From contig NZ_QPIX01000017.1 in assembly GCF_003337715.1 (NCBI RefSeq), forward strand, positions 1 through 64,000: DNA of 64,000 bases, written 5' to 3'. The position numbers and the translations under genes were made by a program. Source of the stretch: Ciceribacter lividus. Lineage in GTDB: Bacteria; Pseudomonadota; Alphaproteobacteria; Rhizobiales; Rhizobiaceae. This document shows, in pieces, positions 1 to 64,000 of this stretch (position 1 is the stretch's first letter; the number at the start of each line of letters is the position of its first letter). The notes under the pieces were generated by a model. It did not search any database and was not told where the DNA came from. It saw nothing but the letters and a program-made list of their open reading frames with translations.

Positions 1-223
1 TCCATACTCAACTGCACAAAAGAGCGGGCCATTCCATCCTCCTGAAACTACGACCATTATTCTCTTCGTTGCATTTGAAAATGGAATCTGCCCCAGCTGT
101 AAACATAAATTGCATAATCAGCATTATGGAACTATCGACTCCATCCGGCCCTGTGTCCCGCGACACTATCGGTTTTCAGATTTCCTGATAATTTTTCGAT
201 GCCGCCCAAGGAAATTCATCCGA

Positions 224-253
224 CAAACGTCTCATTCCCAAAATAGACGTTTG
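224..253 (+). promoter_or_regulatory. Inverted repeat just upstream of the ECF sigma gene
   Basis: A perfect 9-bp inverted repeat, CAAACGTCT (224-232) and AGACGTTTG (245-253), is separated by 12 bases. It ends 14 bases before the GTG start of the sigma factor. It could be a leader hairpin that masks the start region or a protein-binding site. The upstream 220 bases are visibly more AT-rich than the rest of the window and hold no convincing gene; the 62-aa reading frame at 110-298 has no coding character. Confidence 0.45.
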
Positions 254-267
254 CGGGTCGGCTTGGG

Positions 268-798
268 GTGGACGCGGAATTGGATGCAGAGCTCATAGAA
301 CGGGCGCAGCGCGGTGACAGGGAGGCCTTCGGGCAGCTCGTCTCGCGCCACTATGATTTTGTCCACGCCATGGCATGGCGATGGTCGGGCAGTTCCACCG
401 ATGCCGACGACATCGCCCAGGAGGTCTGCGTCAAGCTCGGCGCGGCCATCCGGAGCTTTCGCGGCGCCAGCCGGTTCAGGACATGGCTCTATACGCTGAC
501 GCTGAACGCAGCCCGCGACCATAGACGCAAGCACACCCGAGAACAGCAGACGGTTCGCGCCTACACCGCGGAACCGCAGCACAATACGGGCGGCGACGAC
601 GAGGTCTCGACCGAGCTGTGGGCGGCGGTGCGCGCGCTGCCGGAACGTCAATGCGCGGCGGTGCTGCTCGTCTATGGCGAGGGCCTCAGCCATTCCGCCG
701 CCGCCGATACGCTGGGTTGCTCGGAGGCCACCGTTTCCTGGCACGTCCACGAGGCACGCAAGAGGCTGAAGGCCATGTTCGGCAAGGAAGAGGTATGA
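268..798 (+). CDS. ECF-type RNA polymerase sigma factor
   Basis: A 176-aa sigma-70 family factor with only regions 2 and 4, the layout of an extracytoplasmic-function sigma. Region 2 spans roughly residues 10-92 (DADDIAQEV, FRTWLYTLTLNAARD) and should contact the -10 element and core RNA polymerase. Region 4 spans about 115-168 (ALPERQCAAVLL, then the helix-turn-helix LGCSEATVSWHVHEARKRL) and should read the -35 element. The GTG at 268 is the only plausible start in frame. Its TGA overlaps the ATG of the next gene (ATGA, 795-798), so the two are translationally coupled. The downstream membrane protein is therefore the obvious candidate for its anti-sigma or sensor, which is inferred from context. 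The regulon and inducing signal are not visible. Confidence 0.9.
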   Translation: MDAELDAELIERAQRGDREAFGQLVSRHYDFVHAMAWRWSGSSTDADDIAQEVCVKLGAAIRSFRGASRFRTWLYTLTLNAARDHRRKHTREQQTVRAYTAEPQHNTGGDDEVSTELWAAVRALPERQCAAVLLVYGEGLSHSAAADTLGCSEATVSWHVHEARKRLKAMFGKEEV

Positions 799-2789
799 TC
801 TTGGACAAGGAACTCGAAAAACTCTCCCGCCAGACACCGCCGGCACCCGATCCGGAGGCGCGGGCGCGGGCGCTTGCCGCAGCGATGCAGGCTTTCGACG
901 ATGCGGGAAATCATGTCCCGGCAGACCAAGGAAATGCGGGAGGGCGGCGTCAAAGCTCCATCTTCAACTGGATATGGAGTCCTGCCGTGAACAAGAAATT
1001 CCTCGCCGGTTCAGCCCTTGCGACGCTGCTCGTCGTTCCTCTCGCAGGCTATCTCACGATCGAGATGAACGGTAACGGCGTGCCGGTCATCGATCAGGAG
1101 AAGATCGCAACGGACGAGGAGCGGCCCACATCCCTTCCATCTGCTGCGGCTGAGGCGGCGCGTGGCGACTCCGATGCCATCGCCCTTGCGGGCAAGACGA
1201 ACGGTCCGGCCGCGGATGTCGGGGAGGTCGAACGCCTGCTACCCCATGCATCGAGCGCCGTATCCCCGAAGCCGCAGTCGGCCGCTCGTATGAGCGCACC
1301 CGCCCTCGCCCCGGTTCCACCCATGGGCGAGAGCGGCGCGTTTCAGCCCGAACAGGATCGCGAGCGGTTCGCCAACGCCGATGACAATCCAATCAAGAGT
1401 GTGGCGACGGATCCGGTTTCGACCTTCTCCGCCGATGTCGACAGCGCGTCCTATTCCTTCGTTCGCCGGTCCTTGACCGGGGGGACAATCCCCGATCCCC
1501 GGTCGGTTCGCGTCGAGGAGATGATAAACTATTTCCCGTATGACTGGCCCGGTCCTGAAAGTGCCGATGCGCCCTTCAGGGCGACCGTGACGGTGATGCC
1601 GACCCCGTGGAACCACGACACGGAACTGATGCACGTGGCGATCAAGGGCTATGACCGCGCGCCGGCAACGACGCCGCGTGCCAACCTGGTGTTCCTGATC
1701 GACGTGTCGGGCTCGATGGACGAGCCGGACAAGCTGCCGCTGCTCAAGAGCGCCTTTCGTCTCCTGGTCAACAGGCTGAAGGCCGACGACACGGTCTCGA
1801 TCGTCGCCTATGCCGGCAATGCCGGGATCGTGCTCGAACCGACACCCGCGGCGGAGAAATCAAAGATCCTCTCCGCAATCGACCGGCTGGAGGCCGGAGG
1901 CTCCACCGGCGGCGCCGAGGGGATCGAAGCGGCCTACGATCTCGCGCGGCAAGCCTTCGTCAAGGATGGCGTCAATCGCGTGATGCTGGCGACGGATGGC
2001 GATTTCAACGTCGGGCCGTCGAGCGACGAAGACCTGAAGCGCATGGTCGAGGAGGAACGCAAGGATGGCATCTTCCTGACCGTTCTCGGCTTCGGCCGCG
2101 GCAATCTCAACGATTCCCTGATGCAGACGCTTGCTCAGAACGGCAATGGGAGCGCCGCCTATATCGATACCCTGGCGGAGGCGCAGAAGACGCTGGTCGA
2201 GGAAGCCGGATCGACGCTGTTTCCGATCGCCACGGACGTCAAGTTTCAGGTCGAATTCAACCCGGAGCGGATCGCCGAGTACAGGCTGATCGGCTATGAA
2301 ACGCGGACCCTCAACCGCGAGGACTTCAACAACGACCGTGTGGACGCCGGCGACATCGGTTCCGGCCACACCGTCACGGCGATCTACGAGATTACGCCCA
2401 AGGGAAGTCCCGCCGTCATGAACGACGAGCTGCGTTACGGCGCGAGCAGCACCGTTCCGGCAGAGACATCAGGCGATGCGCATCGCGGGGAGCTTGCCTT
2501 CCTCAAGATGCGCTACAAGCGGCCGGGCGAAGAAAGGAGCGTCCTCGTCACCATGCCTGTCGACGACAAGAACACCGTCGCCTCGGTCGACGCCGCGCCG
2601 CAGGACGTTCGCTTCTCGGTGGCCGTCGCCGCCTTCGGCCAGAAACTGCGGCGCGTCGCCCTCCCAGACTCCTACTCCTACCAGGCAATCGCAGATCTCG
2701 CGTCGGCATCGCGTGGCCCGGACCCCTACGGCTACCGGTCGGAATTCATCGGCCTTGTGCATCTGGCCGAGGGCCTCGACCAGCGATGA
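795..2789 (+). CDS. Membrane-anchored von Willebrand factor A protein, YfbK-like; possible anti-sigma
   Basis: A 664-aa protein. A charged N-terminal segment of about 68 residues, predicted cytoplasmic, is followed by one membrane segment near residues 69-87 (LAGSALATLLVVPLAGYL), then a long low-complexity linker rich in Ala, Pro and Ser. The YfbK-family block follows (STFSADVDSASYSFVRR, VRVEEMINYFPYDWP, about 209-251). A vWA domain carries an intact metal-ion adhesion motif DVSGS at 303-307, and a C-terminal DUF3520-like region ends the protein. A longer frame from 618 exists, but the ATG at 795 overlaps the sigma stop codon and is preferred. An N-terminal tail plus one membrane helix right after an ECF factor is the classical anti-sigma layout, so this may be a sensor with an extracytoplasmic vWA domain. 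That role is inference; the vWA identity is firm. Confidence 0.82.
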   Translation: MILDKELEKLSRQTPPAPDPEARARALAAAMQAFDDAGNHVPADQGNAGGRRQSSIFNWIWSPAVNKKFLAGSALATLLVVPLAGYLTIEMNGNGVPVIDQEKIATDEERPTSLPSAAAEAARGDSDAIALAGKTNGPAADVGEVERLLPHASSAVSPKPQSAARMSAPALAPVPPMGESGAFQPEQDRERFANADDNPIKSVATDPVSTFSADVDSASYSFVRRSLTGGTIPDPRSVRVEEMINYFPYDWPGPESADAPFRATVTVMPTPWNHDTELMHVAIKGYDRAPATTPRANLVFLIDVSGSMDEPDKLPLLKSAFRLLVNRLKADDTVSIVAYAGNAGIVLEPTPAAEKSKILSAIDRLEAGGSTGGAEGIEAAYDLARQAFVKDGVNRVMLATDGDFNVGPSSDEDLKRMVEEERKDGIFLTVLGFGRGNLNDSLMQTLAQNGNGSAAYIDTLAEAQKTLVEEAGSTLFPIATDVKFQVEFNPERIAEYRLIGYETRTLNREDFNNDRVDAGDIGSGHTVTAIYEITPKGSPAVMNDELRYGASSTVPAETSGDAHRGELAFLKMRYKRPGEERSVLVTMPVDDKNTVASVDAAPQDVRFSVAVAAFGQKLRRVALPDSYSYQAIADLASASRGPDPYGYRSEFIGLVHLAEGLDQR

Positions 2790-2832
2790 GGGGGACAGTG
2801 GAGCGCTGGCCAGAGAGCCCTCACCGGCCGTA

Positions 2833-3870
2833 TCACGCGGTCGCGCCGGCGAACACCTCGAAGCCGGTGTCGAAAACCGAGGGTTCCGGCGGGCGCTGCG
2901 CCGACTCGAACGCCTTCTCGACCGCAGTGCGGCCAATGAGAAAACGGTTCGAGCGGATCGTTGAAAGCGGCTGCGGCAATTCGCGGCCGATATCGAGGCC
3001 GTTGAAGCCGAAAATCGCCAGCCGGTCCGGGATCGAGATATTCGCGGCCATGCAGTGAAAGATGCCGCCGACCGCCATGTCGTCGTTGGAATAGACGATA
3101 ACATCGAGTTCCGGATGCTCGGCACAGAGCCGTGCCGTCATCTCCTTGCCGACGCCGACGGAGCTCGGCGCTTCCGCCACGGCTTCCGCCGTGATCGTCA
3201 GGCCGGCGTCCCGCAGGGCATCGACAAGGCCGTCGTAGCGAAGACGCGCCCGCCGGTCCGCCGTCCAGTCGTGGCCGGCATAGCCGAAGCGGCGATAGCC
3301 GCGCCCGACAAGATAGCGCCCGGTGGCGTATCCGGCCCGCCGGTGCGACATGCCGACGGCGATATCGATCGGCACCGCATCGATATCCATCATTTCCACG
3401 ACGCGGATATCGCTTTGAATGAGCATGCGACGCGTCGCATCGGTATGTTCGAAGCCGGCGATCAGGATTGCGCTCGGTTTCCAGGACAAGAGCCCGCGAA
3501 CGACCGCTTCCTCACGGTCCATGTCATATTCGGTAACGCTGATGACCGGCTGGTTCTCGCTGTCCCGCAGCGCGGCGTGGATGCCCTGAAGCACTTCGGG
3601 AAAGACGATGTTCGAGAGCGACGGAATGACGACGCCGACGAGATGGGAATCGAGCGAGGCCAGCGAGCCGGCGATCCTGTTCGGCACGTAGCCGGTGGCT
3701 CTGACCGCTTCCATCACCCGCTTTCGGGTTTCTTCCGCGACCGGCCCCTTGTTGCGCATGATGCGTGAGACGGTCGATTCGCCCACACCGGCACGCTGCG
3801 CGACGTCCTTGACGGTGACCTTGCTCTTCCTGTCGGGCAGACGCAGCCTTGGTTGCGTAACTTCTCCCAT
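2833..3870 (-). CDS. LacI-family transcriptional regulator, candidate repressor of the acid-sugar regulon
   Basis: A 345-aa LacI/GalR regulator. The N-terminal helix-turn-helix (VTVKDVAQRAGVGESTVSRI, about 17-37) is followed by the hinge helix (GYVPNRIAGSLAS) and a periplasmic-binding-protein-like effector domain. The gene is the last of a leftward series after the SDR and ABC transporter, but a strong stem-loop at 3947-3982 separates it from the SDR, so it may have its own promoter. Three operator-like repeats with a central GCG core (8707-8724, 8871-8886, 12613-12630) lie in the divergent promoters of the neighbouring transport and acid-sugar genes. This regulator is the best candidate to bind them. 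The effector is unknown, but a four-carbon acid sugar or an intermediate would fit. Confidence 0.88.
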   Translation of the reverse strand: MGEVTQPRLRLPDRKSKVTVKDVAQRAGVGESTVSRIMRNKGPVAEETRKRVMEAVRATGYVPNRIAGSLASLDSHLVGVVIPSLSNIVFPEVLQGIHAALRDSENQPVISVTEYDMDREEAVVRGLLSWKPSAILIAGFEHTDATRRMLIQSDIRVVEMMDIDAVPIDIAVGMSHRRAGYATGRYLVGRGYRRFGYAGHDWTADRRARLRYDGLVDALRDAGLTITAEAVAEAPSSVGVGKEMTARLCAEHPELDVIVYSNDDMAVGGIFHCMAANISIPDRLAIFGFNGLDIGRELPQPLSTIRSNRFLIGRTAVEKAFESAQRPPEPSVFDTGFEVFAGATA

Positions 3871-3946
3871 TCTTTGTGCTCCAGTGCCGGTTCAAGAAGA
3901 CCTGTCGGCTGTTTCCAACCATTCGTTCCCTTCGAACCTTTATACC

Positions 3947-3982
3947 AAGTCGTCCGACGCTGCGAAGAGCGCCGGACGACTT
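3947..3982 (-). terminator. Stem-loop downstream of the SDR gene
   Basis: A 10-bp perfect stem, AAGTCGTCCG (3947-3956) with CGGACGACTT (3973-3982), can extend inward by further pairs. On the minus strand it follows the SDR stop codon by about 40 bases and is followed by a T-rich stretch (ggtataaagg). It probably terminates or attenuates the transport operon ahead of the lacI-type gene. Confidence 0.6.
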
Positions 3983-4020
3983 GTTTCACAAGAGGCCGTG
4001 GCGCGAACGGCGAATACGCA

Positions 4021-4917
4021 TCACTTCTGTCCGACGTATTTCCGCCACGAGTGCTGCTCCCGGAAGCCGAGGATCTCGCGTGCCTTGCGATTCGACAGCA
4101 GGCTTTCGTATTCTCCCATCGGACGCGTGACCTTTACGCCCGGATAGAAGCGGTCGATCAGTTCCTGCGTCGGGAGGTCGGAAGAGGTTTCGTCGTTGGC
4201 GGCGTTGAACACCTCGAAGCCGAGCCCGTCCTTGTGAACGGCGAGGTCGACGATCTGGCCGAGATCCCGCGCGTCGATATAGCTCCACGCAATTCTCTTG
4301 CGGAAGCCCGGATCGGCAAACCATTTGGGGAAGAGTTCGTATTCGTGCGGCTCGATCACGTTGCCGATGCGGATGGCATAGATGTCGACGCCCGACCGCA
4401 GGGCGAAGGCCTGCGCGGTCTTCTCGTTGCAGATCTTCGACAGTGCATAGCTGTCCATCGGGTCGACGGGGTAATCCTCCTCCAGCGGGAAGTGCACCGG
4501 ATGGCGGGGCTCGTTGGCGAAAACGAGACCATAGGTGGTCTCCGACGAGGCGATGATCACCTTCTTGATCCCGAGCTTCACCGCCGCCTCGATGACGTTG
4601 TAGGTTCCCATCGTGTTGATGCGGAACATTTCGTTGTCCGGCGTGAGCATGATCCGCGGGATCGCCGCAAAGTGGACGACCGCATCCACGGGCTGCGTCC
4701 GCAGTGACGGGTCGAACTCGTGCAGGCCCATGTAGCTCGAGAAGGCATTGAACACCTGGCCGCTGTCGGTAATGTCGGTGATCAGCGTGCGCACCTTGGG
4801 ATTGTCGAGCGGCTTGGTGTCGACGTTCAGGACCTGGTGGCCCTGTTCGACGAGGTACTGGACGACATGCTTTCCAGCCTTGCCGCTTCCCCCGGTGAAC
4901 ATAATGCGTTTGCTCAT
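4021..4917 (-). CDS. NAD(P)-dependent epimerase/dehydratase (extended SDR), sugar-acid or sugar oxidoreductase
   Basis: A 298-aa extended short-chain dehydrogenase. The dinucleotide-binding motif is TGGSGKAG near residue 8, an acid-to-NAD type loop (NVDTK) follows, and the catalytic Ser and Tyr-Lys pair appear as SSETTYG and YALSK. The ATG at 4917 is preferred because a GGAG lies six bases upstream; an in-frame ATG at 4929 is the alternative. The gene is last in the permease, binding protein, ATPase, SDR series. It is a reasonable candidate to oxidise the imported sugar or acid, as DenD (D-erythronate dehydrogenase, also an SDR) does in related pathways, but I cannot assign the substrate from sequence. 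Confidence 0.8.
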   Translation of the reverse strand: MSKRIMFTGGSGKAGKHVVQYLVEQGHQVLNVDTKPLDNPKVRTLITDITDSGQVFNAFSSYMGLHEFDPSLRTQPVDAVVHFAAIPRIMLTPDNEMFRINTMGTYNVIEAAVKLGIKKVIIASSETTYGLVFANEPRHPVHFPLEEDYPVDPMDSYALSKICNEKTAQAFALRSGVDIYAIRIGNVIEPHEYELFPKWFADPGFRKRIAWSYIDARDLGQIVDLAVHKDGLGFEVFNAANDETSSDLPTQELIDRFYPGVKVTRPMGEYESLLSNRKAREILGFREQHSWRKYVGQK

Positions 4918-4971
4918 CTCATTCTCCATTGCTGCTGATATTGCTGTAGGGGATGTCGCCTGCCCGCGGGG

Positions 4972-6474
4972 TCAGCCCGTCGCGGCGAACATCACGTTTT
5001 CCTGGCTGGCGTCCTGGTGGCTGAAGCCACCGGTGATGCGGCCCTCCCTGAGGACGATCACCCTGTCGCTGATGGCGAGGATCTCCGGCAGGTCGGAGGA
5101 GACCACGATGATCGACATGCCTTCCTCAGCCAGCTTGTTCAGCAGGGCGTGGACCTCGGCCTTCGCGCCGACGTCGATGCCGCGGGTCGGTTCGTCGACG
5201 ATGAGAATGCGCGGCTTGCGGGCCACCCATTTGGCGATGATGACCTTCTGCTGGTTGCCGCCCGACAGATTGACGACCTTCTGTTCCGGGCTCGGCGTCT
5301 TGATCCCGAGCGCCTGGATGAACTCCCGGCAGCGCTTCGTCTCCCGGCCGCGATCCACGAAATCGAGCCGGCAATAGTCCGAGAGATGCGTGAGGCTGAA
5401 ATTCTCGCGGACCGATATGTCGAGCACGAGCCCCTGCCCCTTGCGGTCCTCGGTCACGAAGCCGAGACCTTCGCTGATCGCAACCGAAGGGTCGCTCATC
5501 CTGACCGGCTTGCCATCGATCAGGATCTCGCCGACATAGGCCCGGCTGCCGAAGATCATTTCCATGACCTCCGTGCGACCCGCTCCGATGAGTCCGAAGA
5601 AGCCGAGGATTTCACCCCTGTGCAGGTCGAAGCTCACATCCCTGACATTGGCGGAATGATGCGTTGGCCGATACATGCCGAGATTGCGCACGGACAACAG
5701 CACTTCGTCGGTGGCATGGGAGACGTGTTCGCCGAAGAACTGCGACAGTTCGCGATCGACCATCTTGCGCACCAGAAGATCGCGCGTCATTTCGCCGACG
5801 GGCCGGGAGTCCACGGTCTCGCCGTCGCGCATGACGGTCACCGTGTCGGCGATCTCGAAGATCTCCTCGAGCCGATGCGAGATGTAGACGATACCGATCC
5901 CCTGCGCGGCGAGCTTCTTGACCATGCGCAGCAGGACGGTCGCCTCGTGATGGCTGAGCGAGGCGGTCGGTTCGTCCATGATGATGAGTTTCGACTGATA
6001 GGAGATCGCGCGGGCGATCTCGACCATCTGCTTTTGTCCGATGCTGAGATCGCCGACCAGCATCGCCGGATTGAGTTTCATGTCGAGTTCGGCGAGAACG
6101 GCGGCGGCGGCCGCATTCATCTTCCGCCGGTCGATCAGCCTGGCCGCATTCACCGGTTCGCGGGCGAGGAAGATGTTCTCCGCAATCGACAGATTATCGA
6201 CGACCGCGAGCTCCTGGTAGATGATCGATATGCCGAGGGATCGGGCATGCACCGGATCGGAGATCACGACGTCCTCGCCTTCGACCGCAATCGTACCGCC
6301 GGGATCACAGCGCTGCACGCCGGTCATGATCTTCATCAGCGTGCTTTTTCCCGCCCCGTTCTCGCCCGCGATGGCATGAACCTGTCCGCGATAGAGGGTG
6401 AGATCGACCCCTTTCAATGCCTTCACGCCCGGAAAGGTCTTTGAGATGTTTCGCATTTCGAGAAATGGGGTCAT
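4972..6474 (-). CDS. Sugar ABC transporter ATPase, RbsA/MglA type (two fused nucleotide-binding domains)
   Basis: A 500-aa protein with two ABC domains in tandem, as in ribose and galactose importers. The first has a complete Walker A (GENGAGKST), a signature segment LSIGQKQMVEIARA and Walker B LIIMDEPTASL. The second has the degenerate P-loop usual in this family (LIGAGRTEV), the signature LSGGNQQKV and Walker B LIVDEPTRG. Of several in-frame starts, the ATG at 6474 gives the normal family length; the upstream extension from 6606 is not family-like. It energises uptake with the permease at 7574-8584 and the binding protein at 6548-7489. Confidence 0.93.
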   Translation of the reverse strand: MTPFLEMRNISKTFPGVKALKGVDLTLYRGQVHAIAGENGAGKSTLMKIMTGVQRCDPGGTIAVEGEDVVISDPVHARSLGISIIYQELAVVDNLSIAENIFLAREPVNAARLIDRRKMNAAAAAVLAELDMKLNPAMLVGDLSIGQKQMVEIARAISYQSKLIIMDEPTASLSHHEATVLLRMVKKLAAQGIGIVYISHRLEEIFEIADTVTVMRDGETVDSRPVGEMTRDLLVRKMVDRELSQFFGEHVSHATDEVLLSVRNLGMYRPTHHSANVRDVSFDLHRGEILGFFGLIGAGRTEVMEMIFGSRAYVGEILIDGKPVRMSDPSVAISEGLGFVTEDRKGQGLVLDISVRENFSLTHLSDYCRLDFVDRGRETKRCREFIQALGIKTPSPEQKVVNLSGGNQQKVIIAKWVARKPRILIVDEPTRGIDVGAKAEVHALLNKLAEEGMSIIVVSSDLPEILAISDRVIVLREGRITGGFSHQDASQENVMFAATG

Positions 6475-6547
6475 GGTCTGCTCGAATCCCGCTCCGGTGT
6501 GAATGGATGCGGAAGCAGTCGGCTCCCGCACCCAGGTTCTGCAGGTG

Positions 6548-7489
6548 TTACTTCGTGTAGCTGCCCAGATTGTCGGCCGTGACGACGGTGACGCCGGTAT
6601 CGACATCGGCCGGGTTCTTCTCCTCGCCGGTGATCTGCGCCACCAGGTGCTCGACCGCCAGACGTCCCATCGTCACCGGACGCTGAACCATGATGCCGTC
6701 GATGAAGCCGTCCTTGACGCCCTTGACCGTGTCCGGCAGGTCGTCGAAGGCAAACACCTTCAGCACACCCTTGCGATCGGAGAATTCCTTCTCGGCGAGA
6801 ACCTTGGCGACCGCGGGACCGCCGACCTGGCTGATACCGAAGATGCCCTTGAGGTCCGGGTTGGCGCGAAGCAGTGCTTCCGTCACCGACACCCCGCGAG
6901 CGAGATCGTCCTCGGTGCCTTCGGTGGCGGCGATGGTGATCTTAGGATAGGCTTCGAGTGCCTTCTTCACGCCGGCGATGCGCTCGTTCAGGTTCGATGC
7001 GCCGAGCTGACCGGTGACGATCGCCACCTTGCCCTCGCCGCCGATGGCTTCCGCCATCGCCTTGCCCATGGTTTCGCCAGCGGCTTCATTGATCGTGCCG
7101 ATGTACATGCTGCGGCCGCTGTTGGCGCTGTCGCTGTCGAAGGTGAGAACGGCAATGCCGGCATCGACGGCCTGCTTGATGATGCCTTCGACGGACTTCG
7201 GCTCGTTCACGGAAATCGCGATCCCGTCGACATGCCGCGCGATCAGGTCCTCGATGATCTTGACCTGCGTCGAACCCTGGGTGTTCTGCGGAACAACCCA
7301 CTGATACTGCACGCCGAGCTTGTCGGCAGCTTCCTTCGCACCGGTGTTGCAGTCGTCGAAGAACGGGACGGCAACCTTCGGAACGACGGCGACGGTGATG
7401 TCGGCCTTGTCCTTGGCAAAGGCTGCACCCGTTGCCAGCAGCGACATCGTCAGGATCGCCGCACGAGCGGAATTGAAAAGTACACGCAT
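6548..7489 (-). CDS. Periplasmic sugar-binding protein, ribose/galactose family (peripla_BP_4)
   Basis: A 313-aa secreted protein. A Sec signal peptide (hydrophobic run AAILTMSLLATGAAFA, cleavage predicted after residue 25) precedes a class-B sugar-binding fold (ITVAVVPKVAVPFFDD at the N-terminus, IAISVNEPKSVEGIIKQAVDAG in the first lobe). It captures the substrate for the permease and RbsA-like ATPase next to it. A modest imperfect hairpin at 6509-6529, between this gene and the ATPase gene, may favour higher levels of the binding protein mRNA. The ligand is likely a sugar, polyol or sugar acid, given the catabolic genes of the same candidate regulon. Confidence 0.92.
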   Translation of the reverse strand: MRVLFNSARAAILTMSLLATGAAFAKDKADITVAVVPKVAVPFFDDCNTGAKEAADKLGVQYQWVVPQNTQGSTQVKIIEDLIARHVDGIAISVNEPKSVEGIIKQAVDAGIAVLTFDSDSANSGRSMYIGTINEAAGETMGKAMAEAIGGEGKVAIVTGQLGASNLNERIAGVKKALEAYPKITIAATEGTEDDLARGVSVTEALLRANPDLKGIFGISQVGGPAVAKVLAEKEFSDRKGVLKVFAFDDLPDTVKGVKDGFIDGIMVQRPVTMGRLAVEHLVAQITGEEKNPADVDTGVTVVTADNLGSYTK

Positions 7490-7573
7490 GAAATCCTCCT
7501 CCTCAACAAGCTCTCCTCGAGCCTGGATTCTTCGTGATTGACTTAGATGTTCGGCATGCTCATTCGTCTTGGC

Positions 7574-8584
7574 TCAGTTTTTTCCTCCCATGATCCTGCT
7601 CCGCAGCACGTCGAGGCTCACGGCGATCAGGATGACGCCGCCGGTGATGGCCTGTTGCGCATAGGTATTGATGTTGAGCAGCACGACGCCGTTGGCGATC
7701 ACGCCGACGAGCGCCGCGCCGATGACCGCGCCGGTCACGCTCCCTGCCCCGCCGGCCAGACTCGCTCCGCCGATCGCGGCGGCGGCGATGACATCAAGCT
7801 CGGACCCGAAGCCGGAAGCCGGCTCGGCCGAGAGATAGCGGGAGAAACCGATGACGCCGGCCAATGCGGCAATCGTTGACGACAGGACATAGACCGACAG
7901 CTTGATGCGGTCGACCTTGACGCCGCTCAGCCGCGCGGCGTGCTCGTTCCCACCCGTCGCATAGACGTGCCGGCCGAAGCGGGTGCGGCGCATGATGACC
8001 GCGAAGAACAGCATCAGGACAACCATGATGATGACCGGCACCGGCACGGGGCCGAGATACCCCTGCCCGAGGACGGAAAAACCCTCCGGCGTCTCGGGCG
8101 TCACCGGCACGCCCCGGGTGATCATGTACATCAGCCCGCGCCCGATGCTCAGTGTTCCAAGGGTCGCGATGAACGGCGGCAAACCGATAAAGGTGATCAG
8201 GAGGCCGTTGCAGAGGCCGAAAACCAGGCCGACGCCCAGACCGGCGGCAACGCAGATCTCGGTCGGGTAACCCGCGCTGAAGCAGAGAGCGGTTACGAGC
8301 GAGGCAAGCCCCATGGCCGAGCCGACCGACAGGTCGATGCCGCCGGTGATGATGACCATGACCATGCCGATGCCCATGATCGCCGTCAGCGAAAAGGCGC
8401 GGAACACGCCCATCAGGTTGTTCGTCGTGAAGAAGTAGGGCGTATAGAGGCTGATCAGGGCCCCGACCACGACCAGCGCGATCAGGACGTTGAACTCACG
8501 CACCTGGAACAGCCTGCCGGCTTCGGTCAGCAGGCGGGAATGCAGCGATCCGGACGCGGTTTGGTGCTGATCGGTCGCAAGCAT
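7574..8584 (-). CDS. Sugar ABC transporter permease, RbsC type
   Basis: A 336-aa polytopic membrane protein of the ribose/xylose permease family. The conserved segment GGIDLSVGSAMGLASLV lies near residue 85, and the family motif FIGLPPFIATLGTLSIGRG is in the middle. Several hydrophobic stretches (LVVVGALISLYTPYFF and others) indicate about eight to ten membrane helices. It is the first gene of the leftward operon permease, binding protein, ATPase, SDR. Its promoter region (8585-8942) is shared with a rightward operon and holds two copies of a palindromic operator. Confidence 0.92.
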   Translation of the reverse strand: MLATDQHQTASGSLHSRLLTEAGRLFQVREFNVLIALVVVGALISLYTPYFFTTNNLMGVFRAFSLTAIMGIGMVMVIITGGIDLSVGSAMGLASLVTALCFSAGYPTEICVAAGLGVGLVFGLCNGLLITFIGLPPFIATLGTLSIGRGLMYMITRGVPVTPETPEGFSVLGQGYLGPVPVPVIIMVVLMLFFAVIMRRTRFGRHVYATGGNEHAARLSGVKVDRIKLSVYVLSSTIAALAGVIGFSRYLSAEPASGFGSELDVIAAAAIGGASLAGGAGSVTGAVIGAALVGVIANGVVLLNINTYAQQAITGGVILIAVSLDVLRSRIMGGKN

Positions 8585-8706
8585 TTCTCATTCCTCCCAA
8601 AAATTGCTCCGGTGCGCTGCCGCCTCGACCCAAGGGGCTCCTCAACCCCTTCGGCCGTCCCATCCACCTATTCTCCGGTCGAGAACTGACGGTAGAACGG
8701 CCATTG

Positions 8707-8724
8707 AATGGCAGCGCTGTCATT
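8707..8724. promoter_or_regulatory. LacI-type operator, site A
   Basis: AATGGCAGCGCTGTCATT is an 18-bp inverted repeat with one mismatched pair and a GCGC centre, the form typical of LacI/GalR operators. The same 17 bases (ATGGCAGCGCTGTCATT) recur exactly at 8871-8887. Confidence 0.75.
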
Positions 8725-8870
8725 GTCTCGTTCAGTTCCCGGATTTTGTCAACCGGCATTTTACGATTTGCGGATATTCGCATTTCATCTGCGGATTCCC
8801 GCAATTCGTCGAAGATAGTGGAGATACGGCGCTTTTTGGATGTTGCGTTCATCCGAAGACGGGCGATAGT

Positions 8871-8886
8871 ATGGCAGCGCTGTCAT
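8871..8886. promoter_or_regulatory. LacI-type operator, site B
   Basis: ATGGCAGCGCTGTCAT is identical to the core of site A and in the same orientation. It ends 56 bases before the preferred start of the racemase-like gene. Its first three bases form an in-frame ATG that could be mistaken for the start codon. Confidence 0.75.
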
Positions 8887-8942
8887 TTCAAAGTCTGCTC
8901 GAGCCTGATCGCAGGCGAGAAATCGAACCGGAGAGCCCGTTG

Positions 8943-9641
8943 ATGCCCGACGCGACAAAGGCCGCCATGTCCATCGCCATGATTCACACGGTCGCAGGCC
9001 TCGTGCCGACGCTGGACGCGCTTGCCAGACGTGAACTGGACGGCTGGGAGCCCTTCAACATTCTCGATGAAAGCCTGCTGAGGAATACGATCCGGGAGGG
9101 CAGCCTCTCGAAAGCGACGATGCGGCGCCTGGCGCAGTACGTCTGGTCGGCCGTCGATGGTGGTGCCGATGCCGTTCTCGTCACCTGCTCCTCGCTCGGT
9201 CCGGCCGTTGATGCCGCGCGACACCTTTGCCCCGTGCCACTCTTCCGCATCGACACGGGCATGGCCCTCGAAGCGGTGTCGAAATCGTCGCGGATCGGCG
9301 TCCTGGCTACGTTGCCGACGACGCTCGGCCCCACCGGCGACGTCATCAGGAGGGGCGCAGCCGATACCGGGCGCGCCGATTGCCGCGTGACGGAGGAGCT
9401 GTGCGAGGGAGCGTTCCAGCGCCTGTCAGCCGGCGACCGCGAGGGACACGATGCCATTGTGGTCGACGGTTTCCGGCGGCTCGCGCCGAAGGTCGACCTG
9501 ATCGTCCTCGCCCAGGCGTCGATGGCAAATGCGCGCGCCCCTCTCGGCCCCGAGCCGGGCGGAGTGCCGGTGCTGACCAGCCCCGAACTCGGCATGCGGC
9601 ACGTCAGGGAGCAGCTTTCGGCAGGCGCGCCCCAGCGATGA
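8943..9641 (+). CDS. Aspartate/glutamate/hydantoin racemase-family protein with one catalytic cysteine
   Basis: A 232-aa protein of the Asp/Glu racemase superfamily. The first active-site cysteine is present in VTCSSLGPAVDAA (C82), and the LPTTLGPT segment follows. Where two-base racemases have a second cysteine, this protein reads LAQASMAN, so it may be an isomerase, decarboxylase-like or lyase-like member rather than a two-cysteine racemase. The ATG at 8943 has a GGAG about nine bases upstream; the ATG at 8871 lies inside operator B and is rejected. It is followed by an aldo/keto reductase gene and is probably co-regulated with the acid-sugar genes. The substrate is unknown. Confidence 0.75.
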   Translation: MPDATKAAMSIAMIHTVAGLVPTLDALARRELDGWEPFNILDESLLRNTIREGSLSKATMRRLAQYVWSAVDGGADAVLVTCSSLGPAVDAARHLCPVPLFRIDTGMALEAVSKSSRIGVLATLPTTLGPTGDVIRRGAADTGRADCRVTEELCEGAFQRLSAGDREGHDAIVVDGFRRLAPKVDLIVLAQASMANARAPLGPEPGGVPVLTSPELGMRHVREQLSAGAPQR

Positions 9642-9724
9642 AGGCGACGGTTTCCGCTCTTCCAGACCACGATATCAAGGCTGCGGGGCGGCGTCCCGGG
9701 CAGCGTCAAGCCAAGGAGTAGAAC

Positions 9725-10786
9725 ATGGAATATCGGCAACTCGGCCGCTCTGGCCTCAAGGTCTCGGCGGTGAGCATGGGTACCTTCTCGTTCGGCGGCA
9801 AGGGCGATTTCGCCATGGTCGCAAGCCAGGGCGTCAAGGAGGCGCAACGGCTGGTCGATACCTGCATCGACGGCGGCATCAATCTCTTCGACACCGCCAA
9901 CATGTATTCCGCCGGACGTTCGGAGGAAATTCTCGGCGAGGTCCTCGAAGGACGTCGCGACAAGGTTCTCGTCTCCAGCAAGGCGCGAATGCGGATCGGG
10001 GACGGCCCCAACGACGAAGGCGTGTCACGCTATCACCTCATCCGCGAATGCGAGCGGAGCCTGAAGCGCCTGCGAACCGACCACATCGACATCTATTTCA
10101 TGCACGAATGGGACGGACTTACCCCGGCCGAAGAAATGCTCTCGGCGCTGGACACGTTGGTCAGTCAGGGAAAGGTCCGCTATGTCGGTTGCTCGAACTA
10201 TTCCGGCTGGCACATCATGAAGGTGCTGGGGATTGCGGATATCAAGAGTTATCCCCGCTTCGTCACGCAGCAGATCCACTACACGCTGGAAGCGCGGGAG
10301 GCGGAATACGAGCTCCTGCCGATTTCCGTGGATCAGGGCCTCGGCGTCATGGTCTGGAGCCCGCTTGCGGCCGGCCTTCTTTCAGGCGCGTTCCGCCGCG
10401 ATCGGACGCCTTCCGATTCGCGCCAGGCGGCCGGGTGGAGCGAACCTCCCATCCGCGACAAAGAGCGCCTGTGGACCATCGTCGACGTTCTGGTCGAGAT
10501 CGCCGAGGCAAGAGGCGCCACGCCGGCACAGGTCGCACTCGCCTGGACGCTGTCACGACCGGCGATTGCCTCCGTCGTTGTCGGCGGGCTGACCGAACAG
10601 CATTTCCGCGACAACATCGCCGCGGTCGACCTGGAGCTGAGCATTCAGGAACTGGAACGCCTGAATGCCGTCAGCCGGCTCCCCTACCTCTATCCCTATT
10701 GGCACCAGCACAATTTCGCGAAGGAACGCTTCTGCGCAGGCGACTGGGCGCTGCATCAGAGCTACGAGGATCTCGGGAAAATCTGA
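9725..10786 (+). CDS. Aldo/keto reductase
   Basis: A 353-aa NADPH-dependent oxidoreductase with a TIM-barrel layout. The catalytic tetrad is visible: Asp and Tyr in DTANMYSAG, Lys in VSSKA, and His in YFMHEWDG. The C-terminal cofactor segment SVVVGGLTEQHFRDN is also present. A good ribosome-binding site (AAGGAG) precedes the ATG. It lies 83 bases after the racemase-like gene and probably shares its operator-controlled promoter. It could reduce or oxidise a sugar aldehyde or keto-acid feeding the tetronate route. The reading frame covers the whole family length, with no sign of damage. Confidence 0.88.
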   Translation: MEYRQLGRSGLKVSAVSMGTFSFGGKGDFAMVASQGVKEAQRLVDTCIDGGINLFDTANMYSAGRSEEILGEVLEGRRDKVLVSSKARMRIGDGPNDEGVSRYHLIRECERSLKRLRTDHIDIYFMHEWDGLTPAEEMLSALDTLVSQGKVRYVGCSNYSGWHIMKVLGIADIKSYPRFVTQQIHYTLEAREAEYELLPISVDQGLGVMVWSPLAAGLLSGAFRRDRTPSDSRQAAGWSEPPIRDKERLWTIVDVLVEIAEARGATPAQVALAWTLSRPAIASVVVGGLTEQHFRDNIAAVDLELSIQELERLNAVSRLPYLYPYWHQHNFAKERFCAGDWALHQSYEDLGKI

Positions 10787-10793
10787 GGACGGC

Positions 10794-10814
10794 AGGCGGG
10801 TCCGGGACCCGCCT
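10794..10814. terminator. Stem-loop between convergent aldo/keto reductase and otnI genes
   Basis: AGGCGGGT and ACCCGCCT pair across a five-base loop, a near-perfect 21-base palindrome directly after the aldo/keto reductase stop codon. No U-tract follows, so termination strength is uncertain. Confidence 0.5.
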
Positions 10815-10842
10815 CCAAGACTTGCCTCCAGCCCCCGCCGGG

Positions 10843-11616
10843 TCAGCCGGCGAACGCCTTCAGCCAGCCGAGCCCGGCGACGGTTTCGCCCGCCGGGCGG
10901 TATTCACAGCCGACATAGCCGGCATAGCCGAGCGCATCGAGCTCCCGCAGAACCCGGAAATCATTGAGTTCTCCGGTTCCCGGTTCGTTGCGTGCAGGCA
11001 CCGAGGCGATCTGGATGTGGCCGATGATCGGCATCAACTCACGTAGCCCACGGATCACGTCGCCATGGATGATCTGGCGATGGTAGATGTCGAACTGCAG
11101 CTTGAGATTGGGACGGGCCATATCGGCGATGAGGTCCGCGGCAAAATTGAAATCATTGAGGAAATAGCCCGGCATGTCGCGCGGGTTGATCGGCTCGATC
11201 AGCACGTCGAGACCCGCCTCCCCGGCTTTGTCGCAGGCGAACGCCAGCGAGGAACGGTACGTGGCGCGAGCCTTCGCGTCCGAACGATCGGCGAGCCCGC
11301 TCATCACATGCAGCCGCCCGACACCGGTCGCGCGCGCATAGCGCAATGCCGTCTCCACGGATTGGCGGAACTCCCCTTCCCTTCCTGGCAGCGCAGCCAG
11401 TCCACGTTCTCCGCCCGCCCAGTTCCCAGGCGGGAGATTGAACAGCGCCTGGGTCAGGCCGGCGGCGTCCAGCCGCGCGCGGATGACGTCCGGCTCGAAG
11501 TCGTAAGGGAATAGAAACTCGACCGCCTCGAAACCGGCGGCAGCGGCAGCCGCGAACCGGTCGAGAAATCCGGCCTCGTTGAACATCATGGTCAGATTTG
11601 CGGCAAAGCGTGGCAT
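10843..11616 (-). CDS. otnI: 2-oxo-tetronate isomerase, OtnI (hydroxypyruvate isomerase family)
   Basis: A 257-aa TIM-barrel isomerase of the Hyi family (MPRFAANLTMMF at the start, LIEPINPRDMPGYFL in the middle). The metal and catalytic acids expected of the family are visible: Glu in LIEPIN, Asp and His in LQFDIYH, His in IGHIQIA, Glu in VGCEYRP. In the acid-sugar pathway OtnI interconverts 2-oxo-tetronate and 3-oxo-tetronate. A GTG at 11622 overlaps the preceding stop codon, but the ATG at 11616 has GGAGG eight bases upstream and is preferred. It follows the LtnD-like dehydrogenase at once, so the two are a coupled pair. The otn neighbourhood favours the tetronate role over hydroxypyruvate isomerase proper. 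Confidence 0.85.
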   Translation of the reverse strand: MPRFAANLTMMFNEAGFLDRFAAAAAAGFEAVEFLFPYDFEPDVIRARLDAAGLTQALFNLPPGNWAGGERGLAALPGREGEFRQSVETALRYARATGVGRLHVMSGLADRSDAKARATYRSSLAFACDKAGEAGLDVLIEPINPRDMPGYFLNDFNFAADLIADMARPNLKLQFDIYHRQIIHGDVIRGLRELMPIIGHIQIASVPARNEPGTGELNDFRVLRELDALGYAGYVGCEYRPAGETVAGLGWLKAFAG

Positions 11617-11618
11617 GC

Positions 11619-12539
11619 TCACTGCCTCCCCGGCGCTTCGGGCAGTTTCAGTCCGGCGACCTGCGCCAGCAGGCGGGCAACCGAGGCGTCGTCGTCACGC
11701 CCCATGCCGGCGGCCGACGTCATGATGAACATCTGCAGGGCCGTCGAGGCGATCGACAGCGGGAACTTCAGGTCCCGCCCGATATCGGAAACGATCCCCA
11801 GATCCTTCGTGAAGATATCGATCGCGCTCCGCGGCGCGTAATCGCCCTCGAGGATATGCGGCACGCGATTTTCGAACATCCAGGAGTTGCCGGCAGACGC
11901 GGTGATGACTTCGTAGACCTTGTCTATGTCGAGGCCCAGAGCCTTGGCGAAAGTGATGGCTTCGCAGGCAGCGGCTATGTGAACGCCGGCCAGCAACTGA
12001 TTGACAATCTTGAACGAAGCGCCGATTCCGGCCCGATCCCCCAGCTCGTAGACCTTCTGCGCGATGGCGTCGAGCGCCGGGCGAACCTTGTCGAAGGCCT
12101 CCGGCCGGCCCGATGCCATGATCGTCAGCTGGCCCGCGGCGGCCTTGCCGGCGCCGCCGCTGATCGGCGCGTCGATATAGTCGCGCCCCTGCGCCTGCAC
12201 ACGCTCTTCGAAGCCGCGTGCCATGTCCGGCCCCATCGTGGCGAAGGAGAGCACGACGCCGCCCTTCGCCATCGCCGCAACCACACCGTGGTCGCCAAAG
12301 AGGACGGTTTCCGTCTGGTTCGCGTTGACGACGACGGTGATGACGACATCCGCGCCGTCGGCCGCCTTGGCCGGGTCGCCGTTCGCCTTTCCGCCGGCCT
12401 CGGCAAAGCGCGTCATTGCGGCCGCGCTGACGTCGCAGCCGGTCGTCTCGAAGCCGGCGCGCAGCAGCGAGGTGGCGACCCCCATTCCCATGGACCCGAG
12501 CCCGACGACGCAGACTTTCAAACCCGTTTGATTGCTCAT
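11619..12539 (-). CDS. ltnD: L-threonate dehydrogenase-like beta-hydroxyacid dehydrogenase, LtnD
   Basis: A 306-aa NAD-dependent dehydrogenase of the 3-hydroxyisobutyrate dehydrogenase family. It has the Rossmann motif VGLGSMGMG (about 12-20), the substrate-binding segment DAPISGGAGKAAAG (about 122-135) and the catalytic lysine in SFKIVNQLLAG. It sits directly before otnI and is divergent from otnK-otnC, the gene set described for L-threonate and D-erythronate breakdown. In that scheme LtnD oxidises L-threonate at C2 to 2-oxo-tetronate. The assignment is strong by context, but other four-carbon acids remain possible. Its promoter region contains operator site C. Confidence 0.85.
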   Translation of the reverse strand: MSNQTGLKVCVVGLGSMGMGVATSLLRAGFETTGCDVSAAAMTRFAEAGGKANGDPAKAADGADVVITVVVNANQTETVLFGDHGVVAAMAKGGVVLSFATMGPDMARGFEERVQAQGRDYIDAPISGGAGKAAAGQLTIMASGRPEAFDKVRPALDAIAQKVYELGDRAGIGASFKIVNQLLAGVHIAAACEAITFAKALGLDIDKVYEVITASAGNSWMFENRVPHILEGDYAPRSAIDIFTKDLGIVSDIGRDLKFPLSIASTALQMFIMTSAAGMGRDDDASVARLLAQVAGLKLPEAPGRQ

Positions 12540-12612
12540 CTATGAAAACACCTTCCGATCCGTCGTCATCATGCCGCTCCGCAGGCGCTTGCTTTTCCTC
12601 TCCCGGAAAAGT

Positions 12613-12630
12613 AATGATAGCGTTGCCACT
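12613..12630. promoter_or_regulatory. LacI-type operator, site C
   Basis: AATGATAGCGTTGCCACT matches sites A and B at 13 of 18 positions, with every difference a transition, and fits TGRYAGCGYTGYCA exactly. It lies between the divergent ltnD and otnK genes, where one repressor could control both directions. Confidence 0.6.
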
Positions 12631-12717
12631 ACATGGTTAGCCCATCTGCGAATTCCATTGCAAGCCCTTATTTTCGCCAGAAGATCAACGGCTTCGATGC
12701 GTTTCCGGAGGGCCGGC

Positions 12718-12737
12718 CCGCGGCCGACCGGCCGCGG
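12718..12737 (+). promoter_or_regulatory. GC-rich hairpin in the otnK leader
   Basis: CCGCGGCCG and CGGCCGCGG form a perfect 9-bp inverted repeat with only two bases between the arms. It ends nine bases before a strong GGGAGG ribosome-binding site and 19 bases before the TTG start of otnK. It may restrict ribosome access or mark a transcription pause; no function is shown. Confidence 0.4.
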
Positions 12738-12756
12738 CCATATCTGGGAGGAAGAA

Positions 12757-14040
12757 TTGCTGATTGGCGCTGTTGCCGACGACATCACCGGGGCCACGGA
12801 CCTGTGCCTCATGCTCTCTCGCGAGGGCATGCGCACGATCCAGGTGATCGGCGTGCCCACTGATGATGTCGCGTTTTCCGATGCGGATGCCGTCGTCGTT
12901 GCCCTGAAATCGCGCACGATCCCGGCCGCAGAGGCGGTCGAAATGTCGTGTACCTCCGCCCGCGCCCTTCTGGCCGCCGGCGCCGAACAGCTCATCTTCA
13001 AATACTGTTCGACATTCGATTCGACGGATGCCGGCAATATCGGGCCGGTCGCCGAAGCGCTGCAGGATCTGACCGGCGCGCCGGTGACGATCGCCTGTCC
13101 GTCGTTTCCGGCCGCCGGGCGCACGGTCTACAAGGGGCACCTCTTCGTCGGAGACAGGCTGCTCTCGGAAAGTCCGCTCAAGGATCATCCGCTGACCCCG
13201 ATGCGCGATCCGGACCTCGTCCGTGTGCTGCAGCGGCAATGCAGCCGGCCGGTGGGTCTCGTGCAGGCCGAGACCATCGCGAAGGGTCCCGACGCCGTGA
13301 AGGCCGCCTTCGCCGAGCAATACGCCGTCGGCAAGCGCATATTGATCGTCGACACGCTGAGCGATGCCGATCTCAGGACCATTGGCAAGGCCTGCGCCGG
13401 GATGAAGCTCGTGACGGGCGGTTCCGGCGTCGCCATGGGCTTGCCGGAGAATTTCAGGCAGACGCGCGGATTCGTTCCGCCGCCGCAGGAGGCCCGGATG
13501 GCGGCCCCGGCGGGCCGCGCGGCCATTCTCGCCGGCTCGTGCTCGGCGGCGACGCGCGGCCAGATCGAGGCGGCGAAAGCGGCCGGGCTGCCCGTGCTGC
13601 GGCTCGACATCGCCGTCGTCGCGGATGGGCGACAGACGGCCGCTGATCTCGCCCAGTGGGCGATCAACATGCCGGCCGATCGACCGCCGCTGATCTACTC
13701 CAGCGCCGGTCCCGACGAACTGGCCGAGATCCAGACGCGGATGGGACGCCACGAGTCCGGCGCCCTGGTGGAAAGAACCTTGGCGGACGTCGCGCGTCGC
13801 CTCGCGGGCGCCGGTTTCTCCCGCTTTCTCGTCGCCGGCGGGGAGACGTCCGGCGCGATCGTCGAGGCGCTCGGTGTCAAGGTCCTGCTGATCGGGCCGG
13901 AGATCGACCCGGGCGTGCCGTGGACGCGCAGCATTTCGGGTCCCGATCTCGCACTGGCGCTCAAATCGGGAAATTTCGGTGCCACGGACTTCTTCCTGAA
14001 GGCCTGGGAATTGCTGGAAGCGGAGACCGAAGATGCATGA
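12757..14040 (+). CDS. otnK: 3-oxo-tetronate 4-kinase, OtnK (DUF1537 family)
   Basis: A 427-aa four-carbon acid-sugar kinase. Family motifs are in order: ADDITGATD at the N-terminus, KYCSTFDSTDAGNIGP in the first domain, and the long block with CPSFPAAGRTVYKGHLFVGD and SPLKDHPLTPMRDPDLVR. A C-terminal nucleotide-binding region follows (LAGSCSAATRGQI, VAGGETSGAIVEALG). The start is a TTG at 12757, chosen because GGGAGGAAG lies just upstream and the protein then begins at the conserved ADD segment. Longer in-frame starts reach into the promoter region and operator C. It phosphorylates 3-oxo-tetronate for the decarboxylase OtnC, whose gene overlaps it by eight bases. Confidence 0.9.
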   Translation: MLIGAVADDITGATDLCLMLSREGMRTIQVIGVPTDDVAFSDADAVVVALKSRTIPAAEAVEMSCTSARALLAAGAEQLIFKYCSTFDSTDAGNIGPVAEALQDLTGAPVTIACPSFPAAGRTVYKGHLFVGDRLLSESPLKDHPLTPMRDPDLVRVLQRQCSRPVGLVQAETIAKGPDAVKAAFAEQYAVGKRILIVDTLSDADLRTIGKACAGMKLVTGGSGVAMGLPENFRQTRGFVPPPQEARMAAPAGRAAILAGSCSAATRGQIEAAKAAGLPVLRLDIAVVADGRQTAADLAQWAINMPADRPPLIYSSAGPDELAEIQTRMGRHESGALVERTLADVARRLAGAGFSRFLVAGGETSGAIVEALGVKVLLIGPEIDPGVPWTRSISGPDLALALKSGNFGATDFFLKAWELLEAETEDA

Positions 14041-14674
14041 TCTCAACCGTCTGCGTGACGAAGTGTGCCGCGTCGGACAGTCGCTGTTTCAAAGGGGGCT
14101 GACCTCAGGATCGACCGGCAATATCTCGGTCCGGACGGCCGACGGCGGCTGGCTGATGACGCCGACCAATGCCTCGCTCGGCAATCTCGACCCGTCCCGC
14201 CTATCCCTGTTCGACGCGGAGGGCCGTTTCATCGATGGAGACGCGCCGACGAAGGAAGCGTTCCTGCATTTTTCGATGTACGGCGAGCGTGCGGATGCCG
14301 GTGCCGTCGTGCACCTCCATTCGACCCATTCGACGGCTGTCAGCATCATGGCCGATGTCGACCCGGAAGACGTGCTGCCGGCCCTGACCGCCTATTACGT
14401 CATGCGCGTCGGGCGCCTGCCACTCGTTCCCTATTACGCGCCCGGCGATCAGGCACTCGCCGAGGCGGTGCGCAGCCTCGCCAGCCGCCACCACGCCATG
14501 CTGCTCGCCAATCATGGACCGGTCGTCGCCGGGACCAGTCTCGCCAACGCGCAGTATGCAACGGAAGAGCTGGAAGAGACGGCAAAACTCTTCCTGATGC
14601 TGCAGAACCACGCCAAGCGCGTTCTCACACCCGAGCAGGTCGCGGATCTGCGCCGACGCTTCGCCCTTCCCTGA
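14033..14674 (+). CDS. otnC: 3-oxo-tetronate 4-phosphate decarboxylase, OtnC (class II aldolase family)
   Basis: A 213-aa class II aldolase/adducin-fold enzyme. The phosphate-binding segment SGSTGNISVR (about 24-33), the conserved acid in PTKEAFLH, and the zinc ligands in VHLHSTHS and LANHGPVV are all intact. In the DUF1537 pathway OtnC decarboxylates 3-oxo-tetronate 4-phosphate to dihydroxyacetone phosphate and carbon dioxide. The eight-base overlap with otnK suggests translational coupling. A fuculose-phosphate aldolase-like reaction is the alternative, but the neighbours point to OtnC. Confidence 0.88.
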   Translation: MHDLNRLRDEVCRVGQSLFQRGLTSGSTGNISVRTADGGWLMTPTNASLGNLDPSRLSLFDAEGRFIDGDAPTKEAFLHFSMYGERADAGAVVHLHSTHSTAVSIMADVDPEDVLPALTAYYVMRVGRLPLVPYYAPGDQALAEAVRSLASRHHAMLLANHGPVVAGTSLANAQYATEELEETAKLFLMLQNHAKRVLTPEQVADLRRRFALP

Positions 14675-14727
14675 CCGGCCGAGCCGATCAGCAAACCCGA
14701 TTTTCGATACATTTCCAGGAGAAAACT

Positions 14728-15630
14728 ATGAACACGACGGCAAATGAAACGGTGGGCTTCGTCGGGGTCGGCCTCATGGGCCACGGCATGGCCAAGAACA
14801 TCGTCGAAAAGGGCTATCCCTTGACGGTCATCGCCCACCGGAACCGCAAGCCGATCGAAGACCTCGTTGCCCGCGGCGCGACGGAAGCTAAGTCGCTCGA
14901 GGAGCTCGCAGCCGCGTCCACCATCGTCTTTCTCTGCCTCACCAGTTCGAGAGAGGTCGAGGCCGTCGTCAACGCCATGAAGCCGAAGCTTGGCCGTGGC
15001 GCGGTCATCGTCGACTGTTCGACGGGAGACCCCAGCGTCACCGCCCGGCTGGCGGAGGAACTGAAGGCGCTCGGTGTCCATTTCGCCGACGCCCCCTTGA
15101 GCCGAACGCCGAAGGAAGCCTGGGAAGGCACGCTCGATGCGATGGTCGGCGCCGATGATGATATCTTCGCACGAATCCGGCCGGTGATTGCGACCTGGGC
15201 CGGGAAGATCGTTCACATCGGCGGCATCGCCGACGGTCACCGGATGAAGCTGCTGAACAACTTCATCGCCCTTGGCATGGGGGCGCTTTTCGCGGAAGCG
15301 ATAGCGCTGTCACGCAAGGTGGGGATCTCGGTCGACCGGTTCGACAGCGTGATCCGCGGAGGCCGCATGGACAGCGGCTTCTACCAGACCTTCATGGGCT
15401 ATGTCCTCGAAGGCAACAGGGAAGCGCACCGGTTCACGTTGTCGAACGCCTACAAGGATCTGAAATACCTGGAATCCATGGCGAATGCGGCGACCGTCGC
15501 GACGCCGCTCGCCAGCGCGACCAAGAACTCCTATGCGGTCGCGGTCGCCGGCGGCGGCGGCGGACCGGAAGACTACGTTCCGCACCTCGCCGACTTCATC
15601 GCGAGACTCAACGGGCTGGAGACGAAGTAG
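14728..15630 (+). CDS. Variant NAD(P)-dependent beta-hydroxyacid dehydrogenase
   Basis: A 300-aa protein of the 3-hydroxyisobutyrate dehydrogenase family. It has the Rossmann motif VGVGLMGHGMA and the catalytic lysine in GHRMKLLNNF. The usual substrate-binding SGG motif is replaced: after DAPL the sequence reads SRTPKEAWEGT. This separates it from the LtnD-like protein at 11619 and implies a different substrate. The ATG at 14728 has AGGAG nine bases upstream. It is the last gene of the otnK-otnC operon, 53 bases downstream. It may admit a second acid sugar or a reduced intermediate to the pathway. Confidence 0.82.
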   Translation: MNTTANETVGFVGVGLMGHGMAKNIVEKGYPLTVIAHRNRKPIEDLVARGATEAKSLEELAAASTIVFLCLTSSREVEAVVNAMKPKLGRGAVIVDCSTGDPSVTARLAEELKALGVHFADAPLSRTPKEAWEGTLDAMVGADDDIFARIRPVIATWAGKIVHIGGIADGHRMKLLNNFIALGMGALFAEAIALSRKVGISVDRFDSVIRGGRMDSGFYQTFMGYVLEGNREAHRFTLSNAYKDLKYLESMANAATVATPLASATKNSYAVAVAGGGGGPEDYVPHLADFIARLNGLETK

Positions 15631-15753
15631 GTCGGCGAACCATCCGCCGCCGTTGCGCCTGTCTGCGGGTGTTCCATCGATGCGTTTCTCATTCGCCGCA
15701 GCGGGCATACACCCACGAGCGCCTGGTTCTATTCGCTCAGGATTGCGCACTCT

Positions 15754-15781
15754 GCCGGAAGCGACCCCGCTTGCTTCCGGC
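15754..15781. terminator. Stem-loop between convergent dehydrogenase and lacI-type genes
   Basis: GCCGGAAGC (15754-15762) pairs perfectly with GCTTCCGGC (15773-15781) around a ten-base loop. It is five bases from the stop codon of the leftward LacI-family gene, so it most likely ends that transcript. Confidence 0.6.
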
Positions 15782-15786
15782 GCGTC

Positions 15787-16809
15787 TCAGAGATTTTCCT
15801 TCAGCAGGATCTCGATGCGTATCCGTTCCTGCGACACAATGGGTTCGCGCTGTTCCAGGCGCGCGCGCATGATGCGGGTCGCGCTTCTGACGGCATGGCC
15901 AGGGTCCTGGGCGATGACGGCATCGATCCTGTCGTCACGGAGCGCTTCCTCGCTGAAGGGCGTGAGCTCGTGGACGACCACGGTCAACGGCCGCGGGTCG
16001 GTGACCGCCTCGATGGCGGAGACCGGTACCCTTGCCTCGGCGCTCAGCACGTAGACGGCTTCAATATCCGGGTTGTGTTCCAGCATCCTGCGGATCACGA
16101 GGCCGGCGCGACGTTCGTCGCCATAGGTTTCCACCGAAGGCAAGGGGACGAGGTGCGGGAACTGGTCGTGGATGATCCTGTCGAAGCCCAGCCTGCGCTC
16201 TATGCTGTCCTGCGCCATCATGGTTTCTGCCACGACCATGATTTTTCCCGGAGTGCTCGCGAGAAACCGGCCGACCAGCTTTCCCGCCGTGGCGCCGGCG
16301 GCGAAATTGTTCACGCCGACGAAATCCGCCGCCGGCAGCTTTTCGTGACCTGAAAGAAATTGAACGACCTTGATGCCGCGCTCGATCAGCCGGGCCATGG
16401 CGTCGCGAACCTGCGGCGATTCCGGCGCCATGATCGCGACACCGTCGAGTTCGCCCGGCTCAAGGCCGGAGAGATACCTCGCGACCGCATGCGGATCGGA
16501 CATCGGCATCTGCACGAGATCGATGTCGGTGAGATCGGAGCGGAGTGCCTCGTGCGCCTCCCTCACCTCCCGCAGGATCCGTTGGAGATACTGATCGCCC
16601 GCGAGCGGCAGGACGAAGCGGAAGCGATAGATGCGGTTGCGTGCGAGATTGACGGCCGCCGGATTGCGCACGAAGCCGATCCGCTCGATCGCCTCGTTCA
16701 CCTTCCGCGCCGCCTTCGCGCTGACATTCGGCCGATCGTTCAGCACACGGTCCACCGTGGCAAGACTGACACCTGCGGCTTCCGCGAGGTCCTTGGCTGT
16801 GGGTCTCAT
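15787..16809 (-). CDS. LacI-family regulator of the GlpSTPQUV-like transporter operon
   Basis: A 340-aa LacI/GalR protein. The N-terminal helix-turn-helix (PTAKDLAEAAGVSLATVDRV, about 3-22) and hinge region (GFVRNPAAVNLARNR) precede a sugar-binding-like effector domain (FRFVLPLAGDQYLQRI onward). It is divergent from the ABC transporter starting at 17107. The intergenic region carries two perfect 18-20 bp palindromes whose centres are 30 bases apart; these are its likely operators and would also give autoregulation. The ligand is probably the transported polyol or triose, by association with the dihydroxyacetone kinase at the end of the operon. Confidence 0.9.
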   Translation of the reverse strand: MRPTAKDLAEAAGVSLATVDRVLNDRPNVSAKAARKVNEAIERIGFVRNPAAVNLARNRIYRFRFVLPLAGDQYLQRILREVREAHEALRSDLTDIDLVQMPMSDPHAVARYLSGLEPGELDGVAIMAPESPQVRDAMARLIERGIKVVQFLSGHEKLPAADFVGVNNFAAGATAGKLVGRFLASTPGKIMVVAETMMAQDSIERRLGFDRIIHDQFPHLVPLPSVETYGDERRAGLVIRRMLEHNPDIEAVYVLSAEARVPVSAIEAVTDPRPLTVVVHELTPFSEEALRDDRIDAVIAQDPGHAVRSATRIMRARLEQREPIVSQERIRIEILLKENL

Positions 16810-16880
16810 GACGCCTTTCTACATATCGACACCGGAGTCGGCATAGACTTCTCCAACAATTTCAAGCGAAAAGCAAGAAA

Positions 16881-16898
16881 TTGAGGTGCGCACCTCAA
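16881..16898. promoter_or_regulatory. LacI-type operator, perfect 18-bp palindrome (copy 1)
   Basis: TTGAGGTGCGCACCTCAA is fully self-complementary with a central GCGC. It lies 72 bases upstream of the leftward lacI-type start and is identical to the core of the second copy. Confidence 0.85.
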
Positions 16899-16909
16899 AA
16901 ATTCCTTGC

Positions 16910-16929
16910 ATTGAGGTGCGCACCTCAAT
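16910..16929. promoter_or_regulatory. LacI-type operator, perfect 20-bp palindrome (copy 2)
   Basis: ATTGAGGTGCGCACCTCAAT repeats the first palindrome with one extra base pair at each end. The centre-to-centre distance is 30 bases, close to three helical turns, so two dimers would bind the same face of the DNA. Confidence 0.85.
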
Positions 16930-17106
16930 TATAGACTCGTCCAGGGTCGAGAACCCGGACGCGAACTGCATCCGGCAAGCTCTCGATATCGCGGCCGGTG
17001 GAGGAAAGTTGCCGGCCCGGAGGACTGAGAAACGCATTGGTTGCCCTGGAGGGGGCGTCGAACGCATCCCGATGGAGATCGGGATCGGTCAAGGGAGGAG
17101 AACGTC

Positions 17107-18441
17107 ATGAAATCAGCATTCCTGAAATCCACGGTCGCCGCGGGCGCGCTCGCCTGGTCGAGCCTGTCGGGCGCGACCGCAGCCAAGGCCGACGAACTCA
17201 CATTGTGCTGGGCGGCCTGGGACCCGGCCAACGCGCTGGTCGAACTCAGCAAGGATTTCGAAGCCAAGTCCGGCCACAAGATGAAGTTCGAATTCGTGCC
17301 GTGGCCGAACTTCGCCGACCGCATGCTCAACGAGCTGAATTCCGGCGGCAAGCTGTGCGACCTGATGATCGGCGACAGCCAGTGGATCGGCGGCGCCGCC
17401 GAGAACGGCCAGTATGTGAAGCTCAACGATTTCTTCGACAAGGAAGGAATCAAGATGGAGAACTTCATCCCTGCGACCGTCGTCGGTTATGCCGAATGGC
17501 CGAAGAACTCGCCGAACTACTGGGCGCTTCCGGCCTTCGGTGACGTGGTCGGCTGGACCTATCGCAAGGACTGGTTCTCCCGCCCCGAACTGCAGGACGA
17601 ATTCAAGAAGAAGTACGGCCGCGATCTCGCCGTGCCGAAGACCTTCGCGGAACTCAAGGATATCGCCGAGTTCTTCCAGGGGCGCGACATTGACGGCAAA
17701 ACCGTCTACGGCGCGGCGATCTACACCGAGCGAGGATCGGAAGGCATCACCATGGGGGCGATGGACGCCCTCTATTCCTTCGGCTTCGAATACCAGAACC
17801 CCGACAAGCCCTACGACATGGAGGGCTTCGTCAACTCGCCCCAGGCGATCGCAGGTCTCGAATACTACAAGTCGCTCTACGACTGCTGCACGCCTCCCGG
17901 ATCGTCCGATGCCTACATGTCGGAGAACATCGACGCCTACAAATCGGGCCAGGTCGCGTTGCAGATGAACTTCGCCTTCATCTGGCCGGGGATCAACGCC
18001 GACCCGAATGTCGGCGGCGACAAGTCCGGCTATTTCCCCAATCCTGCAGGCCCTGACGGCAAGCAGTTCGCCCAGCTCGGCGGCCAGGGCATCTCGGTGG
18101 TTGCGGCCTCCGCGAAGCAGGATGCCGCACTCCAGTATATCAAGTGGTTCGCCCAGCCCGAGATCCAGCAGAAGTGGTGGTCGCTCGGCGGCTACTCCGC
18201 ACTCCGCTCGGTCGTGGAGGATCCGGGTTTTGCCACCAGCCAGCCCTATGCCCAGACCTTCCTCGACTCCATGGCCATCGTGAAGGATTTCTGGGCGGAA
18301 CCGTCCTATGCTTCACTTCTGCAGGCTTCGCAAAAGCGCTTCCACGACTATGTGATCGCCGGCCAGGGCACGGCCAAGGAAGCCCTCGACGGCCTCGTCA
18401 AGGACTGGACCGAGGTCTTCGAGGACGAAGGCAAGATCTGA
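17107..18441 (+). CDS. ABC transporter sugar/polyol-binding protein (family 1, MalE-like)
   Basis: A 444-aa periplasmic binding protein. A Sec-type signal peptide (hydrophobic run TVAAGALAWSSLSGATAA) is followed by ELTLCWAAWDPANALVEL and the family-1 body. The ATG at 17107 is preceded by GGGAGG and gives a normal signal peptide; the extra 22 residues of the longer frame do not. It is the first gene of the binding protein, permease, permease, small membrane protein, ATPase, ATPase, Dha kinase operon. A 10-bp hairpin right after it (18484-18510) probably keeps binding-protein mRNA more abundant than the rest. Confidence 0.92.
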   Translation: MKSAFLKSTVAAGALAWSSLSGATAAKADELTLCWAAWDPANALVELSKDFEAKSGHKMKFEFVPWPNFADRMLNELNSGGKLCDLMIGDSQWIGGAAENGQYVKLNDFFDKEGIKMENFIPATVVGYAEWPKNSPNYWALPAFGDVVGWTYRKDWFSRPELQDEFKKKYGRDLAVPKTFAELKDIAEFFQGRDIDGKTVYGAAIYTERGSEGITMGAMDALYSFGFEYQNPDKPYDMEGFVNSPQAIAGLEYYKSLYDCCTPPGSSDAYMSENIDAYKSGQVALQMNFAFIWPGINADPNVGGDKSGYFPNPAGPDGKQFAQLGGQGISVVAASAKQDAALQYIKWFAQPEIQQKWWSLGGYSALRSVVEDPGFATSQPYAQTFLDSMAIVKDFWAEPSYASLLQASQKRFHDYVIAGQGTAKEALDGLVKDWTEVFEDEGKI

Positions 18442-18483
18442 TCCCCTGCCCCGGCTCTCGCGACCCGGTGGCCATCCGTCCAA

Positions 18484-18510
18484 GCGGTGCCGGCATCATT
18501 CCGGCACCGC
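18484..18510 (+). terminator. Intercistronic stem-loop after the binding protein gene
   Basis: GCGGTGCCGG (18484-18493) pairs with CCGGCACCGC (18501-18510) around a seven-base loop, followed by a T-rich stretch (cattcctttcttgtt). It probably acts as a leaky terminator or mRNA-stabilising end between the binding protein and permease genes. Confidence 0.65.
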
Positions 18511-18542
18511 CCGCTCATTCCTTTCTTGTTGGGGGTTAGCCC

Positions 18543-19490
18543 ATGTCCGAGAGCGCCATCGACCGCCTCGCGCGCGCAACGCCGTCCGGAGTCTCCAGGA
18601 GAATTTCAGGCCTGTCCGACCGGGCGATCGCCTGGATCTTCGTGACGCCGACGATCCTTCTGCTCCTTGCGGTCAACATCTTTCCCCTGATCTGGACCGT
18701 CAGGCTGAGTTTCACCAATTTCCGGGTCAACAGGCCCGGCGAGGCGCCCGAGTTCGTCGGATTGCGCAATTACACCCGCATCCTGACCGATGGCGACATC
18801 TGGCTGACGATGCAGGCGACGGCGCATTTCCTGTTCTGGACGATCGCGCTGCAGGTGCTGATCGGCTTCACGCTCGCTTACCTGATCAACAAGAAGTTCC
18901 GCGGAAACGATCTCTGGACGACGATCATCGTACTGCCGATGATGCTGAGCCCGGCCGTCGTCGGCAACTTCTGGACCTTCCTCTACCAGCCGCAGATCGG
19001 CCTCTTCAACTACGTGGTCGGCTTCTTCAGCGGCGTCGACCCTTCGAGCTTCTCGATGATCGGCGACGTCTCGCTCGCACCCTGGGCGATCGTCATCGTC
19101 GACACCTGGATGTGGACGCCCTTCGTCATGCTGATCTGCCTCGCCGGACTGCGGTCGATCCCCGACAGCATTTACGAGGCTGCCGAATGCGACCGGGCAA
19201 GCAAATGGCGGCAGTTCTGGACCATCACCATTCCGCTGGTCCTGCCGTTCCTGATGCTCGCGATCCTGTTCCGGGGCATCGAGAACTTCAAGATGTTCGA
19301 CCTCGTCGTGCAGCTGACCGGTGGCGGGCCGGGTTCGGTGACCGAACTCACCTCGATCAACCTCAAGCGCGAGGCCTTCGAGAAATGGCGCACCGGCTAT
19401 GCCTCGGCCTATGCGGTGATCCTCTTCGTCACGGTCTTCGGCCTCGCCTCGATCTATGTGAAGGCGCTGAACAAGGTGAAAGAACGATGA
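18543..19490 (+). CDS. ABC transporter permease, MalF/GlpP-like
   Basis: A 315-aa inner-membrane permease of the MalF-type family, with about six hydrophobic segments (IAWIFVTPTILLLLAVNIFP is the first). The cytoplasmic EAA loop appears as YEAAECDRASKWRQFWTITIP (about 210-230), which docks on the ATPases. It has a ribosome-binding site in gttgggggttag. Its stop codon overlaps the start of the second permease (ATGA, 19487-19490). Position in the operon matches GlpP of the rhizobial glycerol transporter, but the substrate is not proven. Confidence 0.92.
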   Translation: MSESAIDRLARATPSGVSRRISGLSDRAIAWIFVTPTILLLLAVNIFPLIWTVRLSFTNFRVNRPGEAPEFVGLRNYTRILTDGDIWLTMQATAHFLFWTIALQVLIGFTLAYLINKKFRGNDLWTTIIVLPMMLSPAVVGNFWTFLYQPQIGLFNYVVGFFSGVDPSSFSMIGDVSLAPWAIVIVDTWMWTPFVMLICLAGLRSIPDSIYEAAECDRASKWRQFWTITIPLVLPFLMLAILFRGIENFKMFDLVVQLTGGGPGSVTELTSINLKREAFEKWRTGYASAYAVILFVTVFGLASIYVKALNKVKER

Positions 19491-20428
19491 GCAATTACTC
19501 CGTCACCGAGCCATCGGCTCGCCAGAAATGGTTCGCCGGCGCCCTTGTCGTCATCTATGCCGTCGTGACGATCATGCCGCTCGTCTGGATCATCGCCACC
19601 GGCTTCAAGAGCCCCTCCGACGCGATCGCCTATCCGCCGAAGGTGCTGTTCGAGCCGACGCTCGAGGGCTACGTGAACCTCTTCACGACCAGGACCCGCG
19701 TCTCCGATGCGGACCTCCAGGCCCTCGGCGAACCGAAGACCTGGTATGAAAGGCTTGTCCGGAAGGACGGACTGGTGATTGCCGGCCCCTCCCGCTTCGG
19801 CGAGCGCTTCTACAACTCGGTCGTGATCGGCTTCGGCTCGACCCTGCTCTGCATCGTGCTCGGGACGGCGGCGGCCTATGCCTTCTCGCGCTTCAAGGTG
19901 CCGCTGAAGGACGACCTTCTCTTCTTCATCCTGTCGACCCGCATGATGCCGCCGATCGCCGTCGCAATCCCGATCTTCCTGATGTTCCGGTCGCTCAGCC
20001 TGAGCGACACCCATGCAGGCCTGATCCTCCTCTATACGGCGGTGAATCTCTCGCTCTCGGTCTGGCTGCTCAAGGGCTTCATCGACGAGATCCCCGTCGA
20101 ATACGAGGAGGCGGCGCTGATCGACGGCTACACGCGCTTCCAGGCCTTCTACAAGGTCGTGCTGCCGCAGGCCGTGACGGGCATCGCCTCGACCGCGATC
20201 TTCTGCCTGATCTTCGCCTGGAACGAATATGCCTTCGCGGTGCTCCTGACCTCGGGCACGGCGCAGACCGCGCCGCCCTTCATTCCGACCATCATCGGCG
20301 TCAGCGGCCAGGACTGGCCGGCCGTCGCCGCCGGGGCCACGCTCTTCCTCGTTCCGGTCGTCGTCTTCACGATCGTCCTGCGCAAGCATCTCCTGCGCGG
20401 CATCACCTTCGGAGCCGTTCGAAAATGA
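19487..20428 (+). CDS. ABC transporter permease, MalG/GlpQ-like
   Basis: A 313-aa partner permease. The first membrane helix (ALVVIYAVVTIMPLVWIIATGF) is followed by a periplasmic loop, then the remaining helices and an EAA loop (EYEEAALIDGYTRFQAFYKVVLP). The start at 19487 overlaps the upstream stop codon; the much longer frame from 19112 is a shadow of the first permease. Its own stop codon overlaps the start of a small membrane protein gene, so all three are translationally coupled. Confidence 0.92.
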   Translation: MSNYSVTEPSARQKWFAGALVVIYAVVTIMPLVWIIATGFKSPSDAIAYPPKVLFEPTLEGYVNLFTTRTRVSDADLQALGEPKTWYERLVRKDGLVIAGPSRFGERFYNSVVIGFGSTLLCIVLGTAAAYAFSRFKVPLKDDLLFFILSTRMMPPIAVAIPIFLMFRSLSLSDTHAGLILLYTAVNLSLSVWLLKGFIDEIPVEYEEAALIDGYTRFQAFYKVVLPQAVTGIASTAIFCLIFAWNEYAFAVLLTSGTAQTAPPFIPTIIGVSGQDWPAVAAGATLFLVPVVVFTIVLRKHLLRGITFGAVRK

Positions 20429-20613
20429 ACCAATTCCTCAACAGGCTGCGCCGGCTGCGGCGTAACGAGTGGGAGCTTGTCGCCTCGGCGCTGATCGCTC
20501 TCGGCGTCTTCATGATGATGCAGCCCTTCACGCTGTCGCTCTATACCTATTCCTTCGTCGTGACATTGGTGGGCACCGTGATGTTCGTCATCGTCAGCCA
20601 CTTCCCGGAGTAA
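20425..20613 (+). CDS. Small two-helix membrane protein of the transporter operon
   Basis: A 62-aa protein with an Arg-rich N-terminus (NRLRRLRRNEWE) followed by two hydrophobic segments, about residues 19-35 (LVASALIALGVFMMMQP) and 40-58 (YTYSFVVTLVGTVMFVIVS). The ATGA overlap with the upstream permease and the three-base gap to the next ATPase show that it is a true gene. The rhizobial GlpSTPQUV transporter also has a small membrane protein (GlpU) between permeases and other parts, which supports a role as accessory subunit. I do not recognise the exact family. Confidence 0.75.
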   Translation: MNQFLNRLRRLRRNEWELVASALIALGVFMMMQPFTLSLYTYSFVVTLVGTVMFVIVSHFPE

Positions 20614-20616
20614 GAC

Positions 20617-21714
20617 ATGGCGCAGATCAGAATACAGAACCTGCGCAAGGAATTCGGCGCCTTCACCGCCGTCCAGTCATCGAGCTTCACGATCGAGGAC
20701 GGCGAGTTCTTCATGCTGCTCGGACCTTCCGGTTGCGGAAAGACCACCACCTTGCGGATGATGGCGGGCCTCGAGCTGCCGAGCAGCGGCGAGATCCATA
20801 TCGACGGCGAGGAGGTCGGCATGAAACCCGCCAGCCAGCGCGATATCGCCTTCGTCTTCCAGATGTTCGCGCTCTATCCGCACATGAACGTGCGCCGGAA
20901 CATTTCCTATCCGCTGCTGAGCCAGGGCGTTCCCAAGGCCGAAGTCAGGACACGGGTCGAGGAGGTGGCGAGAATCCTGCGGATCGAAGACATCCTCGAC
21001 AAGCCCGTGGGCGGATTGTCCGGCGGCGACCGCCAGCGTGTGGCGCTCGGCCGCGCAATCGTGCGCCGGCCGAAGGCCTTCTTCATGGACGAACCGCTCG
21101 GCGCACTCGACGCGGAATTCCGCGAGCACATGGCCGAGGAGCTTCGCGCCCTCCACGACCGGATCGGTGCAACCACCGTCTATGTGACCCACGACCAGCT
21201 CGAGGCGATGCAGATGGGTGACAAGATCGTCGTCATGAACCATGGCGTGGTCGAGCAGTTCGGCCAGCCGCAACAGATCTACGACTGGCCGGCGACCCGT
21301 TTCGTCGCCGACTTCATCGGTTCGCCGCCGATGAATTTCCTGGAGTTCGAGGGCATGATCGGCATCGGCGGCGACCACGTCGTTCTCGACGGGCAACGCT
21401 TTGCGGTTCCGGTGTCGCGGCAGGGCGCCGAGGGAAGGCTGACGCTCGGCGTCCGGCCTGAGCATGTCCGCTTTTCGGATACGTCAGCCTATCGCGGCAA
21501 GGTGCTCGCGACCGAGTATCTCGGCACGACCCAGATCATCACGCTCTCGACGCCGAACGGCAATATCAAGGCGCGGATATCCTCCGCCGACACCGTCAGG
21601 GAGGGCGAGATGGTCGGCCTGGAGTTCGACAACCGCACGCTGAGCATCTTTGCCGGTGAGCGCGGACATGCCCTGATCTCCGAAGGAAACGAAGGAGTGC
21701 TGCGCCATGGCTGA
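20617..21714 (+). CDS. ABC transporter ATPase, MalK/UgpC type (GlpS/T-like), first copy
   Basis: A 365-aa ATPase of the CUT1 importer family. Walker A is GPSGCGKTT (about 37-45), the signature reads LSGGDRQRV with Asp where Gln is usual, and Walker B plus D-loop are AFFMDEPLGALD. A C-terminal OB-fold regulatory domain (LGVRPEHVRF) follows. A second, different ATPase gene overlaps its end by eight bases. Two separate ATPases per transporter, most likely a heterodimer, are a hallmark of the GlpST arrangement. Confidence 0.93.
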   Translation: MAQIRIQNLRKEFGAFTAVQSSSFTIEDGEFFMLLGPSGCGKTTTLRMMAGLELPSSGEIHIDGEEVGMKPASQRDIAFVFQMFALYPHMNVRRNISYPLLSQGVPKAEVRTRVEEVARILRIEDILDKPVGGLSGGDRQRVALGRAIVRRPKAFFMDEPLGALDAEFREHMAEELRALHDRIGATTVYVTHDQLEAMQMGDKIVVMNHGVVEQFGQPQQIYDWPATRFVADFIGSPPMNFLEFEGMIGIGGDHVVLDGQRFAVPVSRQGAEGRLTLGVRPEHVRFSDTSAYRGKVLATEYLGTTQIITLSTPNGNIKARISSADTVREGEMVGLEFDNRTLSIFAGERGHALISEGNEGVLRHG

Positions 21715-22702
21715 GGTCGTTCTCCAGTCCATCACGAAAAACTTCGCGGGCCACACGGCGCTCGCCGACGTGTCGATGACCATACCCGACGGCTCCTTCG
21801 TCGTGCTGCTCGGCCCGACGGGTGCAGGCAAGACGACCACGCTCAGGATGATTTCGGGACTCGATCATCCCGACCGCGGCGACGTCTTCATCGGCGGCCG
21901 GTCGATGAAGGGCCTCACGCCCGCAGAGCGCAACGTCGCGATGGTCTTCCAGCAATATTCGCTCTACCCGCACCTGACCGTGCGCGAGAACCTCGCCTTC
22001 CCGCTGAAGTCACCGCTTCTGAAAACCCCGGCCGGCGAAATCGAGCGCAAGGTGCGCGCCGTCGCCGAGACGCTCCGTATCGCCCACAAGCTCGACAACA
22101 AGGCGACGGCGCTTTCGGGCGGGGAGATGCAGCGGGTGTCGATCGGCCGCGCGCTCGTCCGCTCGCCCGAGATATACCTGATGGACGAGCCGTTGAGTTC
22201 GCTCGACGCGAAACTGAGGGCCGACCTGCGCGTGGAGCTGAAGAGCATCCAGGCGAATTCCGGGGCGACCCTCCTCTATGTCACGCACGATCAGGTCGAG
22301 GCCATGACCATGGCGACCCATATCGGTGTCCTGCATCACGGGCGGCTGGTGCAGTTCGGCTCGCCGCGGGACGTCTATGAACGTCCGGTGAGCCTCTATG
22401 CCGCCCAGCGGCTCGGGCAGCCTCGGATCAACGTTCTGCCGGCGAACCTCTTCCCGGCGGCACCCCCGCGTGCGGCGAGCATCGGCCTTCGGCCGGAGCA
22501 CATCCGCCAAGGCAGCGGCGAGGACAGTCTGGTCACGCGCGTCGAAAGGCTCGGCGACCAGACGCGCTTGCACCTGTCCTTCCGCGGACACACCATCGTC
22601 ACCGTCACCGAACCCCACACGACCCGGCGTGACGGAGAGATCGTCAAGATCGAACCCGTTGATCCACTCTACTTCGATGCCGACGGCATGCGACTCGCTT
22701 AA
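21707..22702 (+). CDS. ABC transporter ATPase, MalK/UgpC type (GlpS/T-like), second copy
   Basis: A 331-aa ATPase with Walker A GPTGAGKTT (about 36-44), signature LSGGEMQRV and Walker B IYLMDEPLSSLD. A shortened C-terminal regulatory domain contains LRPEHIRQGSG. It differs clearly from the preceding ATPase, which supports a heterodimeric motor. The start overlaps the upstream stop by eight bases. Only 11 bases separate it from the dihydroxyacetone kinase gene. Confidence 0.93.
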   Translation: MAEVVLQSITKNFAGHTALADVSMTIPDGSFVVLLGPTGAGKTTTLRMISGLDHPDRGDVFIGGRSMKGLTPAERNVAMVFQQYSLYPHLTVRENLAFPLKSPLLKTPAGEIERKVRAVAETLRIAHKLDNKATALSGGEMQRVSIGRALVRSPEIYLMDEPLSSLDAKLRADLRVELKSIQANSGATLLYVTHDQVEAMTMATHIGVLHHGRLVQFGSPRDVYERPVSLYAAQRLGQPRINVLPANLFPAAPPRAASIGLRPEHIRQGSGEDSLVTRVERLGDQTRLHLSFRGHTIVTVTEPHTTRRDGEIVKIEPVDPLYFDADGMRLA

Positions 22703-22713
22703 GGAAGGTTCCC

Positions 22714-24369
22714 ATGGCTCAGTTCATCAACAAGAAAGAAGACGTCGTCATCGAGGCCGTGGAGGGCCTGCTGGCAACGGGCGCCGTGCCGCTGGCGCGC
22801 CTCGACGGCTATCCGCATATCCGCGTGATCGTCCGGGCGGACTGGGACAAGTCCAAAGTCGCGCTCGTCTCGGGCGGCGGATCCGGCCACGAGCCGGCGC
22901 ATGCGGGCTTCGTCGGTGCGGGCATGCTGACCGCGGCGGTCTGCGGCGACGTCTTCGCTTCGCCCAGCGTCGATGCCGTGCTCGCGGGTATCCTCGCGGT
23001 CACCGGTCCGGCCGGCTGCCTCCTGATCGTCAAGAACTACACCGGCGACCGCCTGAATTTCGGACTGGCGGCGGAGCGAGCCCGGGCCTTCGGACTCAAT
23101 GTCGGCATGGTGATCGTCGACGACGACATCGCCCTGCCCGATGTGCCGCAGGCCCGCGGCGTCGCCGGAACGCTGTTTGTGCACAAGATCGCCGGAGCGC
23201 TCGCCGAAAGCGGCGCTGACCTCGAAACGGTGACCGCTGCCGCGCGCAGGGTCATTGCGGCGACGAAGAGCATCGGCATGTCGCTCGATACTTGCACCGT
23301 TCCGGGGTCGCCGAAGGAAAACCGCATCCCGGCGGGCATGGCCGAACTCGGCCTCGGAATCCATGGCGAGGCCGGGGTGGAGCAGGTCGACTTCTCCGGC
23401 GCCCGATCGGCGATGACCGCCGTCGTCGCCAAGCTGCGGTCGGAAATCGGAGACAAGCCGCACGTCGCGTTGATCAACAATCTCGGCGGGACGTCGGTTC
23501 TCGAAATGTCGATCCTCGCCCATGAGCTGATCCAGTCCGACATCGGCGGGCTGATCAGCCACGTCGTCGGTCCGGCGGCCATGATGACCTCGCTCGACAT
23601 GCGCGGCTTCTCCATCTCGCTTTACCCGGCCGAGGCCGACGATATCGCCGCACTTGCCGAGCCGGTCGGCCCTGCCGCCTGGCCGGGGCTCTCTCCTGTC
23701 CGGCCGGTATCGGTCGTCGCCTTGCCGGATGGGCTCACCCCGATCATGCCGCTGCCCTCCGACCACAGGCCGACCCGCGATTTCGTCACCGGCTGCTGCA
23801 ACGTGCTGATCGCGGCCGAGGAGAGCCTCAATGCGCTCGACGCCAAATCCGGTGACGGCGACACCGGGTCGACGCTCGCCGGTGCCGCCCGCGCCCTCGT
23901 CAAGGCGATGGACAGGCTGCCGCTTTCCGACCATACGCAACTCTTCCGGGCGATCGGGCTCGAACTCAGCCAGACGATGGGCGGCTCTTCCGGCGTCCTG
24001 CTGGCGATCTTCTTTGCCGCGGCCGGCGACGGTGCATCGAGTGGTCTGCCGATCCGGGACGCTCTCAGGGCCGGGCTTGCGCGCATGCAGGAAATCGGCG
24101 GGGCGAAGGTGGGTGACCGTACGATGGTCGATGCGCTTGCCCCTGCTCTCGATGCGCTCGAAGGTGGACTGAAGGCGGCGGCGGAGGCGGCGCGCGCCGG
24201 CGCCGACCGGACCGCGACGCTCGCCAAGGCCCATGCCGGCCGTGCCGCCTATCTCAGCTCGCGGCAGCTCCTGGGGCACGCCGATCCGGGCGCCGAGGCC
24301 GTGGCGTTGCTGTTCGAATTCCTGGCCCGTTCCGCGAACGGTGAGGCGGTGAGCGCACTGGCCCGCTAG
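22714..24369 (+). CDS. dhaK: Single-chain ATP-dependent dihydroxyacetone kinase (DhaK-DhaL fusion)
   Basis: A 551-aa kinase that phosphorylates dihydroxyacetone (and often glyceraldehyde) to the phosphate. The DhaK half has GGGSGHEPAHAGFVG (about 54-68) and the substrate-binding histidine in LGIHGEAG (H217), where dihydroxyacetone is held as a hemiaminal. The DhaL half carries the nucleotide and magnesium motifs SGDGDTGSTLAGAA, GGSSGVLL and GDRTMVDAL. Length and order match the Citrobacter-type ATP-dependent enzyme rather than the PTS-dependent DhaKLM system. Co-transcription with the transporter suggests that it acts on the imported compound or its first oxidation product. A triose or tetrose kinase role is possible. 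Confidence 0.92.
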   Translation: MAQFINKKEDVVIEAVEGLLATGAVPLARLDGYPHIRVIVRADWDKSKVALVSGGGSGHEPAHAGFVGAGMLTAAVCGDVFASPSVDAVLAGILAVTGPAGCLLIVKNYTGDRLNFGLAAERARAFGLNVGMVIVDDDIALPDVPQARGVAGTLFVHKIAGALAESGADLETVTAAARRVIAATKSIGMSLDTCTVPGSPKENRIPAGMAELGLGIHGEAGVEQVDFSGARSAMTAVVAKLRSEIGDKPHVALINNLGGTSVLEMSILAHELIQSDIGGLISHVVGPAAMMTSLDMRGFSISLYPAEADDIAALAEPVGPAAWPGLSPVRPVSVVALPDGLTPIMPLPSDHRPTRDFVTGCCNVLIAAEESLNALDAKSGDGDTGSTLAGAARALVKAMDRLPLSDHTQLFRAIGLELSQTMGGSSGVLLAIFFAAAGDGASSGLPIRDALRAGLARMQEIGGAKVGDRTMVDALAPALDALEGGLKAAAEAARAGADRTATLAKAHAGRAAYLSSRQLLGHADPGAEAVALLFEFLARSANGEAVSALAR

Positions 24370-24460
24370 GAAGCAACGGACGTCGGGGAGACCTCGCCCC
24401 CGTCTGCGGCAATCACTTCAATAACGTGAGAGCGCACATGGCCGGCAGATGGCGAGTGCT

Positions 24461-25366
24461 TCACCCCATCGATTGGGAAGTGAGTACAAAGACCATGGCC
24501 TCTCCGTCCGCACCCGAACCATAATCGGCATGCTCGCCGAGTGTCATCGTCGTGACGGTATCGAACACCGGCAGCCCGCATTGCTGGACGAAGTTGGCGA
24601 ATGCTCCTGCCTTGAAGTGCGTATCGAGACGGAGAAAGGTCCCTGCATGGGCAATCACATGCGGATGCACAACGGCAATCGCCTCCTCGTCGGAGTGGGC
24701 GACCACCGGCCCGACAACATGGCCGCGGCCGAAACGGCGACACATGGAGAAAGCCCTGAGGCTCTGCCCGCGGAAAAGCCCGTAGGAGACGGATTGTTCC
24801 AAGAGGCGCGCGAGATGAAGCGGTCGAGCGGCGCCGAAGGCCGGCGCATCGAGCGCCGTCATCTGGTCAAGATCGGCAGAAGAGAGCTGCCGAAGCGTCA
24901 GCCCGGCCGGGATGGGCGGCGCGTCCGGCAGTGGACGCGCATCGCCCTGACACTGATGGACGGTTGCCCTCGGCGAGAAACCCAGCGAACGATAGAGCCG
25001 ATATGCAGCGCGCGTCGCGTTGAGCCTCAGTCGGCGCTTGCCGAATTCCTCGGCGATCAACTTCCGCATCAGCCATTGTGCCGCACCGTTGGTCTGCAGC
25101 CGCGGCGATGTGATGACCATGCCGATGGTCGCGAAGTCGTCACCGTGGGGAAACCACATCGCCGAGCCGAGCACCCGGTCGATCTCGTCCAGAGCGGCAA
25201 ATCCGTGCCCGACTTCAAGCAGGGACCGCCAGTCCTCGGCGCGATGCGGCCAGCCGACTGCAATCGAGAGGGCATGCAGTTGCGAAAGGTCGACGTCCGC
25301 GATGTCGGCGAGACGCATGCGGAACGTGTCGACAACCAGGCTATCCGAGACTCCGGCCTCCAGCAT
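24461..25366 (-). CDS. GNAT-family acetyltransferase, double-domain type (paralogue of 39435-40271)
   Basis: A 301-aa protein with a N-terminal GNAT domain: GWPHRAEDW at 38-46 and an acetyl-CoA loop of Q-x-x-G-x-A type in QTNGAAQWL. A second half begins near PPIPAGLTLRQLSSADLDQ and contains RFGRGHVVGPVVAHS and FLRLDTHF. The same landmarks occur in the acetyltransferase at 39435, so the two are paralogues. The ATG at 25366 has a purine-rich ribosome-binding site (gagagaggg); the 51 extra upstream codons are not conserved in the paralogue. It is divergent from the ArgE-like deacetylase, suggesting an acetylation/deacetylation theme, but the substrate is unknown. Confidence 0.8.
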   Translation of the reverse strand: MLEAGVSDSLVVDTFRMRLADIADVDLSQLHALSIAVGWPHRAEDWRSLLEVGHGFAALDEIDRVLGSAMWFPHGDDFATIGMVITSPRLQTNGAAQWLMRKLIAEEFGKRRLRLNATRAAYRLYRSLGFSPRATVHQCQGDARPLPDAPPIPAGLTLRQLSSADLDQMTALDAPAFGAARPLHLARLLEQSVSYGLFRGQSLRAFSMCRRFGRGHVVGPVVAHSDEEAIAVVHPHVIAHAGTFLRLDTHFKAGAFANFVQQCGLPVFDTVTTMTLGEHADYGSGADGEAMVFVLTSQSMG

Positions 25367-25574
25367 CCCTCTCTCTTCCCTCAACCCTTCAGTTATAGAT
25401 CCGACGTGTTCGCGAACCGCGACGCGTCCGACACTAAACTGCGTCCGGCAACACAATCCGCTTCTCTTCCACCTCTGCACGCAAGATTCGACTGAAAGGC
25501 GCGCACCTTCGGCATCCATTCCCTGCCCACGGGACTAGTCTTGCTCTCACCCCTTCCTCCAGAAGTTCCAATCT

Positions 25575-25603
25575 CCCCTCCCCGAGGGGCGACCGGCTCG
25601 GTC
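25575..25603 (+). repeat. Two adjacent short hairpins in the deacetylase leader
   Basis: CCCCTC with GAGGGG (25575-25589) and GACCG with CGGTC (25591-25603) are consecutive inverted repeats 28 bases before the deacetylase start. The style resembles short rhizobial intergenic palindromic elements, but the element is too short to name. The rest of the 264-base divergent gap shows nothing further. Confidence 0.4.
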
Positions 25604-25630
25604 GCAACCAAAGCAGATGTGGCGGTACGA

Positions 25631-26755
25631 ATGCAAGCAATCGACATCCTGGAAAAGCTCGTTTCGTTCCGCTCCGTTGTCGGCACCCCGAACGATGCGA
25701 TCGTCGACTGGGTCCGCAGCTATCTCGAGGCGTATGGTGCGATCGTCCACGTCCTGCCCGGACCCGAGGGGGACCGCGCCAACCTCTTCGCAACGCTCGG
25801 CCCGCGCGACACAGCCGGTTATGTCCTCTCCGGCCACATGGACGTCGTTCCGGCCACCGAACCCGGCTGGACCAGCGACCCATTCCGCTTGCGCAAGGAG
25901 GCGAACCGCCTCTACGGGCGCGGCACGACCGACATGAAGGGCTTCCTTGCCGCCGCACTCGCGACCGTTCCGAAATTCGCCGAGCTGACGCTCGCGCGGC
26001 CGATCCACCTCGCCTTCTCCTATGACGAGGAGGCGGGTTGCCGGGGTGTTCCACACATGCTCGCACGCCTTCCCGATCTTTGCGCACCTCCCCTCGGGGC
26101 GGTGATCGGGGAGCCGAGCGGGATGCAGGCGATCCTCGCCCACAAGGGCAAAGCCGCGGCGAGGGTGACCATCGAGGGACGTGCCGGCCACTCCTCGCGT
26201 CCCGACCTCGGACTGAACGCGATCCACGGGATGGCGGCGGTGCTGACCAAGGCAGTCGCCGCCGCAACCGCGCTCACTGCAGGACCGTTCGATGCCACCT
26301 TCGAGCCACCCTATTCGTCGCTGCAGGTCGGCCGGCTGTACGGCGGGCGGGCAGTCAACATCATACCCGATCTCTGCGAGGCGGAGCTGGAGGCGCGCGC
26401 GATCGCGGGTGTCGACCCGCGACTTCTCCTGACGCCCGTGCGGGAAGCCGCCGAGGCGCTCACTGCGGATGGCTATGGAGTGACCTGGGAGGAACTCAGC
26501 AGCTATCCGGCCCTGTCGCTTCCGCGCACCGCGCCGCTTGCCGTTCTGCTCCGCGAACTCACCGGCCGGGAACCGCTTGCGGCGGTGAGCTACGGGACGG
26601 AAGCCGGGCTCTTCCAGCGGGCCGGCATCGACGCGATCATCTGCGGCCCCGGCGAGATCGACCGCGCCCACAAGCCGGACGAATATATCTGCACTGAGGA
26701 GCTCGCAGCCTGCGAGACGTTGCTGGAACGGCTCGGCCGGCAATGCCTGGCCTGA
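25631..26755 (+). CDS. ArgE/DapE-family N-acyl amino acid deacetylase (acetylornithine deacetylase-like)
   Basis: A 374-aa M20 metallopeptidase-fold hydrolase. Zinc-site motifs are present: SGHMDVVPA (about 78-86), [11 protein letters not shown] (about 95-105), the general-base pair in YDEEAGCRG and GEPSGM, and a late histidine in [11 protein letters not shown]. The dimerisation domain includes the substrate histidine in [14 protein letters not shown]. The ATG at 25631 starts the conserved region; upstream codons in the same frame run through two hairpins and are not protein-like. It would release an amino acid or polyamine-derived amine from an N-acyl form. True arginine biosynthesis is unlikely given the catabolic neighbours. 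Confidence 0.87.
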
Positions 26756-26768
26756 GCGGAAAAACGCC

Positions 26769-27692
26769 ATGACCTTCCTGTTCCATTCCGACGCCGAGCG
26801 CGGTGCCGTGTTTCGAGAGATCTTTGCTCGTGAACTGCCCGACCTGCCCTTCTCCATGGATCCGGCGAGGGTCAATCCGGACGCCGTCCGTTACCTGATC
26901 ACCTGGACGGTCCCTCGGGATCTGGCGCGCTACCGCAATCTGGAAGTGCTCTTCTCGATCGGCGCCGGTGTCGACCAGTTCCGGCTTGCCGAGGTCCCGG
27001 CCTCCGTGAAGGTCGTCCGCATGGTCGAGGACGGCATCGTCCGGATGATGCAGGAATATGCGGTGCTGGCGGTCCTTGCTCTTCACCGCGGCCTGCCCGC
27101 CTATCTCCGCCAGCAGCGCGACGAGGTCTGGCAAGCCCTGCCGCAAGCACAGGCCCGTGAACGCCGTGTCGGCGTGCTGGGGCTCGGCATGCTCGGCCGG
27201 GCGGTCATCGAACGGCTGAAACCCTTCGGCTTTCCGCTTTCCGGCTGGAGCCGGTCGCAACACGATATCGACGGCGTAACCTGCTTTGCAGGCAAGACCG
27301 GTCTCGACGCAATGCTCGCCGAAACCGACATCCTTCTCTGCCTCCTGCCGCTCACGGACGCGACAAGAGGATTTCTCGACGCCGACCTCTTCAACAGGTT
27401 GCCGCGCGGCGCCGGGCTCGTTCATGTCGGCCGCGGACCGCAGCTGAACCATGACGACCTGATCGCGGCTCTGGATGGCGGGCAACTGTCGGGCGCGATG
27501 ATCGACGTCACCGAACCGGAACCGCTGCCTCCCGGGCATGCCTTCTGGAGCCATCCGAAGATCGTGCTGACGCCCCATGTGGCAAGCGTCACCCAACCGC
27601 AAACGGCAGCCCGCGCCGTGATCGACAACATCCGGCGCCTGCGCGAAGGCCTCGATCCCGTCGGGCTCATCAACCGCAACCGCGGCTACTGA
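26769..27692 (+). CDS. 2-hydroxyacid dehydrogenase, GhrA (glyoxylate/hydroxypyruvate reductase A) type
   Basis: A 307-aa D-2-hydroxyacid dehydrogenase. The cofactor loop is [11 protein letters not shown] (about 136-146) and the catalytic Arg, Glu and His occur in [17 protein letters not shown] and LTPHVAS. The short N-terminal domain is GhrA-like. It lies 13 bases after the deacetylase and 24 bases before the cupin gene, so it is in the middle of a tight operon. It would interconvert a 2-keto acid and a 2-hydroxy acid; specificity is not readable. Confidence 0.88.
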
Positions 27693-27716
27693 CATTCTCA
27701 CCCTGAAAGGAAACCC

Positions 27717-28079
27717 ATGTCGCTCCTCAAGACCATAGACCCGAACCCCTCCTTTGCGCCGCGCGAAAGCCTGCCACAGCCGGACCGCCTGATTGCGGGA
27801 AGCCCCAACTTCAAGACCTGGGCGCAGGACGTCGCACACGGAGACCTGGTGCATACCGGTGTATGGGAAGCGACCCCGGGCGAAACCCGCTCGATCAAGG
27901 GCGAGACCTTCGAATTCTGCCACATCCTCGCCGGTGTCGTCGAAATCACGCCCGACAGCGGGGAACCCGTAATCTACAAGGCGGGCGACAGCTTCGTTAT
28001 GAAACCGGGTTTCGTCGGCGTCTGGAAGACGATCGAAACCGTTCGCAAGATCTATCTCACGGTCACCCCGAAAAACTGA
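27717..28079 (+). CDS. Cupin-domain protein (DUF861 / cupin_3)
   Basis: A 120-aa single-domain cupin. The conserved strands are VWEATPGETRSIKG, ETFEFCHILAGVVEI and YKAGDSFVMKPGFVGVW, typical of the ethanolamine/ureidoglycolate-type cupin_3 group. The metal-binding His/Glu set of classic cupins is only partly present (E and H in FEFCHIL). The gene has a good AAAGGA ribosome-binding site and is followed by a terminator-like stem-loop. Small cupins like this often accompany amine and polyamine catabolic genes; the role is unknown. Confidence 0.82.
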   Translation: MSLLKTIDPNPSFAPRESLPQPDRLIAGSPNFKTWAQDVAHGDLVHTGVWEATPGETRSIKGETFEFCHILAGVVEITPDSGEPVIYKAGDSFVMKPGFVGVWKTIETVRKIYLTVTPKN

Positions 28080-28139
28080 CCGACTAAGCCCGGCCCTCGG
28101 CCGGGAGCAATGTCCGCTTACCGTAGAATGCACTGCGGC

Positions 28140-28160
28140 AAGCCGGCAAAACGGCTTTTT
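28140..28160 (+). terminator. Rho-independent terminator after the cupin gene
   Basis: AAGCCG (28140-28145) pairs with CGGCTT (28152-28157), followed directly by TTT. A larger alternative pairing of AAGCCGGC with GCCGGCTT (28169-28176) is also possible. A separate GC hairpin, CCCGGCC with GGCCGGG, lies at 28089-28105. Confidence 0.65.
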
Positions 28161-28241
28161 CGGCCATCGCCGGCTTGCTGCTCGGATCAAGCTGCTCCGC
28201 CGGGTCGCCTACCATCCCTTCCAGTGATGAAAGGTGTACCC

Positions 28242-29705
28242 ATGACACTGAGCTTTGATCCCGACAGCCTGTCCATTCCGGTCGGACACTTCATCGGCGG
28301 CCGGCTGGTCGCCGCAGACGGCGTCATCGAGATGCATCGCCCCTCCGACGGGCATGCGTATGCCGGCTGTCCCGTTGCCGACGGCAATGTGGTCGACGAG
28401 GCCGTGCAGGTGGCCAAGAAAGCCCTGAAGAACAGCAACTGGGGCGGCCTTCGCCCGCGTGAACGTACGCGCGTGTTGCAGCGCTGGGCCGATCTCATCG
28501 AAGAGGATGCCGGGACGCTTGCACGGCTCGAAGCCGTCTCCTCGACGCGGCCCGTCGGCCATCTGGTCGAGGGCGATATTGCCGTTTCGGCCGAGCAGAT
28601 CCGTTTCTTCGCGGAATTCGCCGACAAGGAGGGCAGCGATCTCGTTCCGACCGATGATGCCAGCCTCGGCATGGTCATGAGCGAACCCTACGGTGTCGTC
28701 GGCGCGATCACGCCCTGGAACTTCCCGATCTCGATGGCGGCATGGAAGCTCGGTCCCGCGCTTGCCGCGGGCAATGCGGTGGTGATCAAGCCGTCGGAAA
28801 TGACGCCCTTCACCACCCTCCGCCTCGCGGAGCTTGCCGTTCGCGCCGGCGTGCCGGCGGGGCTCGTCAACGTCGTGCTCGGCGACGGGCCGGTCACCGG
28901 CAATGCGATTACCGGCCATCCGGACATCGCCAAGGTGAGCTTCACCGGATCGACCCGCGCCGGCGCCGCGATCATGGAGAACATCGCCCGCACCGGCGTC
29001 AAGCCGATGACGCTCGAGCTCGGCGGCAAGAGCCCGCAACTCGTCTTTGCCGACGCCGATCTCGACAAGGCCGCGGCAGCGATCGCGGGCAGTATCCTTT
29101 CGAATGCCGGGCAAGCCTGTGTGGCCGGATCGCGGCTGATCGTCGAGGAGGCAATCGTCGAACCCCTCGTCGCGGCGATCATCGATCGCATGAAGGCTGC
29201 GAGCGCCGGCCCGACCTGGAGCGCGGCCAGCCAGTATTCGCCGATCATCTCCGAACGGCAGCGAGAACGCATCCATTCGATCGTCTCCGCGGCCGTCCGC
29301 GCTGGCGGCGAGTGCCTGACGGGCGGCGCTCCGATGGACGCACCCGGCTATTTCTATGAACCGACACTGATTGCCGGTGTCGGCGAGGATTCGCCCGCCG
29401 TCACTGAGGAAATCTTCGGCCCGGTGCTGACGCTGCAGACCTTCCGGGACGAAGACGAGGCGCTCTCGCTTGCCGATCACCCAGTCTATGGGCTGGCGAG
29501 CGGCCTCTTCACCCGTGACCTGTCACGCGCCCTCCGCCTCACGCGGCGGCTGCAGGCCGGCACGGTCTGGGTCAACCGCTACAGCCGCTCGCGCGACCAT
29601 ATCCTGCCGACGGGTGGCTACAAGCGCTCCGGCATCGGCAAGGATCTCGGACGCGAGGCCTATCACGCGAACCGCAGGACGAAGAGCGTCCTCATCAGTC
29701 TCTAG
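28242..29705 (+). CDS. NAD(P)-dependent aldehyde dehydrogenase
   Basis: A 487-aa aldehyde dehydrogenase of full family length. The cofactor region TPWNFPISMAAWKLGPALAAGN, catalytic Glu in LELGGKSPQLV and nucleophilic Cys in NAGQACVAGSRL are intact. The ATG at 28242 has AAGGTG upstream; the 44-codon extension from 28110 runs through the terminator and is rejected. It could oxidise an aminoaldehyde or semialdehyde produced from an amine. It is followed by a tartrate-dehydrogenase-type gene and a second aldehyde dehydrogenase. Confidence 0.9.
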   Translation: MTLSFDPDSLSIPVGHFIGGRLVAADGVIEMHRPSDGHAYAGCPVADGNVVDEAVQVAKKALKNSNWGGLRPRERTRVLQRWADLIEEDAGTLARLEAVSSTRPVGHLVEGDIAVSAEQIRFFAEFADKEGSDLVPTDDASLGMVMSEPYGVVGAITPWNFPISMAAWKLGPALAAGNAVVIKPSEMTPFTTLRLAELAVRAGVPAGLVNVVLGDGPVTGNAITGHPDIAKVSFTGSTRAGAAIMENIARTGVKPMTLELGGKSPQLVFADADLDKAAAAIAGSILSNAGQACVAGSRLIVEEAIVEPLVAAIIDRMKAASAGPTWSAASQYSPIISERQRERIHSIVSAAVRAGGECLTGGAPMDAPGYFYEPTLIAGVGEDSPAVTEEIFGPVLTLQTFRDEDEALSLADHPVYGLASGLFTRDLSRALRLTRRLQAGTVWVNRYSRSRDHILPTGGYKRSGIGKDLGREAYHANRRTKSVLISL

Positions 29706-29725
29706 GAAACAGCCCGAGGAAATCC

Positions 29726-30781
29726 ATGAAGGTCTACAAAATTGCGCAGATCCCCGGCGACGGCATCGGACGCGACGTTACTGCCGCAGCCTGGGCCGTC
29801 CTGACGAAAGCGGCGAGCGCTGCCGGGTTCAGGCTCGAAGGCCGCGAGTTTCCCTGGTCCTGCAAGTTCTACAAGGAAACCGGCATGATGATGCCGGAAG
29901 ACGGGATCGAGACGCTGCGCGGTTTCGACGCCATCCTGCTCGGCGCCGTCGGCTGGCCGGCGGAGGTGCCGGATTCGGTCTCGCTTCACGGCCTTCTCCT
30001 TCCGATCCGCAAGGCCTTCGTCCAGTACGCCAACATTCGCCCGCACCGGCTTCTGCCCGGTGTACTGGGCCCGCTGAAGGCGGAAGGCTTCGACATTCTC
30101 TGCATCCGCGAGAACACGGAAGGCGAATATTCGGGGGCCGGCGGACGCGTCCATCAGGGCATGGACAATGAAGTCGCCGTCGAAACCTCGATCTTCACCC
30201 GCGAGGGCGTCGAGCGCATCATTCGCTTCGGCTTCGAGCAGGCGCGCGCGCGGCGGGGCAAGCTCGCCTCAGTGACCAAGTCCAACGCCCAGAAATATTC
30301 CATGGTCTTCTGGGACGAGATCACGAAGGCACTCGCCGCCGAGTACCCCGATGTCGAGGTCACGAGCTACCATGTCGATGCGCTTGCCGCCCGCATGGTC
30401 ATGGCACCGGAAAGCCTCGACGTCATCGTCGCCTCCAACCTCTTCGGCGACATCCTGACGGATCTCGGTGCTGCCATCCAGGGCGGCCTCGGCTTTGCCG
30501 CCTCTGCCAATATCAATCCCGACCGCTCTGCGCCTTCCATGTTCGAGCCGGTTCATGGCTCCGCACCGGACATTGCCGGCAGGGGCATTGCCAACCCGAT
30601 GGCCGCCATCCGGTCGGGCGCGATGATGCTGGAGCATCTCGGCGAAGCGGAAGCGGCCGCCGCCGTGATGACAGCGATCGAAAGAACGACGGCCACCGGC
30701 ATCGGCACGGTGCCGGGGAAAGACTCGACCGATGTCATCACCGCCGCGGTCATCAAAGCGCTTACCGCCCAAGAAGGATAA
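29726..30781 (+). CDS. Tartrate dehydrogenase / isopropylmalate dehydrogenase family enzyme
   Basis: A 351-aa beta-decarboxylating dehydrogenase. It has IPGDGIGRDVTAAAW at the N-terminus, the substrate segment IRENTEGEYSGAGG (about 130-143), and the metal-binding ASNLFGDILTDLGAA late in the chain. The ENTEGEYSG form and overall length fit the TtuC/YeaU tartrate or D-malate dehydrogenase subgroup rather than LeuB. Twenty bases separate it from the upstream aldehyde dehydrogenase and four from the next gene. It would oxidise a 2-hydroxy dicarboxylate, consistent with a C4 acid theme. Confidence 0.88.
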   Translation: MKVYKIAQIPGDGIGRDVTAAAWAVLTKAASAAGFRLEGREFPWSCKFYKETGMMMPEDGIETLRGFDAILLGAVGWPAEVPDSVSLHGLLLPIRKAFVQYANIRPHRLLPGVLGPLKAEGFDILCIRENTEGEYSGAGGRVHQGMDNEVAVETSIFTREGVERIIRFGFEQARARRGKLASVTKSNAQKYSMVFWDEITKALAAEYPDVEVTSYHVDALAARMVMAPESLDVIVASNLFGDILTDLGAAIQGGLGFAASANINPDRSAPSMFEPVHGSAPDIAGRGIANPMAAIRSGAMMLEHLGEAEAAAAVMTAIERTTATGIGTVPGKDSTDVITAAVIKALTAQEG

Positions 30782-30785
30782 ATCC

Positions 30786-32243
30786 ATGCTGAACCTCAAG
30801 GACAAGAGCCTGCTGCGCCAAGCTGGCCTCATCAACGGCGAATGGGTCGCCGCGCGCTCCGGCAAGTCCGTCGATGTGATCGATCCAGCAACACAGAACG
30901 CCATCGGCACCATTCCCGACATGGGCGGCGAGGAGACCCGCGCGGCGATCGTTGCAGCCGAGGCCGCCTTCAAGACGTGGAAGGCGAAGACCAATGCCGA
31001 GCGCGCGCAACTCATCGAGAAGTGGTTCGATCTGATGATCGAAAACCTTGACGATCTGGCACTGATCCTGACATCCGAACAGGGCAAGCCGCTGGACGAG
31101 GCGCGCGGCGAAATCCGCTATGGGGCCTCCTTCGTCAAGTGGTTTGCGGAAGAATCTCGCCGTATCAACGGCCACACAATCCCCGCGCCCTCGCGCGACC
31201 GCCGCATTCTGGTGCTCAAGGAGGCGGTCGGCGTCTGCGGCATCATCACGCCATGGAACTTCCCCAATGCGATGATCACCCGCAAGGTCGCCCCTGCCCT
31301 TGCAGCCGGCTGCACGGTCGTCATCAAGCCCTCCGAATTCACCCCCTATTCGGCGCTGGCACTCGGTGTGCTTGCCGAACGGGCCGGCATTCCGGCGGGC
31401 GTCATCAATATCGTCACCGGCATGCCGACGGAGATCGGCAACGAACTCATGGCAAATGAGACAGTGCGCAAGATTTCCTTCACCGGCTCGACCCGCGTCG
31501 GCTCGCTGCTGATGCGGGGGGCTGCCGACAGCGTCAAACGGCTGAGCCTGGAGCTTGGCGGCAATGCGCCCTTCATCGTCTTCGACGACGCCGATCTCGA
31601 TCTCGCCATCGAAGGCGTGCTCGCCTCGAAATTCCGCAACGGCGGCCAGACCTGCGTCTGCGCCAACCGCATCCTCGTCCAGTCCGGCGTCTACGACGCC
31701 TTCGCCGCCAAGCTGAAGGCCCGCGTCGATGCCATGAAGATCGGCCCCGGCACGGATGCCGGCGTTGCCATCGGCCCGATGATCAACGCTGCGGCCATCG
31801 ACAAGATCGAGCGCCACGTCGCCGACGCCCTTTCGAAGGGCGCAAAGATCATCACCGAAACGCCCGCCATGCCGAACGGCCGCCAATACACGGCCCCGAT
31901 CGTGCTGACCGGCGCAACCACCGCCATGCTGCTCGCTGGGGAGGAGACCTTCGGACCCGTCGCACCGCTCTTCCGCTTCGAGACGGAGGAGGAGGCGATC
32001 GCGATTGCCAACGGCACGCCCTTCGGCCTTGCCTCCTATTTCTACACGGAGAACATGAAGCGCGCCTGGCGCGTCGGCGAGGCGCTGGAAGCCGGCATGG
32101 TGGCACTCAACACCGGCCTCATCTCCATGGAAGTCGCCCCCTTCGGCGGCGTGAAACAATCCGGCCTCGGCCGCGAAGGCGCCCAGGTCGGCATCGAGGA
32201 GTATCTGGAGATGAAGACCTTCCACATCGGCGGGCTTGCCTGA
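30786..32243 (+). CDS. gabD: Succinate-semialdehyde dehydrogenase, GabD-like
   Basis: A 485-aa aldehyde dehydrogenase. The start LKDKSLLRQAGLINGEWV and the motif ITPWNFPNAMITRKVAPALAAG are typical of GabD, with catalytic Glu in LELGGNAPFIV and Cys in GGQTCVCANRI. The ATG at 30786 is preceded by AAGGA and only four bases separate it from the previous stop codon. It converts succinate semialdehyde to succinate, the final step of GABA and putrescine breakdown. Other semialdehydes are possible. Confidence 0.88.
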   Translation: MLNLKDKSLLRQAGLINGEWVAARSGKSVDVIDPATQNAIGTIPDMGGEETRAAIVAAEAAFKTWKAKTNAERAQLIEKWFDLMIENLDDLALILTSEQGKPLDEARGEIRYGASFVKWFAEESRRINGHTIPAPSRDRRILVLKEAVGVCGIITPWNFPNAMITRKVAPALAAGCTVVIKPSEFTPYSALALGVLAERAGIPAGVINIVTGMPTEIGNELMANETVRKISFTGSTRVGSLLMRGAADSVKRLSLELGGNAPFIVFDDADLDLAIEGVLASKFRNGGQTCVCANRILVQSGVYDAFAAKLKARVDAMKIGPGTDAGVAIGPMINAAAIDKIERHVADALSKGAKIITETPAMPNGRQYTAPIVLTGATTAMLLAGEETFGPVAPLFRFETEEEAIAIANGTPFGLASYFYTENMKRAWRVGEALEAGMVALNTGLISMEVAPFGGVKQSGLGREGAQVGIEEYLEMKTFHIGGLA

Positions 32244-32546
32244 GACCGTAGATGGGTGGACGAATACAGCAAAGGGGCCGTGCGAGTGGCCCGTGGGCTG
32301 AAATGTGGAACTGAAGTGGATATGCATGTTGAGCCGCTTGCAGTGCAACGTTGCAGGCGGTTTTGATCGCTGTAGGTTTTTCGGAGAATGCTCTGAATGC
32401 AGGCCTTCAAGAAAACCGCCCGCCATGAAAGCGAGCCGCCTGATTCCGATCCAAACCGGATTTTTGCCTTGGACCGGTAGTGTCGGCCCCGCCCGCATGA
32501 TACGCATGCGTTGCCCCCGTTCGCGAAGCCGAAGGAGACCGCAGCG
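32244..32546. other. 303-base intergenic region with a TGCAACGTTGCA palindrome
   Basis: No convincing gene lies here; the only open frames lack coding character. A perfect 12-bp palindrome, TGCAACGTTGCA (32344-32355), has a central CG and could be half-turn operator DNA. Another palindrome, ACGCATGCGT, occurs at 32502-32511, 36 bases before the cupin-like gene. The region likely holds the promoter of the gene at 32547 and perhaps the end of the gabD transcript, though I see no clear terminator. Confidence 0.4.
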
Positions 32547-32936
32547 ATGAAGTGCCTGCGCATCTATGCAACCCCGGACGGTGAGTCTCACTTCGATGAA
32601 ATCGAACTGCCCACCACGAAGCGGTCAGTTCATCCCGACGCCCTGCCGTTCGACGTCACCGCCAGCTATCCGGCATCCCGGGTCCGTATCACCCACATCC
32701 CCGCAGGCGTGCGTGAAGTTTCATGGCACACCGTACCGGAGCCCGTGCTGACGGTCAGGCTGGACGGCTCGGTGGAATATGAAACGAGCGATGGAGAGAT
32801 CCGCCACGTTCCCGCCGGCAGCTTTGTGCTGGTGGAGGACACCCACGGCAAGGGCCATCTGTCACGTCATTCCCCGGAGGCGCAAACCGTCATCTGGATT
32901 TCGCTGCCGAACGGGCTTGAGCTGACGCAATCGTGA
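32547..32936 (+). CDS. Small cupin-fold protein
   Basis: A 129-aa protein with a cupin-like C-terminal half (RLDGSVEYETSDGEIRHVPAGSFVLVEDTHGKGHLSRH gives turn-rich beta strands). The ATG at 32547 follows a GGAGA ribosome-binding site; the preceding 12 codons are probably untranslated. It is not a close match to the cupin at 27717. Its stop codon overlaps the region just before an acetyltransferase gene. The family name is uncertain and no function can be given; a small-molecule-binding or isomerase role is typical of the fold. Confidence 0.65.
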   Translation: MKCLRIYATPDGESHFDEIELPTTKRSVHPDALPFDVTASYPASRVRITHIPAGVREVSWHTVPEPVLTVRLDGSVEYETSDGEIRHVPAGSFVLVEDTHGKGHLSRHSPEAQTVIWISLPNGLELTQS

Positions 32937-33013
32937 CGCGGCGCGGCCTGTCGCGGAGATTGACCTCGCGCTCGCGGACATCCGTCGGAAGCACGTTCGG
33001 TATTGGAGATGCC

Positions 33014-33463
33014 ATGCGAGTTGAACGAGCAGAACAGAACGATATCGAGCCTTGGATGACACTCGCTCAACAGGTCATTCCGTTCTTTGGCCCGATGCCC
33101 GACCTTGAAGTCATCGTTCAACGGAAAATCGCCCAGCAGCAAGCGTACTGCGTCCGCTCATCCAGTTCATTTTTGCTTGGTGCAATGCTAGTCGGCGGGA
33201 ACGATAAGGAGTTCTGGATCAGATGGCTCGCCGTTTCAGCCGAAAGCAGGCGCAAGGGTTTCGGAAGGCTGCTTGTGGAGACTGCGATTCTTAAAACACC
33301 GCGGAACGCTGTCCTGATCGTTGACACATTTGCGGGAGGGAGTCCCGGAGCGAATGCGGCGGGTGGCCTTTACCGCGCTTGCGGATTCGAGCCGACAGAA
33401 CTGTGGGAAAAGGATGGCGTCGTACGCCAGAGATATGTACGAAAGACCGCTTCCTCGACCTAG
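33014..33463 (+). CDS. GNAT-family N-acetyltransferase
   Basis: A 149-aa single-domain acetyltransferase starting MRVERAEQNDIEPWMTLA. The acetyl-CoA-binding loop is SRRKGFGRLL (R-x-x-G-x-G type) near residue 81, and the terminal helix motif YRACGFEPTEL is characteristic. The start at 33014 has TTGGAGA upstream; a longer frame begins at 32933 but is not family-like. It stands alone before a convergent oxidase gene. The substrate is unknown. Confidence 0.8.
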   Translation: MRVERAEQNDIEPWMTLAQQVIPFFGPMPDLEVIVQRKIAQQQAYCVRSSSSFLLGAMLVGGNDKEFWIRWLAVSAESRRKGFGRLLVETAILKTPRNAVLIVDTFAGGSPGANAAGGLYRACGFEPTELWEKDGVVRQRYVRKTASST

Positions 33464-33519
33464 GGCGAATGGCCACCAATTACGCAAAAGCGGCCCCCAA
33501 CCTCCCGCAGCCCCGCCCC

Positions 33520-34794
33520 TCACTGAACCTTGTCGAGCATCTTGTAATACATGCCGACCAGTGGCAGGAACCAGGGCTTGCCGAAATGGCCGGGGACGGC
33601 GGGCCAGGGATAGTCGCGCATCGGGTTGCGGTCCGCGCGGCCGAGGATGGCGTCGGCGACCATCATGCCGAGATGGGTTGAGAGCTGCGCACCGTGGCCG
33701 GAATAGCCCATGGCATACCAGAGCCCGTCATGGAAGCCGGCGCGCGGATAGCGGTCGGCCGTCATGTCGACGAGGCCGCCCCAGCAATAGTCGATATCGA
33801 TGCCCTTCAACTGCGGGAAGATACGCTCCATGCTCTCGCGCAGTATCTCGCCACTCTTGGAATCAGAGCGCTGGTCGGATGTTGCCGAGAAGCGCGCGCG
33901 GCCGCCGAAGATCAGGCGGTTGTCGGGCGCAAGCCGCCAGTAATTGCCGATATTCATCGTGTTGACGCAAGTGCGGTTGCCGGGCATGACCGCCTGCACT
34001 TCGCTTTCCGTCAGGGGCCGTGTGGCAATCAGGAAGCTGCCGACGGCGATGATGCGGCGGCGGAACCAGGTGAAGTTCTTCGTCGTATAGGCTCCGGTCG
34101 CCACGATCACGTTGGCGGCGGTGATCGTGCCGCGCGATGTCTTGAGCGTGTGCAGACCGTTCGTCTCCCAATGCTCGGTGACGGGCGTTCCTTCGAAGAT
34201 CGTCGCGCCATGACGCGCTGCGGCCTTAGCCAGCCCGACGACATAGCGGCCCATATGCATCATCGCGCTCTTCTTCGACAGCATCGCGCCATAGAAGGGC
34301 GAGCCGACTTCGCTCTTCAGGTCCTCCTGCGAAAGCAGCGCCGTGTCGGGATCGCATTCCTTGTTCAGTGCCTCGAAATTGCGCGCCAGTGCATCGAAAT
34401 GCTGCGGTTTCGAGGCGAGCTTCAGCTTGCCGGCACGGCGGAAATTGCAGTCGATCCCCTCTTCGGCAATCAGTGCCTCGATCGTGTCGATGGAGGCGTC
34501 CAGCGCATGATAGAGCGCGATGGCGCGCTCCTTGCCGAGCTCGGCCTTGGCGGCGAGATAACTGTGCGCGAGACCGTTGTTGAGATGGCCGCCATTGCGG
34601 CCCGACGCGCCGAACCCGACGCGCTCCGCCTCCAGCACGACGACCTTCGCCCCCGCCTTGGCCAGCTGCCGCGCCGCCGCGAGCCCGGTAAAGCCCGCGC
34701 CGATGACGGCAACATCGTAATGCCCACTGACCGGGCCTTGTGCAGCACCGGCAAAGACCGGTGCCGTGTCATGCCAATAGGAGACGAATTTCAT
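33520..34794 (-). CDS. puuB: FAD-dependent amine oxidoreductase, gamma-glutamylputrescine oxidase (PuuB)-like
   Basis: A 424-aa DAO-family flavoprotein. The FAD-binding motif GAGFTGLAAARQLAKAG (about 32-48) and the FGASGRNGGHLNNG segment are intact, and GYSGHGAQLSTHLG closes the C-terminal flavin contact. The start at 34794 (MKFVSYWHDTAP) is characteristic of PuuB-like proteins; the longer frame is not. It would oxidise a primary amine or gamma-glutamyl-amine to an aldehyde, which the GabD-like and other aldehyde dehydrogenases upstream could take further. The exact amine is inferred. Confidence 0.82.
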   Translation of the reverse strand: MKFVSYWHDTAPVFAGAAQGPVSGHYDVAVIGAGFTGLAAARQLAKAGAKVVVLEAERVGFGASGRNGGHLNNGLAHSYLAAKAELGKERAIALYHALDASIDTIEALIAEEGIDCNFRRAGKLKLASKPQHFDALARNFEALNKECDPDTALLSQEDLKSEVGSPFYGAMLSKKSAMMHMGRYVVGLAKAAARHGATIFEGTPVTEHWETNGLHTLKTSRGTITAANVIVATGAYTTKNFTWFRRRIIAVGSFLIATRPLTESEVQAVMPGNRTCVNTMNIGNYWRLAPDNRLIFGGRARFSATSDQRSDSKSGEILRESMERIFPQLKGIDIDYCWGGLVDMTADRYPRAGFHDGLWYAMGYSGHGAQLSTHLGMMVADAILGRADRNPMRDYPWPAVPGHFGKPWFLPLVGMYYKMLDKVQ

Positions 34795-34870
34795 CGCAAG
34801 TGCCTTTTGCTCTTTCGTTTGGCGCAACTCCGGACGCAAAACCGCTTACGCACTTTTGCTGGAGGTTGCT

Positions 34871-35539
34871 TCAGAGCCCGACAACGCCCGGCAGCCCGGA
34901 AATGTCGGCGATCTCGGTATAGCCGTAATAGGGGTTCGCCGGCTCATGACCGCGATTGACCCAGACCTTGTTCTTGATGCCGAGATCATGCGCCGACATC
35001 AGGTCGTAGCGGAACGAGGACGAGCAGTGGAGAATGTCTTCCGGGCCACAGCCGAGCATGTCGAACATATATTCGAACGCCTGGAAGCGCGGCTTGTAGG
35101 CCTGCGCCTGTTCGGCCGTATAAACCTTGTGGAAAGGCGCGCCGAGCTTTTCGACATTCGACATGATCTGGGCGTTCATGGCGTTGGAGAGGATCACCAG
35201 AGGAATTTCCTTGGCGACCTTGGCAAGGCCCGCCGGAACGTCGGCATGCGGTCCCCAGGTCGGAACGCGCTCGTAGACCATCTGCGCGTCCTCGTCCCTG
35301 AAGGAAACGCCGTTGCGCTTGCAGCTCCGCTCGAGTGCATTGTGCACGACCTCGGCATAGGGCTTCCAGTCGCCGAGGATTTCGTCGAGCCGGTAGGCGG
35401 CGAAATTCCTGATGAACTCCAGCATTTTCGGCTCGTCGAGCCGCGCGCCGTAAAGATCGCGTGCCGCTTCCGCCATCTGGAAATTGGTGAGCGTGCCGTA
35501 GCAGTCGAAGGTGATGTATTTCGGGCGGAAGGTCGTCAT
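34871..35539 (-). CDS. HAD-superfamily hydrolase, type II 2-haloacid dehalogenase-like
   Basis: A 222-aa HAD hydrolase. The nucleophile motif TFDCYGTL is at residue about 9, the Ser motif appears as VILSNAMN, the conserved Lys in AQAYKPRFQAF, and the acidic motif near SSSFRYDLMSA. The ATG at 35539 has GAGGA eight bases upstream. True dehalogenation is doubtful; related enzymes often act on phosphate or amino-acid-like compounds in polyamine clusters. A paralogue is at 41902-42615, also beside amine-metabolism genes. Confidence 0.8.
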   Translation of the reverse strand: MTTFRPKYITFDCYGTLTNFQMAEAARDLYGARLDEPKMLEFIRNFAAYRLDEILGDWKPYAEVVHNALERSCKRNGVSFRDEDAQMVYERVPTWGPHADVPAGLAKVAKEIPLVILSNAMNAQIMSNVEKLGAPFHKVYTAEQAQAYKPRFQAFEYMFDMLGCGPEDILHCSSSFRYDLMSAHDLGIKNKVWVNRGHEPANPYYGYTEIADISGLPGVVGL

Positions 35540-35716
35540 GCGAGGCATCCTCTGGAAAACGGCGCTGAGAAGCCGGATCGGCTGATGCGACGATCATAAG
35601 GCGCATTCCCGCACCGGGCTCGGCTGAATTGCCCCAGATGAAAGCAGAATATTCTGTATGCGGCGCGCCGGCTGGCAGATGGTTGCGACAGGTCGGAACG
35701 GCCGGGAACGGCGCAG

Positions 35717-36496
35717 TCAGAACGTCGAGTTGAACGCGCCGCCGTCAACCAGCAGGTTCTGTCCGACGATATAGCCGGCATACTGGCTGCAGAGGAATGC
35801 TGCGGCCGCGCCAAACTCACCCGGCGTGCCGACGCGTCCCGTCGGGTTTTGCGCGTGTTCCTCCGCACGTGCCTCCTCGATCGACATGCCTCTCGCCTGC
35901 GCGGACTTCTCCAGAAGCGTCTCCATGCGCTCCGTCTGGTGCGATCCGGGCAGCAGATTGTTGATGGTGACGCCATGGCGGGCGACCTGCCGGGCGGTCC
36001 CCGCGACGAAACCGGTAAGGCCGGTGCGGGCGCCGTTGGAAAGGCAGAGCTCCGGGATCGGAGACTTGACCGAGGCCGAGGTGACGTTGACGATCCGTCC
36101 CCACTTCCGCTCGATCATGCCCGGAAGCACGGCCTTCATGAGCAGAATGGGCGCGAGCATGTTCGCCCCGACCGCTGCGAGCCAATCGTCTTCGGAGACC
36201 GCCGACCAGTTGCCGGGCGGCGGGCCGCCGGCATTGGTGACGAGAATGTCCGGCCGCGGCTCGGCGCGAAGAAGGGCGCTGCGGCCTTCTTCCGTCGTCA
36301 CGTCAGCAGCGACGATCTCGACCTGCGTCCCGTAGGCTTCGCTGATCGCTTGCGCCGTCTCGCGCAGCTGCTTCGGTTCGCGGGCATTCAGCGTCAGGAT
36401 TACGCCGGCCTCGGCGAGCTTCTCCGCAACGCCTCGGCCCAGCCCTTTCGAACCGGCACAGACCAGCGCCCGTTTGCCCTTGATGCCCAAGTCCAT
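35717..36496 (-). CDS. Atypical SDR, 3-oxoacyl-ACP reductase-like, lacking the catalytic Tyr and Lys
   Basis: A 259-aa SDR-fold protein. The cofactor motif is CAGSKGLGRGVAE and the NAG motif appears as VTNAGGPPPG. The conserved Ser is in VNVTSASVKSP, but the usual Y-x-x-x-K is missing: the aligned segment reads LCLSNGAR, with Leu in place of Tyr and Asn in place of Lys. The C-terminus (IVGQNLLVDGG) is normal. Members of this known BKR-like subgroup may have a different catalytic mechanism or bind a ligand without redox chemistry. It lies 87 bases after the class V aminotransferase gene in the same leftward block. Confidence 0.82.
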   Translation of the reverse strand: MDLGIKGKRALVCAGSKGLGRGVAEKLAEAGVILTLNAREPKQLRETAQAISEAYGTQVEIVAADVTTEEGRSALLRAEPRPDILVTNAGGPPPGNWSAVSEDDWLAAVGANMLAPILLMKAVLPGMIERKWGRIVNVTSASVKSPIPELCLSNGARTGLTGFVAGTARQVARHGVTINNLLPGSHQTERMETLLEKSAQARGMSIEEARAEEHAQNPTGRVGTPGEFGAAAAFLCSQYAGYIVGQNLLVDGGAFNSTF

Positions 36497-36583
36497 AACT
36501 TACTCCGATCATCGTGTTGAAAGTCCGGAAGGTCGGACAATGCCGACCCGGTCTTGACTGCCCGCCTGATGAAGGCGGCGCCG

Positions 36584-37774
36584 TCATGTTCTGCGCGCTA
36601 TGTCTGCGACCGCTTCCGAGAGAAGCGCGATCTCCGACATGGTGTTGAGATGGCTGACCGAGGCACGCGCAATCTGGTCCAGTCCGCGCGCCGCCATGTC
36701 GAGCGGCGTATAGGGAACGCCGTTCGCGCCGATCGCGATACCTCTCTCGGAGAGCGCGGCACGCACTTGCGTCGGTGCGATGCCCTCGACCGTGAAAGAA
36801 ACGATTCCCGAGAGTTGTGATCCGAGATCCCGCACCGTGACCTTCGGGATGCTGCGAAGATTGTCGCGGAGGGTGCTTGCCAGCGAAGCGATCCGGTCAC
36901 GGACAGCCTCGATGCCGAGCGACCTCGCCTCCCGGATGGCAGCGCCGAGTCCGAGCAGCAAGGCCGGCGAATTCTCGCTGGCCTCGAAACGGCGCGCATC
37001 GTCTCGGATCTCGACCTTGCCGTCGACGATCGGCCCGGAAGACACATCCAGATAGGATGGCGTGAGTTCTGACAGGAACTCTCGCCGGACATAAAGCAAT
37101 GCCGTGCCGCGCGGACCGCGGAGGAACTTTCGCCCGGCCGCCTTCAGGACGTCGCATCCGAGTGCCGCAACATCGATCGGAACCTGGCCGAGCGCCTGAC
37201 CGGCATCAATGAAATAGGGAACGCCCGCCGCTCTCGCCACGCGCCCGACGGCTGCCGCGTCGTTGATCAGGCCCCCGTTCGCCGGAAGCCATGTCAGCGA
37301 GACAAGGCGCACGCGTTCGTCCATCATCGATGCAAGTGCGGCAGCGTCGACACTGCCATCCTCGCGAACCGGAATGACCTCGATCAGCGCGCCGGCACGT
37401 CGTGCAGCGGCCTGCATGGTTGCAAGATTCCCGCCCCATTCCTGGCGCCCGACGAGAATGCGGTCCCCTGCGGCGAGCGGCGGCAACGCCGCAAACGCGG
37501 CGCCCCAGGCGGTCGAACCGCTCCCCATGAACGCGACTTCGCCCGGGCTGGCGCCGATCAGGGAGCCGGCATCGGCACGCACCGCTTCGAGACGCTCCCC
37601 CGCCCTCGTTGCTGTCTCCATCGGGCCGTCGGCCGCTTCCTCGCGCAGATAGTCCCAGATCGTCTCGAGGGTCTGCCGGGAAGGCAGCGAGGCGCCGGAG
37701 TGATTGAAATGCGCACCGGCCTTGCAGCCCGGCGTTTCCGAGCGGAGCTGCTCCACGTCCAGCACATCACTCAT
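36584..37774 (-). CDS. Aminotransferase class V / cysteine-desulfurase-like PLP enzyme
   Basis: A 396-aa PLP-dependent fold-type I enzyme. The N-terminus holds FNHSGASLPS, the cofactor Asp is in PYFIDAGQALGQ, and the Schiff-base lysine lies in KAAGRKFLRGPRG (about residue 227). The start at 37774 overlaps the RidA stop codon (ATGA), so the two are translationally coupled. The much longer frame to 38305 is a shadow of RidA. Isopenicillin-epimerase-like and EgtE-like enzymes belong here. Since RidA removes reactive enamine intermediates from PLP enzymes, a beta-elimination reaction is plausible. Confidence 0.82.
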   Translation of the reverse strand: MSDVLDVEQLRSETPGCKAGAHFNHSGASLPSRQTLETIWDYLREEAADGPMETATRAGERLEAVRADAGSLIGASPGEVAFMGSGSTAWGAAFAALPPLAAGDRILVGRQEWGGNLATMQAAARRAGALIEVIPVREDGSVDAAALASMMDERVRLVSLTWLPANGGLINDAAAVGRVARAAGVPYFIDAGQALGQVPIDVAALGCDVLKAAGRKFLRGPRGTALLYVRREFLSELTPSYLDVSSGPIVDGKVEIRDDARRFEASENSPALLLGLGAAIREARSLGIEAVRDRIASLASTLRDNLRSIPKVTVRDLGSQLSGIVSFTVEGIAPTQVRAALSERGIAIGANGVPYTPLDMAARGLDQIARASVSHLNTMSEIALLSEAVADIARRT

Positions 37775-38244
37775 GCTTCGGGCTCCAGCTCCACCAACGC
37801 CTCGATCTCGACAGTGGCACCCGCCGGCAGCGCCGCGACGCCGACCGCCGCACGGGCGTGTCGCCCCGCCTCTCCGAACACACCGACGACCAGATCCGAG
37901 GCGCCGTTGGCGACTTCCGACTGCTTCGCGAAATCCGACGCCGAGGCGATGTAGACACCGAGACGCACCACGCGCCGGACGGATGCCAACGCGCCGCCCG
38001 TCGCTGCGGCGATCTGGGAGAGGACGCTGATCGCGGCGCACTCGGCGGCGACGCGGCCTTCCTCGACCGAAACGCCGGCGCCGACCGCCCCGGTCAGGAC
38101 AGCACCGTTCCTGGTGCTGATCTGCCCGGACACGACGAGAAGATTGCCGGTTCGCACCGTGGAGACGTAGTTGGCCGCCGGGGCCGACGCGGCCGGCAAA
38201 CGATGGCCGAGCGCGGAAAGTCTGGATGCAATGGTCTCTGACAT
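37771..38244 (-). CDS. RidA/YjgF/UK114-family protein
   Basis: A 157-aa member of the enamine/imine deaminase family, a little longer than the usual 110-130 aa. The segment YVSTVRTGNLLVVSGQIS and the end LPAGATVEIEALVEL are family hallmarks. RidA proteins hydrolyse 2-aminoacrylate and related imines released by PLP enzymes. Its gene directly overlaps that of a class V PLP enzyme, and it is divergent from a LysR regulator, which probably controls both. Confidence 0.85.
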   Translation of the reverse strand: MSETIASRLSALGHRLPAASAPAANYVSTVRTGNLLVVSGQISTRNGAVLTGAVGAGVSVEEGRVAAECAAISVLSQIAAATGGALASVRRVVRLGVYIASASDFAKQSEVANGASDLVVGVFGEAGRHARAAVGVAALPAGATVEIEALVELEPEA

Positions 38245-38357
38245 GACTGGCTCCCTTGAGAATTGGCGGCAAAATGCACGGCGGCGCCGATTGCTTCCAA
38301 TTCAAACTTCGCTATCGTGCGATCGATTGAACTAATGTCACGCTTTGAGGGAATTTC

Positions 38358-39266
38358 ATGCGCGCATCCGCCGTCATGCCGCCGCTGCAGGCCTTGCGGG
38401 CCTTCGAGGCGGTCGGGCGTTTGCTGAGCTTCCGGCGCGCGGGCGAGGAACTCCTCATCACCCAGAGCGCGGTCAGCCATCACATCAGGCAGCTCGAGGA
38501 GATGCTCGGCGTACGGCTCTTCGTTCGCAAGGCGAAGAGCATCGAACTGACGCCCGAAGGCGCTGCCTATCTGGAGAGAACGACCGAAGCCTTCGCCATC
38601 ATCGCCAGTGCGACGGCAGAGACGCGACGGCAGGCCGGGAGACAGACGGTGCGCGTCAGCGTCTTGCCCTCCTTCGCCGCCAACTGGCTGGTTTCGCGCC
38701 TTCCGCATTTCATGCTGCAGCATCCCGAGATAGACGTCGAACTCGAACCGACATTGCGCCTGACGAACTTCGCATCGGACGACGTGGACCTCGCCATCCG
38801 CTTCGGCGCAGGCCCCTGGGGAGATGTCAGGGCGGAGCGGCTGATGAACGAGGAACTGAGCCCGGTCGTCAGCCCGTCGCTCTTCGGAGATGGCTCCGGT
38901 TTCGCCGAACCTGCGGACCTGCTGTCGCACACGCTCCTCGATTCCATGAACCCGCTGGGATGGGAGCTATGGTTCGGCGAAGTCGGAGTCGATTTTCGCC
39001 GTGCCCGTGTCCTGCAACTCACCGATTACAACATCGCTCTGCAAGCGGCTCTCAACGGTCAGGGCGTCGCGATCGGCCGCTTGCTCCTCATTGGCGACCA
39101 TCTGGCGACCGGGCGGCTGGTGCAGCCGTTCGCGACCATCGTTCGATCGGAGAAGACGGCCTATTGGCTCGTCACGCCCGAGCAGAGGCCGCTCAGCCCC
39201 GCCGCCGAGACTTTCGCGTCCTGGCTCAGGAACGAGGCTGCATCAGCGCATACTGGCCGCCCCTGA
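38358..39266 (+). CDS. LysR-family transcriptional regulator, GcvA-like
   Basis: A 302-aa LysR protein. The winged helix-turn-helix covers about residues 6-64 (LQALRAFEAVGRLLSFRRAG, ITQSAVSHHIRQLEEMLG), followed by the periplasmic-binding-like effector domain with GcvA-type features (WGDVRAERLMNEEL, LTDYNIALQAALNGQG). It is divergent from the ridA-aminotransferase block with 113 bases between, where TTCAA and TTGAA half-sites flank GCTATCGTGCGATCG. That layout suggests control of the leftward block and of itself. An effector such as an amino acid is likely. Confidence 0.87.
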   Translation: MRASAVMPPLQALRAFEAVGRLLSFRRAGEELLITQSAVSHHIRQLEEMLGVRLFVRKAKSIELTPEGAAYLERTTEAFAIIASATAETRRQAGRQTVRVSVLPSFAANWLVSRLPHFMLQHPEIDVELEPTLRLTNFASDDVDLAIRFGAGPWGDVRAERLMNEELSPVVSPSLFGDGSGFAEPADLLSHTLLDSMNPLGWELWFGEVGVDFRRARVLQLTDYNIALQAALNGQGVAIGRLLLIGDHLATGRLVQPFATIVRSEKTAYWLVTPEQRPLSPAAETFASWLRNEAASAHTGRP

Positions 39267-39311
39267 ACGACGGCGGACCGCCTCGACGGGCGTCGTTGCC
39301 CGTAAGAGCCT

Positions 39312-39328
39312 GCGGCATAAAATGCCGC
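39312..39328. promoter_or_regulatory. Inverted repeat upstream of the GNAT-aminotransferase operon, Lrp-like core
   Basis: GCGGCATAAAATGCCGC has perfect 7-bp arms around AAA. Its inner 11 bases, GCATAAAATGC, are the exact complement of the core upstream of the lrp-type gene at 48425-48435. On the minus strand the central 15 bases match the E. coli Lrp consensus YAGHAWATTWTDCTR at 12 of 15 positions. It lies 106 bases before the acetyltransferase start and could also serve as a weak terminator for lysR. Confidence 0.5.
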
Positions 39329-39434
39329 GAGCGACGGCCACCAAGACGGAAGATGTCGAGGCCAGCACCGCCTTCGGACGATCTGCCGGCCCCCGAACCC
39401 TTAACACTATGGGCAGGACATGAAGGATCTGCCC

Positions 39435-40271
39435 ATGCGAACATTGCAGACACAGCTGGAGCGCTTCGGAGAGCAGCACCTCGAAGGCGCCTTGCGCCTC
39501 TCCAGGCAGGCCGGATGGCCACATCGCCTCGAGGACTGGCGGATGGCGCTTTCGCTGAGCGACGGTGTTGCCGCCATTGACGGCGACGGAGAGGTCGTCG
39601 GCACGGTGTTCGTCACGCCCTTCAAGACGGACGCCGCCACCATCAACATGGTGATCGTCGATGAGGCGATGCGTGGCCAGGGTCTCGGGCGCAAGCTCAT
39701 GGATGCGGCATTCCGGCTTGCCGGCAGCCGCCCGCTGCGCCTCATAGCCACGTTGGAAGGCTTGCCGCTCTACGAAAAACTCGGCTTCCGCCAGACCGGC
39801 ACGATCCGTCAGCATCAGGGTGTCGTCGGCGAAATGCCCTCGCCCGCAGGTGTCGAGCCCGCCTCCCCTGCGGACCTGCCGGCGATCATCGCGCTCGATC
39901 GCGCCGCGTGTGGAGCCGACCGGGAACGCATGATCGTCTGTCTCGCCACGATCGGCGAATTTGCGGTCCTTCGCCGCAACGGACACGTCGACGCGTTCGC
40001 CGCATTGCGGCCTTTCGGCCGTGGCGAGGTGATCGGCCCCGTCGTCGCGTCGACGCTCGGGGACGCAAAGGCCCTCGTCTCGCATTTCATCGCGAAGCGA
40101 CCGGGTCGTTTCCTGCGTGTCGACACGGACGCCGACGCCGGACTTGCCGACTGGCTTGCCGAAAACGGCCTCGCCCATGTGGGCGGCGGCATCACCATGG
40201 CCCGCCCCGTCGAGCACCGGGCAACGCCCGCGGCCACCACCTTCGCCCTCGCCAACCAGGCCCTCGGCTGA
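39435..40271 (+). CDS. GNAT-family acetyltransferase, double-domain type (paralogue of 24461-25366)
   Basis: A 278-aa protein. GWPHRLEDW lies at 27-35, and the acetyl-CoA loop is MRGQGLGRKLM. The second half contains RPFGRGEVIGPVVAS and RFLRVDTDADAG, matching the paralogue at 24461. The ATG at 39435 has AAGGA seven bases upstream; an ATG at 39420 is the alternative. It is 13 bases before an aminotransferase gene and clearly co-transcribed with it, so it may acetylate the amine donor or its product. The family is not one whose substrate I can name. Confidence 0.82.
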   Translation: MRTLQTQLERFGEQHLEGALRLSRQAGWPHRLEDWRMALSLSDGVAAIDGDGEVVGTVFVTPFKTDAATINMVIVDEAMRGQGLGRKLMDAAFRLAGSRPLRLIATLEGLPLYEKLGFRQTGTIRQHQGVVGEMPSPAGVEPASPADLPAIIALDRAACGADRERMIVCLATIGEFAVLRRNGHVDAFAALRPFGRGEVIGPVVASTLGDAKALVSHFIAKRPGRFLRVDTDADAGLADWLAENGLAHVGGGITMARPVEHRATPAATTFALANQALG

Positions 40272-40284
40272 TCCGGAGAAGATC

Positions 40285-41661
40285 ATGTACAGCAATTCCC
40301 TCATCGAACTCGACCGGGCCCACCTCGTCCATCCGGTCGCCTCCTATCGCGGCCACGAGCAACAGGGCGTGCGCGTGCTCGCCTCCGCCAAGGGTGCGAC
40401 GGTGACCGATGCGAGCGGGCGGCAACTGGTGGACGGCTTCGCCGGCCTCTGGTGCGTCAACGCCGGTTACGGGCACGAGAGCATCGTCGAGGCCGCTACC
40501 CGCCAGATGCGCGAGCTTCCCTACGCAACCACCTATTTCGGGCTCGGCTCCGAGCCGGCAATCCGCCTCGCCACCGAACTCGCCGAACGCGCGCCGGGCG
40601 ATCTCAACCACGTCTATTTCACCCTCGGGGGATCGGATGCCGTCGACAGCACGGTCCGCTTCGTCCGCTACTACTGGACCGCGCGCGGAGAGCCCCGGCG
40701 CGACCAGTTCATCTCGATCGAGATGGGTTACCACGGCTCCTCCACCGTCGGCGCCGGGCTCACGGCCCTGCCGGCGTTCCATGCCGGCTTCGGCATCCCC
40801 TTCGACTGGCAGCACAAGATTCCGTCCCCTTATCCCTACCGGAACCCCGTCGGCGAGGATCCGCAGGCAATCATCGCCGCTTCTCTTGCGGCATTGCGGG
40901 TCAAGGTCGAGGAGATCGGACCGGAGCGGGTGGCCGCCTTCTATGCCGAGCCGATCCAGGGCTCCGGCGGCGTGATCGTGCCGCCCCGTGGCTGGCTGAA
41001 GGCAATGCGCGATCTCTGCCGCGAGCTCGGCATCCTCTTCATCGCCGACGAGGTGATCACCGGCTTCGGCCGAACGGGGCCTCTTTTCGCCTGCAGCGAG
41101 GAGGGGATCGTTCCGGACTTCATCACCACCGCCAAGGGCCTCACCTCCGGTTATGTCCCGATGGGCGCCGTGTTCATGGCGGACCATGTCTACCAGGTGA
41201 TCGCCGACGGCGCCGGCGCCTCGGCGGTCGGTCACGGCTACACCTATTCGGCCCATCCGGTCAGCGCAGCCGTCGGCTTGGAAGTCCTGAAGCTCTATGA
41301 GAACGGCCTTCTCGAAAACGGCAGAAAGGCCGGCGGCCGGCTGATGGCCGGCCTCGAAGCCCTGAAGGATCACCCGCTGGTCGGCGAAGTTCGAGGTCGC
41401 GGCATGCTCGCCGCCATCGAGCTGGTCGTCGACAAGAAGAACAAGACCCCCCTCCCCGCCGAGGCACAGGCGGCGCGACGTATCTTCGACCGTGCCTGGG
41501 ATAACGGTCTCGTCATCCGCGCCTTCGCGAACGGCGCCCTCGGTTATGCCCCTCCGCTCTGCTGCACCGATGCCGACATTGATGCGATCCTCGAGCGCAC
41601 GGCTGTGACGCTGGACCAGACACTCGAGGATCCGGATGTGCGCCGCGTCCTGAAGGACTGA
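40285..41661 (+). CDS. Class III aminotransferase (omega-amino acid/putrescine:pyruvate type)
   Basis: A 458-aa PLP-dependent aminotransferase. The N-terminal HLVHPVASYRGHEQQG segment and GFAGLWCVNAGYG are characteristic of the omega-transaminase group. The cofactor Asp is in FIADEVITGFGRTG, and the Schiff-base lysine in TTAKGLTSGYVPMG. It transfers an omega-amino group, probably from putrescine, GABA, beta-alanine or a related amine, to pyruvate. Neighbouring acetyltransferase, HAD hydrolase, peptide/amine transporter and FAD amine oxidase genes support amine catabolism. Confidence 0.88.
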   Translation: MYSNSLIELDRAHLVHPVASYRGHEQQGVRVLASAKGATVTDASGRQLVDGFAGLWCVNAGYGHESIVEAATRQMRELPYATTYFGLGSEPAIRLATELAERAPGDLNHVYFTLGGSDAVDSTVRFVRYYWTARGEPRRDQFISIEMGYHGSSTVGAGLTALPAFHAGFGIPFDWQHKIPSPYPYRNPVGEDPQAIIAASLAALRVKVEEIGPERVAAFYAEPIQGSGGVIVPPRGWLKAMRDLCRELGILFIADEVITGFGRTGPLFACSEEGIVPDFITTAKGLTSGYVPMGAVFMADHVYQVIADGAGASAVGHGYTYSAHPVSAAVGLEVLKLYENGLLENGRKAGGRLMAGLEALKDHPLVGEVRGRGMLAAIELVVDKKNKTPLPAEAQAARRIFDRAWDNGLVIRAFANGALGYAPPLCCTDADIDAILERTAVTLDQTLEDPDVRRVLKD

Positions 41662-41901
41662 GCGCCCCGGGGAGGAGCCAGGCCCCCAAATGTCGCTGGG
41701 GCCGGCAGATTCGCAATTTTGTGCCGCACCGCTGTGTCTTTTCGGCGGAATCGGTGCAGTGCAGATGCCACACTTGATAGATGAGAAGGCCCGCTGAACC
41801 AAACGACGGGCTTGATATGAAGGCGAGACAATCGCCCGAACCGGGAACGAAATAATCTGCCGCAAGCGCCATCGGCGCGCGGCGAAACTGGGGAAACGGA
41901 C

Positions 41902-42615
41902 TTGAGCGCGCAACTGCCTGATTTCAAGTACATGACCTTCGACGTGGTCGGCACGCTCATCGATTTCGAGGCGGGTCTCAAGGACTGCCTGGCCGGGATC
42001 GCCGCGGAAGCCGGCGCGACCGTCGACGGCGAAGAGGCCCTGACGCTCTACAGGCAGGCCCGCTATTCCGACGGTGCCGACCTTTTTCCCGACGATCTCG
42101 TCCGGGTTTATCTCACGATTGCGCCGACGCTCGGGCTTCCTGCAGAGCGACGCTACGGCGAGCGGCTGCGTGACTCCGCCAGAAGCTGGAAAGCGTTTCC
42201 CGACAGCCCCGAGGCGCTTGCCCGCCTCGCGCGCGACTATCGGCTGATCGCCATGACGAATGCGCGGCGCTGGGCCTTCGACCATTTTGCGGCAGAGCTC
42301 GGCAATCCGTTCCATACCGCCTTCACCGCCGACGATACGGGTACGGAAAAACCTGATCCGGCCTTCTTCGAACAGGTCTTCGACTTCGTCGCTTCGGAAG
42401 GTGCTGCCAGGGAGGACATCCTGCATGTCGCCCAGAGCCAGTACCATGACATCGGGATTTCCCGGAAACTCGGCATGACCAATTGCTGGATCGAGCGGCG
42501 CCACGCCCAGAACGGTTATGGCGGCACGATCGAGCCGGCCGAATTCACCACGCCCGACTATCACTTCACGTCCATGGCCGAGCTTGCCGACGCCGTGGCA
42601 GCCACCCGAAAATGA
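41902..42615 (+). CDS. HAD-superfamily hydrolase (paralogue of 34871-35539)
   Basis: A 237-aa HAD protein starting at a TTG that follows GGGGAAACGGA. The nucleophile motif is TFDVVGTLID, the conserved Ser/Thr segment is LIAMTNARRW, the Lys is in GTEKPDPAFFEQ, and the late acid site is in QSQYHDIGISRKLG. It shares the type II haloacid-dehalogenase layout with the gene at 34871. The substrate is unknown. The 240 bases before it contain no gene; a weak GCAATTTTGTGC repeat there is not convincing. Confidence 0.78.
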   Translation: MSAQLPDFKYMTFDVVGTLIDFEAGLKDCLAGIAAEAGATVDGEEALTLYRQARYSDGADLFPDDLVRVYLTIAPTLGLPAERRYGERLRDSARSWKAFPDSPEALARLARDYRLIAMTNARRWAFDHFAAELGNPFHTAFTADDTGTEKPDPAFFEQVFDFVASEGAAREDILHVAQSQYHDIGISRKLGMTNCWIERRHAQNGYGGTIEPAEFTTPDYHFTSMAELADAVAATRK

Positions 42616-42688
42616 CCTGTCTTCAACACCAGGGGTCGGCCCGCGAAAGACGGACAGCCCTCAAGCGACAACAAAAAGGGGAAGTAGC

Positions 42689-44299
42689 ATGAGCGACAAG
42701 ATCACCAACTGGACCAGAAATGACGACGCGATGGTCGAAAACGCCATCCGCCGCGGTGCCACACGCCGCGAACTTCTTCACATGATGCTCGCCGGCGGTG
42801 TCGCGCTGTCGGCCGGCGGACTCGTCCTTGGCCGCGCATCCAACGCCATCGCCGCCACCCCGACGAAGGGTGGCCACCTGAGGGCGGCCGGCTGGTCCTC
42901 CTCGACTGCCGATACGCTCGATCCGGCCAAGGCGTCGCTGTCGACGGACTACGTCCGTTGCTGTGCCCTCTACAACCGCCTGACCTTCCTCAACAAGGAC
43001 GGCATCACCCAGATGGAGCTCGCCGAGAGCATCAAGACGGCCGACGCGAAAGTCTGGACCGTCAAGCTGCGCTCCGGCGTGACATTCCACGACGGCAAGA
43101 CGCTCTCTTCCGCGGACGTCGTCTTCTCGCTGAAGCGGCACCTCGATCCGGACGTCGGTTCGAAGGTCAATTCGATCGCCAAGCAGATCACCGGCATCAA
43201 GGCCGTGGACCCGTTGATCGTCGAGATCACCCTCGCCAACCCGAACGCCGACCTTCCGACGATCCTCGCAATGCATCACTTCATGATCGTGCAGGACGGC
43301 ACCACCGACTTCTCCAAGGGCATCGGCACCGGGGCATTCAAGGTCGAGACGTTCCAGCCGGGCGTGAAGTCCGTCTTCGTGAAAAACCCCGACTACTTCA
43401 AGGCCGGCGGCGCCAACATCGACTCGTTCGAGTATTTCGCGATCAGCGACGACACGGCGCGCGTGAACGCGCTTCTTTCGGGTGACGTTCATCTTGCGGC
43501 TTCGATCACGCCGCGTTCGATGAAGCTCGTCGAAAGCCAGCCGGGCTTCGTGCTGTCGCAGACGACATCGGGCAACTACACCGACCTCAACATCCGCCTC
43601 GACATGGAACCGGGCAGCAAGGCGGACTTCATCCAGGGCATGAAATACCTGATCAACCGCGAGCAGATCCGGAAGTCGGTCCTGCGCGGGCTCGCCGAGG
43701 TGGCGAACGATCAGCCGATCTCCCCCGCCAACATCTACCACAATGCCGAGCTCAAGGCTAAAGCGTACGATCCCGAGAAGGCCAAGTTCCACTTCGAAAA
43801 GTCCGGTCTCCTCGGCCAGTCCATTCCGATCGTTGCCTCGGATGCCGCCACCGCCTCGGTCGACATGGCCACGATCGTCCAGCAGGCCGGCAGCGAGATC
43901 GGCATGAAGTTCGACGTCCAGCGCGTGCCGTCCGACGGCTACTGGTCGAACTACTGGCTGAAGGCGCCGGTCCATTTCGGCAACATCAACCCGCGTCCGA
44001 CGGCCGACATCCTCTTCTCGCTGCTCTACGCCTCCGATGCGCCGTGGAACGAAAGCCAGTACAAGTCGGAGAAATTCGACAAGATGCTGGTAGAGGCCCG
44101 CGGTTCGCTCGACGAGGCCAAGCGCAAGACGATCTATGGAGAGATGCAGGTCATGGTCGCCGAGGAAGCCGGTACGGTCATCCCCGTCTACATCTCGAAC
44201 GTGGATGCGATCTCCGGCAAGCTGAAGGGCCTCGAGGCCAATCCGCTCGGCGGCCAGATGGGTTACGCCTTCGCCGAATATGTCTGGCTCGAAGCCTGA
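42689..44299 (+). CDS. ABC transporter substrate-binding protein, oligopeptide/dipeptide type, Tat-exported
   Basis: A 536-aa family-5 binding protein. A twin-arginine signal (TRRELLHMM, then LAGGVALSAGGLVLG) indicates export in folded form, with cleavage expected near residue 54. The mature protein has the family-5 segment VKLRSGVTFHDGKTLSSADVVFSLKR and a typical C-terminal lobe. The ATG at 42689 follows AAAGGGGAAG. It is the first gene of an uptake system with two permeases and a fused double ATPase. The ligand may be an amine, opine or small peptide, given the amine-catabolism genes upstream. Confidence 0.9.
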   Translation: MSDKITNWTRNDDAMVENAIRRGATRRELLHMMLAGGVALSAGGLVLGRASNAIAATPTKGGHLRAAGWSSSTADTLDPAKASLSTDYVRCCALYNRLTFLNKDGITQMELAESIKTADAKVWTVKLRSGVTFHDGKTLSSADVVFSLKRHLDPDVGSKVNSIAKQITGIKAVDPLIVEITLANPNADLPTILAMHHFMIVQDGTTDFSKGIGTGAFKVETFQPGVKSVFVKNPDYFKAGGANIDSFEYFAISDDTARVNALLSGDVHLAASITPRSMKLVESQPGFVLSQTTSGNYTDLNIRLDMEPGSKADFIQGMKYLINREQIRKSVLRGLAEVANDQPISPANIYHNAELKAKAYDPEKAKFHFEKSGLLGQSIPIVASDAATASVDMATIVQQAGSEIGMKFDVQRVPSDGYWSNYWLKAPVHFGNINPRPTADILFSLLYASDAPWNESQYKSEKFDKMLVEARGSLDEAKRKTIYGEMQVMVAEEAGTVIPVYISNVDAISGKLKGLEANPLGGQMGYAFAEYVWLEA

Positions 44300-44312
44300 T
44301 AGCCGCAGAAAA

Positions 44313-44337
44313 CGGGAAGGCGCCTGTTGCCTTCCCG
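44313..44337 (+). terminator. Intercistronic stem-loop after the binding protein gene
   Basis: CGGGAAGGC (44313-44321) pairs with GCCTTCCCG (44329-44337) around a seven-base loop. It is placed between the binding protein and permease genes, like the hairpin at 18484, and probably sets a high ratio of binding protein to membrane parts. Confidence 0.65.
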
Positions 44338-44439
44338 CCATCTTCACCGATGACGTGTCAGTCTTTTGCCCGTAGTCTTCACGGACCCGTGCATCGCATC
44401 GCTTGTCGCATCGATGCTCAACCGAAGAGGGGCCCTCTC

Positions 44440-45390
44440 ATGAGCCCATATGTACTCAATCTCGTCGGAGCGCGGCTTCTGATCGCAGCACTGACCTTGC
44501 TGATCGTCTCCTTTGCGGTCTTCTTCGCCACGGCGATGCTTCCCGGTGACACCGCGACGATCCTGCTCGGCCAGGCCGCAACGCCCGAAGCGGTGGCGGG
44601 TCTGCGGACCGCCATGCATCTCGACGAGCCGGCGTTCATCCGCTTCATGCGATGGCTGGCAGGTCTCGCGACCGGAGACCTCGGCACCTCCTACGTCAAC
44701 AACATCGCGGTGGCCGACCTGATTGGCGGCCGCTTCGTCAACACGATGCGGCTCGCCGGCGTAACTACGCTCATCGCCGTGCCGCTTGCCCTGACGCTCG
44801 GAATCACGGCCGCCATGTACAGGGGTTCGCTCTATGACCGCATCGTCACGATCTGCACCATCGGCGTGATCTCCGTCCCGGAATTCATGGTCGCGACCTC
44901 GGCCGTCCTCATTTTCTCCGTCTATCTCAAATGGCTTCCCGCGCTCTCGATAGCCGGCGGTGTCACATCCATCGGGGAAATGCTGAAGATCTACGCCATG
45001 CCGGTCATCACGCTGACCTTCGTGGTTTCCGCACAGATGATCCGCATGACGCGTGCCGCGGTGGTCGAAACGATCGACACCCCCTATGTCGAGGCGGCGC
45101 TGCTGAAGGGCGCGTCGCGGCCCCGCATGGTGCTGCGCCATGCCTTGCCGAACGCGGTCGGCCCGATCGTCAACGCGATCGCGCTGTCTCTCTCCTACCT
45201 CGTCGGCGGCGTCATCATCGTCGAGACGATTTTCAACTATCCGGGTGTCGCCAAGCTGATGGTCGACGGCGTCGAAACCCGCGACCTGCCACTCATCCAG
45301 TCCTGCGCGATGATCTTCTGTTTCGGCTACCTGCTCTTGATCACGCTTGCCGACATCATTGCCATTCTTGCAAACCCGAGGCTGCGCTGA
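44440..45390 (+). CDS. ABC transporter permease, DppB/OppB type
   Basis: A 316-aa membrane protein with about six hydrophobic segments (LLIAALTLLIVSFAVFFATAM is the first). The family motif is LPGDTATILLG near residue 38. The EAA loop reads VEAALLKGASRPRMVLRHALP (about 219-239). The ATG at 44440 has GAAGAGGGG upstream; the longer frame from 44044 is a shadow of the binding protein. It pairs with the permease two bases downstream. Confidence 0.92.
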   Translation: MSPYVLNLVGARLLIAALTLLIVSFAVFFATAMLPGDTATILLGQAATPEAVAGLRTAMHLDEPAFIRFMRWLAGLATGDLGTSYVNNIAVADLIGGRFVNTMRLAGVTTLIAVPLALTLGITAAMYRGSLYDRIVTICTIGVISVPEFMVATSAVLIFSVYLKWLPALSIAGGVTSIGEMLKIYAMPVITLTFVVSAQMIRMTRAAVVETIDTPYVEAALLKGASRPRMVLRHALPNAVGPIVNAIALSLSYLVGGVIIVETIFNYPGVAKLMVDGVETRDLPLIQSCAMIFCFGYLLLITLADIIAILANPRLR

Positions 45391-45392
45391 CC

Positions 45393-46235
45393 ATGACACT
45401 GCCCGCCACGCTGTCGAGAAAATTCGGCTACCGCTTCAACTGGGTCGGCATGATCGGCCTGTCGGTCATCCTCTTCTGGGGCATCGTCGCGATCGTTGCG
45501 CCGCATATCATCCCCCATCCTGTCGGGGAAATCGTCGACGAGGACTTCTTCGGAGGGATCAGCGGCAAGCTCTGGCTCGGCTCCGACTACCTTGGACGCG
45601 ACATGCTCTCGCGTGCTCTGATGGGCGCGCGTTATACCGTGGGGATCTCGCTTGCGGCGGTCTGCATCGCCTGCTTCAGCGGCGTCGTCCTCGGCATGAC
45701 GGCAGCGGTCACGGGTGGCTGGTTCGATGCGGCACTGAGCCGCTTCCTCGATGCGCTGAACTCCATACCCGGCAAGCTCTCGGGCCTCGTCATCGTCGCG
45801 GCCGTCGGCTCCTCGCTCACGGTTCTGATCACGACGCTCGCGGTCATTTACACGCCCGGCGCCTACCGCTTCGCCCGCGCGCTCGCCGTCAACATCAACA
45901 CGATGGACTACGTCACCGTCGCCCGCACCCGCGGCGAGGGAACCCTCTATCTGATCCGCTCGGAAATCCTGCCGAACATCCTCGGGCCGGTGCTCGCCGA
46001 TCTCGGCCTGCGTTTCGTCTTCATCGTGCTGCTGCTTTCCGGCCTCTCCTTCCTGGGGCTTGGCGTGCAGCCGCCCTATGCCGACTGGGGCGCGCTCGTT
46101 CACGAGAATATCGGTGGACTGCCCTTCGGGGCGCCGGCGGTTATCGTCCCGAGCCTTGCCATCGCCAGCCTGACGATCAGCGTCAATCTTCTGATCGACA
46201 ACCTCCCTCAGAAGATCCGCGACAGGAGCGCCTGA
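45393..46235 (+). CDS. ABC transporter permease, DppC/OppC type
   Basis: A 280-aa partner permease. The first helix (WVGMIGLSVILFWGIVAIVAP), the conserved periplasmic segment LWLGSDYLGRDMLSR and the late LLLSGLSFLGLGVQPPYADWG are hallmarks of OppC-type proteins. Its stop codon overlaps the ATPase start by one base (TGATG), so the two are coupled. Confidence 0.92.
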   Translation: MTLPATLSRKFGYRFNWVGMIGLSVILFWGIVAIVAPHIIPHPVGEIVDEDFFGGISGKLWLGSDYLGRDMLSRALMGARYTVGISLAAVCIACFSGVVLGMTAAVTGGWFDAALSRFLDALNSIPGKLSGLVIVAAVGSSLTVLITTLAVIYTPGAYRFARALAVNINTMDYVTVARTRGEGTLYLIRSEILPNILGPVLADLGLRFVFIVLLLSGLSFLGLGVQPPYADWGALVHENIGGLPFGAPAVIVPSLAIASLTISVNLLIDNLPQKIRDRSA

Positions 46236-47890
46236 TGAAGAATCTCGTAGAAGTTCGTGATCTCAAGGTCGAGGCCAGGACCGACTCCGGCCGTCGCGTC
46301 GAAATCATCAAGGGCGTCAGCCTCGACATCGCCCCCGGTGAGATCCTCGCGCTCATCGGCGAAAGCGGATCGGGCAAGACGACCATCGCGCTCACGCTGC
46401 TCGGGCACGCGCGCACCGGCTGCCGCATATCCGGCGGCACTATCCTCGTCGACGGCAAGGACATGGCGAAGCTCGGCGAGCGCGAACTGGCATCCGTGCG
46501 CGGCACGGAGGTCGCCTATGTACCGCAGTCAGCCGCGGCCGCCTTCAATCCGGCGATCCGCATCATCGATCAGGTGATCGAGGTGACGAAGATCCACGGC
46601 CTGATGTCGCCGGCAGAAGCCAGGAGCAAGGCGATCGACCTGTTCCGCGCACTGTCGCTTCCCGACCCCGAGCACATTGGCGAACGCTATCCGCACCAGG
46701 TTTCCGGCGGGCAGTTGCAGCGGCTCGCCGCCGCGATGGCGATGATCGGCGATCCGAAGCTCATCATCTTCGACGAACCGACGACCGCGCTCGACGTGAC
46801 GACGCAGATCGAAGTGTTGAAGGCGTTCAAATCTGTGATGAAGGCCGGCAGGATCGCAGGCGTCTACGTCTCGCACGACCTCGCCGTCGTCGCGCAGATT
46901 GCCGACCGCATCATGGTCTTGCGCGGCGGCGAGATTCAGGAAACCGGCTCGACGGATGACATCCTGCACCGTGCGGCACACCCCTATACGCGCGAGCTTC
47001 TCGCGGCCTTCGAGCCGAAACCCCGTGATGACGCCGCGGTCGCCGAGAAAAAGCGGGCGCCACTCCTGGAGATCAACAACGTGATAGCGGGCTACGGCCC
47101 GATGCAGGCCGACGGACTGCCGCTCGTGCGCGCCGTCAGCGGTGTCAGCCTCAGCGTCGAAAAGGGCCGCAATCTCGGCATCATCGGGGAATCGGGCTGC
47201 GGAAAATCGACGTTGGCGCGCGCCATTGCCGGCATCCTGCCGATCTCCGCCGGGACCATGACTCTCGACGGCCGTGAGCTTGCCCCGTCGAGCCGCCGAC
47301 GCACGCGCGACCAGGTGCGCGAACTGCAGATCGTCTTCCAGTATGCCGACACCGCGCTCAATCCGGCAAAGTCGATCGAGGACATCCTGGGGCGTCCCCT
47401 GACCTTCTACCGCGGCATGAAGGGCAAAGCCCGGGACGCGCGGATCGCGGAGCTTCTCGACATGGTGCACCTGCCGAAGGCCTTGCGCCATCGCCGGCCT
47501 GCCGAGCTTTCCGGCGGGCAGAAGCAGCGCGTCAATTTCGCCCGCGCGTTGGCGGCCGAGCCGAAGCTCATCCTCTGCGACGAGATCACCTCGGCGCTCG
47601 ACACCGTGGTCGCCGCCGCAATCATCGACCTCCTGAAGGAATTGCAAAGGGAGCTCTCGCTCTCCTACGTCTTCATCAGCCACGACCTCTCCGTCGTCGA
47701 GGCGATCTGCGACAGGATCGTGGTGATGTATGGCGGCAAGAAGGTCGAGGAACTGACGCCGGCACAGGCCAAGGCGCCCATGCATCCCTATTCCAGCCTG
47801 CTGTTCTCGTCGGTGCCGAAACTCGATCCGACCTGGCTCGACAATCTCAAACTCGACCCGGAGCAGGTAAGGGCTTACAGCCACGCCTGA
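46235..47890 (+). CDS. Fused double ATPase of the oligopeptide-type ABC transporter (DppD-DppF like)
   Basis: A 551-aa protein with two full ABC domains. The first has GESGSGKTT, signature VSGGQLQRLAAAM and Walker [13 protein letters not shown]. The second has GESGCGKST, LSGGQKQRVNFAR and LILCDEITSALD, the last with Ile in place of the usual Pro. A short linker near residue 265 joins the halves. The fusion replaces the separate DppD and DppF proteins of many systems. It is the last gene of the operon; its stop codon lies in the loop of a terminator hairpin. Confidence 0.92.
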   Translation: MKNLVEVRDLKVEARTDSGRRVEIIKGVSLDIAPGEILALIGESGSGKTTIALTLLGHARTGCRISGGTILVDGKDMAKLGERELASVRGTEVAYVPQSAAAAFNPAIRIIDQVIEVTKIHGLMSPAEARSKAIDLFRALSLPDPEHIGERYPHQVSGGQLQRLAAAMAMIGDPKLIIFDEPTTALDVTTQIEVLKAFKSVMKAGRIAGVYVSHDLAVVAQIADRIMVLRGGEIQETGSTDDILHRAAHPYTRELLAAFEPKPRDDAAVAEKKRAPLLEINNVIAGYGPMQADGLPLVRAVSGVSLSVEKGRNLGIIGESGCGKSTLARAIAGILPISAGTMTLDGRELAPSSRRRTRDQVRELQIVFQYADTALNPAKSIEDILGRPLTFYRGMKGKARDARIAELLDMVHLPKALRHRRPAELSGGQKQRVNFARALAAEPKLILCDEITSALDTVVAAAIIDLLKELQRELSLSYVFISHDLSVVEAICDRIVVMYGGKKVEELTPAQAKAPMHPYSSLLFSSVPKLDPTWLDNLKLDPEQVRAYSHA

Positions 47891-47901
47891 CGGCGTGGCT
47901 G
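47878..47901. terminator. Terminator hairpin between convergent ATPase and lrp-type genes
   Basis: CAGCCACGCC (47878-47887) pairs with GGCGTGGCTG (47892-47901). The four-base loop TGAC carries the ATPase stop codon. The stem is perfect over ten pairs. No U-tract is evident on either side, but the placement between convergent genes is typical. Confidence 0.65.
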
Positions 47902-47910
47902 CCTCGGACA

Positions 47911-48387
47911 TCAAACGGGAAAGAGGCTCGTCAGCGGCAGGTGCGCCTTGACGATCGGGGACTTCAGGACGACGAAGCTGAAATACTTGTCGATACCGAT
48001 ATCGAGATCGGTCAGTCGTTCCATGATCGTCTGGTATTCACCGATGCCTGCCGTCACGAATTTCAGGAGATAGTCGTAGCCACCGGACACCAGATGGCAC
48101 TCGATGATCTGATCGACCTTTTCGACAGCTGCGAGGAAGCGGGCAAAGTCGATCTGTCGGTGGTTCTTGAGGGTGATCTCGGTGAAGACGGTCAGGGTCT
48201 GACCGAGCTTGGCAAGATTGATCTGCGCCGAATAGCCCTCGATATAGCCTTCCTGCTGCAGCTTCTTCACCCGCATCAGGCACGGGCTCGGCGAGAGGTG
48301 GACGAGCTCGGCCAGCTCGACATTGGTGATGCGGCCGTTCTTCTGCAGTTCGTGAAGAATCTTGATGTCGATGCGATCGAGTTTCAT
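47911..48387 (-). CDS. Lrp/AsnC-family transcriptional regulator
   Basis: A 158-aa feast/famine regulator. The N-terminal helix-turn-helix (LDRIDIKILHELQKNG, NVELAELVHLSPSPCLMRV) is followed by the RAM effector domain (VFTEITLKNH, CHLVSGGYDYLLKFVT). It is convergent with the transporter operon and divergent from an FAD amine oxidase gene. A 15-bp site close to the Lrp consensus lies 36 bases upstream of its start. It probably responds to an amino acid or related amine and controls both flanking operons. Confidence 0.9.
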   Translation of the reverse strand: MKLDRIDIKILHELQKNGRITNVELAELVHLSPSPCLMRVKKLQQEGYIEGYSAQINLAKLGQTLTVFTEITLKNHRQIDFARFLAAVEKVDQIIECHLVSGGYDYLLKFVTAGIGEYQTIMERLTDLDIGIDKYFSFVVLKSPIVKAHLPLTSLFPV

Positions 48388-48422
48388 GGCGCTTCCTCCG
48401 GCGTCCGGGTTCAGTCGGACGG

Positions 48423-48437
48423 TAGCATTTTATGCTG
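48423..48437. promoter_or_regulatory. Lrp-consensus-like site upstream of the lrp-type gene
   Basis: TAGCATTTTATGCTG matches the E. coli Lrp consensus YAGHAWATTWTDCTR at 14 of 15 positions and contains the inverted repeat AGCAT-TTT-ATGCT. Its placement between the lrp-type gene and the divergent oxidase suggests autoregulation plus control of the oxidase. Confidence 0.65.
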
Positions 48438-48572
48438 CGACATCCTCGAAATCACATTAACACTTTGTCCTGGCGCGTCTATTCCGTTTGGCAGCGCCGC
48501 ACGAGGCACAATGATCTGCTGATCCTTCAAAGAACGGAATCTTCTGCTGCGGGCCACCGATATGCGGCAACG

Positions 48573-48590
48573 GCGCCGGAATTCCGGCGC
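48573..48590. promoter_or_regulatory. Perfect 18-bp palindrome upstream of the FAD oxidoreductase
   Basis: GCGCCGGAATTCCGGCGC is fully self-complementary and lies 30 bases before the preferred start at 48621. It may be a binding site for another regulator or, as RNA, a leader hairpin close to the ribosome-binding site. Confidence 0.45.
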
Positions 48591-48620
48591 TATTCTCTGA
48601 GGCGACAAGGAGAGATGATC

Positions 48621-49946
48621 ATGCCCGCGCCCCTGATGCTCGTCGAAACGACGCCAGAACTGCCGGAAACCGCCGACGCCGTGGTGATCGGCGCGGGGAT
48701 CGTCGGGGTCTTTGCCGCCTATCATCTCGCCAAACGCGGACTGAAAGTCGCATTGCTCGAAAAGGGCCGCGTCGGTGCCGAGCAATCGAGCCGAAACTGG
48801 GGCTGGTGCCGACAGCAGAACCGCGACGCCCGCGAGCTCCCCATGGCAACGAAAAGCCTCGACCTTTGGGAAGCGTTTGCGGCCGAAACCGGCGAGGACA
48901 CCGGCTTTCGCCGCTGCGGCCTCCTTTATCTCAGCAACAGCGAGGAGGAACTCTCAGGCTGGGCGCGCTGGCGCGATTTCGCCCGTACCGTCGGTGTCAC
49001 CACCCACATGCTCGACCAGGCTGCCGCGACCGTCAGGGCGGGGGCGACCGGAAGGGTCTGGAAAGGTGGTGTCTTTTCGCCGAGCGACGGTGTCGCCGAT
49101 CCGGCAAGCGCCGCACCGGCGGTCGCCCGCGCCATCCTGAAACTCGGCGGCACTGTCCACCAGTCCTGTGCTGCGCGCGGCATCGAAACGGAAGGCGGTC
49201 GGCTCAGCGCCGTCGTCACGGAACGCGGAACGATCCGCACCAAGCTTGCCGTTCTTGCGGGCGGTGCCTGGGCATCCGCCTTCTGCCGTCAGCTCGACAT
49301 TCGCTTTCCGCAGGCATCAATCCGTTCGTCGATCCTCTCGGTCGGACCTGGCGAAGGTGCCATACCGGACGCGCTGCACACCGCCGCGATCTCCGTCACC
49401 CGCCGCGGCGACGGTGGCCACACCCTTGCGATCAGCGGCCGCGGCCGGGTCGACCCCACTGCCCAGCAGCTCCGCTTCGCACCGCAATTCCTGCCGATGT
49501 TCCTGCGACGTTGGAAGAGTCTCGCCCCCGGCGGACTGGAAGGCATACGATCAGGCCACGAAAGCCTCGCACGCTGGCACCTCGACCGGCCGACGCCGAT
49601 GGAAAAAATGCGTATCCTCGACCCTGCCTTCGACGAGGGAACGATCCGCCTCACCCACAAACGCGCGGTCGAACTGCTGCCGGCCCTTGAAGGCCGCGCT
49701 GTCACGGCGGCCTGGGCCGGCTACATCGACTCGACGCCGGACGGCGTGCCCGCCATCGGCGAAGTGACCGGGCTTCCCGGCTTCGTCCTTGCGGCCGGCT
49801 TCAGCGGCCATGGCTTCGGCATCGGCCCCGGGGCCGGCCACTTGATCGCCGATATCGTTACCGGCGACGAACCGATCGTCGACCCGAGGCCGTATCATCC
49901 CGACCGGTTCGGAAAGAGCTCGTGGGGTAAGGTCGCGGAGTTCTAA
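48621..49946 (+). CDS. FAD-dependent oxidoreductase, D-amino acid/amine oxidase (DadA-like) family
   Basis: A 441-aa DAO-family flavoprotein. The FAD motif VIGAGIVGVFAAYHLAKRG (about 22-40) is followed by the segment SSRNWGWCRQQNRD, typical of a rhizobial amine/opine oxidase group. The C-terminus has AAGFSGHGFGIGPGAGHL. The ATG at 48621 has AGGAG nine bases upstream; an ATG at 48615 is only two bases from that site. It would oxidise an amino acid or secondary amine, releasing ammonia or an aldehyde. It is divergent from the lrp-type gene. Confidence 0.83.
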   Translation: MPAPLMLVETTPELPETADAVVIGAGIVGVFAAYHLAKRGLKVALLEKGRVGAEQSSRNWGWCRQQNRDARELPMATKSLDLWEAFAAETGEDTGFRRCGLLYLSNSEEELSGWARWRDFARTVGVTTHMLDQAAATVRAGATGRVWKGGVFSPSDGVADPASAAPAVARAILKLGGTVHQSCAARGIETEGGRLSAVVTERGTIRTKLAVLAGGAWASAFCRQLDIRFPQASIRSSILSVGPGEGAIPDALHTAAISVTRRGDGGHTLAISGRGRVDPTAQQLRFAPQFLPMFLRRWKSLAPGGLEGIRSGHESLARWHLDRPTPMEKMRILDPAFDEGTIRLTHKRAVELLPALEGRAVTAAWAGYIDSTPDGVPAIGEVTGLPGFVLAAGFSGHGFGIGPGAGHLIADIVTGDEPIVDPRPYHPDRFGKSSWGKVAEF

Positions 49947-50058
49947 TTCATGCCCTCGGCTTGTGAGGTCGGTCAGCGCGGGCGCGCACCTTAAAGCCCG
50001 CGCCATCGTCATGCGCCCGGCAACTGGTCCCGCCGCCCTCCGGGCCGGCGCGGCTGGG

Positions 50059-50089
50059 GAAACCCCGGCAGCCGTCACGCCGGGGTTTC
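50059..50089. terminator. Terminator hairpin between convergent oxidase and methyltransferase genes
   Basis: GAAACCCCGGC (50059-50069) pairs with GCCGGGGTTTC (50079-50089) over 11 perfect pairs around a nine-base loop. It lies eight bases past the methyltransferase stop codon on the minus strand. It is probably bidirectional. Confidence 0.7.
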
Positions 50090-50097
50090 GGATGTCC

Positions 50098-51141
50098 TCA
50101 CGTGCGGAGCTGCAGCGTGCCGTAGACGATGTTGCGGTTTTCGCCGAACCAGACCTGCGGCTCGACGGTGTTACGGTCGATGCTGGCGTTGACGATGCGC
50201 CACATGTCCGCCTCGTTGCGCCAGAGGAGTTCCCAGTTCATGAAGGTTTCCATGTAACCTTCGACGCGGATACCCTCGGCGAAATTGGCAAACAGGAAGA
50301 GCCCGCCGGGCTTCAGCATCTGCAGGCACTTCTGCGTCAGCTTCACCGCGACGTTTTCCGCGAGGTAATCGTAGAGGCCGGCTGCATAAATGAAATCGAA
50401 CTGTCCGAGCTTCTGCTTGCCGTTCAGAATGCTTCGGACCGAACCGTTCACGGCCTCCACGCAGGTTCCCTGGAAATTGCGGGCGACCGATCCGACACTC
50501 AGCGGATCCTGATCGAGCGCGATCCATCGCTTGAGCCGCTGCTCCCGCAACGCGACCGAGCGGTCGGCCTCGCGAAGATGTCCGGACGCTATGGTCAGGA
50601 TCTCCGTTTCGGCGCCCCGCGCATCGGCGACCTGATCGACATATCGGGTCAGCAGGTCGCGGCGCTCGCGGACGGCGACCGACGACGAGGCATCCTTCGT
50701 GTAATCATAGAGAGCCTTGCCGGTCGGTGTGGCGGCGGCGATTTCGTCGGCGGCGTCCGGGTGTCCGTAGATGAAATCCAGAAGATGGGCGTCGCCGGAA
50801 TATCCGCGCGGCTTCTCGAAGGACCAGCGTGTGAACGGGTCCTGAAGGAAGAACGCCGACACCGGATGGCGCTGCACCACCGGAACGAGTGCCTTCCAGA
50901 CATTCGGATGGAATCGGGAGCGGATGTCGTGAAGAGCGCCGGCGACGTAATCGATGATGCTCCGCGGATCCTCGGCTCTCTCCGAACGCTGCCTTGCAAG
51001 CTCCAGCATCAAGGCAATCTCGCCGCGACCGATCGCGAGTTGTTCGTCGAAGTGCTCATAGTCTCCCGCCGCGGTTCCTCCAGCCATTGCGTCGGGTGTG
51101 ATAAGGCTTTCGCCGTCGAGCACTATTTTCAACTGACTCAT
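50098..51141 (-). CDS. Class I SAM-dependent methyltransferase
   Basis: A 347-aa protein. The N-terminal half contains a helical region and the segment FEKPRGYSGDAHLLDFIYGH, seen in a bacterial methyltransferase group related to the PhcB-type 3-hydroxy-fatty-acid methyl ester synthase. The Rossmann part has ILTIASGHLREAD (SAM motif I) and ALDQDPLSVGSVARNF (motif II), then FDFIYAAGLYDYL and MLKPGGLFLFANFAEG. The ATG at 51141 has AAGGAG ten bases upstream and the longer frame to 51288 is not supported. It is divergent from a cyclic-di-GMP protein. A fatty-acid-derived signal is one possibility; the substrate is not visible. Confidence 0.72.
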   Translation of the reverse strand: MSQLKIVLDGESLITPDAMAGGTAAGDYEHFDEQLAIGRGEIALMLELARQRSERAEDPRSIIDYVAGALHDIRSRFHPNVWKALVPVVQRHPVSAFFLQDPFTRWSFEKPRGYSGDAHLLDFIYGHPDAADEIAAATPTGKALYDYTKDASSSVAVRERRDLLTRYVDQVADARGAETEILTIASGHLREADRSVALREQRLKRWIALDQDPLSVGSVARNFQGTCVEAVNGSVRSILNGKQKLGQFDFIYAAGLYDYLAENVAVKLTQKCLQMLKPGGLFLFANFAEGIRVEGYMETFMNWELLWRNEADMWRIVNASIDRNTVEPQVWFGENRNIVYGTLQLRT

Positions 51142-51245
51142 GCAGGCCCCGCTCCTTAACAAAGGTTTAACGATGCCCGGGAGAATGGCCTGATTTGCGA
51201 CAACTTGTACAGTGCGAGAAATCATAAAAAGCCAGGGGGAAGGCG

Positions 51246-51262
51246 TGTACCGTTTTGGTACA
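51246..51262. promoter_or_regulatory. Inverted repeat in the methyltransferase/GGDEF-EAL divergent promoter
   Basis: TGTACC and GGTACA flank GTTTT in a perfect 6-bp inverted repeat. A second, palindromic TGTACA is at 51206-51211, 40 bases away. Both lie in the 278-base AT-rich gap between the divergent genes and could bind a shared regulator. No gene is visible in the gap. Confidence 0.4.
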
Positions 51263-51419
51263 AGAACACATTTTAACTCAATGTTCACGCATACGTTTTA
51301 CTCTGTAGTGATGACTTGGGGAATACAGCCTGTCACCTTGCATTAGAATGTGATTAAACCGCACTTCACGAGACTATGCGCAGCCGCGCGCTCATGATCT
51401 GCACAAGCTGCAGGAGACT

Positions 51420-53426
51420 GTGAGAAGGGGCATGAGGCACACCTGGACTGGTGCTATCGAAGAGGATCGGCAGGACGCCCCAAGCCTGCCGTCGGAGGCC
51501 GAACTGCGGCAACTCTATCGCACCGAGGGCGAAGAAGCGCGCAGAACCGCCGTGAGGCAGGGTTTCTGGGTGGCAGTCATCGTGTATCTCACCTTTGCCG
51601 TCCCCGACATCATTCTGATCCCTGACGTTGCCGACTATACGATCGCTGCCCGCATCGCGGTCGGGATCAGCGCGCTCGCCCTCTTCGAGGTGCAGCGACT
51701 GATGAATGTCGCAACCGAATGGCTCGACCGCACCTGCGCCTTCGCGGTGGTGCTCGGATATATCGGCTGGATGCTTCCGGCGCTCATGACGAGCCATACC
51801 GAAGCGATCTCCTATTACATGATCTTCGGCGCGATCTTCATGATGGGAGAGAATCTCTTCTTCAGCTTTCGCTTCAGCCTGTCGCTGGCGGCCTCCGGAG
51901 CCATTCTCGTCGCTTTTCTGTTGTCGCTCGCAAGCTTCCGGCCCGAAGGCGCCTACGCCTTTGCCTTTGCGCTCTTCTACGTGTCCTGCTTCGTCTTCAC
52001 GTCCTACGTGAACTGGAAGCTCAACGAGGAGCGCTACAACGTCTTCGTCAACGCGCTCGAGGCGCGTATCCAGCACAAGTCGGCGTCGGATCGCGGCGAG
52101 GCGCTGCTGAAGCTCTCCTACACCGATCCGCTCACCGGGCTCGACAACCGGCGTGCCGTCGACCTGCAATTGCGCAAACACTGGAACATGTGGCGGGTCT
52201 ACGGCGACGACTTCGCCGTTCTCCTGATCGACGTCGATTTCTTCAAGCTGTACAACGACCGCTACGGTCACCAGAATGGCGACGGTAGTCTCCGTCTCGT
52301 GGCGGACGCCCTCCGCAATCTCGTCGAGCCGTTCGGCGGCACTGTCGGACGATATGGCGGCGAGGAGTTCATTGCCATCGTTCGCTCCAACAGCATCGCT
52401 CGTGTCGAGGAGCTTTCGAATGCGATCTGCCGCACGGTCGAGGAACTGGCGATAGAGCACGATCAGCGACCGGACGGCATCGAGGTCGTCACCGCGAGCG
52501 TCGGCGCGACGTTCACCGGCGCCACCATCGCAACGAAGCTCGAAATGCTCGTCCGGGAAGCGGACCGCGCGCTCTACGGGGCAAAGGCCGGAGGACGTCA
52601 CTGCGCCAAGGTCTTCGATCCCAACGACCCGCTGATCAGCGACGAGAGCGAAGGCATTTCCGCCCTCCTGAACATTGCCATCGGTCGCAATCTCGTCTCG
52701 CTCGTCTACCAGCCGATCAGGGATTCCGAGACCGGTGAACTGGTCGCCGCCGAAGCGCTCATGCGGCTCAACGGGCTGAACGGCACGCCGATCCTGCCGA
52801 GCTCCTTCATTCCGATCGCGGAGCGGACGGGTGCGATACACGACCTCGGCCTGTGGGCGATCCGCACCGCATGCGAGGAAATGCTTGCGCCGAACAAGGT
52901 CGACCTGGTGAGCGTCAACGTCTCGCCCGTCCAGCTGCGGGCGCCGGGCTTCGCCGCCTCGGTCGCCGAAATTCTCGCCCGCAGCGGCGTCTCGGGCAAT
53001 CGCCTCGCCCTCGAGGTCACGGAGGGGCTGGCGATGGAACTCCATTCCTATGTCACCACGAGCATCTCCGAACTCAAGGCCCTCGGCGTCAGGCTGTGGC
53101 TGGACGACTTCGGAACGGGACATGCGGGCCTCTCCTGGCTTCGCGCCGTGGACTTCCACACGGTCAAGATCGACCGTTCCTTCCTGCATGCGGCGGATAA
53201 CGCCGAGGGGCGGGCGATGCTCGAAGACATGGTGACGCTCATCCGCAACCGCGGTTCCGGCATCCTGATCGAGGGCGTCGAAACGGAGGATCAGGCTACG
53301 CTGGCACGGGACCTCGGCATCGCCCTCATACAAGGATACCATATCGGCCGCCCGGCACCGGCCTTACAGTTTGCTGCCGGCAACGCCGAAGGTGACGGCA
53401 GGAAGCGGCGCGCGAAGCGCGCCTGA
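51420..53426 (+). CDS. Membrane GGDEF-EAL cyclic-di-GMP protein
   Basis: A 668-aa protein. About six hydrophobic helices cover residues 38-200 (VAVIVYLTFAVPDIILI, MLPALMTSH, AFALFYVSCFVFTSYV). A GGDEF domain follows with DVDFFKLYNDRYGHQNGD and the active-site RYGGEEF (about 314-320), and then an EAL domain with EALMR, NVSPVQL, LEVTEG, LDDFGTGHAG, VKIDRSF and GVETEDQ. Both catalytic sets look intact, so synthesis and hydrolysis of cyclic di-GMP are possible. No RxxD inhibitory site precedes GGEEF. The start is uncertain: GTG at 51420 or ATG at 51432. The membrane part probably senses an external or membrane signal. Confidence 0.92.
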   Translation: MRRGMRHTWTGAIEEDRQDAPSLPSEAELRQLYRTEGEEARRTAVRQGFWVAVIVYLTFAVPDIILIPDVADYTIAARIAVGISALALFEVQRLMNVATEWLDRTCAFAVVLGYIGWMLPALMTSHTEAISYYMIFGAIFMMGENLFFSFRFSLSLAASGAILVAFLLSLASFRPEGAYAFAFALFYVSCFVFTSYVNWKLNEERYNVFVNALEARIQHKSASDRGEALLKLSYTDPLTGLDNRRAVDLQLRKHWNMWRVYGDDFAVLLIDVDFFKLYNDRYGHQNGDGSLRLVADALRNLVEPFGGTVGRYGGEEFIAIVRSNSIARVEELSNAICRTVEELAIEHDQRPDGIEVVTASVGATFTGATIATKLEMLVREADRALYGAKAGGRHCAKVFDPNDPLISDESEGISALLNIAIGRNLVSLVYQPIRDSETGELVAAEALMRLNGLNGTPILPSSFIPIAERTGAIHDLGLWAIRTACEEMLAPNKVDLVSVNVSPVQLRAPGFAASVAEILARSGVSGNRLALEVTEGLAMELHSYVTTSISELKALGVRLWLDDFGTGHAGLSWLRAVDFHTVKIDRSFLHAADNAEGRAMLEDMVTLIRNRGSGILIEGVETEDQATLARDLGIALIQGYHIGRPAPALQFAAGNAEGDGRKRRAKRA

Positions 53427-53470
53427 TGAACAAACCATCGTGCCGGCGAAGCTGACCGGCTCTCCGCCCG

Positions 53471-54373
53471 TCAGTCGTGCTCCTTCAGGAAGTCCGAGAC
53501 GACGGCAAGGCACAGCGCCTTCTCTTCCACATGGGGCATGTGGCTCGATTGTTCGAACACGGCCCAGCGACATCCCGGCACCCGTTCGACATACGGTCGG
53601 ACGACCTCGGGTGTCGCCTCGTCGAAGCGGCCCGAGATCAGCAATGTCGGGGCGGCAATCGACGGCAGCCTGTCCTCGATCGTCCAGTCCTTCATGGTTC
53701 CGATCACATGGAACTCGGTCGGGCCGTTCATGTTGCGATAGACGGTATTGTCCTCGTCCATGATCGCGAAGGTGCGCGCCACCTCCTCCGGCCAGGGAAC
53801 AACGCGGCAGACGTGACGGTCATAGAACACCCGCGAGGCTGCTACATATTCCGGATCGGTGATGGTTCCGGCCTGCTCATGGCGCAGCAGCGTCGCCTGC
53901 ACCTCGGCCGGCAGCTCCTCCCTGAGCCGGTTCGCCTCCGCCACCCAGGTCTTCATGTTGGCGGGCGAGTTCGCGATGACGAGTGCCTTCAATCCCCCAG
54001 GCCGGCGTACGGCATGCTCTGCGCCGAGCATGCCGCCCCAGGACTGGCCGAGAAAGGCATAGCGATCCTGGATGCCGAGATGCTTCAGCAGGCAGTCGAG
54101 CTCCTCCAGAAAGAGAGGCACGGTCCAGAAATCCTCGCCCTTCTCTGGCAGGCGCGTGGAATTGCCGTTGCCGAGCTGGTCGTAGTGTATCACGACGCGC
54201 CCGTCGATCTCGGTGATCCCCTTGAAGGAATCGACGTAGTCGTGGGTGCAGCCGGGTCCGCCATGCGCAACGACCAAAGGCAACCTGCCGGACGACAGGG
54301 TTCCCGTGACGCGATACCAGGTGCGATACTCCCGGAAAGGCGAAAAGCCCTCGCGCGATGCGATGTCAGGCAT
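53471..54373 (-). CDS. pip: Proline iminopeptidase-family alpha/beta hydrolase, PipA-like
   Basis: A 300-aa S33-family hydrolase. The oxyanion segment [12 protein letters not shown] (about 34-45), nucleophile elbow [10 protein letters not shown] (about 108-117), acid in [10 protein letters not shown] and histidine in QSSHMPHVE are all present. Proline iminopeptidases release N-terminal proline or act as amidases on plant-derived compounds. It lies directly downstream of a PAB-type luxR gene, with a lux-box-like repeat 62-79 bases before its ATG. That is the arrangement of the PipR and OryR/XccR systems, whose solo LuxR protein activates pip. Confidence 0.88.
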
Positions 54374-54434
54374 GAAGATCTCCTTGGGTCAGATTCAAGG
54401 AGACAACCATATCGGCCGGATCGGGGCCGGTGCA

Positions 54435-54452
54435 CCTATCACAACTTATAGG
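54435..54452. promoter_or_regulatory. lux-box-like inverted repeat, in front of the downstream pip gene
   Basis: CCTATCACAACTTATAGG has matching outer arms (CCTAT and ATAGG) and agrees with the second copy at 55250-55267 at 15 of 18 positions. It overlaps the last codons of luxR and lies 62 bases before the leftward pip start. Confidence 0.7.
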
Positions 54453-55221
54453 GCACGTCGCCGTCGAGCAGCCGGTACTGCGCGGCGCGCACGACGGCCT
54501 GGGTCCGGTTCTTCGCGCCGAGCTTCTTCGCCGCTGCGTTCAGGTGCATGACGACCGTCGGGACGGAGCGGTCGATGATCCTCGATATCTCCTTCGCGGA
54601 AAGACCGTACGAGGAGTAACGCAGGCATTCGCGTTCCCGCTCGGTGAGCCGGATGCGGGACGCATTCAGCACGTCGCGATCGAAAAGTGTGTAGGCAGCC
54701 TCGTGAAAGACCTGCGCCAGCAGGCTGAAATCCGCGATGGCACGCATGGCGTCTCGTTCGAAATCCCGTCTTGCGCCGTGGCGTATCCCCGTCACCGTCG
54801 CGTAATCGCCTCGCGGCATGTGAATGGGAACGGTCACGCCCGCCGTCATGCCATGGTCGTGCAGGAAGTCGCTCACCGGCTTGGTCTCTTCCGTCAGGAA
54901 GCGCCTTATCTTCGTTTCGGCGTCGGGATCGTAGTTCCAGAAGAAGGGGACAGAGGTCTGCATGGCCAGCCGCTGAACCGGATCAATGCGGAAATACTGC
55001 TGTCCGTACCAGCAGTCATGCATCTCGTCGCAGACATTGCGCAGCTTCAGCAGCGACGGCAGCATCATCTGCCCGCCGATGTCGAGGGCGCCCGGCGTGT
55101 AGTCGTAGATCAGCGCGTCGAAACCGAGACGCTGCATCGTGACGAACGCCTCGTCTATGCGTCCGTCCAGAGTGTCCCGGGCGTCGAAACGTCGGCCGAT
55201 CGTGTTGATTTCCTCGAGCAT
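54439..55221 (-). CDS. LuxR-type solo regulator of the plant-associated-bacteria (PipR/OryR) subfamily
   Basis: A 260-aa LuxR protein with an N-terminal autoinducer-binding domain and a C-terminal GerE-type helix-turn-helix (RLTERERECLRYSS, LSAKEISRIIDRSVPTVVMH, about 192-227). In the ligand pocket, Asp80-Pro81 and Trp95 align with TraR D70-P71 and W85, but W57 is replaced by Met67 and Y61 by Trp71. This pair of changes is the reported mark of PAB LuxR solos that sense plant compounds rather than acyl-homoserine lactones. No luxI-type gene is in the window. The ATG at 55221 has GGAGGG upstream; a GTG at 55257 is the alternative. Proline-iminopeptidase genes flank it on both sides. Confidence 0.9.
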   Translation of the reverse strand: MLEEINTIGRRFDARDTLDGRIDEAFVTMQRLGFDALIYDYTPGALDIGGQMMLPSLLKLRNVCDEMHDCWYGQQYFRIDPVQRLAMQTSVPFFWNYDPDAETKIRRFLTEETKPVSDFLHDHGMTAGVTVPIHMPRGDYATVTGIRHGARRDFERDAMRAIADFSLLAQVFHEAAYTLFDRDVLNASRIRLTERERECLRYSSYGLSAKEISRIIDRSVPTVVMHLNAAAKKLGAKNRTQAVVRAAQYRLLDGDVPYKL

Positions 55222-55249
55222 GACACCCTCCGGCAAGACGTCGGCACCC

Positions 55250-55267
55250 CCTATCACTTCTTATAGC
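55250..55267. promoter_or_regulatory. lux-box-like inverted repeat, luxR/pip2 divergent promoter
   Basis: CCTATCACTTCTTATAGC carries the inverted arms CTAT and ATAG with a conserved A and T inside. It sits 28 bases upstream of the luxR ATG and 79 bases before the rightward peptidase start, so it can serve both directions. Confidence 0.7.
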
Positions 55268-55346
55268 TGGTGCGGACGGGACAATACGCTAAAAATTAGC
55301 CATGCATATTTTTTGGTCAAGGCAAATCCCGACGGAGGAAGTGTGA

Positions 55347-56237
55347 ATGTGGCGTGAGATCGCCCCGGACGACCGTGTCGAAATCGAGGTCGACGGCTTC
55401 CGGGTCGTTGCCTACAGCTTCGGGCGGGGCGATGAAACGGTCTTCTGCCTGAACGGTGGACCGGGGCTCGCCTGCGATTACCTCCGCGAGGCTCATTCCT
55501 GCCTCGTCGATCATGGCTACCGTGTCGTCGCCTTCGACCAGCTCGGCACCGGCGCCTCCGACCGGCCGACCGACCCGGCCCTCTGGACCATCGGGCGCTA
55601 TGTAGAAGAAACGGAAACGGTCCGACGCGTCATGGGGCTCGGCGCGGTGCATCTGCTCGGCCATTCCTGGGGCGGCTGGCTTGCGATCGACTACGCGCTG
55701 ACCCACCCGCAGAACATCAGGACGTTGATCCTCGAGGATACCGTCGCCGACATGCCGCATCTGGCGCTGGAACTGGAAAGGCTTCGAAGTGCGCTCGGTT
55801 CGGAGACGGTCGCGATGATGCAGAAGCACGAGGCGCAGGGCACGACCGACCACCCGGAATATATGGCGGCGATCACCCTCCTCAACTATCGACACGTCTG
55901 CCGGCTGCCCGAGTGGCCCGCACCCGTCCGCCGCTCGCTCTCCGACTGGAACATGGGACCTTACACCACCATGCAGGGGCCGAACGAGTTTCTCTACACC
56001 GGCAATCTGAAAGACTGGAACAGGATACCCGATCTGCCGAAGATCGACGTGCCGGTCCTCATCACGGTCGGCGAACACGACGAACTGACACCGGCCTGCG
56101 CAATGCGGATGAAGGGCGCGCTGCGGAATGCGGAGATCCACGTCTTGCGCAACGCCAGTCACATGCCCTTCTACGAAAACCCAGCAGACTATTACCCCGC
56201 GCTGACGGGCTTCCTGGCGCGCCACAGGATAAACTGA
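55347..56237 (+). CDS. Second proline iminopeptidase-family alpha/beta hydrolase
   Basis: A 296-aa S33-family hydrolase. The oxyanion motif NGGPGLACDY, nucleophile elbow LGHSWGGWLA, acid in GEHDELTPAC and histidine in NASHMPFYE are intact. It is a clear but distant relative of the hydrolase at 53471. It is the first gene of a rightward operon with a peptide-type ABC transporter (47 bases to the next gene), so it probably hydrolyses the imported compound. Its promoter carries one of the two lux-box-like repeats. Confidence 0.88.
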   Translation: MWREIAPDDRVEIEVDGFRVVAYSFGRGDETVFCLNGGPGLACDYLREAHSCLVDHGYRVVAFDQLGTGASDRPTDPALWTIGRYVEETETVRRVMGLGAVHLLGHSWGGWLAIDYALTHPQNIRTLILEDTVADMPHLALELERLRSALGSETVAMMQKHEAQGTTDHPEYMAAITLLNYRHVCRLPEWPAPVRRSLSDWNMGPYTTMQGPNEFLYTGNLKDWNRIPDLPKIDVPVLITVGEHDELTPACAMRMKGALRNAEIHVLRNASHMPFYENPADYYPALTGFLARHRIN

Positions 56238-56283
56238 TGCCCGTTCACGCAGACAGCGCAGCCTAGAGGACGATCGGCCGACC

Positions 56284-57222
56284 ATGCATCGCTACAGATT
56301 TGTTCTCTACCGTCCCCTCCAGTTCCTGCCCGTCCTGTTCGGGATCAGTCTAATCACCTTCGTTCTGGTCCGGATGATCCCGGGTGATCCCGCGCGGGTG
56401 ATCCTCGGCACCAAGGCCACACCGGCGGCGATCGCGAAGATCCGCGCGCAATACGGCCTCGATGAGCCGATCTGGCTGCAGTATTTCTACTTCCTGCGGA
56501 ACCTGGCTCAGGGGGAGATGGGCAAGTCGATCCTCTACAAGATCGACGTGCTGAAACTGATCGTCACGCGGATCGAACCGACCCTGATGCTGGTCGTCAC
56601 CAGCGTCGTCCTGTCGGTCGTGATCGCGGTCCCCATGGCCGCGATTGCCGCCAGACGCCGGGGCCGGCTGCCCGACCATGCGGTCCGGCTGGTCTCGACG
56701 ATGGGCATCGGCTTTCCTCCCTTCTGGCTGGGACTGATGCTCATGATCCTCTTCAGCGTGAAGCTCGATCTCCTGCCGGTGTCGGGCTACGGGCAAGGCT
56801 TCGGCGAAAAGCTCGCCCACCTTGCCCTGCCGAGCCTCACCGTGGCTCTCTCGCTCTCGGCCGTCGTCGCCCGAAGTCTCAGGGCCGCGATGGTGGAAGG
56901 GCTGAAGTCCGACGTCGCGACCGCTGCCCGCGCCCGGGGCATGCCGGAGAACGTGGTCTTCTGGAGACACGTCCTGCCGAACGCCCTCGTCCCGACGATC
57001 AATCTGCTTGCCGTCAACACCGGCTGGCTGATCGGCGGAACCGTCGTGGTCGAGAGCGTCTTTGCCCTTCCCGGCATGGGGCAGCTGCTCGTGCGGGCCA
57101 TCTTCTCGCGAGACTACATGGTCGTGCAGGGCGTCGCCATGGTGTTCGCCTGCGCGACGGTTCTCGTCAACTTCCTGGCGGACATTGCGACCGTCGCCGC
57201 CGATCCGAGGGTGAAACTGTGA
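56284..57222 (+). CDS. ABC transporter permease, DppB/OppB type, of the LuxR-linked operon
   Basis: A 312-aa permease with a typical N-terminus (YRPLQFLPVLFGISLITFVLV) and family motif MIPGDPARVILG. The region TAARARGMPENVVFWRHVLPN is the EAA loop that contacts the ATPase. Six hydrophobic segments are visible. The GTG start of the next permease overlaps its TGA (GTGA, 57219-57222). It forms the importer with the following genes, most likely for plant-derived peptides or amide compounds. Confidence 0.92.
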   Translation: MHRYRFVLYRPLQFLPVLFGISLITFVLVRMIPGDPARVILGTKATPAAIAKIRAQYGLDEPIWLQYFYFLRNLAQGEMGKSILYKIDVLKLIVTRIEPTLMLVVTSVVLSVVIAVPMAAIAARRRGRLPDHAVRLVSTMGIGFPPFWLGLMLMILFSVKLDLLPVSGYGQGFGEKLAHLALPSLTVALSLSAVVARSLRAAMVEGLKSDVATAARARGMPENVVFWRHVLPNALVPTINLLAVNTGWLIGGTVVVESVFALPGMGQLLVRAIFSRDYMVVQGVAMVFACATVLVNFLADIATVAADPRVKL

Positions 57223-58073
57223 GCAGCGCGCATTCAGACAACCTCCCCGCCCGCGCGCCGTTCGTCCTGGTTCGCCGCCATCCGTCGCTGACGATCGGCC
57301 TGGCGCTTCTCGGATCGTTCCTGCTCATTGCGCTGCTCGCCCCGCTCATTGCGCCCTACGATCCCATTCTTCAGGCTGCCGGCGAGCGCCTGCAGCCGCC
57401 GTCGCTCGCCCATCCCCTCGGCACCGACAATTTCGGACGGGATATCCTCTCGCGGATCGTCTGGGGAACGCGCATCGACCTGCAGATCGCCTTCCTGGGT
57501 GTCGCCTTTCCATTCGTCATCGGAACGCTTCTCGGAACCGTCGCCGGCTTCGCAGGCGGCCTTGTCGACGGCATCTTCATGCGTGTGGTCGACATCATCC
57601 TTGCGTTCCCCTTCCTGGTGCTGATGCTGTCGATCATCGCCGTTCTCGGGCCGGGTCTCGGAAGCTTCTACATCGCCATGGCGATCGTCGGCTGGGTTTC
57701 CTACGCTCGGCTGGTGCGGGCGCAGATCCTCGTGCTGAAGCACAGCGACTATGCGATGGCGGCCGTAAGCCTCGGTTTCGGCCGGCTCCGCATCATGTTC
57801 CGTCACCTTCTGCCGAATGCGCTCGCCGGCTCGCTGGTCTTCGTCATGTCGGACGCGGTCCTCGTCCTCCTGAGCGGTGCGGCCATCAGCTATCTCGGCC
57901 TCGGCGTCCAGCCGCCGACCGCCGAATGGGGCATCATGGTCGCCGAAGGTCAGCCCTTCGTCACGACCGCCTGGTGGATCACGCTCTTCCCCGGCTTCTC
58001 CATCGTAACGCTCGCCTTCGCCTTCAGCCTGCTTGGCGATGCCCTGGGCGACCTCCTTGGAGTGCACGAATGA
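57219..58073 (+). CDS. ABC transporter permease, DppC/OppC type, of the LuxR-linked operon
   Basis: A 284-aa permease starting at a GTG that overlaps the upstream stop codon. Hallmarks are LAHPLGTDNFGRDILSRI, the first helix LALLGSFLLIALLAPLIAP and the late ISYLGLGVQPPTAEWGIMV. Its stop codon overlaps the ATPase start (ATGA), giving tight coupling through the operon. Confidence 0.92.
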   Translation: MSSAHSDNLPARAPFVLVRRHPSLTIGLALLGSFLLIALLAPLIAPYDPILQAAGERLQPPSLAHPLGTDNFGRDILSRIVWGTRIDLQIAFLGVAFPFVIGTLLGTVAGFAGGLVDGIFMRVVDIILAFPFLVLMLSIIAVLGPGLGSFYIAMAIVGWVSYARLVRAQILVLKHSDYAMAAVSLGFGRLRIMFRHLLPNALAGSLVFVMSDAVLVLLSGAAISYLGLGVQPPTAEWGIMVAEGQPFVTTAWWITLFPGFSIVTLAFAFSLLGDALGDLLGVHE

Positions 58074-59758
58074 CCGGGCCTCTCCTTTCCATCCGCGATC
58101 TGGCCGTCGGATTTCACGGCGAAGCCGGCACGACACCCCTCATCGACAAGGTCTCCCTTGATCTCGGCAGGGGCGAAATTCTCGGCCTCGTCGGAGAAAG
58201 CGGCTCCGGCAAGAGCCTGCTCTGCCGTGCCGTCATGGGGCTGCTGCCCTCCACCAGACTCTCGATCGACGGTGGATCGGTGATCTACGAAGGCCGGGAC
58301 CTGACGAAGCTCACTGTCACCGAACTGCTGCAGGTTCGGGGCCGTGAGATCGGGATGATCTTCCAGAACCCGACCAGTCACCTCGACCCGGTCATGAAGA
58401 TCGGACACCAGATTGCCGAAGGCATTCGCTTTCATCAGCGGCTCGACGCCGCACAGGCGCGTGCGGCGGCAATCGAGTTGCTGACACAGGTCGGCTTTCC
58501 GGATCCCGTGCGCCAGTACGACAACTACCCGCACGAATTCTCCGGCGGCATGCGCCAACGCGCGATGATCGCCGCTGCCCTTTCCTGCCGGCCGAAGATC
58601 TTGATCGCCGACGAGCCGACCACTGCACTCGACGTCACCATCCAGGCGCAGATCCTGCAGCTGCTTCTCGACCTGCGCGACCGCTTCGGCCTTTCCGTCA
58701 TTCTGATTACCCATGACCTCGGCATCGTCGCCCAGACGTGCGACCGTATCGCCGTGATGCGGAACGGCCGCCTGCTCGAGGTGGGGCCGAAGCGGACGAT
58801 CCTGTCGAGGCCGGTGCACGCCTACACGCAGGAACTGATCGCAAGCCACCCCTCGCTGCCGGTCGAGGAGCACGTCGCCGTCGCGAAGACCGAAGCACCC
58901 TCGCCGGTCAAGCCGCGTCCGATCCTGGAAATCGACGACCTGCACGTACGCTTCGTGACGGGCGGTGCCTTCCTTCGTGCAGGGGCGAGGACCGTCAGCG
59001 CCGTGAAGGGCGTCAGCCTCCAGGTGATGCCGGGCGAGAGCATCGGCATCGTCGGCGAGTCGGGCAGCGGCAAGAGCACGCTGGCGCGGGCGATCCTCGG
59101 GCTCGCTCCGATCTCATCCGGCCACATCACCTTCGACGGAATGGACCTCGCCCTGCAGCCCCGCCCGACGATCGCAAGACTGCGCCGCGAAACGGCGATG
59201 GTTTTCCAGGACCCGTTCAACTCACTCAATCCCCGGCTGACCGTCGCCCAGACGCTGGGCGAGGTCCTGAAGGTGCACGGCACGGCTCCGGCGGACATTC
59301 CGCGACGCATCGACGAGTTGCTCGACCTCGTGCACCTCGGCCCGGCGTTTGCGAACCGCAAGCCGCGCAGCATGAGCGGCGGCCAGTGCCAGCGCGTGGG
59401 GATCGCGCGGGCTCTCGCCGTCAACCCGCGTCTCGTCATCGCCGACGAATGCGTGGCCGCCCTCGACGTCACCATCCAGAAGCAGATCGTCGATCTCTTC
59501 GCGGAACTCAAGGACAGGATGAAGCTGACGCTGCTCTTCATCGCCCACGACCTCGCGATCGTGCGCAATCTCTGTGAGAGGGTCGTCGTCATGTATCACG
59601 GCGAAATCGTCGAGGAAGGCCGCTCTGCCGACGTCTTCGCCCACCCCGCAAAACCCTATACCGCCGCGCTGATCGGCGCGGTTCCCGACATCAATCCGGA
59701 CAAGACGCTTCTGGCGCCGTCTTCGCCCGGCGCCTCGATCACAAACCCAGCCGCATGA
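58070..59758 (+). CDS. Fused double ATPase of the LuxR-linked peptide-type ABC transporter
   Basis: A 562-aa protein with two ABC domains. The first has [25 protein letters not shown] and [12 protein letters not shown]; the second has [30 protein letters not shown] and [12 protein letters not shown], where Cys replaces the usual Pro. The start at 58070 overlaps the permease stop; the longer frame from 57926 is a shadow. As in the other oligopeptide system here (46235-47890), the two motors are joined in one chain. Confidence 0.92.
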
Positions 59759-59781
59759 ACAACCAACAAGGGGAACACGGA

Positions 59782-61299
59782 ATGAGAACGAAACACTGGA
59801 TGAAAGTCGGCCTCGTCGCCGTCATGACGTCGATTTCGGCAGGTGTGAGCCTGGCGGAGGCCGCCGGCGTGCTGACCATCGGCCGACGCGAGGATTCGAC
59901 CACCTTCGACCCTATCAAGAGCGCCCAGAACGTCGACAACTGGGTGTTTTCCAACGTTTTCGACGTCCTGATCCGGGTCGACAAGACCGGAACGAAGCTG
60001 GAGCCGGGTCTGGCCGAGAGCTGGACGATTTCCGATGACGGCCTGACCTACACATTCAAGATCCGCGACGCGAAGTTCTCGGACGGTTCGCCGGTGACCG
60101 CGGAGGACGCCGCCTTCTCGCTTCTGCGCATCCGCGACAACGAAGGCTCGCTCTGGAGCGATTCCTACAAGGTCGTCGAGACGGCGGAGGCCGCAGACGA
60201 GCACACCCTGGTCGTGAAGCTCAAGACGCCGTCGGCACCCTTCCTGTCCTCGCTGGCACTGCCGAATGTCTCGGTCCTCTCGAAAAAGGCTGTCGAAGCG
60301 GGCGAAGAGGCCTTCGGCGAGCTTCCAACCGCGTCGTCGGGCGCCTTCATCGTGAAGGAATGGCGTCGCGGCGACCGCGTGATCCTCGAGAAGAACCCGT
60401 ATTTCTGGCAGGCCGACCGGGTATCGCTCGACGGCGTGGAATGGATCTCGGTGCCCGACGACAACACGCGCATGCTCAACGTCCAGGCCGGGCAGCTCGA
60501 TGCTGCGATCTTCGTGCCCTTCTCGCGGGTGGCGGAGCTGCAGAAGGATCCGAACCTCACTGTCCACCTCGACACCTCGACGCGCGAGGATCATCTCCTC
60601 ATCAACCACGAGCACGGCGACCTCGGGAAAAAGGAAGTCCGTGAAGCCCTCGATTACGCGATCGACAAGAAGGCGGTCGTCGACGCCGTCACCTTCGGTT
60701 ACGGCAAGGTCGCCAACTCCTACATCCCGGAGGGTGCCCTCTATCACTATGCGGACAACCTTCAGCGGCCGCATGATCCAGAAAAGGCGAAGGAACTGCT
60801 CGCTTCGGCCGGTGTCGGCGGCCTGACGCTCACCTATCTCGTCAATGCCGGCAACGAAGTCGACGAACAGATTGCCGTTCTCCTGCAGCAGCAGCTGCTC
60901 GAGGCCGGGATCACCGTCAATCTGCAGAAGATGGACCCGAGCCAGACCTGGGACATGCTGGTCGCCGGCGACTACGACCTTTCCGTCATGTACTGGACCA
61001 ACGACATCCTCGATCCCGACCAGAAGACGACCTTCGTTCTCGGCCACGACACCAACATGAACTACATGACGCGCTACAAGAACGAAAAGGTGAAGGATCT
61101 GGTCGCCGCCGCCCGGCTCGAGATGGATCCAGCCAAGCGCGAACAGATGTATGTCGACATCCAGAAGATGGCCAAGGACGACGTCCACTGGATCGATATC
61201 TACTACAGCCCCTACATCAACGTCTCGCGCAAGACGATCGAGCACTTCGACCAGAACCCGCTCGGCCGCTTCTTCCTCGAGGACACGGTCAAGAACTGA
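59782..61299 (+). CDS. Peptide-type ABC transporter substrate-binding protein of the LuxR-linked operon
   Basis: A 505-aa family-5 binding protein. A Sec signal peptide (VGLVAVMTSISAGVSLAEA) precedes AGVLTIGRREDSTTFDPIKSAQ. The family segment YTFKIRDAKFSDGSPVTAEDAAFSLLR follows. The ATG at 59782 has AAGGGGAAC upstream; an ATG at 59755 overlaps the ATPase stop codon but has no ribosome-binding site of its own. It is the last gene of the operon and ends at a strong hairpin. Its ligand is probably the plant-derived signal or a related amide or peptide, by analogy with the PipR-linked transporter. Confidence 0.9.
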   Translation: MRTKHWMKVGLVAVMTSISAGVSLAEAAGVLTIGRREDSTTFDPIKSAQNVDNWVFSNVFDVLIRVDKTGTKLEPGLAESWTISDDGLTYTFKIRDAKFSDGSPVTAEDAAFSLLRIRDNEGSLWSDSYKVVETAEAADEHTLVVKLKTPSAPFLSSLALPNVSVLSKKAVEAGEEAFGELPTASSGAFIVKEWRRGDRVILEKNPYFWQADRVSLDGVEWISVPDDNTRMLNVQAGQLDAAIFVPFSRVAELQKDPNLTVHLDTSTREDHLLINHEHGDLGKKEVREALDYAIDKKAVVDAVTFGYGKVANSYIPEGALYHYADNLQRPHDPEKAKELLASAGVGGLTLTYLVNAGNEVDEQIAVLLQQQLLEAGITVNLQKMDPSQTWDMLVAGDYDLSVMYWTNDILDPDQKTTFVLGHDTNMNYMTRYKNEKVKDLVAAARLEMDPAKREQMYVDIQKMAKDDVHWIDIYYSPYINVSRKTIEHFDQNPLGRFFLEDTVKN

Positions 61300-61328
61300 C
61301 GCGGCACACTGCCACCGACATTCTTGCG

Positions 61329-61360
61329 AGGTCCGGCCTGCGCTTCGTCAGGCCGGACCT
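61329..61360. terminator. Terminator hairpin between convergent binding protein and permease genes
   Basis: AGGTCCGGCCTG (61329-61340) pairs perfectly with CAGGCCGGACCT (61349-61360) around an eight-base loop, followed on the plus strand by TCGTTCC. It separates the LuxR-linked operon from the leftward sugar transporter. Confidence 0.72.
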
Positions 61361-61371
61361 TCGTTCCTGCG

Positions 61372-62271
61372 TCATTCCTTCACCGCACCGGTCATCGACG
61401 AAACGTAGTAGTCGACGAAGAACGAGTAGAGGATGACCACCGGCAGCGAGCCGAAGAGCGCGCCTGCCATCAGCGATCCCCATTCGAAGATGTCGCCGCG
61501 CACGAGCTCCGTCAGCACGCCGACTGGAACGGTCTTGTTCTCCGACGACTGGATGAAGGTGAGCGCGTAGATGAACTCGTTCCACGACAGCGTGAAGGCG
61601 AAGATGCCGGCCGAAATCAGTCCCGGCACTGCGAGCGGCAGAATGATCCTGGTGAGGATCTGCAAACGGCTCGCCCCGTCGACCAGCGCGCTCTCCTCCA
61701 GCTCGAAGGGAATCGAGCGGAAATAGCCCATCAGCAGCCAGGTGCAGAAGGGAATGAGGAAGGTCGGATAGGTAAAGATCAGCGCCATGCGCGTGTCGTA
61801 GATGCCGATCTTGAAGACGATGAAGGCGAGCGGGATGAACAGGATCGACGGCGGCACGAGATAGGCGAGGAAGATCATCAGGCCGACGGAGCGAGAGCCG
61901 GTGAAGCGGATGCGCTCGATCGCATAGGCACCGAGCACCGCCGCAAAGAGCGAGAGCGCCGTCGAGGCGACCGCCACCAGCATCGTGTTCCACAGCCATC
62001 CGGGATAGGACGTCTCGAAGAGCAGGTACTTGATGTGGTCGAGCGTCGCGCCGACCACCCAGAAGGGGCTGTAATTGTTGTAGTCCGTCAGTTGGGAATT
62101 CGGCTTCACCGCCGTGATCGCCATCCAGTAGAAAGGAAAGAGCAGCACGAAGACGAAGACGGCGAGTGGCAGGTAGATCGTCATCACCCGCCGCGGCAGG
62201 CTGCTGAGATAGGACATGCCCTGGCTGTCGTCGGTCAGAACGGCCTCGGGAACAGAGCTCTTGGTGTTCAT
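61372..62271 (-). CDS. Sugar ABC transporter permease, MalG type
   Basis: A 299-aa membrane protein with the first helix in YLPLAVFVFVLLFPFYWMAITAV, and the EAA loop in LEESALVDGASRLQILTRIILP. The ATG at 62271 has GGAG six bases upstream; an ATG at 62283 is the alternative. It follows the MalF-type permease at 62286 after a short gap and belongs with the binding protein that extends beyond the right edge. The ATPase of this system is not in the window. Confidence 0.9.
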   Translation of the reverse strand: MNTKSSVPEAVLTDDSQGMSYLSSLPRRVMTIYLPLAVFVFVLLFPFYWMAITAVKPNSQLTDYNNYSPFWVVGATLDHIKYLLFETSYPGWLWNTMLVAVASTALSLFAAVLGAYAIERIRFTGSRSVGLMIFLAYLVPPSILFIPLAFIVFKIGIYDTRMALIFTYPTFLIPFCTWLLMGYFRSIPFELEESALVDGASRLQILTRIILPLAVPGLISAGIFAFTLSWNEFIYALTFIQSSENKTVPVGVLTELVRGDIFEWGSLMAGALFGSLPVVILYSFFVDYYVSSMTGAVKE

Positions 62272-62285
62272 GGTCGGCTCCATTG

Positions 62286-63227
62286 TCAGTCACCTCCACC
62301 CTGCTGCCACTTGCGGCGCTGCAGCCCGAAGAAGGAAAACATGATGGCGGCGAGCAGGAAGGGGATCATGGCGACGGCGATCGCCGCCCCCTCGCCCAGT
62401 TGCCCGCCGGGGATTGCACGCTGAAAGGAGAGCGTCGCCATCAGATGCGTGGCATTGACCGGTCCGCCCTTGGTCAGCACATAGATCAGCTGGAAGTCGG
62501 TGAAGGTGAAAAGAACCGAGAACGTCATGACGACGGCAATGATCGGCGTCAGCATCGGCAGCGTGACGTAGCGGAAACGCTGCCAGCTGGTGGCGCCGTC
62601 GAGCGAGGCGGCTTCCTGCAGGGAGGCCGGAATCGTCTGCAGGCCCGCGAGCAGTGAAATCGCGACGAAGGGGATGCCGCGCCAGACATTGGCGGCGATG
62701 ACGGAGATCCGCGCATTGGTGGGATCGCCGAGGAAGTTGATCGGCTGGTCGATAAGACCGAGCTTGATGAGCGACCAGGAGATGATCGAGAACTGGGAAT
62801 CGTAGATCCACCAGAACGCCAGCGCCGACAGCACCGTCGGGACCACCCAGGGAAGCAGCATGATCGCGCGGAAGAACGACTTGAACGGCAGATGCTCGTT
62901 GAGGAGCAGGGCCAGCCAGAGGCCGAGCGCGAACTTCAGCACCGAGGCGACCGTCGTATAGAGAACGGTATTGAAGACCGAAAGCCAGAAGACGCTGTCG
63001 TCCCAGAGAAACTCGTAGTTTTCGAGGCCGATGAAGATGCCTTCCCTGCCGATCCTCGTATCGGTGAAGCCGAGCCACACGCCGAGCCCCAGCGGATAGG
63101 TGAGGAAACAAAGCAGGAAGACCGCGGCCGGCAGCATGAAGAGAAAGCCGAGCACATCCCGATTGTTGCCGAGCCGCGACCAAAGCGAGCGCTGCGGAGG
63201 ACCGGGATCCGTTGTCGTCATCGTCAT
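62286..63227 (-). CDS. Sugar ABC transporter permease, MalF type
   Basis: A 313-aa membrane protein with six predicted helices (VLGFLFMLPAAVFLLCFLTYP is the first) and EAA loop LQEAASLDGATSWQRFRYVTLP. The periplasmic loop TDTRIGREGIFIGLENYEFLW is usual for the family. The stop codon is at 62286 and the MalG-type gene begins just beyond it. The sugar is not identifiable. Confidence 0.9.
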   Translation of the reverse strand: MTMTTTDPGPPQRSLWSRLGNNRDVLGFLFMLPAAVFLLCFLTYPLGLGVWLGFTDTRIGREGIFIGLENYEFLWDDSVFWLSVFNTVLYTTVASVLKFALGLWLALLLNEHLPFKSFFRAIMLLPWVVPTVLSALAFWWIYDSQFSIISWSLIKLGLIDQPINFLGDPTNARISVIAANVWRGIPFVAISLLAGLQTIPASLQEAASLDGATSWQRFRYVTLPMLTPIIAVVMTFSVLFTFTDFQLIYVLTKGGPVNATHLMATLSFQRAIPGGQLGEGAAIAVAMIPFLLAAIMFSFFGLQRRKWQQGGGD

Positions 63228-63299
63228 CGGTGTTTCACTCCAGAAAAGGATCGGGATGCGGGAGCGCGGGCCTTTCCCGCGCTCCCGAGCGACGTTCGA

Positions 63300-64000
63300 T
63301 CAGACGCGGTAGTAGCGGTTCGCCCGCTTTTCAGCCTGCGCAATGGCATCCTCCGGCGTGGCCGCACCCGTGACGACGGAGGCGAACATGTCGACCAGCA
63401 CGTAGTCGGCCATCACGGCGGCGGATGCATAGCCGAGCGGGCCGGCATAGCCGTTCGGGCGCAAGGTCTCGGAAGCCTTGGCATAGGGCGCGTGGATCGG
63501 ATTGTCCGTCCAGACCGGATTGTCGGCAAAGGCCTTCAGCGGCTGGCAGCAATAGGCGCTGGAACCCTTGATCCAGGCATTCATCTGGTCGGCTTCCATC
63601 ATGAACTTGACGTAGGCCTTGGCCGCTTCCGGATATTTCGTGTGGTTGAAGACGAGCAACGAGCTCGTCTGGTGCAGTTCCACGCTCTTGCCCACCGGAC
63701 CGACCGGGAAGTTGGTGCTGCGCATGTCCTCCATGATCGCGGCAAGGTTGGGGTCCTTCTTGGCGGCGTAGTAGACCGAGACCCCGTTGGCCGTCAGCGA
63801 TATCTGGCCGGCGAGGAAGGCGCGGTTGTTGTTGATGTCGAGCCAGCTCTCCGTACCGGGAATGAAGGTCGCATAGAGCTCCTTGGCGTAGTTCAGCGCC
63901 GCCAGCGTTTCCGGCGAATTGATCGTCACCTGACCGCTTTCGTCCACCATCTTCGCGCCGTGGCTCCAGAGCAGCCAGTGGGCGTAGTTGTTGCCGTCGC
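63300..64000 (-). CDS. Sugar ABC transporter substrate-binding protein (partial, N-terminus beyond the window)
   Basis: The frame is open to the right edge, so only the C-terminal 233 residues are present. The visible part (SHGAKMVDESGQVTINS, then LAALNYAKELYATFIPGTESW) matches the C-terminal lobe of family-1 binding proteins. A later segment keeps HTSSLLVFNHTKYPEAAKAYVKFM. An internal ATG at 63950 is not the start, because the sequence upstream of it also encodes family-like residues. It belongs with the two permeases at 61372-63227. Confidence 0.87.
   Translation of the reverse strand, partial: DGNNYAHWLLWSHGAKMVDESGQVTINSPETLAALNYAKELYATFIPGTESWLDINNNRAFLAGQISLTANGVSVYYAAKKDPNLAAIMEDMRSTNFPVGPVGKSVELHQTSSLLVFNHTKYPEAAKAYVKFMMEADQMNAWIKGSSAYCCQPLKAFADNPVWTDNPIHAPYAKASETLRPNGYAGPLGYASAAVMADYVLVDMFASVVTGAATPEDAIAQAEKRANRYYRV

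Follow-up and report, generated by a model that had tools for sequence, protein, structure and literature searches.

The neighbourhood of a lacI-type gene in Ciceribacter lividus contains the same 18-bp palindrome, TTGAGGTGCGCACCTCAA, in two exact copies, placed between this gene and a divergently transcribed ABC transporter operon. The question raised by this locus is whether the two copies form a functional element and, if so, which protein reads them and to what effect. The locus was examined in a stretch of 64,000 nucleotides (contig NZ_QPIX01000017.1, positions 1–64,000; referred to below as the window) and compared with related loci in other genomes.

The twin palindromes and their genomic setting

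The original prediction, that the palindrome occurs twice without a mismatch, with 30 bp between the centres, in the region separating lacI from the ABC operon, was borne out on both counts. As shown in Table 1, the copies (designated O1 and O2) are centred at 16889.5 and 16919.5, and begin 72 and 102 bp, respectively, from the start of lacI. Both are 18-bp palindromes with a CG centre, and O2 lengthens to a perfect 20-mer (16910–16929).

Table 1. Predicted regulatory sites and genes of the lacI–ABC region (positions in the window).
Feature	Position	Strand	Remarks
LacI-family regulator, 340 aa	15787..16809	-	helix SLATVDR; Pfam LacI PF00356, E 8.1e-13; Peripla_BP_4 PF13407, E 6.6e-29
Operator O1 (predicted)	16881..16898	.	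TTGAGGTGCGCACCTCAA; upstream of -35; kept in 30/30 loci
-35 element TTGCAT (CTTGC type)	16906..16911	+	abuts O2; column conservation, 72 oriented loci
Operator O2 (predicted)	16911..16928	.	same 18-mer, TTGAGGTGCGCACCTCAA; fills -35/-10 spacer of ABC promoter
-10 element TATAGA	16930..16935	+	column conservation, 72 oriented loci
Solute-binding protein, first gene of operon	17107..18441	+	Pfam SBP_bac_1, E 8.2e-23
ABC permease A	18543..19490	+	Pfam BPD_transp_1
ABC permease B	19487..20428	+	Pfam BPD_transp_1
Small hydrophobic protein, 62 aa	20425..20613	+	similar-sized gene annotated at like place in three related operons
UgpC/MalK-type ATPase 1	20617..21714	+	profile matches
UgpC/MalK-type ATPase 2	21707..22702	+	profile matches
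Dihydroxyacetone-kinase-type DhaK-DhaL kinase, last gene of conserved operon here	22714..24369	+	Pfam Dak1, Dak2

At up to three mismatches, 0.04 matches to TTGAGGTGCGCACCTCAA are expected in the window, and two matches were obtained in none of 100 shuffles. O1 and O2 are also the only exact 18-mer repeats of the window separated by less than 200 bp. A lone palindrome of this length is not rare, since the window contains three perfect 18-bp palindromes of any sequence; 40 Markov resamples averaged 0.65 and never exceeded 2. The list of perfect palindromes in the window also includes GCGCCGGAATTCCGGCGC (48573–48590), present there as a single copy.

A search of the 4.52-Mb genome (32 contigs) revealed no copy of TTGAGGTGCGCACCTCAA beyond these two at up to three mismatches. 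The core TGAGGTRCGYACCTCA was detected, with at most two mismatches, at four places (O1, O2 and two sites preceding a XylR-type lacI gene on contig C9), and with at most three at 12, vs 14 for the reversed control. The concern attached to the original prediction, that the palindrome might be frequent in unrelated places, thus does not apply to this genome, whereas the 397 genomes of the order do contain a few lone one-mismatch copies away from this lacI. Matches with at most one mismatch were found in 14 of the 397, eight of which hold nine sites whose 3-kb stretch contains no relative of this LacI. One of the nine (L043) is actually a 31-bp pair preceding the solute-binding gene; the other eight are single, vs about 1.4 expected (uniform bases). 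The sequence TTGAGGTGCGCAACTCAA is present singly in three genomes of the order (L033, L038 and L046), near gene starts as judged by eye, with none of the genes of the system in the 3-kb stretch; these lone copies are perhaps the site of another regulator.

Both domains typical of the regulator family, the N-terminal LacI HTH and the C-terminal sugar-binding domain, were recognized by Pfam. Its best relative of solved structure is an arabinose-binding protein, and those of the solute-binding protein are weak maltose/trehalose binders; neither match decides the ligand. The DhaK-type kinase hints at a short ketose; this protein scores 479.6 bits against NCBIfam dak_ATP, which is under the curated cut-off (574.95). 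The same operon gene order is annotated on plasmids of Ensifer canadensis, Agrobacterium vitis and Alloyangia pacifica, and the nearest named plasmid match, in Ciceribacter thiooxidans, carries a LacI 95% identical to the regulator of the window. The literature searched yielded no description of this ABC-plus-DhaK uptake operon, and the kinase cluster of PMC5017801 is a different one, described there as PTS-linked.

Genes of tetronate catabolism lie beside lacI (10843–15630), with four assignments, all over the NCBIfam cut-offs: 2-oxo-tetronate isomerase, L-threonate dehydrogenase, 3-oxo-tetronate kinase and 3-oxo-tetronate 4-phosphate decarboxylase. They were dropped as candidate parts of the system, because none is annotated within 10 kb of lacI in three related plasmid regions. 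The window also contains a second sugar ABC system, of the ribose/xylose type (2833–8584), with a GntR/IdnR-like LacI regulator (2833–3870).

Conservation of the spacing and promoter register

Of 100 genomes, 75 gave a lacI match with an E value of 1e-40 or lower, and 34 of these matches display 65–100% identity (the own genome is included in both counts). Thirty of the 34 loci were fetched (29 relatives and the locus of the window), and every one of them carries the site pair at exactly 30 bp, while the distance of O1 from lacI varies from 64 to 77 bp. Fifteen of these loci have two perfect 18-mers, eight have one and seven have none. Mean majority identity reaches 0.97 in O1 and 0.98 in O2; it drops to 0.80 between the sites, to 0.76 on the upstream side of the pair and to 0.45 on the downstream side. 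Exact duplication had been taken to indicate strong selection: selection on the sites is supported by these values, but exactness is kept in just half of the loci (15/30). The conserved trait is the spacing together with the core TGAGGTRCGYACCTCA, rather than exact duplication.

A pattern scan for two core sites 17–47 bp apart, applied to genomes of 84,980 species, gave 90 stretches, of which 73 have a spacing of 30 bp, 14 of 31 bp and three of 23 bp, a count that favours near-consensus pairs, since two such sites were required. No other permitted value was encountered in the 87 alphaproteobacterial stretches. The same solute-binding-protein gene starts within 450 bp in 83 of the 87; the remaining four (L073, L088, L098 and L127) end too early on that side. 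The three 23-bp stretches (L113, L114 and L128) are three contigs of one Prevotellaceae assembly, unrelated to the operon system; in one of them (L128, 5205–5464) the palindrome core forms a head-to-tail tandem array of about 11.6 copies.

In a motif-free test, any two CG-centred palindromes with a spacing of 14–59 bp were considered in 62 distinct divergent loci, many of which stem from the pattern scan (the 30 lacI loci do not). The best pair was at 30 bp in 58 of them. The four exceptions (L228–L231) have regulators closer to the XylR type and gaps longer than 500 bp. At 10.5 bp per turn, 30–31 bp correspond to 2.86–2.95 turns, i.e. about 51 to 17 degrees under three turns.

A strict scan for E. 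coli-type sigma-70 promoters found no promoter, and the ABC promoter is argued from column conservation. Promoter columns were measured in 72 oriented loci (the own locus and 71 of 80 stretches, the rest being without the solute-binding gene or enough flank). In the 60 loci with a 30-bp spacing, the -35 columns abutting O2 are T and G in 100% of cases, and in the 12 loci with a 31-bp spacing they are T, A and C, again in 100%. Most of the 72 loci have CTTGC at this place; TAGAC, TGGAC, TTGAC and TTTAC also occur. Past O2, the second base is T in 93% of the 60 loci and in 92% of the 12, and the third is A in 93% and 100%, respectively. The conserved -35 on one side of O2 and the TA on the other place O2 in the promoter spacer. 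Where the spacing is 31 bp, the additional base lies between O1 and the -35 element, which indicates that O2 and the promoter are locked together and only O1 has been shifted by one. If transcription starts 7 bp past the -10 element, O1 would cover approximately -61 to -44, with its centre near -52.

The twin palindromes are a real functional element. Readings other than protein operators would be terminator hairpins, a mobile repeat or chance, and one copy does resemble a terminator hairpin by its score on the minus strand. However, no RNA family match was obtained for 15500–25600, the central CG, the spacing and the promoter register are kept over many genera, and other genome copies are absent. 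Such non-operator origins have a negligible probability: a chance repeat, a terminator hairpin and an RNA element were rejected on the basis of the shuffles, palindrome statistics, RNA family search and comparative data.

Position and recognition helix of the regulator

Thirty genomes that have the pair but no lacI in view were searched for LacI at E 1e-40. It was found in 27; the three without a match at this threshold are assemblies of 2.2–2.7 Mb. In 23 of the 30 genomes, LacI is encoded about 40–58 bp behind the kinase gene, in two it is of the divergent type (the stretch having been cut), and in two it lies elsewhere, not beside the operon. The order twin, solute-binding protein, permease, ATPase, kinase, lacI was observed on one contig in all 21 refetched genomes (L254–L274) and in L222, while in the 23rd operon-end genome the kinase gene and lacI are adjacent and the twin is not joined to them on one fetched stretch (a short piece). 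The spacing is 30 bp in 13 of the 23 operon-end genomes and 31 bp in 10. One Boseongicola assembly contains two kinase-lacI ends (L167 and L183), the second on a contig of 5971 bp, which does not show its promoter.

These loci bear on the possibility that the two sites are independent operators, with O2 repressing the ABC promoter and O1 autorepressing the divergent lacI, by dimers that do not interact. Such an arrangement would agree with the location of O1, 72 bp from the start of lacI and adjoining a conserved minus-strand CTTGC, and with the commonness of autoregulation, given in PMC4052901 as 72% of LacI-type regulators. However, O1 is kept at 30–31 bp in the 22 genomes in which lacI is the last gene of the operon, and so it is not merely the operator of lacI. 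Moreover, independence does not require a spacing that stays fixed despite very different operon flanks, and no good lacI promoter could be read by eye in the 30-locus alignment. We consider independent operators unlikely.

In a class-wide sample of 385 genomes, the permease was matched at E 1e-110 in 22 (own included), and 20 of the 21 others were fetched. The site pair is present in just four of these 20 operons: L219, L222, L225 and L218, the half-sites of the last being partly recoded (L219 and L222 are probably the same records as two of the pattern-scan stretches). Relatives with a codirectional lacI have one clear site, which is O1-like in L058, L059 and L060 and O2-like in L221, while L220 has a single degenerate site (L220 and L221 come from the class-wide sample). 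One site can therefore suffice, the pair is not universal, and the family, having such single-site members, is not one of obligate pairs.

The single-site loci also raise the possibility of a dual mode, in which occupied O1 additionally acts positively on the operon or on lacI, e.g. through contact with polymerase while O2 is free. A block of the O2 type cannot explain L058, L059 and L060, in which a site at the place of O1 stands alone upstream of a TTGAC -35 element. On the other hand, O2 alone in L221 fits plain repression, and the O1-only loci might repress too, by hindering polymerase; a positive role of O1 is quite improbable.

The other 14 of the 20 class-sample operons are without the pair: nine have no LacI relative in the stretch, four (L228–L231) have XylR-like regulators and one (L237) a distant one. 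In 12 of the 14, the kinase is more distant (37–42%, vs 61–65% in L223 and L224). The pair thus goes with a single branch of the transporter family and with this regulator type.

In the LacI tree (81 rows), the divergent type forms one clade (100/99) and the operon-end type two, of 16 and 6 rows. The transporter tree has 47 rows, since 13 of 60, all of the divergent type and from short loci without the permease, were dropped. In it, the operon-end types (14 + 3 rows) form one clade (98/99) that excludes L056 and L101; the regulators of these two (rows L056 and L159) group with the smaller operon-end clade in the LacI tree (100/97). This suggests exchange of the regulator with retention of the twin, and it does no more than suggest it because no well-supported branches compel the scattering of the smaller operon-end type (three rows in the transporter tree) among the larger one.

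A further line of evidence comes from L218, the only one of 58 divergent loci to have the helix SRATVDR (the others have SLATVDR or SLATIDR). Its sites are TGACACACGTGCCTCA and TGCAACACGTGTGTCA, with the spacing unchanged at 30 bp, and both outer half-sites have CA in place of GG at positions 5 and 4 from the centre. According to PMC2978694, these positions are tied to residues 15 and 16 of the recognition helix, and CA and GG are named there as alternatives within one class. The covariation is a single case and is partial, since TGAGGC still stands in the inner half of the first site and TGCAAC in that of the second. When genomes near L218 (sets of 14 and 43) were searched for more recoded helices, nothing was obtained beyond L218 itself and one SLATVDR protein. 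Even so limited, it is evidence that this LacI would bind both sites. Predicted binding of the twin by the protein encoded at 15787–16809 is thus supported by genomic association and one case of covariation.

Fourteen LacI HTHs were found in the own genome, and the SLATVDR helix is present in just two, the regulator of the window and the XylR-type protein, which is encoded upstream of xylB-xylA and was named from these neighbours. The promoter of the latter has the sites TGAGGTACGTAAATCA and TGAGATACGTACCTCA, 21 bp apart (contig C9, 178674–178710; L047, approximately 10674–10711). Given the identical helix and these sites, the twin might be read mainly or also by this paralogue, which would create cross-talk between xylose use and the operon. 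Yet across genomes the pair tracks the window-type lacI and the operon (30/30), and the site centre is TGCGCA in both window copies vs TACGTA in the XylR sites, though both centres are present in the wider family. Reading by the paralogue is very unlikely.

Proposed mode of action and relation to known systems

From the sites, their spacing and promoter fit, their degree of conservation and the regulator type and operon that accompany them, we infer, with considerable confidence, that the twin is the double operator of the LacI encoded at 15787–16809. One dimer on O2, exactly within the -35/-10 spacer of the ABC-DhaK promoter, would exclude RNA polymerase. Repression would be tightened by another dimer on O1, some three turns of the helix further upstream and on nearly the same face, most likely through dimer-dimer cooperation or because upstream contacts of the polymerase are blocked; this dimer would also cover the region before lacI. 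Both dimers would be released by a small ligand, probably the imported ketose or polyol or a product of it. PurR is a dimeric member of the LacI family, and since the regulator (340 aa) is about as long as PurR (341-aa model), we do not propose looping by a tetramer.

More tentatively, the twin may be a two-dimer landing pad with a fixed distance of 30–31 bp that has outlived a move of lacI, an apparent exchange of regulator lineage and a change of the helix (L218), and that would define a TVDR class with the half-site TGAGGTRCG. The natural 30-bp, 31-bp, O1-only, O2-only and partly recoded versions offer a ready test system for cooperation of LacI dimers over three turns. The locus also provides a predicted operator for TVDR, a LacI helix not covered by the published TVSR code, and a regulatory signature by which the ABC-plus-DhaK uptake operon could be annotated. 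General ideas of gene regulation are unchanged: this is an ordinary kind of bacterial switch, well conserved.

The operator core, searched as a letter string in five variants, gave no match in the papers searched, though the regulon may be listed in supplementary tables or in RegPrecise. With the TVSR class of PMC2978694 the system shares the CG centre and covariation of helix residues 15/16 with bases 5/4, seen here in one natural case. It differs in having a TVDR helix and an operator with A at position 6 and G at 7, in place of the TVSR helix and G at position 6 of that class; the main text of PMC2978694 contains no occurrence of 'TVDR'. The XylR-type LacI of the own genome has an identical recognition helix, a near-identical half-site and paired sites, but its pair is imperfect and 21 bp apart, it is associated with a different operon, and protein identity is 39%.

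NrdR, as reported in PMC12051234, also uses two boxes in helical phase, and it is their spacing that decides repression: 15–17 bp and about 26 bp between the boxes repress, and the other lengths tested do not. The protein family and ligand are unrelated, which makes this an analogy of working only.

A close parallel is found in the tandem-site LacI regulons. PMC4052901 reports 1118 operons preceded by tandem LacI-type sites, whose distances peak at 13, 22 and 32 bp; cooperativity is argued there for 22 and 32 bp, and RafR and ScrR are given as having double sites only. The present system resembles these regulons in its even, CG-centred palindromes, their location in one intergenic region (kept in all 30 orthologous loci), and a predicted scope of local operon and regulator. 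It differs from them in the spacing of 30/31 bp (2.86–2.95 turns), which falls between the peaks at 22 and 32, and in the existence of single-site relatives. Cooperative binding on one DNA face, which formed part of the original prediction, is plausible by analogy, 30–31 bp being near the 32-bp peak. Tandem LacI-family operators separated by near-whole helical turns have already been described in PMC4052901, and the present pair is a clean instance of such tandem sites.
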